A stretch of DNA of 64,000 bases, from assembly GCA_900618795.1 (NCBI GenBank), contig UYJD01000002.1, positions 1,938,908 through 2,002,907 of the forward strand, given 5' to 3'. Both the position numbers and the translations under genes were made by a program. A model generated the notes under the pieces. It saw only the letters and a program-made list of their open reading frames with translations, had not been told where the DNA came from and ran no database searches. This DNA is from Cyanodermella asteris. Its lineage: Eukaryota > Ascomycota > Lecanoromycetes > Ostropales > Stictidaceae. Positions within the stretch are counted from its first letter, which is position 1, and each line of letters begins with the position of its first letter. This document shows positions 1 through 64,000 of this stretch, piece by piece.

Positions 1-915
1 CGGGGTCTGCCATAAGGAGGCGCCTGAGTATATGTATTCAGCAAGTCGAGATGTCGGCTTTCTGGTGAGCCTGAATGAAACAGCCAAAGAGAGCCGATCA
101 CCATCACGGCGCTATCAAGAGGTGTGAAGCACGTTTCAGATCGCCAGACCGAAGTGATGATCCCCTGCCATCGTGTAGGCTAGCCTAAAGGATACCTACG
201 AGCAAAACTGATCGCGGAGTCAAGGCTTGTCTGTGGCATGAAGCACTGCGGTTCGTTCGATACACTCCGCAGCCTCTGCTGACCTCATGTCAAGGAGAGT
301 GAAACCCTCCACTGGCTCGAAAACTACCCCGAATGGATGAAGATCATGTCGAGGCTTGGTGTTCGAGCCTGAAGCTTGATGTGTTGGTGGTTGCAGCAAC
401 GTGGGCGTAGCGACAAATCATTCGCTTCTGGCAAATCAGCAGCAAGAAGATGAGGTCGTCTCACTCCTTGTCAGGACTTTGAGCCGCTTTTTTTGGTCGT
501 CTTCAGCTCTGTGCGAACAGCGCACTATCTACTATACATAAACTCGAATTGCTTTTCACTTTCGACAATCGTTGATGGGAACGAGCGGTAGTTGTCGTCC
601 AAGTTTGACCTTGCACTTCCCCACATGACATTGGTCTACGCAAAATTGCTTCACGGATCGAGCTATCGATTCGATCCGACCGACCGATGGTTGCAGCGTC
701 CGCCTTGTGCCACCTATCGAAGTCGTTTTGTACTTATGGAGAGCTGAATGAAATCGATGCGTTCATGTTTGCCTCCTTGATATACTGCCATTTTCGGGAG
801 TATCATCTTGGGTATACTACAATCATATTCCGCAAGATGTCCAGAAAGATAAGACATGTAATTGCTTCATTGACAACATTACTCTGTATGCATTAATCCG
901 AAACGTAAAATTCAT
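1..915. other. Intergenic, no gene recognised
   Basis: No convincing coding frame was found on either strand. The longest open stretch (687-896, +) has low-complexity, non-protein-like composition. The right part presumably holds the MCM4 3' UTR. Confidence 0.5.
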
Positions 916-3900
916 TCAAATTCTGCCCCCAACCTTTCTCAACGTCCTTCGTGGACCATCGCCACTAACAGACACGACGCCCTCCTGCTCCAACGCCCTC
1001 ACAACCTCACCGAACTCTGAAGTCTCAACCGGCTCACTCGACTGCTCGCTGATCCGTCTGTAGACGTCGGAATATCTCGTACCACCGCCTGACCGAGTCA
1101 TCTCCTCCAACAGGTCCAATACGGCTTTCTTGAGATCTGACCGCCTTCGCCTCTCGCTGGCACTGGTGCCTTCTGTGAGCAAGCTCATATCAATGAGACC
1201 GGTACGTGCATCGGTAGCAGCTTGCTTCAGCGCACTCTTGATCAGACGCACGGCCTCCTGGACGTCGCTGGCTAATACTTCCTCTGAGAGCCGCATCTTC
1301 GCATGTGCTTCGGCGAGACGGATCATGGACTCGAGTTGACGGGTGGTCGCGGTGATACGTCGCTCGGATGCACGGGCGTCCTCGCCGAGTTTGCGCATTT
1401 CGACGTATGCCTTGACAAGCTCGTCGGAAGCTGCTTGGGTGATCTTGGGTTGGCACATCCGTCGAGCGTAGGAAATGTACGAGGTCAGGAATTCAACGGG
1501 CTGAGATAATAGTTAGCAAAAGAGCATCGGATAACACAATCATTTCACTTACCATGATTTCGGATTCGTTGCCGTGGTCGGGCTTATCATCCAGATACAT
1601 GCCCACCAGATGCTTAGCCAAGCGCCTGTCGTTCTGCTCATCGACTCGATCAAGAACAAGGTACACAAGATCAAAACGAGACAGGAGAGTCGGAGGAAGA
1701 TCGATGTTCTGAGGGACGGGAAGATTCGGGTTGTACTTGCTGCCGATAGGATTGGCAGATGCGAGAATGCTGGATCGCGCATTCAGGGTAGTGATGATAC
1801 CGGCCTTTGCGATGGATATAGTTTGCTGCTCCATGACTTCGTGAAGTACAGATCGAGTCGATTCTGACATCTTGTCAAACTCATCAATGCAACAGATACC
1901 TCCATCGGACAGAACCAGGGCGCCAGATTCGAGCACGAGTGAACGAGTCTCCGGGTCGCGCGTAACGTAGGCTGTCAGACCAACTGCTGAGGACCCCTTG
2001 CCGCTAGTGTACACGCCACGTGGGGCAATTTTGTGTACATATTGCAGCAGCTGCGATTTGGCCGTGGATGGATCACCGCATAGCAAGACGTTGATGTCTC
2101 CGCGGTATTTCGGACTTCCTCCTTTCGAGAATGATTTGTTGGTGCCTCCGAAAAGTTGCAGGAGCAGTCCTTTCTTGACATCTTCATGCTCGAAAATGCT
2201 TGGTGCAAGAGAACGAGACAACAGCTCGTAGACATCAGGCCTTGCAGCTGTATCTTTAATCCTCTGCTCTTCTTCCTCGGTCACTTTTCGTACCTGCTCG
2301 ACACTGCCAGCGACCTGGTCAGAGAGCTCCTGTTCGATGGTGGACGTATCGATGCCCATTCGCCGTTTGTCAACCTTCTGGATGAACAGGACATCAACGT
2401 ATGTCTTGAACAGACTCTTGACTGTTCGCTGGCGAGGGTTGATGCGCACAGGATTGCTTCGGAAAATGCCTGTTACCTCTACCCTGTCACCAGCCTTGCA
2501 AACGTCAACGAGATCTTCGTAGACACAAAGCGAGACAGAGTGGGGGGTCTGGCCATCGGGCACACTGTCCGGTGTCTCCTGCAACTTGATCGCCTGCTTG
2601 TCCGCGAACTCGCATCTGTTGTGAATGATCTGCATCGAGTTTGTCGTACCGCAGACCTCGCGAGGGCATGCAGTTGGCTCCGCAATCTTTCCCCTGTCAA
2701 GGTGTACCTCCATGGTCTCATTGCAAACGTGACATTTGAAGAATGCCTTCTTCATGTCCGGAATGATTGTGGTAGCTCTAATGACGAGACCCTTGACGCT
2801 GACCATCTTGTCCATGTCGTTGGGATTGAGCTCTCTGAGATTGATGGTTTTGTCGAGGCCGAAAGGTTTTGTCTTGTAAAGTCTGTTCTCAACCTCCGCG
2901 ACCAGGTCCGGGATATTGTTGCTTGAGAACTCAGGGCCGTTGGCCTCCGAACTTGGGACAGCCGGCATTGAGCTGGAATCGCTCTGGCGCACCTGGCCGC
3001 CTCGCCTCCTCTGATCCTGCAGATTCTTCATTTCGGCTTCCGCGATCTCGACCATAACGTCCTTGATGACCGCATCAAAGATTGGAATCAGTTCGTGCGG
3101 ATAGGCCTGCACCTGATACCAGATCTTGATTGTGGATGGGTAACATTTGAGATCTCGCAGATCCAAATTGAACCCCGTGACGCCCAAATCAAGCATGTCT
3201 TTCAACATGTTCATATATTTCTTGTCGTTGCCGCCACTGGCGGGGTCGGACGTTTCCTCATCTGATGCCCCATCAGCCCACATGCGGTACTTGTTCTGGA
3301 ATCCGCGAAGGAACTCTGCAAATTTCGCGCTTGTGTCGCGGATCGAGATGTTCGTGCCCCAGACGATTCTTGTCGATGCCCCTCCCATGGCATCAGCTTC
3401 GGATGTGTTCGGATTGAGATTCGAAAACGTGCCATCAGATGCGTCTTCGCTGACAGGCAAGCCATTCTCGTCGACATACATTCGTCTGCGACCACTGTGG
3501 AAATCCGAGTGGATGTCACTGCGCTGAACTCTTGCTGGTCCCGCTGATCTGCGAGCGCCCAAAACTGAACCGTTGAGAAGGTTGCTGCTGTCTGACCGAA
3601 GCTGATTTTCACGAGCGCGTGTAGGGCTGGAACTGAGGTAGCGGACTGGGGATGATTCTTTGCCTTGTCAGTTTGCTTCCGTCTTGGGAGTTTGCATGTA
3701 CTTACGTCCAGGAGCTCTGGCCTTGGGCGTGGAACCTCCATCAATGTCGCTGCTCGCAAAGTTGGGCCGCACTGGAGAGCTCAATTCGGGGCGTGCGGCA
3801 GTGTTGCTCCGTCGCGACGATGCTGTCGACTGTGTCATGAAAAGTGGCGACGATGCAGACACTGGTTGGCGTGCTCTTGGTGTAGCTGCGGCGCCAGACC

Positions 3901-4006
3901 GGTTGGCAGCAGGGCTACTAGAGGCGACCTGCGACGCTCTGGTAGACCTCGAAGGTGTTCCTGCAGTGGACCCACGCTTTGACTTCCTCGAGGCGGGCGA
4001 AGACAT
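916..4006 (-). CDS. MCM4: DNA replication licensing factor MCM4
   Basis: MCM4 subunit of the MCM2-7 helicase, which unwinds DNA at replication forks in the nucleus. Three exons: 4006-3706, 3657-1553 and 1500-916 (introns 48 and 52 nt), giving about 996 aa. In order the protein shows a Ser/Pro-rich N-terminus with SSPVR-type sites (possible CDK/DDK targets), an MCM N-terminal OB region with a zinc-binding C-x2-C...C-x4-C motif (CHVCNE ... CPREVC), Walker A GDPSTAKSQLLQ, the Walker B variant IDEFDKM and arginine-finger segment LLSRFDL, then a C-terminal winged helix. The first intron has alternative acceptors at 3658 and 3646, both in frame. The one at 3658 keeps the SSPVRYLSS segment and has a CTGAC branch about 10 nt upstream, so I chose it. 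The length fits fungal MCM4. Identity is near certain; the exact first acceptor is less so. Confidence 0.96.
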
Positions 4007-4245
4007 GTTGTCTTGGATCCGGGATCACGGATTGTGTGTTGGTGGAAAGCGAAGCGGTGCGCCTGAGGTGGGGTGGGAAAAGGAGCAGCGCAAAGCTTGC
4101 TGTTTAGATCTCAACACTCGTCGTGTGCGATCGATGATGTGCGATGAGGTGGTGAAGGTGATCGCAAGACTACTCGAAAAGAATCAACGGCTACAAGAAT
4201 GAGGGGGCCGTACAGAAAGTGGCAGGCTGGCAGGTGAAGGGGGAA

Positions 4246-4279
4246 ACGCGTTAAGGGCGTTGCTTTCGCGACGACGCGT
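4246..4279. promoter_or_regulatory. Two MluI cell-cycle boxes (ACGCGT) upstream of MCM4
   Basis: ACGCGT occurs at 4246-4251 and 4274-4279, two perfect palindromic copies 28 bp apart and about 240-270 bp upstream of the MCM4 start codon. In yeasts this box binds MBF (Mbp1/Swi6) and drives G1/S transcription of replication genes including MCM genes. The region 4007-4577 is the divergent promoter of MCM4 and the next gene. Function here is inferred from position and motif only. Confidence 0.6.
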
Positions 4280-4577
4280 TTATTGAATTTCCCGAAGTAG
4301 TTTGGCGCCGGCGGCGTCAGCGGCTGATGGAGTTGGAGTTGTTCACCAACCGCGGGTCAACCCCAAAGGACGTCAGTGAGTACCTGTGTCTACGCAGGCG
4401 ACGTTGGAGTCGCACGACCAATCGCTTCACTACTCCTTTGCAATCGTTTCGATATCGCTCCACTCGCTTTCTGCTAGACGGGACGATATCAGAACCCATA
4501 TTCGAAGACGGCGCAATCCTGCACGCTGACATCACACCCTCCTGCCTCGAGGTCGCTACGACGATCGCATACAGAAC

Positions 4578-5256
4578 ATGCTTCGTGCGCACGCGATTCG
4601 ATCTTTATTCGACGAGAATGTCGAGGAAAATTGTACAGGCTTTCTGTAAGTCCAGCAAGACTCCGACTTGAAACTTTCAACCTGTATCGTCCGATGATTG
4701 TCGTCCTCCACTTTGCGACGGACTTGCTGGCATCTCAAACAGCTTCTTGTATTAGAGCATTTCGAGTGATGATTTACTAACTGAAACGAAAAGATTGACC
4801 ACCGACAACGGCATTCTCCAAGGCTCCTCCTCTGCCCTTCCCGAATCAACCTCCAAACGCGCCTCCGCCCTAGGCGGTCTCCTCTGGCGCTCCCACGTCG
4901 ATGACAATTTCCATAACACCTCCGCGAGCTCCTTCGCGGCACACACTGTTGAAGCCGTAGGGATAAGACGTGCCAAAAATGGGCAGATTTCTTCTATATT
5001 GTTTACGATAGCCGACAAGGAACCTAGCCGGCCACCACCAGACCCGGCGGCGCCAACAGCGACAACGACATCACCGTCTATACGGCTGTGGGGCATTGCG
5101 CCGGTAATGGATAGGTTGCTGGTAGCGGCCGCAGGGAAGATTTGGGAGTCCTTAGAGGAGGTAGCGGAGCTTGAGAGGATTGTCCTCGCTAATCGGGCAG
5201 AGGGGATGGCAGATCATTTGCGGGCGGAGTTGAAGGGATTCACGATGCCACGGTGA
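4578..5256 (+). CDS. Roadblock/LC7-like protein, LAMTOR2 (Ragulator) candidate
   Basis: Two exons, 4578-4645 and 4794-5256 (intron 148 nt, donor GTAAGT, branch TACTAAC), give 176 aa. The N-terminus MLRAHAIRSLF followed by LLTTDNGILQGSS resembles the LAMTOR2 start (MLRPKAL... then an LL-x-x-x-G strand). A helix with SALGGLLWR and a C-terminal helix ERIVLANRAEGMADHLR also match the roadblock fold order. A Pro/Thr-rich insertion sits before the last strand. LAMTOR2 is a scaffold of Ragulator/EGO-type complexes that anchors Rag GTPases at the lysosome or vacuole for TORC1 signalling. The assignment rests on motif order and size, not on a diagnostic residue. The intron is long for this window, so an extra small exon is possible. 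Confidence 0.5.
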
Positions 5257-5639
5257 CGACTATGAGAGATTTGCGTTCTCACAACCCACACGCATGGATC
5301 TGAGGAGGTGTTTTCTTGGTTGGAATTTGATAGCGAGTCTGAAACATGATAGCATTATGCCAATGTCTGCTTTACGAATGGACGTCCTGATTGCGCCTCA
5401 AGGCCGAGTTGACAACGGCCTTCGCAGCGGCCTCGGCTCCATTCGTTGCCTGAATCTTCTCAGCCAGCTGGTACGTGTCGAACCACGCTGGTAAGTGGAT
5501 CTGTGGCACGGCGGCACTTCACTTGTGTCAGTCAGAAGTATTGGAGATCTCCCATAGCTGTAACTTGCAATGCGTCCTCTATTATAGTGTCTGCAGGTGA
5601 ATACAGCGACAGCTTGTGGAGCGGATTGGGCGACCTTGG
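5257..5639. other. Intergenic, nothing recognised
   Basis: Lies between the LAMTOR2-like gene and the truncated end of the glycosyltransferase relic. It may contain unrecognisable sequence from the missing C-terminal end of that relic. Confidence 0.4.
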
Positions 5640-6436
5640 GCATAGGCACTTGCACCGGCGTGACTGACATGCACCGCCAGATTCGGGTGTCTCAGCAGTG
5701 CCATCGCCGGGAGCTCTTTCCATTCTTTGAAAGAACCTGCCGTCACGCAGGATAGTACCAGAGACCCCGTCCTTGAGGTTGCATAAGTCCAACTTGGTCC
5801 ATCGAAGCACCTGGACTGATAACAATATGCAGAATGTTGAGCCCTCTAGCAGCATCAATACTGGGAGGGCGGCAGAGCATGTCATTGACAAAAACGTCGG
5901 GGTTGACATCCTTTAAGATCTATCGCATGTTGTCATACCGCTCGATGCATCCTCTAAGAGGCGGAAAAAGAGGCTCACAGCCATGGTGTACATTGTCAAA
6001 CGTCTGGGATTCCAGACTGACACCCGCGGCTTCTTAGATGATCCTGGAGGTCGCCTTTGCCGCGCGTCGAACCGTCCAGGACGCTACCGCTTTCAGCCAT
6101 GGCTTGGAAGACGAAGTTTCCATATTGGCTGGGAATCCGCGTACCTTTGTAGCATTTCAGACCATCCATGTCGCCGATCACGCGGAGCTCAATCCGTGAG
6201 GCGCCAGGCGGCTTGTGCAAAAGCAGATGGCGACGAATCGAAAAGTGCACGCTGACGTGTCCATATGCGCTAGGAAAGAGGAATGCTGGTTTGAGTTCTG
6301 CCACAGGTGACGAGACAGGATTGGTTCTAAAGATCTTGCAAGGGACAATTCCGCAGAAGCCGAAGGACTCAGAGGAAGCAGTGATTAAAAAGGCATCTCT
6401 GACCTGATTAAGAAAGTCACGCTGACAGCTGACAGC
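5640..6436 (-). pseudogene. UDP-glycosyltransferase pseudogene
   Basis: Read on the minus strand, three GT1-family blocks occur in the right order but in different frames. About 6330-6000 carries an N-terminal block with KPAFLFPSAYGHVSVHFS. About 5985-5745 carries a block with VNDML, PPSIDAARGLNI and DQVGLMQPQGRG. About 5725-5640 carries WKELPAMALLRHPNLAVHVS followed by HAGAS, which matches the conserved HPxVxxFVTHxG sugar-donor region. There is no good ATG, a TAG lies in the second block (just before ILKDVNPDV), a frame change separates blocks one and two, and a large internal part is missing between two and three. The region after HAGAS is lost. Normal family members have about 450-500 residues, so this copy cannot be functional. 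The family call is fairly firm; the original substrate is unknown. Confidence 0.65.
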
Positions 6437-7381
6437 CTAGCGATCCAGAAACGATAGACCAAGCATCTTAGCTGCTTCCCTCACAAGGTGCACGGGTTCC
6501 ATAAGTCATGCAAGATCTGCAGACTTGGCAATTGAGAAGGCAAAACCGAAACCCAGGCGACAGCCGGGGTCGAGCAGCGCTGCAAAGGACTCACTGGTAG
6601 TTAGCCGCATCCCTCAGTGAGCTGAGGTTGCTTGTCGTACTGCCCGGCCATCCACAGCTTACCCCTAGTCGTTGATTCTTTTTCTGAATTCATGACGGAT
6701 ACGCAAATACAGTACGAGCTTCAGTCAAGAACGGATGTAAGCAGACTGTTGGAAGCCGGATCTTGGTGAAGCCAATCCGCGAGTCCTAAGCCAAACGTGA
6801 AAGAGCAAGGAACTTTGGGCAAGACAAGAAATCGACACAAGCTCCGGAGTAGGTCTTCCCTTTGCATATCGCGGCCACGCACGTTCGTGATGAGCAAAAG
6901 TCAAAGAGCATTCATGAATGGACGAAAATCAAGTGCACGTGATTGGGATGGCACTTCCAAACTTCGCATCAGAGCGCATTTGACATATATCTGGCACCAA
7001 ACCTAGGTAAGCATCCCCCAACAAGAAGTACGCCAAGAACCGGCTGCAGCTGGATAGCGATTCGAATCTGCACGCAGTCTTGGCTGCGAAGGGCTGATGC
7101 CACAGGGATCTGGCGTGCAACATGTTGTGCGAGCGACACGCAGTTCGATGCCACATGTCGTGAACGAACGCCCGCTGACTGCTGGCAAAAGTATACATAC
7201 GAGCAATACGTTGTTATTCTATTCGAGCTAATCATGCATGTTTCCATAATGCTCAGACCCTATCAATTTTGCTAATCATAAAAACGGGTCCAAGCCATCT
7301 ATCCATCATCACTCACAAATTCACACAAGCCTCAAGAGAGTATTGTGTAGAGGAACCACCCAAGCCTCAATTGTCTGGGAT
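6437..7381. other. Intergenic, no gene recognised
   Basis: About 0.95 kb with only short, non-protein-like open frames on both strands. It contains the downstream flank of the Ser/Thr-rich gene. Confidence 0.5.
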
Positions 7382-9423
7382 CTAGATCAACAACTCCCGA
7401 GGGGCCTCCCGCCCAACACCCTCCCACCTCTTCACCAGCACGGTCGTCTCGACAGCAGGAGCGGCACGACGGGCGGGGGCATCCGTGGGAGGAAGGCCCT
7501 CGCTGTAGAAGACAGATCCCGCAGTCCCGCTGGGGAAAATGGTTGGACCGACGATGGTGGTCGTGCTGGCGGATTCCAGAGTATACACGCTGACACCCAC
7601 GGAGAGGTACTCGGTCGTGACGGTCACGAGGGTCGTGTAAGTGGTCGTGACGGTTCCGCTAAAAGTTCTGGTTGTGTTTTGTTGATAGTACAGGTTTGAG
7701 GCTGCGCCGCCGGTGCTGATGGGTGCGGTTCCAGTGCCGATGGGTGCGGTTCCAGTGCCGATGGGCGCGGTGCCGGTGCCGGTTGGGAAGCCGCCGGTGC
7801 GAGTCTCGTTGCCGACGGTGAAGGGAGGGGTGGTATAGTTACTAAAAGAGTCAGTATGATGTTTTCTAGGTCGAGGAACCCGGACTTGGACTTACGCTGT
7901 TGTGGTTGGGAAGCCGGAGGAGGGCGCAGTTGGAGCGCTTGTCACTGGGACGGTACCGTTGGGGAAAGTGTACGGAGCGCTGGTGGTGTTGACTGGAGGG
8001 ATCACACCGGTAGACACGCCAGTGGGTGCGCCGGTGCCAGTAGGGAATGGCGTAATTGGAGCCGTGCCGTTGGGGTAGGTGTACGGAGCGCTCGTGGTGT
8101 CTGCTGGAGGAATAACGCCCGTGGAAGCACCTGTAGGGAGTCCTGTGCCTGTGGGGAGTGGCGTGAAGGAAGTACCGTTCGGGTATGTGTACGGAGTGGT
8201 AGAGTTCGCCACTGGAATGGGTGTGATAGTCTCGGTGACGAGTATCGTGGTTGTGATTGGCGGGATGGTCATTGTTTGGCCGGGGATGGACAGGGTAGTG
8301 CCATTGGGACCAACCGGGAAGACGTCAGTCACAGTGGTAGCAGGCAAGGTCACGGTGATGGTTGCTACACGCGATTCGGTGCTCGCGGTAGGGAACGGCG
8401 GGATGGTGCCGCTGGTCGAGTTCTGGGCAAGAGCTCCGTTGCTGCTGGTGATTATGCTCGTCTCAGTGGGGGTAATTGTGGTGGTAAGGACGCTGCTGTT
8501 GGAGATAGGAGCAGGGGTCGTGGTGACGGGGAATGTGGTAGGAGTGCTGGTCACAGCGGGGCTGGTGTTGTTAAATCCAGTCGGGATTGAAGTTGGGGGC
8601 ACTGTGCTGGTGATTGTGGTCGTCGGGTGGGTGAAAGCGTACAAGGTCTCGGTGCTGGTGATCACAGTAAATCCAGAGCAAGTAGTAGCAAGAGCGCTGG
8701 TCAACACATTCACCGTCAGACTATCTGTCTTGAAGATGGTCTCGGTACCGCAGACAGTTGTTGTCGATGTCGGGATGAACAGACAGCTACAGTCGTTGCT
8801 GAAAGTCGACAGCAGCGTGCTGCAGTCAGACATGGCAAGCTCGTCAGAGGCTTGACGCTCGAGCTTCATAAAGGGATGATCGGTCGGGAGAGCAGCCCGT
8901 TCGGTCAAAGGCATGGCATCACGGCGGGCTGGGGCATTGGTAGTTAGGACTGTTGTGACTGTGCTGATGCTTGTCGAGCAAGGGGTGGTTGTGGTCACAG
9001 TGCCGGTGATAATAGTTTTTGTAGTCGCCGTAGTCGAGGTTCTGCTCGAATCAGCTAAACGCCCAAGCCTTTGAACCACAGTACCACTTACACAGTCTCC
9101 GTGATGCCATCAGTGGTGATCGTGATGTGAGGGTAGCCAAGGAACGAGCTGCAGAACGCGGTCGCCTCTGCGGGTTCTGCCGAGAAGCCTGCTGCAATGA
9201 GATCATTGCTACAGGTCAGAGCCACGACCGATACTGTAGGCGCAGCTCCAACGGGAGTCTCGGTAAATGTGGTGCTGACAGTGATTGTAGCTACGCCAGT
9301 GCCAAGGTTGAAAGGCGAAGTAGAATTGACAGCCTGTTTCCTCCAAAGAGCCTTGGGGGAAGCAGATGCAAGAGAAACGAATGAAACGAGCGTAAGAGCT
9401 CTGGTAGCGAATGAAGAGGGCAT
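7382..9423 (-). CDS. Secreted Ser/Thr-rich repeat protein (cell-wall or adhesin-like)
   Basis: Three exons, 9423-9092, 9041-7896 and 7841-7382 (introns 50 and 54 nt, phases agree), give 645 aa. The start MPSSFATRALTLVSFVSLAS is a good signal peptide. An upstream in-frame extension uses only non-ATG starts. A small Cys-containing region (LTCSNDLI ... AFCSSFLG) follows, then a long Thr/Ser/Pro/Val-rich stretch likely to be heavily O-glycosylated. It includes NGT sequons in about 2.5 copies of a 36-37-residue repeat and short TAPIG repeats. A KR-containing tail ends in PRELLI, with no hydrophobic GPI-type terminus. I recognise no catalytic domain. Composition suggests an extracellular or wall-associated protein; a role in adhesion is only inference. 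Confidence 0.75.
7718..7780 (-). repeat. Three 21-bp tandem repeats coding for TAPIGTG-type units
   Basis: Units at 7718-7738, 7739-7759 and 7760-7780. The first two are identical and the third has diverged at a few positions. The repeat is in frame within exon 3 of the Ser/Thr-rich gene, so copy-number change would keep the frame. Confidence 0.9.
7950..8200 (-). repeat. Tandem 108-111-bp coding repeat
   Basis: The plus-strand word gtgtacgg recurs at 7968, 8079 and 8187, that is at spacings of 111 and 108 bp. It encodes PYTYPNGT or PYTFPNGT followed by PTGTG, then STGVIPP. The units are diverged but all in frame. Confidence 0.85.
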
Positions 9424-10180
9424 GATGACCTGTCCTCGGGGTCGAAAAGATGGTGTGAAGTTGGGATTTGCTTTACCTTTGCAAGCTCTGATTGTAGCGA
9501 CCTGGAGAGAGGGAAACGACAAGCATGAATGCGTTCATTATATGGATTGATTCTGTGATCGAAGAAGGGGCTATAGAGAGGAAAACTTGATACATCGGCT
9601 GGGATGCGTGCAAGGAGTGCCTCCACCCCTTGGGACGAGCTGGTCGTCTTCGCATTCCTCATCTTCGCAGGAAAAATCCCCGTTACACTAACATAGGGCG
9701 TGATGAGCACGCGAAAGATAGTGACAAGATAGAACAAGCTAGAGGAAGAAGAGACAGCAAGGGATCGGCCGAATGGCTTGATTGAGAAATAGCACATAGC
9801 GTGATGGTGAGCTCGAGCACGGGGCGGGACAGACGAGATGAAAACACGGCTGGGCGGATGAAGCCTGTCGTTTGCCACACGAAACATGTCTCTGGCCGGC
9901 TCTCCTGCGTAATATCCCCTCGGTCATGATCGGGTTGAGGGCAGCATGCCATATCTCTTGATGGTGTATCAGACGAGCCGGCACGAACTCGAAGAAGCGA
10001 CGTCAAGTCATAAGCGAGGATAGCGGCCACCGATTCTGCATTGAGCGGAGATGGCGCCGGCGCGTCATCGTAATCTCACGTCAGCTGGGCTCTCGATTCC
10101 CCGACACTTGCTTTCTTTCAACCCACAATCAGTCGACCGAATGCGCAGGCCGACAGCCTGCCACCGGCACATCCTTTCCA
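9424..10180. other. Divergent promoter region
   Basis: A 757-bp spacer between the divergently transcribed Ser/Thr-rich gene and the LAMTOR1-like gene. Open frames here overlap on several strands and frames, lack protein-like composition, and were not accepted. Confidence 0.5.
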
Positions 10181-10770
10181 ATGGGCGCGGTATCCTCCTG
10201 TCTCGCAGGATTGTGCGGGAGCAGAGATGATGTCGAGGTAGGCCGCGGTCGAATCCAACGGCTCCAGCGCTGGCGTCGCACGAAATCGCAACTGACTCCT
10301 TACTGCGCAGGACCGAGGTGAAACGTCACGACTGCTTCGCGACGACGCAGATCGCGCTGGCTATGGAGCAAACAGCTCTGCCGCACAGCATCATCGGACG
10401 GCATATCAGCCTGACTCGGAGTCGTTGCGCCGAGAGCGGGAGGCGCTGGAAAGCATCTGCCATTCCATGTCCGAGTATGTCACCATCCCAGCACTCGCAC
10501 CGGCGCCAGCATTGCTGCTCGTCGAAACTATTACACACCAGCATCTGACATTGTTGCAGTAACATAGAAGATCTGTTCACCGCAAAAGGAGCCGCCAATG
10601 TAAGGAATCTGGTGCCGGAGAATGGATCCCGACCACAGACACCTGAGCTTGGAGTTACCGCCGACGACATGGCCATGAGAACGATCAGAAGGGGCAAGGC
10701 TGGCCCCATCTACAACACGCTTGGCAAAAGACCTGAGGGATGGCGGGCAGTACGGGACGCCATCGGATGA
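10181..10770 (+). CDS. LAMTOR1/Meh1-like acylated EGO-complex candidate
   Basis: Three exons, 10181-10237, 10311-10474 and 10560-10770 (introns 73 and 85 nt), give 143 aa. The start MGAVSSCLAGLCG fits an N-myristoylation site (Gly2, Ser6) followed by palmitoylatable Cys7 and Cys12. ETSRLLRDD then resembles the acidic di-leucine region of LAMTOR1 and Meh1. A helix with RREREALESICHSMSDNIEDLF matches in pattern the LAMTOR-domain helix (ExxLxxIVxxTxxNxIDI). In yeast and animals this protein tethers Ragulator/EGO and the Rag GTPases to the vacuole or lysosome. Overall length and layout fit, but the family is poorly conserved and the call is tentative. The C-terminal part after residue 95 is not recognised. 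Confidence 0.5.
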
Positions 10771-11162
10771 AAAGCCGCATTACACAGAACTCATCCCTAG
10801 AGCCCAACAACCTCGCCGACAAGCTGGCCGACGAGACATGGCCATGACCCATCCCATATCGTCCACTCCAGGGCTCAAGACATATGGCGCTCGGCCGTCA
10901 TCGCGACCCATCATAGCGCAGTCTGAACCTGTGCCACCATGAGACGGTCGCCAAATCCGACGATGAGAGATGAAGCTGTGCTCTCGAACGGGCTACCTTG
11001 CTTCATCAGAACCTGACTGTCTTCCGAAACGGACAGATCTGATCCCGAACATGGCAATACCCGATGGCTCCATGATTCGCATCATTGTGGCAGTGTAAGA
11101 ATAGCACATCACAGTTGGATCAGAAACCCAAATCATCCATTTGGCGAGCTTGTAGATATTCA
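10771..11162. other. Convergent 3' intergenic region
   Basis: A 392-bp spacer between the convergent LAMTOR1-like and RQC2 genes. Nothing recognised. Confidence 0.5.
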
Positions 11163-14100
11163 TCATCTAGCCTTTTTGCTTCCACGTCCGCCCCTACTGC
11201 TCTTGTTTCCACCGCCTCCCTTGCCTTTGCCAGTATCCTTCCCTCCGCCGCTGACCACCACCCTGCAACTCTTTACGGGAACAACACCGACGACCTCGAC
11301 ATCCTTCAATCCCTTGATCAGTTCGCCCTCTTTCCTCAATGTTTGCTCCTCCGCAAATCGCTCATCTTCTGGGGCTGGTAGTCTCTTTTTCTCTCGAGCT
11401 GTGATATCCTTCTCCCAGCTTCCGAGTATTTCTCTCACAGCTTTGCCCTTCTTCTGACCGCCGGGCTGCATTTTCACACGCCACTTGAGCTTGGCGCCAA
11501 TTGCATCCCATGGCCCACACACGACAAGCACATCCTCGATTTCGTCGCCGGGGAGAGGAGAGCCTATGTAGTTATCGACGATCTTGAGATCTGCAGTCTC
11601 GCCATCTGCATCGTCGTCATCTGGTATCTCGCCCTCGAGCCTCTTCAGGCGGGCCTCCTCGGCTTCTTTCCCGCTCTGCTGAGCTTTGCGATGCTGTTCG
11701 CGGCGACGCTCCTTTGCCGCGGCCTCGGCGGCAGCTTTGGCTGCCTTATCTTCGGCTTCTTGTTTCTTCTCCTGTCCTTTGACCGAGCCGAGCAGCTGCA
11801 GAGCAAGCGCACGATCTTCCTCGTCCTGCCAGGCGTACTTGTTCTTCATCTTAGACTTCTTGCCCTGCTTGCCTCGCACAGGTAGTGTGGTCGTTGTCTT
11901 AGTTGACTGGGCTGGCGTTGACGTGCCAGGTGTCATAGCCTGTGTGCTGGCCACAGAAGAGGTCTCCAAGCCGTGTTCCGGGTCTTCACGTTCAGACGCC
12001 TCGCCGTTTTGGGACTCCTCGTCGGTGTCTTCGGCTGCAGCTTGACTTTGCAGAGGGTTCCGATATGTCTCGGCGTTTTCGCCATCCTCTTGTTCGACCT
12101 CTGACGCAGACCCGTCATCGCGTGTCGTTGCAGCCTCCTCCAGGGGCTCTACCACTGGCTTGGCTGAATCTTCGGGTGCTTCTGTTTCCTCCTTGGGATC
12201 GCTTTTTCCTGGCTCTGGTTGCGAAATGTCGCCCAAAGGCACACGGTTCCGTCGATGTCTTGCTATGCTATTATCGCTAACTTTAAACATGACACCAAAT
12301 CCAAGGAGCAGTTGCGCAGGTGGGAGGTGGTTCTTTTCTCCGCTAATATGGAAATGGCCTGCGCCCAAATACTCCCCGTTAGGTGCGAGCTTGGAGACAT
12401 TCTTCGCGTCCACCCACCACGCGCCCATCACGGCCTTGCTATCCCACGCATCTGAAGATGCGACACAGAAAGAGCTAGCTTGCGCCAGGGTCGAGAGAGG
12501 AATGGGAGCGCTACCGAGCTCAGGCTTGTTCTTGACCACAATGTTAGTTGCACGATTCAGGTCAGCATGGACCCATACGTCGCCTTTCCCAAGGTGGCGT
12601 TTGTACAGAATATCTGACTGAGTATCGTCTTTCGAGCCAAGGATAAGGTAGCCTTCAGATGAGATGAAATAAAGGAAATTTTCGAACCAAAGCTTGGGAC
12701 GGACGGCTCGTAGGACTGCCTTTTCCTGAGCCAAGCCCTTCTTGAGGTCGATCTGAACCTTCTTCTCGTGCCGTTTCAGTGCAGCTTCAGAAGCGTCCAG
12801 AGTCTTCTCCTGCTTGACCGCGGCAGTCTTCTTCTGGTCATAGTATGTAGTCGCGTTTGCGTAAGCCGTCAGTGACAGATCGACGTCAATTGTCAGCGAT
12901 TCGTCTTTGCCCCTCTTATCGGCCTTTGTTTGTGCATTTTCCTTGTCCTCGGCGTCATCATCCGATTCCGATGCTTCGCTATCCGTCTCGTCTTCGAAAA
13001 ACCCCTCATCCTCAAACGCCTCCTCTTCCCCGAGTAGTAATGTGATTGTGTTCTCGTGGAGCTTCAAAGGTAGTTTGATAATTTTGGCGACTGGGTTCTG
13101 TCTGGCCTGTTCGTTTTCTATGAGTCGCCCAATGTCTTCCCAGTCCATGCCCTGCGCGATCAGACCATTCACAGCTGCTGTTGCTTCCTCGACACGCTGG
13201 ATGTTGGCCTCCAACGCCTGCGCTTTCCGAACATTCAGTTCTTGCACTTGTTGCAGGCCTCCTATCCGCTTCTCATGGTCCAGTCGTGCTGATTCGATCT
13301 TGCGTTGCGCATTCAGCTCTCGTTCTGTGAGTCGCGAAGCCAGCTTCTGCGTTTCTAACGAGGAGAAGAAATCGTCTACAGCCTTGTTGAAGCCCACTAT
13401 CTCGATGATGCTGTTGTCGCCAGTATCGAATTGCCGCGGTCGAAAAGGGTGAAAATCTTCATACACAAGCCCGATGTTCTCTTTGTCGACTTCTTCGCCC
13501 TCTGCTTGCTTGGGGCCTTGCTTGGCGGGCTTCGCGATGATGTAGCCTCTGCTTGGACTCGAGCGGACGATTTCCTCCGTCTGCTGCTTCGCCTCTTCAA
13601 GCACATCAAGCAGCCTCTGAAGCTTCTCATCGTCCTTCAAGATATCTTCCGGCATAGTCGTAGAGTCGAACTGTCGCACCTTGAAAGCGTGATCCAGCAG
13701 GGCGGGTGGAAACTCAGGAACGGACATCGCGAGAGCCCGCCTGAGCGCATCTCCGGGCTTCTTCTTCGCTTTCTTCGAGGAAACTGCCTGCGCATTCTTC
13801 TCGATCTGCTTCTCCAAACCTGTCTTCAACCGGTCTAGCGTCAAGGGGGGTATTCCACTAGCATTCTGCCTGTTTTCCAACGAGTATGTGAAGCCTTCCC
13901 GAATCTCTTCCTCGCCCGCGCCAGCTGGGACTCGTCGAAGCAGCGCCAGCACCTTCAGGTCGGGGTCCGTGAGTATGATGTTTCCACCTGCATAGAACTC
14001 CAGAAATAGTCTGTAGCTGCCATCGCTGAAAGCAAATTCGATGATTCGGTCCGTTCCAATCTGGGCTATCGATGTCACCCGTCTCGTCTTGAGGAATTTG

Positions 14101-14389
14101 CGCAGCCGGGTAACGAACGCTGACGGTGCGGCGGCTGTGGTGCGGGCGAAGCTGGTCAGGTGGCAGCGAAAGCCACTGTCTATGAGAAGCTGTTCACGTT
14201 GTCCTGGCTTTTGAAATTTGAGGAGAAAGATTCGAGAGGAGAGGTCATAAGCATTAGCTAGACGGAGACCGCATAGTGTTTCTGAAAGCTCATGCGCAAT
14301 AACCTGTACGAAAATAGTATTAGCACTGCGACGAGAAGTTGGTTGTCGAGCTTTACCTTTACGTCCAGAGACGAGAATCTTTGCTTCAT
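11163..14389 (-). CDS. RQC2: Ribosome quality control factor Rqc2 (NEMF/Tae2, NFACT family)
   Basis: Binds the stalled 60S subunit with peptidyl-tRNA, recruits Ltn1 and directs template-free CAT-tail synthesis. A 33-nt first exon (14389-14357) coding MKQRFSSLDVK joins exon 2 (14303-11163) across a 53-nt intron, giving 1057 aa. The N-terminal NFACT-N domain keeps Asp9 and the Asp-Arg pair at residues 96-97 (TDRI), equivalent to yeast D9/D98/R99. A coiled coil lies in the middle, then the NFACT-R (DUF814) domain with ILYKRHLGKGDVWVHADL. An acidic and Lys-rich linker and the NFACT-C domain (VLVVCGPWDAIG ... LKWRVKMQPG) end the protein, with a basic Gly-rich tail. All diagnostic parts are present. 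The start follows from the exact match to the MKQR-x-S-x-LD family N-terminus. Confidence 0.96.
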
Positions 14390-15967
14390 TCTGCAAAGCA
14401 AGGGCGTGTCCGTCGCGAGGTCACAGGGTTCATATGAGCGAAAAACGTTTCACCCGATGATGTGGCGGACTCGACCTCTTCATGTGTGTAAGAGGCACGC
14501 GTCCTCGAATCCCACTAGACGAGCATGACGTAGTAGCTGCTGTCTCGACTTCCATCGTGAAGAGAGACGATTCACGTCTTTAACGTTTGTCTGTATGCTC
14601 TGATGCATAAGTATTCACGTCCCGGTAGTCACGCCGAATTCTATGTCTCATCTGGAACGTGTGAAACCTCGACGTACGCGTTTGCATATGCGGCAGCATC
14701 GGCGAATGATTTCATGGCTACGTTGCTTCACCATCTGCTTATTGAAACACGCTCTTGCAATACAGACCTGCACACTTGCACCATTACTCGTGCCAAGGAG
14801 TATTTGCATTCAGCTATCAGTATTCACTCTGGTGGTCCAGAGGCAACTCAGAAGGCATCAATAGAATTAGCTCCGAATAGACCTCATCAATGATCTGTGG
14901 TGTACTAGTCTTTTAGAACCCCACCAAGTCGGCCTTAAGCTCAAAGATAAGAAGCTAGGAGACCACACGCCGAATTCCGCTACGTAGGCTTGTCGACCAG
15001 CTGAACGGCGTCGTTGTCAATGTGGTGGTAGAGTATACATGTGCGGGCTTGGTCGAACTTTCAGGATTTTCCTTTTTTTGAGGGCCAAGAATATAAGCAC
15101 CAATTCGCAGCCGGACGGGACATTGGCATTCAAGCCTGATGGCTACCACCTGACTCTCGGCTGACCCCCTCGAGACGACTAAGTTGCATACAGGAATCAT
15201 ATATTTCAGGACCTGTGTCGAGTCGGGTTCCTGTAGTTCGCATCCAATCGCGCAGAAAGCGGCTGCTGGTCCAATCGACGACCCAAACCAGCATAACGTC
15301 ATGCACTCTAGCCGCGGAAAGCTGAAGGGCTGGCTGAAAAGCCGTTGCAACCACTCTTGAATGTCGCACTACAGACGGATGACAGAACTAGAGGACACTG
15401 TACTAGCTACGAACGAGGACTTCTTGTTCGGCGGGCTGGACGGCACATGGGGAGAACTTGCATCCTTGATCTGAAGCGGGAGACATGTTGCTGACACAGC
15501 CATAGTAGCGGCTTGGCAACAGGAAAAGCTTGGGCGAGAAGAAGGCATATCTGTCCACGAGGATAGAGACACGCTATATACTCCTGTGCCTGTCATGGCG
15601 GGCTTAATACCAAATTTCTTATCTCTTCGGGCCTTTTCTTCGCGCCATCTCCGATGGTTTGCCTGGGGAGTCGACGGAAAAAGATACTCGGTGGCTGGTG
15701 GACGCCAATCACCGCCGCCATGCTCGTGCCGAGCCTGACCATGACATCGATATACAGATAGAGTTGAGCCCCAGATCGGATCGAGACGTCAGCTCGCTGT
15801 CCCATCTTACCCCTTGCAGTCAAGGCTCATACCCAGCCGCCTATGTTCCTGGCTCGAGTTGGTTGTGACTGTCACCAGATGTCGTCATATACTTCCTTGT
15901 GCCGGGATTGACAAGGACTGTCAGGCACATTGAAAATCGCATCCTATGGCTATGCGAATCGAGAATC
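14390..15967. other. Divergent intergenic region upstream of RQC2 and photolyase
   Basis: About 1.6 kb with no recognised gene. Short frames on both strands (for example 14603-14893 and 15369-15596) lack family features. It presumably carries the photolyase promoter; no light-response element was identified with confidence. Confidence 0.45.
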
Positions 15968-17824
15968 ATGCCTTTTAATCCCCTTGTATTTGCTTGCCGT
16001 GCTTCTCGTCCCCTTAAGCCCTATTACAAGCATCCCCTCCCTTTGCCAACATCCTCTCGCTGTATAGCATCGGGTATACTCTCACGCCTCGTAACCTCAG
16101 CAGCTTTAGTTTTAGCACACGTCCAAGTACTTCGACGACCCCGGTCAGATACATCATCGCTCACTCATCACCAACGGCGCGTCTTCTATTCGTCGTACAG
16201 CATGTCCAAACGATCCGAGCACCCAGTCAGCGAAGACCACCCCGAACTTAAGCATCCCAGCACGAAGGTCGCCAAACAGATTGACGGTCCTGACACGCCA
16301 TATACTAAGCTTGTCTCGGCCTTGGACGAGCAGCAAGAAGCAGCGGAGGTGACGGGTGTTGCGCATTGGTTTCGCAGTAAGGATCTTCGGATACAGGACA
16401 ACAAGGCTCTTCATGCTGCATCACAGCTGGCGAAAGAGAAGAACTTGCCTTTGGTCACATTTTACCTCAACTGCGCCAAAGAGTTTGAGTGGCATGGTAC
16501 CAGCCCGGCCAGGACAGACTTCATCCTTCAAGCGCTTGAGCATATGCAAAAAGAGCTGAAGGAGCTCAACATACCACTTGTCATTCTGGACGCGGAGGAG
16601 CGTCAAGACAAAGTGCCAGAAGTGCATCGTTTCGTACAGGACCACAAGATCTCGAACCTGTTCGCCAACTTCGAGTATGAAGTTGACGAGCTAAGACGTG
16701 ATCTTGCCCTTGTACACAATTTTACCGGAGATGTACAGATGTCGTTGTATCATGATCAGACCATTATGGAGCCCGGCACCATGGTTTCTGGCTCCGGCAA
16801 GCCACAAAAGGTTTTCACGCCCTATCACGCTCACTGGTTGGATATTGTCAAGGATGACCCATCCCTTCTCGATATTGTTCCAGCACCAGTCGCCAATGAC
16901 GAGGCGGTGACCAAGTCTCTGTCCGAGCTCTTTGACACAAAAGTGCCCTCAGCACCAGCGTCGAAACAATTTGCGTCGGAGGATGATAAGAAGCGACTTC
17001 GAGGTTTGTGGCCGGCTGGTCACGACGCTGGTATCGAGCGTCTGCACGACTTCATTCAGAACAAGCTCTCGGATTATGCCGCCACCAGATCCAACCCTGC
17101 CGAGGACTCGACCTCACGTTTGTCGGCGTACTTTTCTTCCGGGCAGGTATCCGTACGTGAAGCGCTATCGGCGATACGCAAGCATAACGACAATTCAGCC
17201 GACTTCACGCCAAATGGGTCGTCGAAGGGCATCGCATCATGGGTGCGAGAAATCTGCTTCCGCGAGCTGTATCGCCAGATGACGGTGGTCGTCCCCCATA
17301 ACTCGATGAACTTGCCTCAGAACCTCAAGTTCGAGTATGTCAACTGGGAAAACGACGAGGAAGGCTGGGAGAAATGGTGCAAAGGCACGACAGGAGTGCC
17401 ATTTGTCGATGCTGGTATGCGCCAGCTCAACACGGAGGCGTACATGCACAACCGTCTGCGCATGAACGTCAGCAGCTATCTCACGACCAACCTGCTAATC
17501 GACTATCGTCGAGGCGAAAGATACTTTGCAGAGACGTTGATCGACTGGGATCTCAGCAACAACACGCAAGGGTGGGAGCCCAGCTACACCGTCTTCAACC
17601 CTACTAGTCAAGCCGAGAAGAACGACCCCCACGGCGATTACATTCGCAAGTGGGTGCCAGAGCTCAAAGACGTCCAGGGCAAAGCTGTCTTTGCGCCACA
17701 TGAGCGTCTCAGCAAGGATGAGTTTGCAAAACTTGGCTACCCCGAGCCTCATGTGGACTGGAAAGAAACAAAAGAAAGGGCGATCGAGCGCTTCAAGAAC
17801 GACATGGCTGGCGTGGAGCCATGA
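15968..17824 (+). CDS. PHR1: Class I deoxyribodipyrimidine photolyase
   Basis: Repairs UV-induced cyclobutane pyrimidine dimers using light, with FAD as the catalytic cofactor. The gene is a single exon. From ATG 15968 the protein has 618 aa; an in-frame ATG at 16202 (MSKRSEHP) would give 540 aa. The extra 78 residues are basic, Ser/Arg/Leu-rich and almost acid-free, which suits a mitochondrial presequence, so dual targeting from two starts is plausible. The antenna-binding N-terminal domain starts at VAHWFRSKDLRIQDNKAL. The FAD domain has REICFRELYRQM, FVDAGMRQLNTEAYMHNRLR and the WDLSNNTQGWEPSY segment. The tail NPTSQAEKNDPHGDYIRKW is typical of fungal photolyases. Open reading upstream of 15968 begins only with GTG and was not used. 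Confidence 0.93.
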   Translation: MPFNPLVFACRASRPLKPYYKHPLPLPTSSRCIASGILSRLVTSAALVLAHVQVLRRPRSDTSSLTHHQRRVFYSSYSMSKRSEHPVSEDHPELKHPSTKVAKQIDGPDTPYTKLVSALDEQQEAAEVTGVAHWFRSKDLRIQDNKALHAASQLAKEKNLPLVTFYLNCAKEFEWHGTSPARTDFILQALEHMQKELKELNIPLVILDAEERQDKVPEVHRFVQDHKISNLFANFEYEVDELRRDLALVHNFTGDVQMSLYHDQTIMEPGTMVSGSGKPQKVFTPYHAHWLDIVKDDPSLLDIVPAPVANDEAVTKSLSELFDTKVPSAPASKQFASEDDKKRLRGLWPAGHDAGIERLHDFIQNKLSDYAATRSNPAEDSTSRLSAYFSSGQVSVREALSAIRKHNDNSADFTPNGSSKGIASWVREICFRELYRQMTVVVPHNSMNLPQNLKFEYVNWENDEEGWEKWCKGTTGVPFVDAGMRQLNTEAYMHNRLRMNVSSYLTTNLLIDYRRGERYFAETLIDWDLSNNTQGWEPSYTVFNPTSQAEKNDPHGDYIRKWVPELKDVQGKAVFAPHERLSKDEFAKLGYPEPHVDWKETKERAIERFKNDMAGVEP

Positions 17825-19429
17825 AAATAGCTATCAATGCGTTGTTGAGTGGATGATTTGCAAAACACCAAAAAGTGATGGTCGTCGCTCTGCAAAGGGG
17901 TGGAGTCGTGACCAACGAGCGGCGTGGCCTGGCTTCACTAACGCGGATGTGGGTGCGGAACACCAGGCCGGACTAAGCTGTTACCAAGCGAGTGTGCTGC
18001 GCCGTCGGGGAATGTCACCACCACGAACCATCAGCGGAGGCACATCGAGGGCATCGAGCGAGCGGCGGGACTTGCCTTCGCCAGGTTTCGGAAGCCTGGA
18101 ATGAGCGCCTGCCCAGTGGATGGGGCTGGTACAGCCTGCCATCACCACCACGAATTGTCGCCGAGGCACATCACCAAGAGGCATTTAGCTACCAGTTTAC
18201 GAACATGGCGAAAGATGCTGGAAAGGACATCATGAGATTCATTACTGGTCAAGCCTTCTTGGAAGGGCAGGAAGATATCGAGCGAAGGTATATGATTCAT
18301 TTTTACGCCAACCAAGTTCGCCTTCGGGCATCCGACAGACGACTTCAACAATTCGACAACTGGTCTAGTGGTACCACGCCTCAATAACAACGACAAGGTT
18401 CTGTGTTCGAATCCGAGTCAAGGCAGGTTTAGGGATGGGAGGGGGTGGAGGAGGCATGAGATTCGCTACGACCGAGCAGGGTGAAAGTGCTTAGGTAATC
18501 TGACCGCTAGAAAGCCCTTCCAAAGGTTGGGTAAGCAACAATCGTGCACAGGGGACATGGACGGCGGGCCGTAGGGTAATCGGTGATCGAGGGGCGTCTT
18601 CTCCGGAAAGACTCAACTCCGCGAACCCTCGGCCTTAGATCAACTCCTCTCGACCCGCAGATTATCTAAGCACTCGGAAAGGGCACGAGTGGGTGGAGTA
18701 AGGCAAGAACTTCGGGTTGGGCCGGTGAAATGTGGAAAATCGAAAATCAACAAAGTCGAATAAAAAATCCCCGTCCGGTGGGGGTTTCTATGGGGTCAAG
18801 ACATTTCCAAGTCTCGGCTGGCACTATAGTTTTGCCATTTTTCCGGATTCTCTTTTTCCCATTGCCATCTCATCGCAAGACGCCTTTCACACTACGTTTT
18901 ACAGCCCATTTGGTGCCGGCGGAAAGGGGTGTAATTCCAAGTTGCTGCGCGGGAGCGTCGAGGCATCACGTTGGAGAGGGATATGGTGATTCAGGAGGGA
19001 AGCCTTTCGCAAGCCGCGCCAGCTTTGCATGTCACAGTTTTTAGGTCCGTGAGTAGAAAATCAATGAAGTTAGACTGAATTGCCTCAGCGACCGTGTGCA
19101 AGGAATGCGTGACTGAAGTAGCTACCGTTCGGAGTTGATGGATGAGCATGAAGTCGGTTTAGCCTTCAAGCTCAGGACCCACAGCGGCTCGAGCCGCACT
19201 CCCACTCAACCCATCAACGCGACACCAGCAATGCGTTCAGCTTGAGGCACGTGAACGAAAGTGCTTTGGTATCTCACCACACAGGGCAGGGTTCGTGTCT
19301 GACAAGTTGCTTTTGAGTCACCTTGGTCCTGGGAGATCTGTCGATTTCTGCGTACACACAACACGTCCCGAATCTCGCGAGGTGGGAACGAAGCACAAAG
19401 TGCAAGGCGTATCTGACATTTGCGCAATC
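17825..19429. other. Intergenic, two imperfect repeats, no gene
   Basis: About 1.6 kb without a supported gene. Two similar about 30-bp stretches (near 18018-18047 and 18142-18171, both beginning caccaccacgaa and ending gaggcacatc) lie about 125 bp apart. A tRNA-like A-box/B-box pair near 18359-18415 does not fold as a tRNA. An ACGCGA core occurs at 19217-19222, about 210 bp before DCD1. Confidence 0.45.
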
Positions 19430-20630
19430 ATGTTCATCGGTCTATGCGGAGGTAAGCTCTCAAATCCTCCAAGCCGAAGCCGCGCTCAACCCAAGTTCTC
19501 ACAGGATCTTGCGCCGGCAAGCACTCGGTCGAAGACTACCTCGTCCAAACCTACAATTTCACGCGCCTCCGCCTCACGCGTTCCGAAACGAACTCGAGTT
19601 CATCCACCAAGCCCCTCCTCACGCCGGCCGACGATACAATCCGTCGCTTCAGCTCATTCGCCAGTCTCTACGACTTCGTCACCAAGAACTGGAACCAGCA
19701 CTGGGTCACGACCGACGTCTGCACCGCATCCGAGCTCGACCAGCTGTTCCTCCGACCCTTTTTCCTACTCATCAGCGTCGATGCTCCGATCACCCTTCGC
19801 TGGAGACGGCATCAAGCACGGTGTGAAGCGGCCGGAGCGCACTCGGGGTCTCTGGACGAGTTTGTTGCGGAATCCGACGAGAGACTGTTTGGGACCAAAG
19901 CGGGGACCGATACGCCTGGTCTGGCGGCCCTGCTCGACCGGGCTCAGGTTCGACTCGTGAACACTTCACCCAATCTCGATGCCCTGCATTCGGTTCTCGG
20001 CTCACTCGACCTGACGTCGGATCAGCGTCTCCGCCCGTCGTGGGACGCGTATTTCATGCAACTCGCCTCGCTCGCCGCCCAGCGCTCCAACTGCATGAAG
20101 CGCCGCGTCGGCTGCGTCCTGGTCCGCGATCGTCGCGTGGTATCTACGGGCTACAACGGTACACCGCGGAACGTGACGAATTGCAACGAAGGCGGATGTC
20201 CGCGCTGCAATTCTGGCCCTGGGAAGGGACATGGGCTGTCGACGTGTCTGTGCCTCCACGCGGAGGAGAATGCGCTACTTGAAGCGGGCAGGGAGAGGAT
20301 ACGCACGGGGACGAGCCTTTACTGTGACACTTGTCCGTGCTTGACTTGCAGCATTAAGATTGTGCAGGTTGGGATTGAGGAGGTGGTTTATCATCAGGGG
20401 TATAATATGGACGAAGAGGTAAGTCTTGAGGACTGGGACAAGCGGACTGGAGAAACACGGGCGACGTATGGAAAGTGTGGACGACTGACATTGTGCAGAC
20501 CGCGGAGATGTTCAGGACGGCTGGTGTCAAGTTGAGGCGGTTCTCACCGGTAGGTTACACACGGGCCCCCTTCAGATGGTACGCTGACGATTACCGTATA
20601 TAGCCCCAGCAAGGTCTTGTTCCTCTATGA
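19430..20630 (+). CDS. DCD1: Deoxycytidylate (dCMP) deaminase
   Basis: Zinc enzyme converting dCMP to dUMP for dTTP synthesis. Four exons, 19430-19451, 19505-20418, 20499-20549 and 20604-20630 (introns 53, 80 and 54 nt), give 337 aa (yeast Dcd1 has 312). The deaminase domain starts at RPSWDAYFMQLASLAAQRSN and carries CMKRRVGCVLV, GYNGTPRNVTNCNEGGCPRC, the zinc/catalytic HAEE in CLHAEENALLEAG and the second zinc motif CDTCPCLTC. The N-terminal 150 residues look like a nucleotide-kinase-type domain starting MFIGLCGGSCAGKHSVEDYL, with a P-loop-like GGSCAGKH. Yeast Dcd1 has a degenerate version (GVSGTKFCGCEDV). The short first exon was placed because it restores that glycine loop in phase. Identity is firm; the last 9-codon exon is less certain. 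Confidence 0.93.
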
Positions 20631-21209
20631 GAAGCCATACATGGCTTCAGGCACATCACCGGAACCACGACACCCCTATGTCAGCACACGAAGGGCCCAA
20701 TCAGGTCGAGAGGCCATGGCACCAAGACGCAGATCAAACACGCAAATCAAGTTGAATGGAGATATGCGCGCTGATAAAGTTCATAACACCATGCGGACGC
20801 AGGGCCGGAATCCCTAGCGCTACATTCACGTGCCCGAAGTGCACGTTGCAGACCGATTATTGGCGCCGATTTCGAACGGGGTTCCGACAAAACTTCAGAT
20901 GGCACGTTCAAGGAGCATCGGCATTTGTTTGGGGACTCCTAATTATCGGATCTATAACATGGGACTACAATGTAGGCGCTGGCTGGTGACACCTATCACA
21001 ACCTGGTGCCCGAAGTGTGTAGACACATCAAAGTTCAATGCACTGGACGGAATCTCCGATAAAACGAAGTGACCTTGGAAATGCCTGCAAGTACATATAG
21101 GCCGATGAGCGCCAGCATTTCTGACAACGCACTCAGACAACCATCTGCGACCACCAGCAGGTCCACCCTTCCTCTGAAAGTCAAGTTGTGCCCATCTTCT
21201 GTCGTCACC
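20631..21209. other. Intergenic, nothing recognised
   Basis: A 579-bp spacer between DCD1 and the short-chain dehydrogenase relic. Short frames only. Confidence 0.45.
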
Positions 21210-22159
21210 ATGGCCCCGCTGAAGACCGCGCAGAGCATCCTCGCCGCACCGACCTCTCTAACCGTCCACAACTCGACCTACCCTCTCATTGATCCCTCCC
21301 TCCATGCGAACAAACTTACAGGAAAGACCGTAACAGTGACTGGCGGCGGTAATGGTCTAGACACGGAGATCTCAGAGCGCTGCTTCGCCGCCGGAGCCAA
21401 CGTGGTCCTCGTAGGACATCGGTCGGAGCCAATCGACGACCTCGCAGCCAAACTCAACTCGCTCCGATCCGACGGCGCCCTCGCAGTTCCTGCAGACGTC
21501 GCAGATCCATCTGCTGCAGAGCGTGTCATGCAGGCTGCAATTGACAAGTTCGGCTCCGTTGACATCCTGGTGAACAACGCCGCCATCAACCGCATCTGTC
21601 CGTTTCTATCGGAGGATGACCTGGACTATTATTGGAAAAGTGTTCAAGGTCAACGTTCGGCGCCCAATGACTTTCGTGCACACGGCACTCAAGTACATGA
21701 AACCGCGTGATTCCGGCACGGTCATCACAATCAGCGGTACGCTGGCGTCCCCCGATCCGCCCTATCTCAGCTCATACGGCGCGTCCAAGGCTGCAATACT
21801 CAAGTTCACTCAGAGCGTCAGCCTCAAGCTCAAGAAGACCGAAGTTCGGCTCTTTTCTGTCCACCCGGGCTATGTGAAGACGGAGATGGAACTCGAGACA
21901 AGGCTTTTCCCGAGCTGGGCGGAAGGACCCTGGCGTCATGGAGTGGTTTGAACAGCTTGACAATATACTGGATCAGTCGATGGAACTGAGTGCCAGTACT
22001 TGCGTTGCGCTGTGTGTGGAAGAGGAGGCGCGGTTGTTGAACCGACTGTTTGTGAATTCTCTGAGTGACTTGGTGGAGATTCTGGCGGACGTGAGGCTTA
22101 GAAAAGAGAGTAGGGTTACCAAGGAGAAGCTTTATTGGCAGACATTGGATGAGCTGTGA
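21210..22159 (+). pseudogene. Short-chain dehydrogenase/reductase, frameshifted
   Basis: An SDR-family oxidoreductase whose reading frame changes twice. From ATG 21210 the first frame carries the cofactor-binding start GKTVTVTGGGNGLDTEI (family TGGGxGIG; the last Gly is Asp here), then ADVADP and DILVNNAAIN. Near 21640 the match continues one base off (VFKVNVRRPMTFVH), consistent with one extra A in the run tggaaaagtg. The second frame has ISGTLA and the catalytic SYGASK (Tyr-x-x-x-Lys), then VHPGYVKTEMEL. Between about 21890 and 21950 it shifts again, and the family-like end (KDPGVMEWFEQ ... VTKEKLYW) lies in the third frame until 22159. No GT-AG intron explains either change. A sequencing error could account for one, but two shifts plus the altered glycine motif point to a decaying gene. 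Confidence 0.8.
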
Positions 22160-23089
22160 GGTATTAGCAAAGCATGTGTCTAGCTGCAGGTTGTCTTGCG
22201 CGTATAGCAGCATTTGGCGGCAGCTGCTTCATCGGTCGCGTAATAGATTCGAGCAGAAAGAGCCATGCGAAGAGTACTGAGGGCGGAGCTCTTCAACGAC
22301 GACCTGTTTGACCTTTGCTGCGCCCAGGTAGCCAAAGCTATACCAGTAGTTGGCCCAACTTGACTGATTGCCCGACTCAACAGCCACTTGCAGGAACAGG
22401 GCGTCAGCGGACTTTATGCATTCGATCCGCCTCAAGGCAAACCAAGCTTCTTAGTTGAATTGATGACGGAGTGAGACGCCGCCTCTTCCGCTGACGGTAA
22501 CACGGAGGCGACAGGGATCCATAAAGCCAATTCCAGTGCGGCTGAGATGGATGAGCTGCGTCTGGTTAGCAGGTTCCGCGAGGTAAGCATCCCGACGGCT
22601 CGAAATGGGATGAACAGAGTCGTAGAGGCGCTCTATGGCAACGCTGCTAGCGCGACAAACGCTTTTGCTGCCAATAGCAGTCAGTGAGGCTGAAGAGTGG
22701 GCAAACTATGGTGGCGACCGTGGAGGGCGGAGGCGTCTATTTATGGCACCGCAGCGGCATCCCTGAATTCTGGTTGACAGCTGATACGCGAATCTCAAAC
22801 ACCGCCTCGCTGCTAGCAGACCCTGCGAAAGACCTCCATGACCATCTTGCTGTCGCTGGCCGCTGCACGACAGCCGACCTAATAGCCGTGTCTCAATCTC
22901 AATCTCACTCTCACTCTCACCCTCCCAACCTCCTCAATCTCGCATTGCGCGTCTTCGTCGCCCGCTCCCAGCTGAAACACCGCCCGCACGACCCCGTCTG
23001 ACCGATCATATACCTGCCACATTCGCTGCTGCACTTGTCGCCTTCACAAGTCTCATAACCATTTCCCACCATCCCAGCACGCCGCCGAA
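22160..23089. other. Intergenic, promoter of the following gene
   Basis: A 930-bp spacer with no supported gene. It holds a TCTCAA/TCTCAC microsatellite and, near its right end, pyrimidine-rich sequence likely to be the promoter and 5' UTR of the membrane-protein gene at 23090. Confidence 0.5.
22891..22920 (+). repeat. Hexanucleotide microsatellite TCTCAA/TCTCAC
   Basis: Five consecutive six-base units, the first two TCTCAA and the last three TCTCAC, about 170 bp before the ATG at 23090. Probably within the promoter or 5' UTR. Confidence 0.9.
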
Positions 23090-24313
23090 ATGCCAGCCAT
23101 GGCGGACGTGACCCTGTGGATCCGTGAGAGCCCTATAGATCAGGCAAAGGACGTCAAGAATACCTTCTCCAGCTGGGACTCGTGCATGAGCAAGGACTAT
23201 TGCAAGTAAGGCAGCAGCCCTAATACCGAGGCGAGCTTCGGGTGCTAACAATCGTCCAGGTGGCCAGTCATTGTCGGTATCATCATTGGTTCTTTGATCT
23301 TATTATCCATCATCTCCTGCCTCGTTCGTTGCCTCTGCTGTGGCCTCGACTGCTGCTGCGGCTGCTTCAAATGCTTCAACGCCTGCTGCGATTGCTGCAG
23401 ACCAAGAGGAGGTAGACGCGAGAAATCGTATCGCGATGAAGGTCCTGGTTTCGGCGCTCACAACCCCTACGGTGGATATCAGCCCCCTCCAGCAGCACCC
23501 ACATACATCATCCAACAATCAGCGCCGCCGCAGCCTCAGCGCTACGAGCCTAGCAGACAATATGCGTCGTTCGACACGACTCCAAAGCGGAGCGTCGCAG
23601 CCAGTACAGCACCGTCAACCGTTCATGACGACGCATTGCCCGCAATGCCGACATGGAAGGACGCGCCCAAGTCGCACGTGGAGCATGAAGAGGAGGAAGT
23701 CGAGATGGACAACTTGAACTACCACCAAGCCCAGCAAGCGCCGATGCTCGCACACCAAGCTCCCGATCCCACGAACCGCCATGCTCCGACACCAGGAGCA
23801 CAGACAGAAGGAGCTGGTCTCTACAACGACCATCCTTCGCACCACGCTGAAGGCGACCTCGGCGATCCCTATGCACACAATGCTGCTCCTTACGGTGCCG
23901 CAGCCGTTGCCGGCGCAGGTCGCAGCCCGTACCAGCAGCACACGTCGCCTCCTCCCCAGCAGTACTCTGGCTACCAGAGCCCGCCGCACGGTGGCGACAG
24001 ATATGTGTCACCGCCGGCACACGAGCCTTACGGCGCGCCCCAGGGAGCTGCGGCTTCATATTTCCAGCATACAGCATCTCCCCCGCCTCCATCATACAAC
24101 ACTGCGCCGCCTTCGCATAGCGGGTACGGCATGACCTCGCCAATCAGCCCGACGAGCACGGCTGGTGGACTGCCAGCTGCTTTGACGCCTGGTGGAGGGA
24201 TTCAGCCTGCGCACCAAGCTCACGGGCAGGACACGGGCGTCACTGGAGGCCATGGACAGTACAATGCCTACCAGGGCGGACATTCCGCTAACCAAGGCTG
24301 GAGAGACGTTTGA
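23090..24313 (+). CDS. Single-pass membrane protein with Cys-rich juxtamembrane segment
   Basis: Two exons, 23090-23205 and 23260-24313 (intron 54 nt, branch GCTAAC), give 389 aa. A short N-terminal region with NTFSSWDSCMSKDYCK precedes one membrane span (WPVIVGIIIGSLILLSIISC). A dense cysteine cluster follows directly (RCLCCGLDCCCGC and CFNACCDCC), likely a palmitoylation platform. The long tail is rich in Pro, Gln, Tyr, His and Gly (YGGYQPPPAAP, SPPPQQYSGYQSPP), so probably disordered and cytosolic. The layout matches a conserved filamentous-fungal family often annotated as fibroin-3-related or Pin2-like, whose biochemical role is unknown to me. No enzyme motif is seen. Confidence 0.85.
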
Positions 24314-26185
24314 TCCTGCACGACGGTGCAAGAAAGGGAAACGTGTATAGTAAAAAAAGCTTACGAGGCGTTCTTAACAGCTTGGGTCGAAGGGATTGGT
24401 TACCATACCCCGGGTTTTGCATTGCATGGTGTTGGGGAGGCCCAGAGGTGGCTACATCTTTACGAGCGACGTTGCAGTCGGGCGTTAATGAGAGATCAGG
24501 AATTCGAACATGTTTGTTTCAGGCCAATTCTACCGCTTCAAGTCCTCAAAGTTTGCGAGCTATCACAAGAGTGCCGTCCCGGAAAGCTGACCAAATATAT
24601 CTATACTAGTCCTGGCTTAACGTCGATGCCAGAAGGGTGATGGCGAGCAAGGCCGTTTGGCTTCAGCAGTTGGGGTCCGCTGATGTCAAAAGACATGTCT
24701 CAGCCGGCCCGTCGGAGAGGAGCTCGGACACTCGAGCGGCTGGACTAGTGTTCGTATGAAACGTGCTTCGAGGCCTGGTGGCAGGTCACGTAGCCAGGCC
24801 ACGAAAGGCAGCGGTATCAAGGAGCGTTGAAAACACCAAGAGTAGCCACGGACTGGCTACTGTTATGCGCTTCTGCAAAGCACCTCGACGACATTTCGCG
24901 TACATGTAGTTTACGAACGTAGCTCCAGATACATAGAACACGATATGTCGGAGAGACTGCGTGAGCATCAAGCCTGACATACTCCGTGTCGACTTTCGGG
25001 CGGAACAGCAGATGCACGCTGATGTAGCAATGCAGCCCACTGCCAGAAGAGAACAGAGTTCAGAGCACGGCTGAGTTGTATCTAGACACTGACTGTATCA
25101 TATCTCGTCCAACGCTGTCTCAGCCAATTCGACGCCAAGCCATCGCGATCCGACTTCCGACCCGCCTTCGAAAATAGATTTAGCCTCCTGTCAACCATCT
25201 ACTCTACGTTCTGTCCCTCTGCCCCGAGATGAGGGGCCGCCTTTCAAGAGAAGCTGAAAAGCAAGTGCCGTTGTCGTGCATTGCGTCAAGCAGCAGCTGC
25301 TGGACAGAGAGATACTGCCATCTCCAAACAATCTCGTCGCCCCAGTGTAGCAGTCTGTGACGCTTCGGAAACAGCGCTGGACAGGGTCATGGCGGCTTCG
25401 CTGGCCGAATCTTCTCCCACGTCTATCCACAGATCCGGTTCGTGCCAGCCTGGATACGAGCACCGAGCCAGGGTTATCCCAACCATGATACACACCTCTG
25501 TTTCCTGCTGCCAACGTGGGCACTCTCCTCGTGTTTTTTCCCATCTCTCTTCGTGGATGCTCCTCCTTGGAACACCTTTCTCCCTCCTAATCTGCCAGTT
25601 TGAGCCACTAAATCTCAACTCCCTCCTCCGAATCCTCGGTTCCGCCATCCCTGCTTCCGATTTAATCGATTCCCATCCCTGCTCGAGGCCAATTTGGAGG
25701 CACGTGTGGCTAATCCATGCGTCAAAAGCGCGACGGCGCTCCACCTCGGCGCCAGGTCGCTCGCTTTGGTGCCCTTTTTTTCTGCCCATTCACTGCCCTG
25801 TCGCGCATGCTTGTGTGCCCGCCTTGCGCGAACTAGAATAATGCCTTGACGAAAACGATTCTCACCATCTCACGAATTGACGACCTGCATTTTCTGCGTC
25901 TGTCACCACCGTCTCAACTGCCTGCTGGGGTGCTGCCCAGCTGAGGAACTTCGCTACCCGGGAACAATCACTCTAGTCTGAGCCAGCCAGTCCACTTACA
26001 CACTTCCTTCACCCACCATCGCGCCGCGCGGAGGCCTTGTTTGATCTGCTACCCGGTTCGCGCTTTTCACGCCCTGGGGCCGTTGCTGCTTTCTTTGCTT
26101 CTTATCTGGATGCATGACTTTGCTATCTAGCACATCTCATCCTTTGCCTACTGTACGCCTGTGATAACACCTACGGACCTGCGTC
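24314..26185. other. Long intergenic region, no gene supported
   Basis: About 1.9 kb. Two long frames overlap in antisense (25281-25841 + and 25286-25789 -), but neither has a family motif, so I read them as chance openings. The right part is pyrimidine-rich and is a likely promoter with a long 5' UTR for the gene starting at 26186. Confidence 0.45.
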
Positions 26186-27736
26186 ATGGTTCAGTTCTTC
26201 CTTTCGTGGCAGCTCTGGGAGCAAATGACCTTTGTGAGCTATTCCTCCCTGAGGCTTCCGGATTGTGCTAGTGACCACGATGCTGGCAAGACGTTACCTC
26301 ATCGTTACGGGCCCTGAGCTAACCGCAGATCTTAGGCTCTCGCTTGTGCCATGGTTCTGGTTGTCGCTGCTGCCCTATGTCGAAATTGCTGGGACTGGTG
26401 GAATCTACGCAAGCATGTGCGCATTCTCAAAGAACAGCAAGCCGAGCAAGCCAAGCTCATGCAAATACACCCTTCGATGCGAGAAAGGCAGTTGAAGAGC
26501 CAGGTTCCCTTTGGTATCCGCGCAATTCAATCGGGTATTGAAGTTAATGGCGTTTGGATCAGTCGGCCTAACTCGACAATCAACTCCCCTTCAAATACCA
26601 CCCCGACTAGTCCGTCGGGACTTGAGCCCCGACGAGCACTTGGAGACAAACTAGCTTTGGCATCTAAAAAGGGGGATGAATCTCTCAACCCGGTGGCAGC
26701 TGCCGCCAGACAATTGGAAATGCAGACTGCAGGAGGCAGGACTATACCCCCCAGAGCGACTAAAGATCCTTTCCGGGACAGTATGAAAGCAGCGAGTCAA
26801 AGGAGCGAAGGAAGCGACAAGAGTGATTCGGATAGCCATAATACACGAAAAACGAGGATCGCTTTAAGCTATCGCGACATGCCGGATGAAGAAGCTGGCT
26901 ATCATACGGCAGCCAAAATGCAGGCATCGAGGCGATCCAGCCAGATGTACGCGACTGAGCAGAATAACCAGTCGTCAGATTACTTTTCAGGAGCGGCCAA
27001 CCAACCACAAGCCTATGTACCCACGCGTCGGAATGACCCCAGAATCAGCAACACCAATACATATTCGCCATCCGAGGCCGGTCCTTCCCAACGTCCAGCT
27101 TACGGTCGGAGTAGCAGCAACTACGGCTACACATATCCCCAAGGCTATGCCCAGCCAAGCACGAATCTTGATAGCCAAGTACAACTGTCGCCCATCGAGC
27201 TTGACATTGGCGACGGCTATGCTGGACCTTCAACCCGTCCGGCGCATCAACCACCAACTCGCGATATCCGCAACAGCAACTACGGCCTCGTCTTCTCCAA
27301 CCTCGATCCCCCCCCAAATTCTCGTCCCGGCCAGCCTCGCACTCATACGCCCTCGCCACCCGACTCGACGACCGCGGACGATCCCTTCGCTACCCCGCTC
27401 TCCTACCCGGTAGGCCAACGGCCGCTTTCCGAGCCGGCATCCGAGCCGGCGCCCCCGGTACGACAGATCACGACGCGAGCCGATGCCGAAGCCGAGGCTT
27501 CGAACATGAGACGCGTAAACGAGGGCTTCAGCGTTGCGCGGCAAGGTCGGAAAGGGGATGAAGAGGGACTTGCTGCCGCAGCAAGGCATTTAACAGCATA
27601 TTCCGGACCATCCGAACGCAATAGAGATTCCGGAGCGGAAAAGAAAGAGAGAAGGAGGTTACAGAAAAAGGAAAAGAAGGTCGAGCCGGCGGTGCCTGAA
27701 GAGAAAAGGGAGAGTCAGTTCAAGGAGAACATTTGA
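26186..27736 (+). CDS. Unknown fungal protein with N-terminal membrane anchor
   Basis: Two exons, 26186-26233 and 26336-27736 (intron 102 nt), give 482 aa. After MVQFFLSWQLWEQMTF the splice joins one hydrophobic segment (ALACAMVLVVAAALC), followed by a basic, Trp-rich start of the inside region (CWDWWNLRKHVRILKEQQ). The segment PFGIRAIQSGIEVNGVWIS is the most ordered-looking part. The remaining about 380 residues are Ser/Pro/Asn/Arg-rich and probably disordered, ending in a Lys/Glu-rich tail (KKERRRLQKKEKKVEPA). I do not recognise the family. It may be a type III-like anchored scaffold, but no function can be stated. The intron phase and the membrane segment created by the splice support the model. 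Confidence 0.8.
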
Positions 27737-28040
27737 TGGATGTGATGACGCGGCAGCTGGACGATATTAGATCACGAAAAGATTCGGATTTGGATCGAAT
27801 AGGGAGGCAATCTGCTTGCTAAATAATATGGCATCGTGAAGCGGCCTAATGCATGAACCCGGGGAAGAGGACATTGATATGGCACAGCATACTGGATGGA
27901 GTCCGGTACGAGAAAATGACTTGCATTTCCTAATGATATTGAATGATTCGACCAATTTTCTGTATTCCCGCTTTTCCCTCCTGACCTTGGCACTCATACC
28001 GCAAGCATACGACGACAAGCAAGCATAGATGCTCCCATGG
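27737..28040. other. Convergent 3' intergenic region
   Basis: A 304-bp spacer between the convergent membrane-protein gene and MED16. AT-richer than its neighbours, with nothing else recognised. Confidence 0.5.
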
Positions 28041-31010
28041 TCATTGTTCCATCGCAATGTCCGTCTCCACCGTCTCCTCTTCGACTCCCTTCCCCACCAC
28101 ACTAACCCAACAACCGCCACAAACACACTTCGGACTAACCGTCAAAATCCAAGCCGCTCCCGGCTTCTTCTGATCCACATTCTCCGTGACGCTCCCGCAT
28201 CTCACACACATCTTCAGCTCCACCCCGGGCGACCCCTTCCCTCCCTTTCCCTCCCCACCGACGGCACCGGCAGCCACCTTCTTCCTCGACTCATCCCAAA
28301 CATGCCTGGCGCGAAATTGCCTCGCCGCCGTATCCGTCCCGAACCCCAGAATCGTGTAATCGCGAAACGACAGCTTGGCCTCGTCAATCGACGAGCGCAG
28401 GTTGATGGCTCCGGCCGTCGTCAGCTGCGCCAGGAAGTGTATGTTGAACTGGTTGTTGAACGTCGCCGTCTGGAGCAGGTTCGCCTCCTGCTCACGGAGC
28501 ATCAGCTCGTTGACCTGCGGCGGTCCGCTCCCATCGTTTGCGCTGCCCCCGGACCCGCCGCCTCCCTTGTGGATCTTGCCCCATACCGTCTCGCAGCTGT
28601 TCAGGAACCGTTGGAAGTCGTTCAGCGTCACGATCGTTTCGTCCTCGCTGCGCTGCCACGGCTCCCATTCCGGGCCTGCGTCTTGCGGATCGACTTGCGC
28701 GAACATGCGGGTTTGCAGTTGCGTGACGCGGGTAGTCACGGCCTTGAGCAAGTTACGGCCAAACGGGGTGCCGATTAGGGCACACGCAATGTGCGCATTG
28801 GGCGACGTCTGGGTCGGGAGCTCGTGAGGTGGAAACGGAATCTCTTCGGGTTTGAATTGGCGGGGCGAGTTCATTTGGCGGTTCACGAGTAGGATTTGGG
28901 CCAGGATCCAGTCGAGGAGGGTGGTGAACCAGCGGATGTAGAGACCGACAGCTTCTACGACATCCGGTTGCGAGATTCGAGGCTTTTGTGTCCCGGGCGC
29001 AGGCGACATGCTGGCGTGCATTACCATGTAGCATTGCCGGACATTGAGCAGGATCCACGCTTCGAGAGATGCGGCTGAGCGTCCTTCGAGATCATTGCCG
29101 TGTCCGAGGGCCTCCTGGACACTCAACAAGCGCTGAATATGGGGCAGGCCGACAATTCTCTCGGTCTGCTCGGCGAGTCTGACGGTAAGGCGGGTTCCTG
29201 GTCCGACGTAGTAGTGCAGAACACTCAGTCGGAATGTCTCCGCCTGATCTGGAGTAAGCTGCTGGGACAAAGCTCGCATAGCAACGATAAGATCGACAAT
29301 CTCAGCTGATTGAGCGGCATTGAGGAGTTCCAGGGCGAAGACGGCGCTGGCTTTTGCCTTGAAATCCGAATCTGTGACCTCCATCAGGGGGACCGAAGCC
29401 TGAATCGGCTGCAATTTAGGTGAGCAGCTCAGGCCCATTGTTGCTCTTACACAAGCATGATGCGATGCGACATTGTGTAGACACGGCTCGCCGCTCGTGA
29501 AAGCAAAGCCTATCGCGTGAAGGCCGGCGACGCTGTCGTTCGATAGGTCAAGTGGAGGAATCTTAAGCTCCTTGTCGCGATACTCGATTCGCCCGTCGCT
29601 GTAGGCGAACGAAAACATGCTGCCATGACGATGTTCGCGGACATCCAGCACAATGCCGTCGAACTTGTGATCGTCGAGGCGGCGAATGTAGAGCTGCTCT
29701 CTGGGCGCGTGGCGAGGTTGTTGCTTCGTTGTCAAGCTCGCAAAGCAGGGGTCCACCTCGGGCTTCATCATTTGGATCTCGTATTGTGAGATGACTGTCC
29801 CGGCTTGGTGTCCTGCCGAAACGTCCTGCTCCGTCTCGGGCATTGCGTGACAAACAACGAGTAGGCGGAGACGGCCTCGATCATCAGCTGCAACTGTACG
29901 ATCTAGCAGCAGCCTAATGAACGAGACCCTGGTTGGCGTATCCATCTCAGGAACACCGTTGGTCAACTCGGGATTCACAAACGGCAGATTCCCGATGGCA
30001 GTATGAGTTATGTGTGGCGTGGCCGTCTGCGGAGGTTGCTGACCCTGCTGAGCTTGCCATCTGACATTCACGGATTTGACGTGGATCTGTTGACTTGTAT
30101 CGATAGTAGCCACCAACATGTCTCCGTTGGGATACTGACCTCCACCAGGGACGCAGCATATGGAGGCATGTGTAAGAGCCGCGTTCGAGTTGTCGACTTG
30201 AAACAGATCGTGTGATGTACTTTCCCAAGTTGGCTTCGTGTCTTGCTTGCTGTAATAGAGAGTCATCTTTCCGACCGTTGTCAAGGCCACAAAAGCGGGT
30301 CGACCGCTGCTGTTGGGGCCGTTGGCTGGTATTGGGTTGGACGGTCCTATTGCAGGAAGTGTGTCGGGTTTCTGGTAACCCCAGGCAGCACCTTGTTTGT
30401 GAGTCTCTTTGTAGAAAGTAGAACCACCTTGATACTGGAGTCTGGTCAGCTTCGTTACATCCACCCGTTCACAAAATCTGGTTCCTACCTCGCGAGCTGC
30501 GGTCAGCCAATGCATTCCCACCACACGATGCGCGTCGCTTCTGTTACTGTTGAATGCATATAGTACGTAAAACTTGTCGTAACATGCCATATAAGGCCCA
30601 GTACAGAAGATTCGCCCGAAAGTATCAATGACGACAAGCTCATTCCCCGATCCATGGGGATTGAAGGAAATATGCATAATGTGTGAGCCATCGAAAATGA
30701 CCTTGATCTGCATAGGCAATGGTTCTGGAGCCGTGATCTGTGACGACCAATCACCTTCACGCGATCGGAATCGATATGATGACATCTGCAAATTCTTCTT
30801 GTCCTCTGCTATGGAGGCAAGGACGCCAGAAGGCGACCATGATAGCTTGCTACGGTGTGGTCAGAAAACGAACGTGACAGGTGCGTGTTGGTGGGCTTCA
30901 TACTCGCAGCAACCAATTCTCCTCAGCTCGTCGACGCGGTCCCGCAGACCTGGTGCTTGGGCCTGTGATGCGGGAGCGGTGTCCCTGAAAAGGTCGTCGA
31001 GGTCGTCCAT
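28041..31010 (-). CDS. MED16: Mediator complex subunit 16 (Sin4)
   Basis: Tail-module subunit of the RNA polymerase II Mediator, linking activators to the polymerase in the nucleus. Two exons, 31010-30904 and 30849-28041 (intron 54 nt), give 971 aa. The N-terminus MDDLDDLFRDTAPASQ is typical of fungal Med16. Exon 2 opens with KLSWSPSGVLASIAED, which begins the WD40-like propeller domain and continues to about residue 450. An alpha-helical region follows. The C-terminus has CVRCGS about 25 residues before CVCGGCW, a probable zinc-binding finger known in fungal Med16. The first exon was placed by matching phase and by the acidic family start. Length agrees with filamentous-fungal Med16 proteins. 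Confidence 0.92.
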
Positions 31011-32005
31011 CGCGGCCGCTGGATACGCTTTCGGGTACTAGATGACGCTCTCCATTGCAGACAGCATGGCACGAGGTTGTGGGTTGTTTCGGTTCGATTG
31101 TTGGTGACCAGTACGTTGGTGAATCCGAAATCGCTTTCAAGAACAGTAGTCGTGAGAAAGAGTCGGCCACTCTCGCGGCACTTGCTCGATACAACTGCGG
31201 CGACAAGGGACAGGTGAAGCGGTACTCGCGCCTACCGTTAATTGTGGTCGTGCAGCGCCGAAATTGACATTTGACCGGCTGTTCCCCGGAATAATGCAGT
31301 AATGACAGTCGTGATCTCACGATCGCCAGGAGGTCTTTAACCAGAATGAACTGTCTGCTGCATGACAATCGGGGTATATTATACAAGCAACGCCCGTTTT
31401 TCAAACTCAACAGGCTGTATCCGTCCTTGCCGATGCGACGACTATGGGCATGCATAAGCTGTGGTTCTGGGAAAAGAGAAAATTGTACACTTACTATTCC
31501 CTGAATGCCGAAGTGCTTGAGTGGAATGTGTGGTCGTTGTGGAGGAGCACAAAATAGTGGTTTGCAGGGTATCGTCTCAGGCAATCTGGTGTTTCTAGTG
31601 CTCACGACGCGTCTCTGTGGGACTAAAATCGACGACGCTAGGGGCGTGAAGCTGCTTACAGCGCACCCATTCAGTTGCGACAAGCTCACCCCTAGTCGAT
31701 TCCGAATGCCCACTACGATGTGGCTTGGACAAGAACGATGTTGCGCTCATATTTACAGTTTATAGATAGCAGCCTTCGAAGACAACAAGGCGTCGCGTCT
31801 CTCGGCGCATTGCCCACCAAGGTAGCTGAACGTCTCCGTATCGGAAGGATAATTCGTTTTTGGGTATCACATTTTGTGGTCAATAGTGTATATCTATCGG
31901 CAGTTCGAGGTGAGATGGTACCAACAACTGAAGCTTATCGGTGACCGCAAGAGGCCGGAAAACTAAAGGTCAGAACCGAGTGCCCGACCACAGTGGTGTA
32001 CACGA
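31011..32005. other. Intergenic upstream of MED16
   Basis: About 1 kb between MED16 (start at 31010, -) and the 3' end of SGT2 (-). Short frames only; no gene supported. Confidence 0.5.
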
Positions 32006-33185
32006 TCACTGGTTTCCACGACCTCTTCCAGCTCCCCCAGCGCCTCCAGCGCCGCCCGCTCCGCCGCCCATCAGATTGCGTGCCATTTCGGCGATGCTGG
32101 GATCCTGCATCATCACACTCAAATCCGGCATGCCGCCGCCGCCGCCGCCACCTCCTCCTCCACCCATTCTGTCCGCCATGGATCGTAGCTGCGGGTTGTT
32201 CATGAGGTTGCTCATCATATCCGGGTTGCTCATGAGCTGCTGAGCCATGTTTGCGAACATCGGGTTGCTCAGGAGGCTTCCCAAGTCCGGCATGCCTCCT
32301 CCGCCACCACGCCCACCTCCGAACATGCCGGCCAAGCTTGACAAGTCCGGCATGCCGCCAGCTCCGCCACCTGAGCCTCCAAAGCCGCGGGCTCCGCTTT
32401 CTGCCAGCTCTTCCGCTTCCTCTGCAGCGCCAGCGCCTTCCTGCTCTTCGACCTTCTTCTTCGCTGTCTCGTAACCTCTCTTCATGGCATCACGGCCGCC
32501 GTTGCCTTCCGCATCGATGCCCTTCTTGTAAGCTTCCATACTGGCCTTTGGGTCGCCGAGTGCATACTTGGCGAGGCCCAGACGGCTCCACGCCTTAGTG
32601 TACTTTGGATCCGCTGCGACGGCCATTTCCGCATCTTCGGAAGCTTCAGCATGCTTGTTCGTCGCACCGTACGCCGCCGCGCGATTTGAAAGATAAATTG
32701 GGTTCGAAGGCGACAGCTTGAGTGCTTGCGAGTAGAGGTCAATTGCCTTTGCATAGTCCTTGGCCTGCATCGCCTTGTTTCCTTCTCCTTTGAGCTTCTC
32801 CGCCTCGGGGTTCGGTGCCGATGATGTGTTAGGTGTCTGGTTCGAGGCTGATGTGCTTGTTGAGCCTGATGCAGAGCCCGAGGCGCTCGCGCTTGCGGTT
32901 GTCTTGCCCTTGAGCTTCTCGTAAACACTATATATCTGAAGCAGGTTCTGTTGGCCTATGGCATCTTGAACGGCGGCGGTGTCTGTTGGATCGACGTGGA
33001 AGGTGTCTGCAATGCATGATGTAGCGACTTCGACAGATTCAGCATCCTCATTGCTGATGGTGCCGTCCTTGAGGGAGGTGTTCAGAAAGTCGATGATTGC
33101 GAGCGCAAGGCGCTTCTTGGTATCTGTAGGTGGCGCCTGCGATGCGTTAGCTGGGAAGCGTTCAGACCGTAACTATGCTTACCAT
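32006..33185 (-). CDS. SGT2: Small glutamine-rich TPR co-chaperone Sgt2/SGTA
   Basis: Receives tail-anchored proteins in the cytosol and hands them to the GET pathway; also binds Hsp70 and Hsp90 tails. Exon 1 carries only the start codon (33185-33183). After a 46-nt intron, exon 2 (33136-32006) carries the rest, giving 377 aa. The N-terminal dimerisation domain (KKRLALAIIDFLNTSLKDGT) binds Get4/Get5 in yeast. A Ser/Ala/Thr linker (about residues 80-110) precedes three TPRs (about 113-230: AEKLKGEGNKAM, YSQALKLSPSNPIYLSNRA, AWSRLGLAKYALGD). The C-terminus is Gly/Met-rich with NNP-type repeats (LLSNPMFANMAQQLMSNP), the substrate-binding region. No ATG exists in frame upstream of the TPRs within exon 2, so the isolated start codon is needed. 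Confidence 0.93.
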
Positions 33186-33789
33186 GATGAGAGTCTATGT
33201 CCTGACTCGATAGAATATTTACTGGGAAAGTGACGAGGTTATGTGTTGTTGATGCCTTGAACAAACTTCTAGAAGGTCCGCGGGGCGGAATCGCATCGAT
33301 GTGTTTCGCCGTCGGCTGCACGTGGGGCCGATTCTCCCTCGTCACCACCCTTGAGCTACCTCGCTACCTACTTACTCAGGTACATTTCGTACATTTGGTT
33401 TCCCTTTCCTCTCATCAACATCCATTAACTAGCGATCGTCTTACTCATGATACTCTCAGACAGTTCTCTCTCATAGAGAATCACAATCATGCTCCGCTAG
33501 GAATTATTTCTGACGTTTGCGAGAGACTCCAACCAAGATACGCTAAGAGGGACATCCCGACACTACCACGACTCTGTATATAGATATAGATGCCCAACTT
33601 TGAGCTCTGACCAACGACACAGTTACGATAACGAAGACGTACTAGCTGGCAAAGTTTCAATATTGCAGCTTGACTAGGCATCGCTCGATGTTTCTGCGAA
33701 GTCCACATACTGGGCAAATTACGCCACATTACTGGTAAACATCACCTCTCAGATACTTTTGCCACCATATTCGCGATCGACCCATAACC
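33186..33789. other. Intergenic upstream of SGT2
   Basis: A 604-bp spacer. No gene supported. It marks the left edge of the accessory metabolic block. Confidence 0.5.
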
Positions 33790-34722
33790 TCAGGCCTTCT
33801 TCTGAATCCATGCACCAACGTCATGACCCCATTTCTCTTCCTTTTCAATTCCAGTTCCTACCGACAGCGGTGGGCTGATGTGGTTGTGGCCTGCCACGTA
33901 CAACTCCTCCGGCTTGGTCCCAGACCATGCATCCATGAAACGCTGTATAGGTCCCAAAATCTCGTCCTGCGGGTCAAGTTCCTCATATACAACCAAAAAG
34001 GGTACGTTTTTCAGCTCCGTCTCCTGAGGCTGCGCTCGCTTGAGCAGACCCACAGGACAGTCCTCCTTCATTATCTCCTTCGAGCCGTAGTAAACCGATA
34101 GAACATCATCACGACTCGCGTCCGCAGCTGCAAAGTCCATCGGAACCGACAATTCCACCACGCCAGCGAGCTCTATCCCGCTCTGAGCGGCGTCATCCAC
34201 AACCTTCCGCCTCGTGTCTCGGAAAAGGGGAGAAAGCAGGAATGTTGTAATGTGCACGCCACCGGCCGAAGCACCCATCAAGAAGAGCTTCCGTCGCTTT
34301 CCAGGCTGCGAGAGCTCCCGAACGATCCACTCGACGGTCAGGCCGACGTCTTCTCCTCCGCTTGGAAACCTCGCGCCGTGGGACGTCAGCCTGTAGTCGA
34401 TGATGACGACCTGGAAGCTGAAGTTCTCGGCGAAGAAATGCCCAATGTTGTGGTGGGCCAGGCCATTGGCGATGGGTAGTGTCTTGCTGCCTGTAAAGAA
34501 TCCACCTCCGTGGACAAAGACGAGGATGGGAGATTCGGGAGACGATTTAGTGGTTGAGGTGTAGACGTCTAGCTTTTGTCGAGGGTTGGGCCCGTAAGAG
34601 AACTCCTCGACGGGCGTCGATCTGATTGCGCTTTCGTTCGCTTGGAGTAAAGGGGCATATGTGGCAAATGTAGGCCCGACACAATCCACAACTGCGGTTC
34701 CGAAGTTAGGTAGAGAATCCAT
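33790..34722 (-). CDS. Alpha/beta-hydrolase (carboxylesterase-like)
   Basis: Single exon, 310 aa, no signal peptide, so probably intracellular. The oxyanion-hole motif HGGGF is at about residue 72, in VFVHGGGFFTG. The nucleophile elbow is GASAGG (FLMGASAGGVH). The acidic residue is probably in YEELDPQDE and the catalytic His in AGHNHIS. This fits the esterase/lipase class related to BD-FAE and kynurenine-formamidase-type hydrolases. The substrate cannot be told from sequence. Its position beside a lactonase, a transporter and oxygenases suggests release of an ester-linked or acylated intermediate, which is inference. Confidence 0.88.
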   Translation of the reverse strand: MDSLPNFGTAVVDCVGPTFATYAPLLQANESAIRSTPVEEFSYGPNPRQKLDVYTSTTKSSPESPILVFVHGGGFFTGSKTLPIANGLAHHNIGHFFAENFSFQVVIIDYRLTSHGARFPSGGEDVGLTVEWIVRELSQPGKRRKLFLMGASAGGVHITTFLLSPLFRDTRRKVVDDAAQSGIELAGVVELSVPMDFAAADASRDDVLSVYYGSKEIMKEDCPVGLLKRAQPQETELKNVPFLVVYEELDPQDEILGPIQRFMDAWSGTKPEELYVAGHNHISPPLSVGTGIEKEEKWGHDVGAWIQKKA

Positions 34723-35225
34723 CTTCCCGAGTCGATGTTCGACGAATAAATGAATTACGGCACGGATGGGATTACAATTCGATCGCCAAACTATACATGC
34801 AGGTACACATTATTGCAAGTGCTGGGATACAAAATGAACGCAAGATATTAAGATAAACGAATGAGGCGTAAAGCTCAGTGAGTCAGTGATGCTGACCCCT
34901 CGTCGGCGCCCGCGTCATGTCCGCTCGGCCCGGCCGGGGTCGAGATGCTTCCGATGCAGTTCCTTCCACCTTCTCGAAGTGCCGTTCCACCATGCCGACG
35001 CTACAAAGCTCCCCACAACAGCTCGCACGTTCTTCATGAACGAGTCTAGCCGCATGCGTCTCAGATCAGTGTTTACGTTCAACTCTCGCGTCACCGAAGC
35101 AGCGGAGAGGACATCTGGCAGCAGTCATGGAAAAGTGATGGCTTCAAATCTGCCGTCGAATCTACCAGATACTGCGTGGTATTCTAACAAATGTCAGGAT
35201 GAATATTCAATTGTCTCTCCTTCGT
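34723..35225. other. Intergenic, nothing recognised
   Basis: A 503-bp spacer between the hydrolase and the hydroxyacid dehydrogenase, both on the minus strand. Confidence 0.5.
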
Positions 35226-36287
35226 TCAATATCCATTCGTCGGCTTGCCCTTGGTCAGCTTCGTGTCCGCAAATTCCTTGTGTTCTGGGATGAAGCTCAT
35301 CTCTCTGTGTTGACCAGTTACCGCATTGCGCACGTTGTTGATCGCCCAAATCTCCATCGCGCGTTGGGTGTCTTTTGTGAAAGTGCCGACGTGAGGCAGC
35401 AGGAAGCACTTTTCGTTCGCCAACAATTCCGGGTGGATATTTGGCTCTTCCTCGAAGACATCCAGGCCAGCGCTGGCTAACCGGCCACTGTTCAGTGCCC
35501 TGACCAATGCAGCTTCATCAATGATTGCCCCTCTTGCGGTATTGACGATGACGCTGCCTTCCTTCATCCTGTTGAATTGCTCGTCGGATAACAAGTGGCG
35601 CGTGTTTGGCGAGAGGGGAACGTGTACACTTATCACATCGCTCTGGGCGAGGAGATCATCAAACGAAGCGTAGGTGGCGCCGCACGCCTTCTCTGAGTCG
35701 AGCTGCCTCCGGTTGTGGTATATGACATTCATGCCAAAAGCTTGCGCTTTGCGCGCAAGGCTGGACCCGATGCCTCCCATTCCCAAGACACCAAGCGTTT
35801 TGCCACGAGGGTCACGGCCTAATTGAGCGTTTCCCCGCCACTTGCCCTCTCGTGTCGATCTCGAAAGCGGGTAGAAGTTTCTGAGCGCGGCGAGCAAAAG
35901 GAAAAGAGCCGTGTCCGCCGTTGCGTCGTCGACGGCCGTCGGGGTGTTTGTAGCGAAAACGGGCAGGTCGATTCTGGCAGAGGCGAGCTCGGCGGGTCTT
36001 AGCTGATCGTATCCTGCTCCGTTGTGACAGATGAAGCGGAATGACTTTGGCAGTGCCTTGACCAGTTCGACATCCCAGATACCGGTTTGGCTGACTGACT
36101 CGACTGTACGGTATGCTGCGACGACTTCATCGAAGGCTCCTGAACGAGCTTGTTCGAGGAACTCAGATCGACTTGTAGCTGAGCAGGTGACGAGCTCTGC
36201 TACACTGGACAGGGCTTGCCATTCTTTCTGAGCGTGAAAGAACTGGCCGAGAAGTAGGATCTTGGGACGGACTGTGCTGGAAACCAT
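35226..36287 (-). CDS. D-isomer-specific 2-hydroxyacid dehydrogenase (glyoxylate/hydroxypyruvate reductase-like)
   Basis: Interconverts 2-keto acids and D-2-hydroxy acids with NAD(P)H. Single exon; the first true ATG is at 36287, giving 353 aa. The Rossmann core has GVLGMGGIGSSLARKA (G-x-G-x-x-G) followed by HNRRQ at the end of strand beta-2; basic residues there favour NADPH. The catalytic triad is visible: Arg in NTARGAIID, Glu in VFEEEPN and His in LLPHVGT. HNGAGYDQL and TNTPTAVDDATADTA match the glyoxylate-reductase subgroup (yeast Gor1). Next to a lactonase and an aldolase, reduction of an aldolase-derived keto acid is plausible but not shown. Confidence 0.92.
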   Translation of the reverse strand: MVSSTVRPKILLLGQFFHAQKEWQALSSVAELVTCSATSRSEFLEQARSGAFDEVVAAYRTVESVSQTGIWDVELVKALPKSFRFICHNGAGYDQLRPAELASARIDLPVFATNTPTAVDDATADTALFLLLAALRNFYPLSRSTREGKWRGNAQLGRDPRGKTLGVLGMGGIGSSLARKAQAFGMNVIYHNRRQLDSEKACGATYASFDDLLAQSDVISVHVPLSPNTRHLLSDEQFNRMKEGSVIVNTARGAIIDEAALVRALNSGRLASAGLDVFEEEPNIHPELLANEKCFLLPHVGTFTKDTQRAMEIWAINNVRNAVTGQHREMSFIPEHKEFADTKLTKGKPTNGY

Positions 36288-37063
36288 TTTCAAGTAGTTT
36301 GGAAAGAGGCGATGTTTCGACGAGATGACAGCGAGTGCAACGGCGAGAATCTGGTGTACTTGTTCACGATATGTGAACTTAACAGCAGCCTTCCCCGATG
36401 ACCTCGAGCTGTCGCTTTGACCCGGGATTCTTGATCATATGTGTTTGCCGCGGTCGCGCGGCCCATGATGGACGAGGCGTCCCATGTCCACTTGCAGGCA
36501 TCTTTTCATTCTCGGCATAATGCGAGCTGGACCCAGAATTGTCGCACGGTGATGCACGAAGTCAAGAAGAGTTCAAGAGGAGCTCAAACAGAGTTTGTGG
36601 CGGCGGAGACGGGAGCGTGGGGAAGTGGGACTCCCGACCCCACGTCCGCATCCCACATCTACTAATAGCAGTGAACGTGCACCATCTTCTAGATATTCTA
36701 GATCTTCAAGCCACATCCTGTCTTGACTCTTGAGCCTCGATGAGCCGCAAACCATGACTAACCGCTGACGGCTGCACTGTTGCAGGGATGTTTTCTGCAC
36801 ACCTCCACTACGCCATCTCGTATACCAAGTTTGCTGCGTTGGCACAGTACCTAAAAGAGAAGAGAGGTCACCAATCGTTAGGGAGCTAAACCAAAACAAC
36901 AACGCCAAGGTGCTGAAGGGGGTGTGCAAAAAACATGCTTGCAACACTGTAAAGCTGCGGGCTGCTGCTGGATTACTTTGGAGCCCTTTTGTTCCTGAGA
37001 TGTTGCGCAGCTACTTTGTCTTGACATTTGTAACGAGCATAACACGTTCAGTCTCTTGTCAAA
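36288..37063. other. Divergent promoter of hydroxyacid dehydrogenase and lactonase genes
   Basis: A 776-bp spacer shared by two divergent metabolic genes. No gene inside; a shared regulatory region is possible. Confidence 0.5.
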
Positions 37064-38195
37064 ATGTCTATCCACGTGAGTCGCCGACGTGTCCATTGAG
37101 TGCATTTCCGAATTGAATTGCGAGTGTTGACTTCATTGACAGGCCATCAGCGAAGACTACCACAGCCGCCCTGAGCCCAGCCCACAAGCAGAGCCTCAGC
37201 CTGCAGACCTCGGATTCTGTACCTTCCAAAGTGATGGTAAACAGCTTCTCGGTTCACAGCCATCATTCCACGTCGCACGCAAATCCTCGGATCCCATCTT
37301 CCACGAAGCCGCAGTCTTATTCTCCTCGGACGCAGAGGACTCCCTGTTCGTCACCAGCAACATCTTGACCGACCCCGAAACCTCGTCCAAAAGCATCCAG
37401 ATTCACCGGCTCTCCAGGAACCCAGCATCGCCGTCCGACTGGTCGATCGAACAGATCCCCCAAGGCGATGCAGTCATGGCGAACGGCGGCGTAGCCGTTC
37501 CCGGCGGGCAGGGCATCCTTTTCTGCACACAAGGATCCATGACCGACCCCGGCGGGCTCGTCCTCATGACGCGTGATGCACCGTACGACACTAAACCGAT
37601 CTTGACCGACTTCCATAAACGATGGTTCAATTCCACCAACGACGTCGTGTACGGGCCGGACGGTGCCATCTGGTTCACAGACCCCATATACGGGTTCGAG
37701 CAGGGCTTCAGGCCACAACCGGAGATGCCGAGCCAGGTCTACCGCTTCGATCACGGGACCAAAGACATCCGTGCCGTCGCGGACGGCTTCCAGCGACCCA
37801 ACGGGCTGTGTTTCAGTCCGGGTGGAGAGACGCTGTACGTCACGGACACGGACTACATTCATGGGGACGGCTTGACCGACAAGGCTAGGGTCTCGAACAT
37901 ATATGCTTTCACGGTCGAGCAGATCGCCGGGTCACCGTTCCTGACGAATCGTCGCCTCTTTGCCATGGCCGACACCGGTGCGCCCGACGGCATCAAGTGT
38001 GACAAGGCCGGGAACGTGTACAGCGGGTGCGGGGATGGAGTCAATGTATGGAGTGCCGGCGGCGAGCTGTTGCTGAAGATTCTGGTTTCCGGAGGCGTGG
38101 CCAATTTCTGCTTTGGTAGGCCTGGGGAGGTGTTGATGTTCAACGAGACACGATTTGTGATTGCGAACATATCGCAAGAAGTTGTTGCGGCGTGA
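37064..38195 (+). CDS. SMP-30/gluconolactonase-like lactonohydrolase
   Basis: Six-bladed beta-propeller of the SMP-30/gluconolaconase/LRE-like family, which hydrolyses sugar or aldono-lactones with a divalent metal. Exon 1 has only 12 coding bases (37064-37075, MSIH). After a 67-nt intron, exon 2 runs 37143-38195, giving 354 aa. Expected metal ligands are visible: Glu in DPIFHEAAVLF, Asn in QRPNGLCFSPGGETLYVTD and Asp in GAPDGIKCDKAGNVY. WFNSTNDVVYGPDGAIWFTD is another family signature. There is no signal peptide, so it is cytosolic. Shares a divergent promoter with the 2-hydroxyacid dehydrogenase and is convergent with the sugar transporter. Confidence 0.9.
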
Positions 38196-38722
38196 GTAGT
38201 CGATCTCGAATCCTAATCATGTGTATGTCGTCCCAATGCTTGAAAGCTCTGCCTCAGGTAGCACTGTTGAATCAAAGTCCCTGGTAGATTAGATCTTGTC
38301 TGCAAGCTATGTGGTAAACAGCTCGTACATGTGCGCATCCGGGAATTTTCAAAATTTCCAAGTTTGTGCTTTGTGATTGCTAAGGGCTTGCGGTTCTACT
38401 TCCACTTGTGTTCGGGGCTTCATTCCAAAAACCACGCATGTACGACTAACAGCCGGATGGAACGCCGGCAGGGAGGAACCATGAATTTGTTCAGATTAGA
38501 TTTCATTGCTTTCGGTTTGGTATGATACAATTTCTTGTGATGCAGTCCTCGACTGGTGTGTACGAGGGTCTTTGAGGAGATGATCCCTCAGCGACGGTGG
38601 AGAGAGTTACTTCCCGTCCCGCACTCCTGACTAGTGAGACCTGCCCAGAACGATAGCCGAACAAGTCGGCTCCGCTTCTTATGCCTCTCTCGTAGCTCAC
38701 GAACCCGATTTCCGGCTCTGGT
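38196..38722. other. Convergent 3' intergenic region
   Basis: A 527-bp spacer between the lactonase and transporter 3' ends. Nothing recognised. Confidence 0.5.
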
Positions 38723-40408
38723 TCAAGCTTTGAGCTCACAAGTCACCTCGTTGTGAGTGGCGGGGTACTTGCCCTCGTCGCGCACCTCCAGCACATCTCG
38801 AGCTTCGGGGCTGGCGAACAGCAGGTCCACATCCTCCAATTCCATACCGCGTGTTTCAGGGTAGAAGAAGTATATGACAGGAACGAAGCAGGCTGTGGTC
38901 AATTAGCAAGGAGCTGGCAGCTACGTGCAGGTGTAACGTACCGTTTAAGACCGCGAAGATGAGGTAGTACCTCCAGCCAATATTCTGGATGCCAATTGGT
39001 GTGATTTGGACGATTACGAAGTTGGTCAGCCAGTTAATACTAGTGGCCACTGCCGTTCCTGTTTGGCGAAGCTTGATTGGCAAGATTTCGGGCGGATAGA
39101 CCCATACAGTCGCTTGGAAACCGACGGTAAAGCATCCCATGTATAGAAACAGCATTGCAGCGGCGGCGATACCGGCCGTGTGAGTAATGGGCGTGGCGTC
39201 GTCGATCTGCTTCGAAAGTCCACACATGACAGCAAAGACGGCGGCCGTGATGGAGATGGAGACGAGGAGCAAAGGTCTCCTGCCGACCCTGTCGAGCAAG
39301 GGCCATACGATGAAGCTGGCAATGAAGAACCAAGTGAAGAGGAAACCGGACATCAAAGCGCCAAGATGTGAGTCAAATCCGATCGAAGCGAAGATCGTTC
39401 CAGCGTAATCTGTTGAGCCACGGTTAGCACTCGAAAATCAGCTCGTGCCTGCCACCACTCACAGATGATGCCGTTGATACCACCGAGCTGCTGGAAGAAT
39501 TGGATGCCGCATGCTAGGAACAGCCTTCTTCGGCCTTGGATCTCTGTGGACTGATCAGCATTTGGCAACATTGCTAGGCGACAGATCTGAAGCATACCGT
39601 CCTTGGTTAACATTGACTGCCAGAACCCGACTTGCATAGAGTTCTCTGCCGTGACTGCGGCCCTCATGGAATGGAATCTCTCATCCGCAGTGATGCTTGG
39701 ACTTCCAAAGGTCGTGTCGCGGATTACCGACAGCGCCTTGTCGGGATGATCGTGGGCAAGCAGCCATCGAGGCGATTCCGGGAGAAACGAGGCCAGTAAG
39801 ATGATGGGGATGATGAACATGCACTGTAAGATGACCGGAACCCGCCATGCGTAGCTTGCAGCCTGACCAGCAAAGCCGTAAGTGATCCAGTAAGACAGGA
39901 AGATGCCCAGGTTCAGGGTGGACAGCATGACACAAGCCCATAGGCCACGAGATCCAGCGGGCGAGGATTCTGATTGATAGACTGGAGCAGTACTGTTGAT
40001 GAAACCCATTCCAATGCCCGAGACAATTCGAGCAACGATCATGTGCGGTAGGCTGTAGGCAGTGGCTTGGAGAACGGCGCCAATGAGCATGACGACGCCC
40101 CCAAGGAGCATTGATGATCTTCGGCCCATTTTTTCACCAACGATGGCACAGCCGATAGCCCCAACGAAGCATCCTATCTCGTATATGGCAACAATCAAGC
40201 CAAGCGTGGTGGCCGTGAGCGACTCGAAGGTCCCTTTGAAAGCCGGCTGCTCGATAACACCGCCGAGAACTCCATTGTCGTAGCCTGATAGCGTCAGCTC
40301 CTGAGCGATTCCACGTCGCTCACGTCAATCATGCGTACCAATCAGAAGGAACGACAGAGACGAAAGAGCTGTAATGGCGGCGAAGAGGGGTTTGCCTCGA
40401 AGACCCAT
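38723..40408 (-). CDS. MFS sugar transporter (12 TM)
   Basis: Five exons, 40408-40339, 40284-39598, 39543-39463, 39409-38942 and 38892-38723 (introns 54, 54, 53 and 49 nt, all phases agree), give 491 aa. Hexose-transporter hallmarks are in order: YDNGVLGG in TM1, GEKMGRRSSML after TM2, ARIVSGIGMGFINSTAPVYQ in TM4/5, PESPRWLL before the central loop, FFQQLGGINGIIYY in TM7, DRVGRRPLLL after TM8 and PETRGMELEDVD after TM12. It sits at the plasma membrane as a proton symporter or facilitator. The family includes hexose, pentose, galacturonate and quinate carriers, and sequence alone does not settle the substrate. Convergent with the lactonase and divergent from the aldolase, which suggests uptake of the cluster substrate. 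Confidence 0.93.
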
Positions 40409-41043
40409 TGTCGTATACAGTTGTCTTCACGAGAGACCCCGGACTGACTGGCGATAGTCTGGGAAAGTGATGCCATCGTCAGCTTGCTTTATAGACATGA
40501 TGCAGGCGACTTCAGAGTTCAGACAGCTTGGATCAAACCGCGCTCAGGCTGAGAAGTCGACGCATGCTTCTCCAGACTCCTTCTCCGCAAGAGCACGGTT
40601 CGAAAGAGCGTTTGTGGCTTGGAGTCCGAGCTTCTTCAGATTTCGCCCACTTCCTTGACTGCCCCCGCGGGCTGCAGGGCACCTTGACACGACTGAATGA
40701 CTGACTGCGCCAGACACACCGGCCATCGTCCGATATACACACGCATTCTAGATCTGAGCTCGCTCTATGATGCTACTCTTACCATGTGTTTGGTCGCGGC
40801 ACGCGTCGTGCTTCTGCACGTGGCACGTCCCGGCTCATGGTCCTGCTGCAAAACCGCGACATCGCAGCAGAATACATCAGAACATGTCTATGCGCAGTTG
40901 AAATGCTCGGATATCTGCATGGGGTCGCCAAAATCAGTCCTCTCTGTGGGGGATAAAGGCTCCTTCTCCGCTCAGCACACACATTGGCCGCTTCATTCGA
41001 CCTTCTCAATCTTTACTGCACAGACAGACTTCTGTCCGGAACA
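40409..41043. other. Divergent promoter of transporter and aldolase genes
   Basis: A 635-bp spacer shared by the transporter (-) and aldolase (+). No gene inside. Confidence 0.5.
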
Positions 41044-41916
41044 ATGACGGTCGACAACATGTTCCAGAACAAGACGGTTCAGATCCTCAACCACGCGAGG
41101 GAGCATGGATACGCCGTCCCTGCCATGTGTTGCTACAACCTCGAGGGCGTCTTGGCCACAGTAAGGGCAGCTGAAGCCGAGAATTCCCCGGCAATGGTTC
41201 TCTTCTTCCCGTGGGTCATCGAATACGCCGGGCCCATCCTTGTCAGGGCAGCGGGAGAGGCCTGCAGAGCTGCCAAGGTACCGATCGCGCTACACCTCGA
41301 CCACGCTCAGACTCCGGAGATCGTAAGATTGGCTGCAGACATTCCGCAAGGATTTGACAGCATCATGTGTGACATGAGCCATTACGAAAAGGAGGAGAAT
41401 CTGCGACTCACGGCCCAGCTGACCAAGTATTGCCATGAACGCGGCATTGCCACGGAGGCAGAGCCCGGCCGGATCGAAGGGGGCGAGGACGGTGTGAGCG
41501 AGACTTTGGATCTGGAAGGCATCCTCACGACGACCGAACAAGCGGAAGAATTTGTCGGGACGGGTATCCAGCTGCTCGCTCCAGCGTTCGGCAATGTTCA
41601 CGGAAAATACGGTCCGAGAGGGATCCAGCTAGACTACCCGCGTCTAGAATCCATCAACAAAGCAGTCGGGGATCACGTTCAGCTGGTGCTTCACGGTGCT
41701 GATGGCTTCACCAAAGAAATCTATCGGGAGTGCATTTCTCGAGGCATCGCCAAGGTCAATATCAACGGTGCGATGAACGACGAATACCTCAAGGTTCAGC
41801 AGCAGTCCCGCGGTGTGCCCATAACTTCGATCATCTCAGACGGCACCTTGGCCATGGAGAAAGCAGTTCGACAGGCAACAGACGATCTTGGAAGCAGGGG
41901 CCAAGCGTGGTCATAA
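41044..41916 (+). CDS. Class II fructose/tagatose-bisphosphate-type aldolase
   Basis: Zinc aldolase of the FbaA/KbaY/GatY family. Single exon from ATG 41044, 290 aa. LHLDHAQT holds Asp86 (general acid) and zinc ligand His87. EAEPGRIEGGEDG is the family loop. The other zinc ligands are His186 (FGNVHGKYG) and His217 (LHGADG). VNINGAMNDEY carries the Asn that contacts the phosphate or substrate. The length and the EAEPGRIEGGEDG form place it with the small ketose-1,6-bisphosphate aldolases rather than the about 360-residue housekeeping fungal Fba1, so a dedicated catabolic substrate is likely. Divergently paired with the transporter. Confidence 0.9.
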   Translation: MTVDNMFQNKTVQILNHAREHGYAVPAMCCYNLEGVLATVRAAEAENSPAMVLFFPWVIEYAGPILVRAAGEACRAAKVPIALHLDHAQTPEIVRLAADIPQGFDSIMCDMSHYEKEENLRLTAQLTKYCHERGIATEAEPGRIEGGEDGVSETLDLEGILTTTEQAEEFVGTGIQLLAPAFGNVHGKYGPRGIQLDYPRLESINKAVGDHVQLVLHGADGFTKEIYRECISRGIAKVNINGAMNDEYLKVQQQSRGVPITSIISDGTLAMEKAVRQATDDLGSRGQAWS

Positions 41917-44000
41917 TCAAGATAGTTTCGCAAAATGCTAAAGCATCCCGGCCAGTGCTCGCCTAGATCGCCGGTCCATTCCGTAATAGTCGTATGCAAA
42001 TCCAGGAAATACTCGTTGATCAGGCTCTCGGAGATCATGTCGCTAAAGCTTCCATGAAGCCTTGAGTCAGATCTTCCCTAACTGCATAGCTGTTGACAGA
42101 TGCAGTCATCCTTCAAGTGCCGCGCTCAATGATTCCAAGGATACGTAAACCCTCTACGCCATTATTCGAACCGAGTGTGGGATACTTTCACTCCCCCAGT
42201 CGCACGATCGGAGGCCCCCACGCAACAACTCTTGACGGCTTGCATCCTTTCAAGGATTTTGCATACACAGACAAAAGCCTACACAAACGAACATCGTCTT
42301 CTGACGGTCGAGGCGAAGGAAGGCTTGATCAGGAGGAAGATGCATCGAGACTTGACCAGTGTACGCGACTGTTCCGTGGCTTGCTTTTGTCTCGCCCATG
42401 CCTCTCACGAAGAGTGCCTTCAAACTTAAGCCTTGACGTCGATGTGGAGCATTTATCTCTAATCCCTGATCGTGATACGCATCGAGGTGCTGTCCGGCGT
42501 GACGGCTTCACGTTCTGTAAAGGGAGCACGGCACGCCGCCTATTTGAATTCCGCATCGTCGCGAGACTCCGTCCAGTCCAGATGAAGCTTTGTAGCAGCA
42601 GCCGCAGAAACTTCCACCAATCCAGAAGCGCGGTGCGATACAAGCCTAACACGAATCCCATTTCGCCTGGTCAGTTGCGACACGCAATGTCATTCACTCC
42701 ACGATCGAGCCACGGCCAATGACTCGTCGCACGTCGTTTCGAGATTTTGGGTGGGCATGTATCATTACCCGGATGCAATACCTTCTGTCTGCAACAAGTT
42801 ATTGTCGACTGCAACGCTATTACATGTCTGCCATTAGCGGTTCCGTCCTCTGTGATGCAATTGTCTTGATCCCAATTGTTGTTGGGGGAAAAGCAGAGCA
42901 ACTCAAAACCGGTGTGCAGCACTATAGGAGGAACGGAAGCATCACGCGTAGCCGAGACACTCTTCCGAACGGACTCGATGCTTCGGTGTCTGGTTTCTCG
43001 GCTGAAATAAGAGTACAGATAGAGCTTTGGGCAACAGAGCCTGCGACACGACGTTCGACAGCCAAGCTCACTCTCTTCACGGGCTAGCTAGCCAGGTAGC
43101 TGTTATCGAACATGATGAATTCGGATTCTGTCGCTTAGGCAGACATCTCCATATCAGTGCTGAACTTGATGGCATTTTGGATGGGTTCAGCAATCACGTG
43201 TTTCCCGGACACGTCCTGCGATCGAAGATGACTCGGGAAGCATCAAAGGTCCTAGACACAAATGAAAGTGAATGAATCCAAACAGGTAGCAAAGACGACG
43301 AATGTCGGCTACCTTTGCTTGTCACGCAAGGGAGCTTATCTCCTCGGTTCCACCAGAACGCCGAAAATAAGTCCAGCCTTGATTTCATGTAGGCACCAAA
43401 GTAAGGCACGGAGGAAGAGCCAGTAGATACTAGCGCAAACAAACCACGTACACGAAACTTGTCCAAGATTAAAGGCAATCAGGGTAAGAGGCAGGACTCA
43501 ACGCCGAATCTATGTAAGACATTCGTCAATTCGACCACATGGATCCTCGCTCGCCAGACCGAGCTGCGAAGGACGTAACAGCAGGCTAGTAAAGACGGCA
43601 GTGGTTGGCACAGCCACATCTCGATCGTTGCCCCCGGCAAAAAAGATGCACTGCCACAGGTGACAGCAATTGCGGCAGAGATCAAAAGTGTCAAGGTGTG
43701 CGACGCCCTGCGATTCGACGAAAGCATGACCCAGGCTCTGCAGTATTGGCAGGGAACTGTGCATTTGCACGCACGTCTGTTCCGGGACCACACTCCTAAC
43801 CTCATCTGCGGGGTCGGGAGATGTGGAGTAATCCGGGGTGGTGACTAGAGGTAAAATATCCGAACTGATGCCTTTGCGACTGTGGCGATGGAGCTTTGGA
43901 CTAGCTCGTGAGCTGTCAATGATGCGTAGTATACCAAGGCCTGACGGTTTGTTGTTTCTCCCATTGTCATTTCTCACATTTTCGGAATAAGTCGCCCAAC
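41917..44000. other. Intergenic inside the metabolic block, no gene supported
   Basis: About 2.1 kb. Frames at 42093-42722 (+), 42329-42661 (-) and 43510-43977 (-) lack recognisable domains. On the plus strand, 43501-43850 reads somewhat protein-like (for example SVKVCDALRFDESMTQAL then YWQGTVHLHARLF) but has an in-frame stop near 43576 and no identifiable family, so it could at most be a remnant. This is where a pathway regulator might have been expected; I see no Zn2Cys6 motif. Confidence 0.4.
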
Positions 44001-45096
44001 ATGTCTGTCCAGACTATGGATTTGCCGCCGTACAAGGCAGGAGCGACGTATAAGATTCCTGCGCTCAGTGGAGAAGTGATTTACATCCCACTATCCAAAT
44101 CTGCGACGAGGTTGGCCGTGACAGGGAAGGAAACGGAAGGGGCATTTGCGATAGTCGGTTCGGGCGGCAGTCAATCAGATCCCATCGGTTTCCACTTTCA
44201 TTGGGAGGCCCACGATGTCTTTCTCTGCCTTCAGGGCAAAGTCAATGTTTGGGCCGGAGAGAAATGCCGGACTATGGAGTCTGGCGATTTCGCCAGCGTC
44301 CCGCCCGTACGATCGATTCCAACCCGCCGGCGAGGAAAAGTTGATTCTAACCGCATCTTAGGGCACCGTTCACCAGTACCAAATCTTGGGCGAGCACACC
44401 GAATTCGTCGGCTTGATCTTTCCTGGCGGATGGGAAGAATTCTTCCGATTCATTGGCGAGCCATACAGCGGCCCAATGTGGCCTGTCGAAGACGACCAAA
44501 ACTTCTTCGAGGTACTACTGCCGAGATTGAAAGCGGCAGCGGAGCAGTTCGACATGGTACCGCAACCACAGATCAAATCATTCGATCCCCAGCCATGGCA
44601 GGACAGCGATAGCACACTTCCGGACGGTAAACTATCATATTTCTTAAAGCACGCCAAAGGCCCAGCGTACGTGGCGGAGGGCACCCTGACACGCCCCCTG
44701 GTTACGACGATACAAAGCGGTGGAAACTTTGCTATTGGCAGCATTGAAAGCTCGAGGTTACACAAAAGCGTGTTGTTCAGCGCGGCCGAGAGCATCAAGT
44801 TTGAAGTTCATCACGCGTTCCAGGTTGTCGAGGGCAAGGTGAAGTTCAAGGTCGGGGAGGAGAGCAGCGAGCTTGGACATTGGGAGACGCTGTTCATTCC
44901 TGCAGGGACGCCTTTCAGCTTTCACACTGTGGGTAGAGCGTCAAAGATGTACGCGTTCTCGAGTGGTGGAGGGGTGGTAGAATTGCTTTGCAAGATCGGC
45001 ACGGAATACGCCCATTCAATCTTGCCCGAGAAAGAGGTGGCCTGCAAAGAGGAAGTCGCAAAGTTCAGTCAAGAACTGCGTTTTGTCATTGCTTGA
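44001..45096 (+). CDS. Bicupin, quercetin 2,3-dioxygenase-like
   Basis: Two exons, 44001-44306 and 44362-45096 (intron 55 nt, phase 0), give 346 aa with two cupin domains. The first has the metal motif GFHFHWEAHDVFLCLQG, with His65 and His67, then His71/Asp72 where quercetinase has Glu, and the distal ligand His106 in GTVHQYQ. The second (about residues 230-330, FEVHHAFQVVEGKVKF then GHWETLFIPAGTPFSFHTVG) has lost the HxH pair. Quercetinases open the flavonol C-ring with O2 and Cu or another metal, and release a depside and CO. Many relatives have other or unknown substrates. There is no signal peptide, unlike secreted Aspergillus quercetinase. The fold is firm; the reaction is only suggested. 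Confidence 0.82.
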
Positions 45097-45622
45097 AGTG
45101 AAATCTGGATTATTGTCGAGACGTTGAAGTCGATGAGCGTAGTGCGAGTTCACATGTATGTTCAGAACAAGACTTCAATTGTTCTTTACTGCTATGAAAA
45201 GTAAGACTACAGACATACAAATTAGTGTGCAACTAATCAGAAAGATACCGATAACATCGTAATTGTAGTACAGCTTGCCTCGAAAGCCGAGTGTAGACGG
45301 CTCGATCGTACAGATTCAAAGTGGACGTCGATTGCATGTGCCAAAGCCAGGGACCGCTATTGTGGGGCAGAATTGGTTCCCGAGCAGACAGCGTTACGAC
45401 GCAACCCCAGATTTAGAGACGACGCATCCTCTCAACATAAGATGAACAAGACCCATGTGTTGTCATCCCCGATGGGCGTACCAGTCCTCGATCCAACGAG
45501 GCAGTCTGCGTGCCAACATTTTCCCGGCGTCATATCTGGTCACCCGGCCGTCCGCTTTGCCTTGGCCGAACATTTCCCATGCAAACATTGATCTTCCAAT
45601 TGCCGGTGGAGCGATTCTCGAC
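45097..45622. other. Intergenic, promoter of the monooxygenase
   Basis: A 526-bp spacer. An open frame continues upstream of the accepted start at 45623, but its first ATG-less part is not family-like. Confidence 0.5.
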
Positions 45623-47095
45623 ATGTCTTCGCCGATCCGGCTACACGTACTGGTCGTCGGAGCAGGTCTCGCCGGCCTCGCGGCTGCGATAGCATGCGCG
45701 GAATCGGGGCACCAAGTTACGGTCCTGGAGGCAGCCAAAGTGCTCGCCGAAGTAAGTTTATTTCGACTACGCAAACGCTACAAAAGTCATATCTCGCAAG
45801 GAGTATATGCTGACCGGTCATCCAGATCGGAGCTGGACTTCAAATCACCCCTAATAGCTCCCGTCTGCTTTACCGATGGGGTCTTCAAGACCAAGTGGAG
45901 AAATCCGGCTGCGAGCCTCGAACACTGGCAGTCCATCGCTACTCAGATGGGCAGCTCTTGGCCAATGAAGAGGATTTCAACCATCAGATGCGCGGGAAGT
46001 ACGGCGCACCCTTTATTGATATGCACCGAGGCGATCTGCACATGATAATGTACAGACGAGCCCTCGAACTCGGAATAGAAATCAAAACATCCGCACGAGT
46101 CGCTCACATCGACCCCGACGCCGCAACGGTATCGACTGAAAATGGCGACTCGTATTCGGCAGATCTAGTCGTCGGCGCCGACGGACTGTGGTCAAAATGC
46201 CGTGAGGCTCTCCTCGGCCAGCAGGATGCGCCATTACCGACGGGTGACCTGGCGTATCGAATCGTCCTCACACTAGACCAGCTCGCGGACCAGCATCTAC
46301 GAGATATGGTGTCGAACCCGGCGTGTCATTTCTGGATCGGGCCTGGTGCACACGCCGTGGCGTACAGTCTCAGAGGCGGAACCATGTACAACATCGTTTT
46401 GCTGGTGCCAGACAATCTGCCCGAGAACGTAGCCAAGCAGGCCGGATCGGTAGAAGAGATGCGAGAGATCTTCAGGGGATGGGATCCAGTCCTGATGAGG
46501 TTCCTCGACCAAGTCGACAAGGTCGAAAAGTGGAAGTTGATGCATCGGCCAGAAGTGGAGAGGTGGACGAATGAGAAGGGGAACTTCACGCTCATCGGTG
46601 ATTCGTGCCATCCGTAAGTATTTGCGAACGATCTAATCCTGTGATATTCGCATACTGATCTTGCTTACAGCATGCTTCCTTACCTGGCACAAGGTGCGAA
46701 CTCGGCAATCGAAGATGGCGCCGTCCTCGGTGCGGTGCTCAGCGGGCTCGAGAGCAAAGAACAGCTGCCCGTGGCTCTGAGAGCATGGGAGAAGGCACGA
46801 AAGAGTCGGAGCGAGGCGATTGTGCGTGAAACGTTCCACCAACGGCACGACTTTCATTTGATAGATGGACCGGAGCAGGAAGCAAGAGACGAGCTTTTTG
46901 CTTCGCAGCTTGGGCAACCTGTTTCGGTTAAATTTCCAAGCAGATGGTGAGATGACTCCAGTCAGACCGGCTTGAGCTCAACTGACCATTTTCAGGACTT
47001 GCCCAGAGGTACAACCTTGGCTGTATGGCTACGACGCATATCAACAAGCAGATGTGGCCAAGAAGGAGCTTGAATTATTGCATTCGAACCTTTGA
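45623..47095 (+). CDS. FAD-dependent aromatic monooxygenase (salicylate hydroxylase-like)
   Basis: Class A flavoprotein hydroxylase using NAD(P)H and O2. Four exons, 45623-45751, 45826-46613, 46671-46946 and 46996-47095 (introns 74, 57 and 49 nt), give 430 aa. Start chosen at MSSPIRLHVLVVGAGLAGLA, which leads straight into the dinucleotide-binding GxGxxG motif. IGAGLQITPNSSRLL follows the first splice. The DG motif is VVGADGLWSKCR and the GD motif is LIGDSCHPMLPYLAQGANSA with EDGAVLG. This layout matches salicylate-1- and 3-hydroxybenzoate-6-hydroxylases, which act on phenolic acids. No signal peptide. Convergent with the P450 (202 bp apart) and downstream of the bicupin, consistent with aromatic breakdown; the substrate is not proven. 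Confidence 0.92.
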
Positions 47096-47297
47096 CGAGA
47101 CAAATACAAGATATTTCGGGAAAGGTGTCGGGATCAAACACGCGAATGTATTGTGATTCTTCCATCACCTGTGGCATCTGAGTGCCACATACCTGAGTCC
47201 AGTTATGTCACCCAGACTTCCTCATTATGGTTGGATGCCCTCGCACGAGCTGAGCTGCCTCCAACTCGATATTTGAATTGATGCATTCAGCCAGCAT

Positions 47298-48980
47298 TTA
47301 CCATCCAGGCACCGGGGTGAGCTTGATATGCATGCCGTTCTTCGGCTTTGTCGTAACCACGCCAGCTGGGTAGATATCCTCCTCCTTCATATCAAGATCA
47401 ATCTGGTAGCGTCCAAAGACGGCTGCAACCAAGCACTTGAGCTCCTGACGAGCAAAGCCTTGGCCAATGCAAGAACGCGGGCCGTGGAGAAAGGTAATGA
47501 CAGAGTAGTTGCTGCCCGCACCACCCGTGTTGGCGGTGCCCTCCTTCATCCAGCGCTCGGGGATGAACTTCTCGGAATCAGCACCCCAGAGATCCGGGCT
47601 GCGGTTGATGGCCCAGGGCACAAGCGTCAGAGCCGTGCCCTTGCGGACGGGGTAGCCTTGGAGCACGGTTGGCTTTACGGCTTCGCGGACGGTGATGGGA
47701 ACGGTGGGGTAAAGACGGAGCGTCTCGTTACAGACGGCGTTCAGGTAGGGCATGCTGTCGATGATGGACTGAGTGATCGGTGCGTTGAGGTTGGAGATTT
47801 TAGACCGGATTTCTTCTCTGAGACGGGTCTGAACGTCCTGGTTCGTGGCCAGCAGGTAAGCCACCCAGGTCAGCGCAGAGGATGTGGTCTCATGGCCGGC
47901 AGCTAACATGGTCAGAACCTGGTCGGCGACTTCCTTGTCCTTGAATTGCTTGCTGCGGATAACCATGCTGAGAATATCCTTCTGATCGTCGCGCAGGCCT
48001 TTGGTCTCTGCTTGCTCGCGACGTTTGCGCACGAGATCTAGCGCGTACTGTGCCAGCACACCAGTGATCTTGTCCATCTTCCTGTTCTGTTCGATCGGAA
48101 GGATGTTGACGAAAAACTGCGGCAGGAGGACGCAAGCAGCGAAATAGATAGCGTTGCTAGTGTCTGGCTCGAGTAGTTCCTCGTAGTTTTGAACGAGCTC
48201 GTCCTTGGCATTGTTCAAGCTGTTGAAATCCTGACCGAAACCTGCAATACCAATGATATCCAGTGTGACGCGTGTTGTCCAATCGTTGAACTCAATGCGG
48301 CCCTTCTTTTCGGTGATCGCGTTGTCAATATGCTGTCTCTGAATTGCCTCAACCATCTCAACACCTTTGGCCCAAAATAGTGGGTGGAGGTCACGAATGA
48401 CGCTGAACTGGAAAGACGCGAGTAAGTTTTTGCGTTGGAATTTGTGTACAGCGCCCTCTGCCAGGATCAGACCGAGGCCCAGAACACGAACGAGGAAGGC
48501 AACGACAGGCTCGGGCTTCTGCCAGTCGTAGGCATGGTCGCTGAGTACTTCTTTCAGCGCTGCTGGTGAAGTCGGAACTAATCGCCATTCGTTACCGAAG
48601 CTTCGGAATGCTAATAGACCATCGTTGGGAATAGTTTTGACCCATTGCAGAAATTCTGCTGCCGGTGGTTTAGAGAATTGAGCCGTCGCGTTGCCTACAA
48701 GTAGATTGCCCTGTCCATTGTGTTAGCGATTGTTCAAGAGTCGATCTAGACTACTCACCTTAGGCCCTGGTAATGTCCTGAAAGGGCTGATAAAGAATGG
48801 GTAGATGAAGCACTTGTACCCAAAGAAGAGTAGGAAGTTGGGTATGTATAGGTACAAGATGGCACGCGATATTCTGTGATGCAGAATGTAGTCTGGGGTC
48901 ACAGTCTTCATAGTATATGCCTCCGCCGCCGAAGCGATGAGGACATACATCAAGTCTTTGGCCAAGTATGTGGCAGCCAT
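47298..48980 (-). CDS. Cytochrome P450 monooxygenase
   Basis: Two exons, 48980-48759 and 48710-47298 (intron 48 nt, phase 0), give 544 aa. An N-terminal hydrophobic anchor (ILYLYIPNFLLFFGYKCF) is followed by the proline hinge region FRTLPGPKG, so it is ER-bound. I-helix oxygen-binding motif AGHETTSSAL, K-helix NETLR (ExxR), PERF-type motif FIPERW, and heme-Cys loop FLHGPRSCIGQGFAR are all intact. All core residues are present, so it should be active. The family resembles CYP4/CYP52-like fungal P450s by general pattern, but assignment to a CYP family needs a search. Convergent with the flavin monooxygenase; it may hydroxylate the same substrate. Confidence 0.94.
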
Positions 48981-50523
48981 GGTGAATAGCTTCGCTCGGC
49001 TCCTGTGCTGATTGTGGTATCAGCTGCGCAGAACCAGTTCGTCGGCTAGGATCTCACTAGATGAGATATATGCTTTGTATGGCAAGTCGACCTGCGGCCT
49101 TCCAGAACACTATATGTCAAGGGTGCAATGTTGGTGCCTTGCGATGCGCTGATCTATCGAGCAGGGGGTTTCGCGAGACCTCGGCTGGTGCAGCTCTCGA
49201 GCAAGATACTTGCCGACAATCGAATGTGAGGATCATGGCGTCACTAAATAGCTTGTCAGCCACACCGCGAAAGAAAGTTTCCTTGTGAACTCAAAGGCTG
49301 ATTACGAGGGGTAGCGGGCTCGAACGGGTACACTTGTGGGAAAAGGGCGGCAGTGGGCCAGTTTAGAGACATGACAACCGTGCACATACGCAGGCAAGAT
49401 GACCCTCTCGGCGACCACAATCCCTTTCCCCGCAGCCGATACGGTGATACCACGATCGATTGTGGGGAAGCGCTTGAATTAGAACGGTTGGAAATCAGAC
49501 GCGAGACGAAAGTGGTTAAGCACAGAACGAGACCATCCCATTTGGACGAGATGCATTGCTCAACCTCTCGTGCCTTTGCAGCCGCTCGTGGGGCTCATAA
49601 GGGCTGCGCGATCCAGGCAGAAAAATTCGAGCATCTCTAACGATTTCGTTCGATTGGCTAGGATTTCAGCTGGCCGAAAACAACTCGCACTTTGATCGTA
49701 GGCCAGCAAAGTGCGAGGACAGGCAGCGAAAAGCGAACTCGAGCCGAGGCACAAATACCAGAATGCCAAGGCTAAAAGACCGAGCCAACACACAACTGAG
49801 CTGTCTTTATCAACTTCAACACATCCGAGCTTGGTAAAATCATCGTTGCTTGGAGCCTCAATGCGTTGGCCCATTCAAAGGGCTCCCGGACACACTGCGG
49901 ATGCTTCCTATCTTCATGAAGCTATTTTCCCGCCTGCGTGGGGCACATGAAGTCTTCGACCTCGCCGTTGGCAAACACATATTTGCTGCAAATCAAATTA
50001 GCAAGGTGCTGCTGGAGCAGGAGCGTCTCGGAAAACATTCGGCAACAAGAGCAGTCTTTCCATGCCTTGGTCGGCGCGTCGAGACCAGAAGAAATCTGCC
50101 ATTGACGCTTCTCAAACACAAAAACGAACTGCAAAGCCTCTTGTTTTTTTTTTCCCATCTCAGAATGGCTGACTCTCCCTCATCGAGAGTCCACGTTGGA
50201 CAAATGCTTGCTTTCGTTGTTGCATTAGATCGATGTGGGTTGTTAGCAGCAACGGCGTAGAGGTGATTTGTTGTGAGGATTTGTTGTCACAGCTCGTCAG
50301 GCCGTGAAGTTGGGCTTTTGTTGGCCATCGCATGACTCCTATTGACTACTTACACGCCCAGAATCAGAGCAAACGGAAAGAACAAACCTCACTATACTGG
50401 ACACCCCATCATGTGTGCATTTGCGAGCCGTGGAAGCCGCAATCTCTCGCTCGTTTCTCTCCTGCCATCCACTTGCTTACGTTGCCTGGGATAACCAACA
50501 TTCAATTCACAGACCTCTGAATC
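48981..50523. other. Intergenic, no gene recognised
   Basis: About 1.5 kb between the P450 promoter and the kinase relic. Only short frames; a T-run (about 50142-50154) is the sole simple-sequence feature. Confidence 0.5.
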
Positions 50524-51702
50524 ATGAAGCTGAAGAATCTGGTGCACGCGATCCTTCCTTTTCTCTCGCTTAGCCCTCCAAGGATCGAGGAAGGTACCCT
50601 TCAGCAGTACAAAGACCACAAGTGGTACCATGCAGTTCCCGGAAAACTTTTGCAGGATGGCTACTCTATTGTCGCGAAGCTCGGTTACGGCACCACATCG
50701 ACGGTTTGGCTTCTCATAGATTGGAGACGCTCCCTTTACAGGGTCGCCAAAATCCACGTTGCAAATGATTCGCGCGCCCTTGAAGAGATCAAAATCTTAG
50801 ACAGGCTCAGGCCCATGCCCAGGGACCATGCAGGAGCAAGACTTGTCCGCAACTACCTCAATAAATGTTCAGTCAGCTCCAATATTTTCCACAAGCATAC
50901 CTGCATCATCTATTCGCCTCTGGGGCCAAGCCTGAATGAATTTCGTCGACAACGCGGTGGCCGGATTCCAGTCAGGATCTTCAAACCCATGATCAAGCAT
51001 ATGTTGCTCGCCCTGGATTACCTTCACACGGAATGCGGCATGGTCCATACTGACGTGCACTCCGGCAACTTTCTCATGCAGATCTAAGGGATCAAATCGC
51101 TTGATCACATAAACCAGATGGAAATGGCCAATCCAAGCGCGCCTCATGTCAGAAACCGCTGCACTATCTACGAATCGCGCCGTTTTCCGACGGAGAGTGT
51201 GACTAACATCCCAGTGCTTTGCGATTTGGCCAATGCAGTGATCGGACAGGAGCACAGAGGAGACCCAACACCAGACCTCATGCGCCCTCCAGAAGTCATC
51301 CTGCAAATCCCATGGTCGAACAAGATAGATATCTGGTGTCTTGGATTAGTAGTATGGTATTGCATCCAGGGTCGCCAGTGGTACGAATACAAATATGCGC
51401 CGAGAAAGCTGACGGAGCTGGAGCACATGGCATGGACAGTCGCACTGCTGGGCACTCCACCGCGAGCAGCTTTCACTTGGATGGGCGCAAGCAAGAGAAG
51501 AGCAGAGTTCTTTCACGGCAATGGGCAGTTCAAGCGACCCTCTATTGTTCCGGAGTCGACCATGATGGACCGGGAGCTGTCATTGGCAGCAGACCATGAA
51601 GAACGACAGTAATTCATCTGTTTCTTGCCGCGCATGCTGCAGTGGGATCCTGACTCAAGGTCCAGTGCTGCGGAGTTGTTGAAAGACCCATGGATCAATT
51701 GA
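50524..51702 (+). pseudogene. SRPK-like protein kinase with two in-frame stops
   Basis: One frame carries a whole SRPK-type kinase domain from ATG 50524 to TGA 51702, about 390 codons, broken by TAA at 51085-51087 and TAA at 51610-51612. There is no frameshift. Parts in order: a family lead-in (YHAVPGKLLQDGYSIVAKLG), glycine loop LGYGTTSTVWL, lysine strand YRVAKIH, catalytic loop MVHTDVHSGNFLM, DFG-equivalent VLCDLANAVIG (DLA instead of DFG), APE-equivalent RPPEVIL, then DIWCLG and a final MLQWDPDSRSSAAELLKDPW. Around both stops the family alignment runs on without gaps, so each looks like a point change; CAA to TAA would fit both and would be a C-to-T change before A, as in RIP. Fungi often carry many SRPK-like copies. 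Readthrough or a sequencing error cannot be excluded. Confidence 0.82.
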
Positions 51703-52062
51703 ACTTGGAGCTAGGTGTGGAAGCATGTGAAGTAGTACGGTTGCATTGAGATAGAAAATATACCGACAATGTGCGAAACTCCATTTTGTCACAAGCACGT
51801 TCAAACGAATGAGCACATATAAGCTATGGTTCAGCACATTGTGATGATGCGTAAGAGGTCATTGCAGTGCGTTTCACGTCGCCCACTCAAGGAGCGTCGG
51901 CCCGCGAAAATGCCAGGCGTACGCGGCATGATGACACGGCGCGTACACTTGCACTCCACCGAGCTCACGGTACTACCAGCAGCGGGCTCTGCTGTCTCTA
52001 ACAATCAAATACTGCCCAGATGAAGACACGACTCGGATAGAAGCGGAGGACTACGCTACAAG
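51703..52062. other. Intergenic, promoter of the golgin gene
   Basis: A 360-bp spacer. Nothing beyond a likely promoter and 5' UTR. Confidence 0.5.
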
Positions 52063-54450
52063 ATGAGCCGCTGGGGCAACTTCTTGTCCGGCATCGAGTC
52101 CGGCCTGGACAAGATACTGCAAGAGAACGAGTCTGAGGCTTCAGCCGCCAAATCCCCAGAGAAGCCTGCAGCCAAGGCGACTGTTTCACGAACAGCCTCG
52201 ACACGCGCCAAGAATGAACGTCTGCAAGAACGATTGTCTCGGGCTGTTGAAGGGCGAAGCAGTGGGGAGTCTACGAGGGCGCAGAGCAAGAGCAGGATAG
52301 CTGAGACTTTGAAAGAGGAAACAGAGGAAGAAGCTACACAACACAGCAACAAATCTCAGGAGGCATCCGGCCGCCCTTCTCTAGAGAGGCCAGCTTCCAC
52401 TCGTCCGTCTTTGGATGCTGCTGCAACCACAAATGTCCCAACAACTGAGTCTACCAAGCCTGCCGAGACTCCCGCACCGACAGAACCGCCTACAATGCAA
52501 TTGCAAGTTAGAGAAGGGACGGGGGCTAAAGCTGACACTGTGGACCATCCTGAGTCGGGCGACCACTTCTACCTGGAAAGAATTGAAGCACTGCAAGCCA
52601 AGCTCAACCTTTTCATTCAAGAAGCTGCCGACAAGGCCCGAGATGAGCAGAAAGAGGCAGGACAAGATGTCAACGCGAAGAAGGTCGCACAGCAGAATGA
52701 GAAGATCGCCCTGCTGATGGCGGAAGGCCAGAGTCTGTCCGAGAAGGAGCTCAAGCATGTTGGAACCATCCGTCGATTGCACTCTCGAGCTAATGAGCTG
52801 GAATCATCCCTCACCAAAGCACGAAAAGCTGAATCGGAGGCTCAAAGGGAGGTCAAGAGCTGGCGCAGCAAGGCCGAACAGGCAGCGTCGGCGCAGAAAA
52901 CAGCTGCCGCCGACGATGAGGCAAAGACTAGCCTTCTACGCCAATTGGAACAAGTTAAGAAGCAAAACGAATGGCAAGCAAAGGAACTCGGCACTCTCAG
53001 AGGCGATTTGGAGAAAGCTCGTGCCAACAGTGATCTCAAGTCGCAGCTAGATAAGCAGAAGCAGCAGCTTGACACCGAGAAACGCACCATCGCAGAACTG
53101 AGAGAGGAGTTAGACAATGCCAGGATCGAGAAAGAGCTGAGTGCTGGAAGGCAAAAATCTCAGATGGACGAGCAGAAGAACAAGGCTATTCAAGAGCGTG
53201 AGCGTGCTGCTGCCAGAGAAGCAGAGTTGCAGGGTGAGGTCAAAGCACTGGAGAGTAGATTGGAGTCTATGCGGACCAGGCGTGAAGAAGAAACTGGCGG
53301 AACTGGCGAGACGCAGGTAAAACAACTTCGTCAAATTGAGGCGCTCCAACGACAGTATTCAGTGTCTAAGGAAAATTGGGGCAGTGTCGAGGCTTCTTTG
53401 AATTCTAGGATTGCATCTTTAGAACAAGAGAAGGACGATATCGTCAAGAAAGAGGCCGAGCTTCGCCGAAAGCTACGAGATGCTACGTCGAATTTAAGGA
53501 AGCGGGACGAAGAGTTAGACGGCCTCAAAGCGTCGCACCAGGAGCTCGAAGACAAACTACAATCACGCCGTCAACTTGAAGAATCTACCATCAATGACCT
53601 CAAAGATTTACTTGCGAAAGCCCAGAAAGAGGCCGGAGAAGCTCGGAAAGAGATCGAAGAAGCTCGTGAAGAGACAAGAGCCGCAAAGGCGTCATTGGCC
53701 AGCTATATCGACAATTCGGCCTCTGCTGAAAGAGCAGACGACGCCAGCATCTTCAGCCCTCACGACAGATCGCAGTCTCCGATGGCTACAAGGGTCAAGA
53801 GCCCGTTCCTCGTACACGGGGATATAAAAGAACGCAGACTGACAGGCGGACTCGGGTATTTCCAAGGCAACGGAGTATTTCCAGATCGACCCCCGTCCTC
53901 GCGTAAGCTATCAGTCGCATCGCCGCATGTACCTTCGAATGCCTCGTATCGCCAGCAATCGTTTCAGTCTCTCACGAGGTTTTCTTCCAGGAGTGCACTT
54001 CGCGAGACGGGCTCCGTTGACGAGGAGCGTGATGCCTCTGACGGCTTGCGTACCCCCGCAACTCCAGGCAGAGGTTTCAACGATGTTGTCTCAGCCTCTG
54101 CATCAAATCCAGCTGCCGGCCCGTCTGTACAGCTGGTAGAGAGAATGAGTGCTGCGGTTCGCCGACTCGAAAGTGAAAAGGCTGCCACTCGGGATGAGTT
54201 CGATCGTATGTCTCTCGAGCGTGACGAGGCTAGGAAGCAGGTAGTTACTCTGCTCGAGGAGGTTGAGTCGAAGCGCGCTTTAGACAAGAAGGTTGCAGAG
54301 CTTGAGACCCAGGTCGCAGAGACCTCGCGAAGATATCAGACGACTCTGGAGCTCTTGGGCGAAAAGAGTGAAGCCGTCGAGGAGCTCAAAGCTGACATTG
54401 CAGATATGAAGCAGATTTACCGCGAAGCTCTGGAGAGGTCCATGAAATAA
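52063..54450 (+). CDS. SGM1: TMF1/Sgm1-family golgin
   Basis: Golgi tether of the TMF (TATA element modulatory factor) type, recruited by Rab6/Ypt6 GTPases. Single exon, 795 aa. The N-terminus MSRWGNFLSGIESGLDKILQ is the conserved family start (an amphipathic helix). A low-complexity Ser/Thr/Pro/Ala region runs to about residue 160. Continuous coiled coil rich in Glu, Lys, Gln and Arg spans about 165-560. A Ser/Arg-rich linker follows. The C-terminal about 105 residues (VQLVERMSAAVRRLESEKAA through ETSRRYQTTLELLGEKSE and MKQIYREALE) form the Rab-binding TMF C-terminal domain. Length and arrangement fit the fungal family. The symbol follows the yeast orthologue. Confidence 0.9.
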   Translation: MSRWGNFLSGIESGLDKILQENESEASAAKSPEKPAAKATVSRTASTRAKNERLQERLSRAVEGRSSGESTRAQSKSRIAETLKEETEEEATQHSNKSQEASGRPSLERPASTRPSLDAAATTNVPTTESTKPAETPAPTEPPTMQLQVREGTGAKADTVDHPESGDHFYLERIEALQAKLNLFIQEAADKARDEQKEAGQDVNAKKVAQQNEKIALLMAEGQSLSEKELKHVGTIRRLHSRANELESSLTKARKAESEAQREVKSWRSKAEQAASAQKTAAADDEAKTSLLRQLEQVKKQNEWQAKELGTLRGDLEKARANSDLKSQLDKQKQQLDTEKRTIAELREELDNARIEKELSAGRQKSQMDEQKNKAIQERERAAAREAELQGEVKALESRLESMRTRREEETGGTGETQVKQLRQIEALQRQYSVSKENWGSVEASLNSRIASLEQEKDDIVKKEAELRRKLRDATSNLRKRDEELDGLKASHQELEDKLQSRRQLEESTINDLKDLLAKAQKEAGEARKEIEEAREETRAAKASLASYIDNSASAERADDASIFSPHDRSQSPMATRVKSPFLVHGDIKERRLTGGLGYFQGNGVFPDRPPSSRKLSVASPHVPSNASYRQQSFQSLTRFSSRSALRETGSVDEERDASDGLRTPATPGRGFNDVVSASASNPAAGPSVQLVERMSAAVRRLESEKAATRDEFDRMSLERDEARKQVVTLLEEVESKRALDKKVAELETQVAETSRRYQTTLELLGEKSEAVEELKADIADMKQIYREALERSMK

Positions 54451-54529
54451 GTCGCTTTTCACGATGTCACAATCTCTATCCCCTCTCGCTCCGCACTACC
54501 CAGGACGAAATTCCGCACCTGCAAACACA

Positions 54530-55474
54530 TTAGCGGACGTCACGCATCAATATCGATGTACGAACTTTTGCGTCAGGAGCCAAACTGATTGCGAGCTGCT
54601 CGTCTTTGTCGCGCTTGCTAGAGTCTGCGCCTGCTCTGAGCAGTAATAAGGCTGTATCGCCGCGTCCTTCCGCGATGGCTTCTGATGTCAGCAACCCTCT
54701 GAGCAAAGAACTGGCACGCTTTGGCTGACCGTGATGCAATGGCGTCAAACCCGCGTCGTCCGAGGTGTTGATCGGGCTGTTATTGTCTAAGAGCAGAGTG
54801 CACATCGGACTCCAACCAGCTGCAGCCGCGCGATGCAAAGGCAGCTGGGAACGACGATCTCGGATTCTCGCCGATGCTTGATGTGCGATCAGGTTCCGAG
54901 CTGTGTCAAGGTTGCCTTTGGAAGCCGCAAAGTGCAAAGCAGTCTGAGTATCGTCAGTCGCTGGTGAGATCTTGGAGATGTACTATTCGCGTACTTGGCC
55001 GTTATTATCTGTGATTGTTAGCGAAACAGTCAGCTACGATCAGGATGTTCGCCACTCACTCTTCAAGGTGGCGTCAGCTCCTTTCTGCAACAGTAATGAA
55101 ACTATCTGATCGCCTTCCGTCAAATTTGACGCCATCATCAACGACGTCCAGGCCAAATCGTCCTCAACGTCAGGATCGAAGGATCTCGAATCACAAAGTG
55201 TGTTGACGATGTCGAGATGGCCATTTGCTACGGCCCAGTGGAGTGGTACGCGCCCATCAGGGTCTTTCTTCTTCGCAAGACGAGGGTTCGCCTATGACCT
55301 TTAGACCAGGGCAAATCGTTATGCAATGCAGTTCCACATACGTTCAATAGAGATTCCACGGCAGCTACTGTCGAGTTTGTGAGATAATATTTTCTTGTCT
55401 CCGTCGTAGGTTGTCTTACATCGCCCCTCCCTAGCAGCTGCGTGAATAGCGAACTCGCCTGTATCGTCCGCCAT
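54530..55474 (-). CDS. NAS6: Proteasome assembly chaperone Nas6/gankyrin (PSMD10)
   Basis: Ankyrin-repeat chaperone that binds the Rpt3 C-terminal domain during assembly of the 26S proteasome base. Six exons: 55474-55420, 55367-55342 (26 nt), 55291-55060, 55008-54995 (14 nt), 54943-54730 and 54678-54530. Introns are 52, 50, 51, 51 and 51 nt; phases agree throughout and the product is 229 aa (yeast Nas6 228, human 226). The ankyrin repeats read clearly once spliced: FAIHAAAREGRLAAVESLL, GRVPLHWAVANGHLDIV, the repeat with TSLMMASNLTEGDQIVSLLL, GQTALHFAASKGNLDTARNL, LPLHRAAAAGWSPMCTLLL and LTPLHHAIAEGRGDTALLLL. The two microexons supply exactly the residues the repeats need. The last intron (54679-54729) is a multiple of three and has no stop, so its retention would add 17 residues. 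Confidence 0.9.
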
Positions 55475-56565
55475 ATCTTCCGCTCAGACTTTGAACTCAA
55501 ATGTCCACCAGCACAAGGAGCACAGTATTGTCGTCGCTTCTACTCCAGTATCGCTAGCTTGTCGCGGCTCAAGCGTTAGTTCGTTCTGAAACCTTGTTGT
55601 AGCAGCAATGCTGGCTCACAAAGGCCGGAGTGACGGATGGGCCGGAGAGTCTTGGCGTCACTGGAAGCGACTTGGATGCCGGTCTTTGCTTTCAGTTCTT
55701 TATCTTTTCACACACTACTCTGCGACATGAACTGCTTGGACCGGCCTCGAGCACATGTGACAAAATCTGTCAGCTCTGGCAGACTGCTAGCCAGGATCAG
55801 TCTGGGGATTTAGCCAGCACAGCGCTAGAGTGGCGCATTGCTTTCCGAGCAAGGCTGTACACACTCGAAAGCACGGCTATATCTGTTTAGTTTCTAGGCA
55901 ATCCCGATGACATTCGTACTGAAAGTATGAATCGCGCCATTTTCGCGTCTAGCTTTTGTTTCTAAGCCGGCAAATGCGCGGGAAACTGGCATCCTCGTCA
56001 AGGAGCGGCGCGTTCACAAGGCCATGTGCGGGTGGGGCGTCGATTAGGAACAGGACTGGGAAACGATATAGTGTGTAGCTAGAACTAGGATGAGATGTAA
56101 TGACTGTAGAGAGACTTTCACTGGGTAGCACTTTGGTCATTCAATCGCTACGAATAATGCGAACTTGCAATGGTGAACCTCGATCTCGTACTGTTGCGGC
56201 GAGCTGCAGGTGCCTTTGGGAGCTTTCTGGGCGTCATGGCGCGTAGGGCCATGTTTACAAAGCCTTTGCCTTCATAATTCCAAAGCCTTCGGACCGGCTG
56301 GTCAGCAGGTGAATACTAAAGTGGCAATTGTGGAAGTCAACATTAATCATCTCATCTGGACGAGAGGTACGAAGAAAAGTTGCGCACGGACCAAACGTGA
56401 CGGCAAGCGTGGCGGCTGTGCCAAACCAGAAATGGCACCACGCGACTTCAACCTTTGAACCTCGAAACGTTTTTAAACATCTCCATTGTGCCACCACGTA
56501 ATCCATTTTGCCAAAACAGCCTGAGGTCAGAGCATTGCAGGCCCCTGTCTGATACCATCTTCAAC
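55475..56565. other. Divergent promoter of NAS6 and PRP46
   Basis: About 1.1 kb with no supported gene. An open frame reaches upstream of the accepted PRP46 start at 56566 but has no family-like residues there. Confidence 0.5.
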
Positions 56566-57963
56566 ATGGCCGAAGCTCTGATTCATAAAAATGTGCACCG
56601 CACCCGAGAACTCTACGGATCAGCCCCAATTTTCTCCGAACCCTCCACATCTACCGGCCTAGCAGCCAGATTAAGAGACGAATACAGTGATGTCCGCGAA
56701 CTACCCGCTGCACTGGCACGCAAACAAGCCGAAGCAGCTTCTGCCGCTCAGCGGACGAAACGCCAAAAGACCCAACACGCTGAGAAGCCCAGCGACGCCA
56801 AAGCGGCAGCCTTGATCGAAGGTTTATCCGCCAAAGCCGAAGCCAGCAAGCCCTCCGGAGGCCCGCAATCGCAGGCGATTGTGTTGCGGCAGGGCATTTC
56901 GAGTCAGAGCACCTCGACTCCCACGCCGGGTGAGTCGCCGATTACCGCGATGGTCAGATCACACAACATGGCGCAGCCGAGACCGGACTGGCACGCGCCG
57001 TGGAAGCTGATGAGGGTCATCTCCGGGCATCTGGGATGGGTGAGGGCGTTGGCTGTCGAGCCCGGTAATGAATGGTTTGCGAGCGGTGCCGGAGACCGGA
57101 CGATCAAGATCTGGGATTTGGCATCTGGGTCCCTGAAATTGACCTTGACGGGCCACATTTCGACGGTCCGAGGGTTGGCTGTTTCGCCGCGCCATCCGTA
57201 CTTATTCTCGTGCGGTGAGGATAAGAAGGTCAAGTGCTGGGATCTGGAGACTAACAAGGTCATTCGGCATTATCATGGGCATTTGAGTGGTGTGTATACG
57301 TTGTCGTTGCATCCGACTTTGGATGTGCTAGTTACGGGAGGTAGGGACGGTGTGGCGAGAGTCTGGGACATGCGGACGAGAAGCAATATCCATGTGCTGA
57401 GCGGTCACAAAGGGACCGTGACCGATGTCCAGTGCCAGGAGGCCGATCCTCAGGTCATCTCATCCTCTCTGGATTCGACAGTCAGGCTCTGGGATCTTGC
57501 GGCGGGCAAGTCAATGGGCGTTCTGACCCATCACAAGAAGGGCGTCAGAGCTCTCGCTATCCACCCGAAAGAGTTCACCTTCGCTTCGGGAAGCACAGGG
57601 AGCATCAAGCAATGGAAGTGCCCGGAAGCCAGCTTCATGCAGAACTTTGAAGGTCATAACGCCATCATCAACACGCTCAGCGTGAACGAGGACAACGTCA
57701 TGTTTTCTGGTGGAGACAACGGCTCGATGGGCTTCTGGGACTGGAAGACTGGACACCAGTTTCAGAGCCTCGACACGACCGCCCAGCCGGGTTCGCTCGA
57801 GGCCGAATCTGGCATTTTCACGTCGACCTTTGATGGGACTGGAATGCGTCTGATCTGCGGCGAGGCTGACAAGACGATCAAAATCTGGAAGGAGGATGAG
57901 ACAGCTACTCCAGAAACACATCCACTACAATGGAAACCTACTCTAGGACGGCAGAAGTATTGA
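56566..57963 (+). CDS. PRP46: Pre-mRNA splicing factor Prp46/PLRG1 (WD40)
   Basis: Component of the Prp19-associated (NTC) complex in the activated spliceosome. Single exon from ATG 56566 ([18 protein letters not shown], the family start), 465 aa. An N-terminal Ala/Lys-rich region of about 140 residues is followed by [20 protein letters not shown], which opens a seven-bladed WD40 propeller. Repeats end in [54 protein letters not shown] and IKIWKEDE. Strong conservation leaves little doubt. Start chosen because the ATG is followed by the conserved N-terminus. Confidence 0.96.
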
Positions 57964-58024
57964 AATTGCCGTGTTCGCAAGCAGTTTTCACCACGGAATA
58001 GCCATTCGGGGCCGTCTAAGATCT

Positions 58025-60223
58025 CTATGCAGCAAAACCTAGTCTGCCCACTTGGCCATCCTCTTTGAGCGCCAGGCGTATCTCCTCCTCACTAACGTTG
58101 AGCCGAACTCGGCCGACACGCTCGCCGCGACGGGCCTCCATGCTCAGTACCCCGGTCTCGATCAGTTCTTCTGAGGCAATATTCATTCCTGCGGGACGAG
58201 CTCCGAGAGCGCCAATTTCCGATTTCTTCTGGTTCTCTGAGACGAGAAGCCCACGAGGCAGGAGAAGACCTCGAACCCAAGCCTCCTCTGAAGTCAGGAC
58301 CATACGCCTGGCGCCCTCGACAATCTCCGACAGACTACTCTCCGTCAATCCTGTCCTCCTGACGTGAGCGAGCAGAGCAGCTAGCATCACTTTGGCAGTG
58401 ACAGACAACCCTCGTAAGGCTTGCTGAATTGGACTCGAAGTGGCCTCCGTGATGGCTCTCTTGATCGTGGCAATGGTCACTCGCCCACGTCTCGACGCCT
58501 TGGCCGCGTCGTGTTTGTGCTTGCTCGGAGTGCCGGGATCAGCATCCTCCAAGCTTTCCGCCTCTGCAAGTTCGACAGCTCGACGACAAATATCTAAAGC
58601 TCTTCGAGCATCTCCGCTCACAGCGGCGACCTTTCGGCTCGCAAACTGAATGGCATCCGGATCAACGATGTTGCCAGGCACACCCTCAAGACGGGACTGT
58701 ATAATTTTCATCAGATCGGAATGTGTATAGCCTGCGAATGGGATACGTATCAGACCCAGACGACTGCTGATCTTGTTGCTTAGCGTTCGTTCAGGCAGGT
58801 CCATAGTATTAGCCACTGCAAGCACAATCAAACGACTGTGTCGCAGACTCGGCCAGTTGAAGAAGTTGTACATGACGCTCTGGTTCTTCGTGACAAGTTG
58901 GTCCAGCTCATCCATCAGAACCACGCATGGTACACGACGGGGATTTGGGTGCGTGAACTCTCTCTCCAGCAGGTCAAGGGCGTGGCCGGCACTAACGGTC
59001 TCTCCCCTGAGCGCTTGCCACAGCTGCACATAGGCTTGCTGTGGTTCTGTCACCTTCATGCCGTTGATCTCGACGAAAATGAAGTCATCCAGCTCTTCAG
59101 CTTGCACCGCAGCATCCAGCTTGCTCACAACCTCGCGCACTGTGGCCGTCTTTCCAGTTCCCGGTGTACCTGAAATGTAGATACATGACCCCGAGCCTTC
59201 GATAATCGCTGCTTCTAGATGCGTGTAGACAGTCTCGAAAGCCTCTTCTCGGCATGGAAGGGACGTTGGCACCGCCGCAACGTGGAGCTGTATTCGCGCT
59301 TTCTGGAAAGGCGAGGATGTGACGGATGGTGATAGGACGCGGGTGGCTAGAGGGCTGTATTCCAGGGGCTTCCTGACCATAATCTTGCGATGTCGGGGCG
59401 TGATATATTTCGAGGGGCTGACATTTGCAGATTTGGACGGCGTTGTCACAACAGAGGTCGTCTTGCGTTTCTTCTGCGGCGTTCGCTGTATCATGTCATC
59501 TTCGGGCCTGGTTTCTCCGTTCTCTACATATTCCTCCTCTTGACCCGCCTTCCGCTTCCTCTTGCGTGATGCCCAGGTATCTCTTCGTATTCGTTCTGAC
59601 AGCTCTGTGATATCGTCTTTCCCGCCATAGATCTCGTTCCAGTCGAACTCGTCTGTATACGTAGCTGTCCTGGTATTGCAACCTCTTCGACATAAAAAGC
59701 TCTTGCCGTATTCCGAGGAAGTACGAGGGATCTTCAATGACGGCCAGGTGCTCTGAAATTGCTCGAAAGACAGAATTGTCGCTCTACCGTTAATCGTTGT
59801 CAAGGGGTTCCAGTCCCACGAAGGCGTGATGTAGAGTTCGTGGGCAAGGCAATCCGTCCGCTTCTTCGTCTTATTCCGTATCTCTTTATCAGTGGCAAAC
59901 CACATGAAGTATGCCGCCTTCTCCGGCTCCTCGTCTCGGTCGTCATCATCGGCCTCCAGATCGTTGAAGCCACAGATGAGACCCACCCAAGCTTCTTTCG
60001 TCCCTTCAGCCTTCAGCAGGACCGCGTCTCCGACCATGCATCTGAAGCTGCCCATCCGAGCGCCGACGATCTCGGTCCCATCTTCGGAGTGGATGTATTC
60101 CCAGGGGTGGTCCTCGTAGCCCAGCTCATCATCAGAATCATCGCGACTGACGCCGCCTCCGGCCAGCAATTGCTTCGCTCTGCGAATTTGCCTGTCTTGC
60201 TGCGATGAGAGTTTGCGCGCCAT
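58025..60223 (-). CDS. ORC1: Origin recognition complex subunit 1
   Basis: Largest ORC subunit; marks replication origins and loads Cdc6 and MCM2-7. Single exon, 732 aa. N-terminal BAH domain about residues 50-170 (VGDAVLLKAEG, WVGLICGFNDL, YFMWFATDKEIRNK, ELYITPSWDW). A basic linker with Ser/Thr-Pro sites (about 215-310: KRKRKAG, TPQKKRK, TPSKS) probably carries nuclear localisation and CDK sites. The AAA+ core has Walker A GTPGTGKT at 352-359, Walker B VVLMDELDQL at 434-443, sensor 1 in VLAVANTMDLPER, LSNKISSRLG (box VII), and sensor 2 near SGDARRALDICRRA. A C-terminal winged helix follows. Complete by comparison with fungal Orc1. Confidence 0.95.
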   Translation of the reverse strand: MARKLSSQQDRQIRRAKQLLAGGGVSRDDSDDELGYEDHPWEYIHSEDGTEIVGARMGSFRCMVGDAVLLKAEGTKEAWVGLICGFNDLEADDDDRDEEPEKAAYFMWFATDKEIRNKTKKRTDCLAHELYITPSWDWNPLTTINGRATILSFEQFQSTWPSLKIPRTSSEYGKSFLCRRGCNTRTATYTDEFDWNEIYGGKDDITELSERIRRDTWASRKRKRKAGQEEEYVENGETRPEDDMIQRTPQKKRKTTSVVTTPSKSANVSPSKYITPRHRKIMVRKPLEYSPLATRVLSPSVTSSPFQKARIQLHVAAVPTSLPCREEAFETVYTHLEAAIIEGSGSCIYISGTPGTGKTATVREVVSKLDAAVQAEELDDFIFVEINGMKVTEPQQAYVQLWQALRGETVSAGHALDLLEREFTHPNPRRVPCVVLMDELDQLVTKNQSVMYNFFNWPSLRHSRLIVLAVANTMDLPERTLSNKISSRLGLIRIPFAGYTHSDLMKIIQSRLEGVPGNIVDPDAIQFASRKVAAVSGDARRALDICRRAVELAEAESLEDADPGTPSKHKHDAAKASRRGRVTIATIKRAITEATSSPIQQALRGLSVTAKVMLAALLAHVRRTGLTESSLSEIVEGARRMVLTSEEAWVRGLLLPRGLLVSENQKKSEIGALGARPAGMNIASEELIETGVLSMEARRGERVGRVRLNVSEEEIRLALKEDGQVGRLGFAA

Positions 60224-60957
60224 TCTTCAAAGCCACTTTGACGCTTTTCTCGAGCGCTCAGGGAGCAAGATCCGTATGCTGTGCTGCAATCACTGGTGAA
60301 TGCTGGTGTCGTGTCCGCGCGTTGCCGACGCGATTCGATAAAGCTGAATTAGGAAGGTACAAGCAGACTGAGATGATGTGTTTCGGTAACCTCCAACTCG
60401 GTCGCTCTTTCCTTGCCATGAGGTTCAGACACGCAGTCCAATGCAGGACGAGCTTCTGTCAGGTGAAGCTGCCCCAGAGCCAAGAGGAGTCACAATGTTT
60501 CCCAAATTGATGCACGAGTTTGCAGTGATGCGCCCGGCACATGTTTGCCCGCAGTCGCAATGCTTTGCGATTTTGACACCTCACGACTCACGAGAGCTCT
60601 GCTAATTCACGAGAACGTAACTGAACCCCGCCATGGGCATTCACTTTAGGACTCTCTTGCACTCCGAATAGACCATTCTATCTTCCCATGGTCCATTTCT
60701 CGCCTTCTTCAATCCGTGTCAGTCAGCTTCTTACCCTTCCGCTACTTCTGACGCCACCCTGAGGCCAGGAATTCATGTAACTCCAGCTACTCTTCTTACT
60801 TTTGTTCATGCAATCCCATTGGAGGATCATCCATCAGCCGTCTCTATCTCAGACCGTCCAAAGAGGATAGGAGGCTTGCAGTTCTCCCACTGCGCTACCG
60901 ACCCACGAATAATTGCCATTGAGCTTGTCCCAGCCAGAGGTAAGGGCAACTTACACA
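60224..60957. other. Divergent promoter of ORC1 and an unknown gene
   Basis: A 734-bp spacer. Besides the ACGCG cores listed separately, it holds short frames only. A tRNA A-box-like string on the minus strand near 60880-60905 lacks a matching B box. Confidence 0.5.
60317..60333. promoter_or_regulatory. Two ACGCG cores upstream of ORC1
   Basis: ACGCGC on the minus strand (60322-60317) and ACGCGA on the plus strand (60328-60333), about 100 bp before the ORC1 ATG. ACGCG is the core of the MBF/MCB site. These are partial matches (no full ACGCGT), so the call is weaker than for MCM4. Confidence 0.35.
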
Positions 60958-63320
60958 ATGGGTTTGGACTACGAGGAAGAGAATGCATTGGGTAAGTCCA
61001 CGTACACGCTCGGCGTAGCAGATTCACTGACGTCTTTACAGAATGGCAGAACCCCGAGCAGCACGAGGAGAATCTGAGGAGAAGGGCTGCTACTGGAAAT
61101 CACGATTCACGTGCCTGGAACGTGGTTGCTGCGAAGGATACGAGAAACCCCAGGAACATGCAAGGCCAACCAGCTGCGGGACCAGCGCCAGTTCAACCAA
61201 TCGCGCCAAAGCAGAATGCGAGTGCGAGTGCCTGGAATGTTGTTGCTGCGAGAAACCCGAGAAATCCCATAAACAACCAAGCTCAATCGCACGTAGGACG
61301 AGCTCCACCTCAGGCCGCGACAATACCAGTCAAACCTCCAGGCCCGAGACAGGCAAATTACGCGAACGGTACATTGCCTACGCGGCTGCATGCACAAGGC
61401 GGCAACATTGGCGCGCACGTTTCTGCCTCCATCAACAATCGAAGACAGCCAGGCCAAGCGCTACAGCGACCCCCTGTCGATCGTCAAATAAGTTCTTCGC
61501 CTCCAGAAATCAAAATCGGTGACCCGTATCAGAACTCCTCACAGAAGCCACGGAGACCAGCTGGTCCCCCGCCCATCGACCATCATCGTCCTCGGCATTC
61601 GGCTTTTGGAACACATCCGTCTCGCAAATACCATGAGCGCCTATTCGCCAGGGTACGACCAGAGAACGATGAGTATGAAAAAGACGCCGACATCAAGAAA
61701 AGTGAAGAAGTCGCTCAGCATTCGATCGACAGCAAGGCGGACGGGCGCGATGACTATGGTCACATAGGTATATTCGTGCTTGGTGATCAGATGGCAGCAA
61801 AGCCTGAGCCTATCAAGCAGTCACTCAAGGAGCTGACTGGAAGATATGCCTTGACCGTAGATACTCCCCGGGGCTGTCCTCTCATCGAGCTCGTTGCGCC
61901 GGAAGCGCAGACGATTCATCTTGCGCTCTCGCGCTGTCGTGGAGCAATCTTAGGCTCTCTTCACAGCCAAGAACAATTCCAGATGATATTGGTCGAAAGT
62001 CCAGGGGAAGGTGTGGCCTTGAGCAAAGCCAACGTTCGCATGATCTCGGCGTGGCATGAAAAGGCTAAGCCTGCTGCGGCAGGCCTTCATCAGCCCAGTA
62101 ACAAGACCAATATGTACGCTCTGGTCGTTCCAATGCCTCGTAGCGCTGTCGATTTCGATATGGAGGACCAAAAACGCCGGCAAAACAGCATTGCACTGCA
62201 GGTTGCCACCACCCGAGCGCTTGGCAGGTTGGTACACTACAAAGGGTCTGTCACTATGCGCATCTATTTTGGAGCGCTCGCTCTCTACCGCTACGCGTGG
62301 AAGCAAGGCCAGGAGACCCAAACTGCAGACACATTCATCTCCAACCTCCGCAAATCAGGAACAGAGGCCGGCTTTTACAAGATGAAAATTGCTACCGATG
62401 CTGAGAAGGCGCAGAAAGAGAAAGATCTCATCGAACTGGACGACGACCCTAGCTTTTTCCAACGTGTGACCAGAGCACAGCACTTGCTTATGCCATACTA
62501 TGGCTTTGGACACATCAAGGACACTCGACCATCTTTTACCGGCTACTTCATCTGGAAACGGTCTGACCAGACAGACATGATCTACGAAGTTGTGACCAAA
62601 CCAATTGGTACTAACGTAGCCGCGCCTCCTACCATAGCCGGTCGTGGTTGGATGCCGCCAAATGCATCTGGACTGACGAAGCCACTGTCCGTATTCATAA
62701 CTCAGCTCAATGGCGGTGTTTCTGCTGCACTTCAGATCCGCACCGAAGAAAAGTTTGTTCAACCAGCAGAGGTACCTACGCACCTTACTGCTCAGCTAAC
62801 AAGTCCGCTTCCCTCTAAGGATTATGCAACTGCCGCGCGTAATGGCGAACTACTGTTCAATTGGGTCAGGACGGGCTGCTACGATTTCAGACAGCGCACA
62901 ACGTGGAAGTTCCGGGTTACTGCCAATGCAGACTTTGTTTTTGAGCTCACCAGATATGATAGCTACAATCAAGTTCAGACTCCAGAGGGGCTCAACAAGC
63001 AGCCAACAGAGTCGAGGTGGGACGCTTGCGTCTATCATGAGGAGTGGCAGGAAAAGTTTGCCGAAAACATCAGTCTGCGCCGTGGTGAAAAGGCTGGCTG
63101 GGAGCCAACGATTGACAACTTTTTCCCTGCACAGCCGAATGATCAAGGTGATCTCGGTGTGCCTCCAGGACTGGCAACAATGCTGAAATGGGTGCGCGAA
63201 ATCCTCAATTCCTTGAATCTGGAGGAACGCGAGAAGGTGTGGCAGAAGCCCGGAGCTAAGCAGCAGCAAGGTCAGCAGCAAGAGATCAATCAGAAGGGTA
63301 AATTGAAAGCCAGGAACTAG
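60958..63320 (+). CDS. Large conserved-looking protein of unknown function
   Basis: Two exons, 60958-60991 and 61042-63320 (intron 50 nt), give 770 aa starting MGLDYEEENALEWQNPEQ. The first about 180 residues are disordered, rich in Pro, Asn, Gln and Arg, and contain a short motif twice: RAWNVVAAKDTRNPRN and SAWNVVAARNPRNPIN. From about 210 the protein looks folded: GHIGIFVLGDQMAA, a segment RYALTVDTPRGCPLIELVAP that could be KH-like in pattern, then alternating helices and strands (MRIYFGALALYRYAW, LMPYYGFGHIKD, FTGYFIWKR, LFNWVRTGCYDFRQRTTWKF). The C-terminus is Gln/Lys-rich. I do not recognise the family and see no catalytic motif. RNA binding is only a guess. The open frame and codon phase across the intron support a real gene. 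Confidence 0.85.
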
Positions 63321-63466
63321 AGGCACAAGGCCCAAGATGAGAAGTTGTTTTTATTTAATCGAGTCTGTGCTCGGAAATGCTTGATACGGGTTTTGAGACT
63401 GAATTGTGCATGTTTAATTAGCTATGGAATTAGCTATGAGCGTTATGATCTACTCTATGAGACTCT

Positions 63467-64000
63467 TCACAGATGAAGGTCGTCAAGACTATTGGCCTTG
63501 ACTTCTGCCGCTTTCTTTAGTCTATTCATGACAGCTGCCACCTCATCGCCGTCTCGCTCCTCTAAACCTTCCACCAAAATCAACTCGACTTGGTGTAAAT
63601 CCATCTCCCTGAGGCCTCTGAACAGGTTTCGAGCCATGGCCCCTGCCGTGCGACCCAAAGCGGCATCCACGTATTGGAGTTCCCTCCCGCCGGTTTCGCC
63701 GGTGAACCACGAGTTTACCTTTCTCAACTGCAAGTCCGTGCTGTCGAAACCGTTCGAAACGTTCCGTGACTCCGTTTCCGCCAACTTCGTGTCACTACTC
63801 CCACTAGCTGTTATTCCAAATTGCTGCCACTTCGGTCCTCTGAGGATACCTATCCTACTATATCCACTCTCGTGCGTAGCCTTCTTCAACAAAGTATTCA
63901 GGCCTGTCGGTCCACCTAAACCACTTTTCACCAACACGACCTTTGCAGTCGGCGAATAGTGCTTGTACTTCATCCCCGGTGCCCGCGGCTTCTCCTCGCT
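63467..64000 (-). CDS. SUA5: Threonylcarbamoyl-AMP synthase Sua5, C-terminal part (cut by window edge)
   Basis: Makes threonylcarbamoyl-AMP from Thr, bicarbonate and ATP for the t6A37 modification of ANN-decoding tRNAs. Only the last 177 residues are in the window; the YrdC catalytic domain lies beyond 64000. The segment APGMKYKHYSPTAKVVLVKS is the conserved linker entry to the Sua5 C-terminal domain, which closes over the active site. ALGRTAGAMARNLFRGLREMDLH and LILVEGLEERDGDEVAAVMNRLKKAA continue that Rossmann-like domain to the end. The reading frame is open to the window edge in phase. Convergent with the unknown 770-residue gene (146 bp). Confidence 0.9.
   Translation of the reverse strand, partial: SEEKPRAPGMKYKHYSPTAKVVLVKSGLGGPTGLNTLLKKATHESGYSRIGILRGPKWQQFGITASGSSDTKLAETESRNVSNGFDSTDLQLRKVNSWFTGETGGRELQYVDAALGRTAGAMARNLFRGLREMDLHQVELILVEGLEERDGDEVAAVMNRLKKAAEVKANSLDDLHL

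What the first reader, a model, noticed from the sequence alone, without database searches (positions are those of the whole stretch)
33790..48980. Accessory catabolic gene cluster with sugar-acid and aromatic arms
Eight adjacent genes encode an alpha/beta hydrolase, D-2-hydroxyacid dehydrogenase, SMP-30-type lactonase, MFS sugar transporter, KbaY/GatY-type aldolase, quercetinase-like bicupin, salicylate-hydroxylase-like FAD monooxygenase and a P450. Conserved housekeeping genes (SGT2 on the left, golgin and NAS6 on the right) flank them. Several pairs are divergent with shared promoters. Transporter, lactonase, aldolase and keto-acid reductase fit oxidative sugar-acid use; bicupin, flavin hydroxylase and P450 fit ring cleavage. 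A single hypothesis that joins them is breakdown of a phenolic or flavonoid glycoside. I know of no described cluster with exactly this set. No regulator gene is visible.
Basis: partly seen in the sequence, partly recalled or inferred. Interest (0 to 1): 0.72.

Follow-up and report, generated by a model that had tools for sequence, protein, structure and literature searches.

The report
Fungal accessory plant-phenolic breakdown gene island
Eight neighbouring enzyme and transporter genes in a fungal genome look like a small accessory toolkit for breaking down plant phenolic compounds, but several enzymes are not quite the textbook versions their names suggest, and nothing yet shows that they work as one pathway.

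Summary
In detail: eight intact, conventionally spliced genes lie at 33,790-48,980 of a 28.5-Mb fungal genome, among mostly housekeeping neighbours. The "quercetinase" has Asp at the Glu metal-ligand position (this change left Streptomyces QueD marginally active); a Glu-type bicupin lies unlinked elsewhere. The "KbaY/GatY aldolase" keeps its catalytic site but lacks the Ser/Thr and Thr found in 12 of 12 conventional relatives, so a phosphorylated substrate is unlikely. The "salicylate hydroxylase" is nearer decarboxylating hydroxybenzoate 1-hydroxylases, but a paralogue fits those better. Ring-cleavage, dehydratase and rhamnosidase candidates are unlinked; no regulator pattern or shared promoter words were found. 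Two bacterial bicupins that share the Asp sit in aromatic meta-cleavage gene sets resembling flavonoid clusters (one with a rhamnosidase), which keeps a phenolic role plausible on new grounds; the tree neither shows nor rejects their grouping with G6. Best reading: an accessory degradative locus for plant phenolics, one-pathway status unproven; main rival, unrelated accessory genes side by side. Synteny across fungi could not be tested.

The parts
33790..34722 (-). G1: alpha/beta hydrolase, BD-FAE / hormone-sensitive-lipase type, 310 aa, single exon; HGGG at 71 and GASAG at 150
   Evidence: Pfam PF20434 5.1e-16; best PDB 4zrs esterase 9.1e-28; motifs
35226..36287 (-). G2: D-2-hydroxyacid dehydrogenase, 353 aa, single exon, best solved match a glyoxylate reductase; NTARG, GLDVF and LLPH motifs present
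   Evidence: PF02826 4.2e-61; best PDB 3wnv glyoxylate reductase 4.8e-107; motifs
37064..38195 (+). G3: SMP-30/gluconolactonase-like, 354 aa, 2 exons (37064-37075, 37143-38195)
   Evidence: PF08450 1.9e-22; best PDB 3dr2 4e-21; model
38723..40408 (-). G4: sugar-porter-family MFS transporter, 491 aa, 5 exons
   Evidence: PF00083 1.3e-103; TIGR00879 313.9 bits over cut-off 237.8; model
41044..41916 (+). G5: class II aldolase, 290 aa, single exon, Zn-ligand and catalytic Asp positions kept but HGAD / NING in place of HG[GAS][ST] / NxxT
   Evidence: PF01116 3.3e-83; 63% identical to PDB 3pm6 over the aligned region; below NCBIfam cut-offs; alignments; only other genome match a 35% stretch of a canonical aldolase on C15
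44001..45096 (+). G6: bicupin, 346 aa, 2 exons (44001-44306, 44362-45096), metal motif H65-x-H67-x4-D72 ... H106; no signal peptide evident by eye
   Evidence: PF07883 9.1e-13; best PDB quercetinases; motif
45623..47095 (+). G7: group A FAD monooxygenase, 430 aa, 4 exons
   Evidence: PF01494 2.1e-27; best PDB 8gsm 4-hydroxybenzoate decarboxylase 1.9e-112; model
47298..48980 (-). G8: cytochrome P450, 544 aa, 2 exons; N-terminal membrane region by eye
   Evidence: PF00067 2.2e-79; model; best PDB only 164 bits, 6l8i
36288..37063 (.). shared intergenic region of the divergent pair G2/G3
   Evidence: distance; no shared words with the other promoter regions beyond chance
40409..41043 (.). shared intergenic region of the divergent pair G4/G5
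   Evidence: distance; no shared words beyond chance

Best explanation
An accessory degradative locus of a filamentous fungus aimed at plant-derived phenolics (phenolic acids, esters or flavonoid-like compounds). Shown: eight intact genes and their families. Inferred: G8 (P450) and G7 (FAD monooxygenase) hydroxylate, and G7 perhaps decarboxylates, the aromatic substrate. G6 (bicupin with an Asp ligand) opens or remodels an oxygenated ring of a phenolic intermediate rather than quercetin itself. G1 (BD-FAE-type esterase) and G3 (SMP-30 lactonase) hydrolyse the ester or lactone products. G5 cleaves a non-phosphorylated hydroxy-oxo acid, and G2 reduces the small 2-oxo acid or glyoxylate released. 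G4 imports the substrate or a sugar-like partner. On this view the supposed sugar-acid arm is the lower half of an aromatic route, not a sugar-phosphate route. Whether all eight are co-regulated is unknown.
For: Intact genes and families. G7 is closest to decarboxylating hydroxybenzoate/vanillate 1-hydroxylases. G5 lacks the Ser/Thr and Thr present in 12 of 12 conventional relatives, but keeps the Zn-ligand and Asp positions; of 4 further conventional PDB chains printed the Ser/Thr is seen in 4 and the Thr in its column in 3 (in 1rv8 the loop is shifted). G2's best PDB match is a glyoxylate reductase. Full-length bicupin tree of 8: G6 lies with the own-genome quercetinase-like protein and two bacterial Asp-type bicupins, 100/100. 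Those two sit beside an FAD hydroxylase, a VOC protein and a FAH hydrolase, one directly after a BD-FAE esterase and the other in a locus with GH1, GH106 and hydrolases. Hydrolase genes directly adjoin the bicupin in 3 of the 6 loci whose neighbours I could read (L036, L057, L058). Degradative clusters anchored on 'salicylate hydroxylase' genes are a described kind in fungi (PMC10735191, passages).
Against: No shared promoter words and no regulator pattern. The three related aromatic loci I read around (4-hydroxybenzoate hydroxylase-like, quercetinase-like, intradiol dioxygenase) are unlinked to this one, so clustering is not needed here. G6 pairs with the own Glu-type protein (93/94) rather than with the bacterial Asp types, so the shared Asp may be convergent; the domain tree is unresolved. 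The bacterial FAD hydroxylases score over the cut-off of an MhpA-type (hydroxyphenylpropionate) subfamily, unlike G7, so those clusters may serve phenylpropanoids rather than flavonoids. L057 and L058 carry Glu-type bicupins, and no hydrolase was seen in L034 or L056 (small flanks) or directly beside the bicupin of L035. Fungal synteny was not testable.
Confidence: 0.43

Rival explanations
1. Chance or loose accessory neighbourhood: two or more small modules (for example the divergent pairs G2/G3 and G4/G5, and separately G6-G8 with G1) that share a permissive chromosomal patch but no common pathway.
For: No shared promoter words beyond chance and no regulator pattern; 2.1-kb gap between G5 and G6; mixed chemistry; related aromatic genes elsewhere stand apart; FAD-monooxygenase matches are numerous, 47 exon-level matches of which four are G7 itself, so such a gene is a weak cluster marker.
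Against: Eight consecutive accessory metabolic genes; of the 20 other window frames scanned, 12 had a Pfam match and most of these are housekeeping; two divergent pairs; G5 and G6 each matched only one other place-cluster in the genome (lower bounds).
Confidence: 0.35
2. One reading: breakdown of a phenolic or flavonoid glycoside by quercetinase ring cleavage, with the sugar going through an oxidative sugar-acid route.
For: Bicupin homologous to quercetinases; sugar-porter transporter; rhamnosidase-family matches exist in the genome.
Against: Asp for Glu in the bicupin metal site and QueD E76D marginal (PMC4416304, passages); aldolase Ser/Thr and Thr positions lost; no glycosidase or dehydratase among the window frames scanned, and such families elsewhere.
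Confidence: 0.07
3. Fungal counterpart of the bacterial fde/ifc flavonoid A-ring route: hydroxylation by G7, A-ring fission, then a lactone or pyranone handled by G6 and G3 and an oxo-acid released by G5.
For: Penicillium rubens degrades naringenin; masses matching a hydroxylated naringenin, a lactone and the end product of the Herbaspirillum route were seen, oxaloacetate release is proposed, and the genes are unknown (PMC10755750, passages). In the ifc route cupins IfcD1/D2 act on a pyranone intermediate (PMC11069340, passages). Bacterial Asp-type bicupins sit in gene sets of similar make-up.
Confidence: 0.08
4. Tailoring end of a biosynthetic (secondary-metabolite) cluster.
For: P450, FAD monooxygenase, MFS and cupin genes are common tailoring functions (general knowledge).
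Against: No PKS, NRPS or terpene-synthase match among the 28 window proteins and frames scanned; aldolase and hydroxyacid dehydrogenase fit catabolism better (judgement).
Confidence: 0.04

Closest known systems
Degradative gene clusters of fungi anchored on 'salicylate hydroxylase'-type genes (Gluck-Thaler and Slot scheme, as applied in Trichoderma, PMC10735191)
   Same: A group A FAD monooxygenase amid accessory oxidoreductases, a hydrolase and a transporter
   Different: The scheme's support from recurrence across genomes could not be tested here; G7 scores far below the salicylate 1-monooxygenase cut-off
Quercetinase (flavonol 2,4-dioxygenase; PDB 1gqg from Aspergillus japonicus, Bacillus YxaG 1y3t, Streptomyces QueD 5fli)
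   Same: Bicupin or cupin scaffold, three His ligands aligned
   Different: Asp72 for the Glu ligand; no signal peptide evident by eye; a Glu-type homologue with a hydrophobic N-terminus exists at C5:1746458
Bacterial fde/ifc flavonoid clusters (Herbaspirillum, Variovorax; PMC11069340) and the loci L035/L054 and L036 of similar make-up
   Same: FAD hydroxylase, cupin and alpha/beta hydrolase in one locus; the cupins of L035 and L036 carry the same Asp
   Different: No VOC or FAH gene found in the fungal locus; its FAD monooxygenase is of another subfamily
Decarboxylating 4-hydroxybenzoate / vanillate 1-hydroxylases (PDB 8gsm, 8x38)
   Same: G7's best solved relatives; 8gsm aligned over 416 residues, 379 bits
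   Different: A paralogue at C14:846263 is closer (455 bits over its first 308 residues), so G7 is probably a diverged copy
Class II fructose/tagatose-bisphosphate aldolases (KbaY/GatY/FbaA); PDB 3pm6
   Same: Family, Zn-ligand and catalytic Asp positions; 63% identity to 3pm6
   Different: G5 and 3pm6 both lack the Ser/Thr and Thr found in 12 of 12 conventional relatives

Membership tests
Quercetinase | bicupin/cupin fold with quercetinase-like sequence | tested here: met
   PDB 2h0v 8.9e-40, 1gqg 1.3e-24
Quercetinase | 3His/1Glu metal site, G(X)5HXH(X)3,4E(X)6G | tested here: not met
   Asp72 in place of Glu; consensus as given in PMC4416304
Quercetinase | flavonol 2,4-dioxygenase activity | not testable with these tools
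   needs purified protein
Class II ketose-bisphosphate aldolase (KbaY/GatY/Fba) | Zn-binding His and catalytic Asp positions | tested here: met
   D86-H87, H186 and H217 columns carry D/H in every row that covers them; ligand role recalled
Class II ketose-bisphosphate aldolase (KbaY/GatY/Fba) | HG[GAS][ST] and NxxT (phosphate-contact role recalled, not from a call) | tested here: not met
   HGAD and NING in G5 against 12 of 12 with S/T and T
Class II ketose-bisphosphate aldolase (KbaY/GatY/Fba) | score over the curated NCBIfam cut-off | tested here: not met
   TIGR00167 193.1 of 215.6; TIGR01858 154.5 of 443.55; NF009374 169.6 of 383
Salicylate 1-monooxygenase | score over TIGR03219 cut-off | tested here: not met
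   98.1 of 446.35 bits
Decarboxylating 4-hydroxybenzoate 1-hydroxylase | closest homologue in its genome to a solved member | tested here: inconclusive
   G7 379 bits over 416 aa against C14 paralogue 455 bits over 308 aa
SAH-type fungal degradative gene cluster | anchor gene homologous to salicylate hydroxylase | tested here: inconclusive
   G7 matches TIGR03219 (4.4e-28) but far below its cut-off
SAH-type fungal degradative gene cluster | recurrent co-location in other fungal genomes | not testable with these tools
   no fungal genome held besides the window's own
fde/ifc flavonoid A-ring cluster | FAD hydroxylase plus FdeC-like VOC dioxygenase | tested here: not met
   FAD hydroxylase present but of another subfamily; no VOC among the window frames scanned, one weak partial match in the genome
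fde/ifc flavonoid A-ring cluster | pathway cupin | tested here: inconclusive
   G6 on one side of a 100/100 branch with two cupins of fde/ifc-like loci and the own Glu-type protein; Asp-type grouping not shown, p-AU 0.077

The most novel reading that the evidence does not exclude
The locus is a fungal flavonoid- or polyphenol-scaffold degradation cluster working like the bacterial fde/ifc A-ring route. An Asp-ligand bicupin and an SMP-30 lactonase act on ring-fission lactones, and a class II aldolase that has lost its phosphate-contact residues releases an oxo-acid that the glyoxylate-reductase-like enzyme reduces. That would supply candidate genes for the naringenin breakdown seen in Penicillium without known genes (PMC10755750).
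Probability: 0.08. Interest if true: 0.72.

Novelty: new member of a known kind. Interest (0 to 1): 0.36.

Why it matters
If the locus is one pathway it would give candidate genes for fungal breakdown of plant phenolics, where PMC10755750 reports flavonoid degradation without identified genes (passages). Independently of that, G5 and its structural relative 3pm6 look like class II aldolases whose substrate is not a sugar bisphosphate, contrary to the deposited name of 3pm6 ('putative fructose-bisphosphate aldolase'). That is a testable correction for a fungal enzyme group. The case also shows that family names alone would have misassigned three of eight genes.

Tried and rejected
Rejected: canonical sugar-acid pathway (no dehydratase among the frames scanned; DHDPS and MR_MLE_C matches elsewhere); quercetin ring opening by G6 (Asp ligand); hidden genes in the 42.0-43.9 kb gap (three frames without Pfam match); recent foreign DNA (GC3 like flanks); a shared Zn2Cys6-type site (CGG-Nx-CCG for x = 0 to 12: no spacing found in more than two of the six promoter regions). 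In the same call SYGGRG (CreA-like; name recalled) was somewhat denser in the promoter regions (5.69 per kb) than in the window (4.19 per kb); I did not test this difference.

Led nowhere: scans of genome contigs (2) and viral contigs (1) for aldolase relatives found none, but the method uses a few short peptides and is insensitive. The plasmid search with G7 gave 542 records, all under 60% identity, and was not followed. The cupin domain tree did not resolve G6. Literature searches (listings) found no described cluster with this gene set: quercetinase, gene cluster, fungal, flavonoid degradation; 4-hydroxybenzoate 1-hydroxylase, decarboxylating, MNX1; catabolic gene clusters, phenylpropanoid, quinate, fungi, stilbene, salicylate hydroxylase; the Gluck-Thaler title; class II aldolase, gluconolactonase, D-2-hydroxyacid dehydrogenase and others; fdeE, fdeC and others. 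The library lacks most subscription papers. Searches gave no direct statement of the phosphate-contact residues of the aldolase; that role is recalled. Structure prediction was not used.

Full report
WHAT WAS CHECKED. The window is C6:1938908-2002907 of an unnamed 28.5-Mb, 25-contig genome; genes split by short introns and the gene content show a fungus (inference). Eight genes were modelled by splicing at GT-AG sites: G1 alpha/beta hydrolase, G2 D-2-hydroxyacid dehydrogenase, G3 SMP-30-like protein, G4 sugar-porter transporter, G5 class II aldolase, G6 bicupin, G7 FAD monooxygenase, G8 P450. Of 20 other frames of the window scanned, 12 had a Pfam match: MCM helicase, NFACT protein, photolyase, dCMP-deaminase type, a short-chain dehydrogenase, Med16 and SGT2 on the left; a weak kinase match, TMF golgin, a WD40 protein, ORC1 and DUF7905 on the right.

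G6, THE 'QUERCETINASE'. The PDB matches are quercetinases. Aligned to the Aspergillus and Bacillus enzymes, G6 keeps three His but has Asp72 where they have the Glu ligand. In Streptomyces QueD the same change, E76D, left 1.32 U/mg, called marginal; E76H, at 3.44 U/mg, is described there as about 2% of wild type (PMC4416304, passages). So flavonol dioxygenase activity is expected to be poor, if QueD is a fair guide. The genome search found one other bicupin gene, at C5:1746458, with the Glu in place and a hydrophobic N-terminus that looks like a signal peptide by eye; in the 9.9 kb read around it I recognised no catabolic neighbour by eye. Among ten aligned cupins Asp occurs in 3 (G6, Croceibacterium, Rhizobium) and Glu in 7.

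WHERE ASP-TYPE RELATIVES SIT. The two bacterial Asp-type bicupins give the two best E-values of the 12 plasmid records found. In Rhizobium rhizoryzae the genes before the bicupin on the same strand encode a VOC-domain protein, an MhpA-type FAD hydroxylase, a FAH hydrolase and a BD-FAE esterase; a tricarboxylate-type transporter follows. In Croceibacterium the locus has FAH, an MhpA-type hydroxylase, LysR, a VOC protein resembling extradiol dioxygenases (below their cut-offs), the bicupin, a GH106 rhamnosidase, a family 1 glycosylhydrolase, a dienelactone hydrolase and an alpha/beta hydrolase. In make-up these resemble the fde/ifc flavonoid clusters described in PMC11069340, where two cupins act on a pyranone intermediate (passages). 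Against that, both hydroxylases score over the cut-off of an MhpA-type subfamily (489.8 and 490.2 bits, cut-off 390), so a phenylpropanoid route is as possible. The full-length tree of eight bicupins puts G6, the C5 protein and the two Asp types on one side of a 100/100 branch. Within it G6 pairs with the C5 protein (93/94, not starred); a G6 + Asp-type group is not rejected (p-AU 0.077); four rows, G6 among them, have a deviating composition. The domain tree is unresolved. So the link is suggestive, not shown.

G5, THE ALDOLASE. G5 is 63% identical to PDB 3pm6 over the aligned region. It keeps the Asp and His positions of the metal and catalytic site. At two positions that, as I recall, contact the substrate's phosphate, conventional enzymes have Ser/Thr and Thr: 12 of 12 (11 plasmid-record proteins and the fungus's own canonical aldolase on C15, which reads HGGSG and NLDT). 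In four further PDB chains printed the Ser/Thr is seen in 4 and the Thr in its column in 3. G5 has Asp and Gly; 3pm6 has Asp and Arg. G5 also misses the curated NCBIfam cut-offs. The genome's only other match is that canonical aldolase. A phosphorylated substrate is therefore unlikely; the KbaY/GatY label describes the family, not the function.

G7, G2, G1, G3, G4, G8. G7's best solved relatives are decarboxylating 4-hydroxybenzoate and vanillate 1-hydroxylases, but a gene at C14:846263 is closer to the former; in the 9.9 kb read around it I recognised no aromatic-pathway neighbour by eye. G2's best match is a glyoxylate reductase, with its motifs intact. G1 resembles an esterase, 4zrs. G3 is a diverged SMP-30 protein; six matches of that family occur in the genome, G3 included. 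G4 passes the sugar-porter cut-off, a family that also holds quinate permeases (recalled). G8 has no close solved relative.

IS IT ONE PATHWAY? Against: no enriched word is shared by the six promoter regions. Words of seven to ten bases present in three or more regions are no commoner than in 300 random placements in the window. No Zn2Cys6 or C2H2 pattern is in the window's six frames. Intradiol dioxygenase, DHDPS, MR_MLE_C and rhamnosidase matches are unlinked. For: contiguity, two divergent pairs, and a chemically sensible reading in which hydroxylation (G8, G7), ring modification (G6), ester and lactone hydrolysis (G1, G3), aldol cleavage (G5) and reduction (G2) follow each other. The order of steps is inference. 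Hydrolase genes directly beside the bicupin in 3 of 6 bacterial loci with readable neighbours (L036, L057, L058) fit an ester product of the cupin; L057 and L058 are Glu-type, and L034 and L056, read with small flanks, and L035 show none directly adjacent.

KNOWN KIND. Fungal degradative clusters anchored on 'salicylate hydroxylase' genes are described; 116 such cluster families are reported for one Trichoderma dataset (PMC10735191, passages). [quoted passage not shown] This locus would be another candidate of that kind. Its exact gene set was not found in print by the searches listed under Tried and rejected.

VERDICT. Real, intact and moderately interesting; family names were right and functional labels partly wrong. 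The phenolic theme survives on new grounds, while the sugar-phosphate and quercetinase parts do not. Scores: interest 0.36; best explanation 0.43; chance neighbourhood 0.35.

Noticed in passing
L032 (C14:266000-275900), about 1-5128: A hydroxyquinol/catechol-type intradiol dioxygenase gene lies near a GH28-like gene and a carboxylesterase gene; may be a small plant-cell-wall or phenolic locus of its own (GH28 and esterase read by eye).
   Followed up: no
L033 (C5:1742000-1751900), 4282-5505: Second bicupin with the intact Glu ligand motif and a signal-peptide-like start: the better quercetinase candidate of this genome.
   Followed up: partly
L031 (C14:840500-850400), 5767-6978: FAD monooxygenase closer to the solved decarboxylating 4-hydroxybenzoate hydroxylase than G7 is.
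   Followed up: partly
window 50521-51612: Protein-kinase-like gene in two frames with a weak Pfam match just under the cut-off; may be an atypical kinase.
   Followed up: no
window 21063-21707: Short-chain dehydrogenase frame among housekeeping genes on the left.
   Followed up: no
L054 (NZ_CP156083.1 24000-56000): Croceibacterium plasmid carries a compact locus that looks made for a phenolic glycoside: family 1 glycosylhydrolase, GH106, VOC protein, FAD hydroxylase, FAH, Asp-type bicupin, TonB receptors.
   Followed up: partly
PDB 3pm6 (outputs): Deposited as putative fructose-bisphosphate aldolase, but it lacks the same Ser/Thr and Thr positions as G5, so the name is doubtful.
   Followed up: partly
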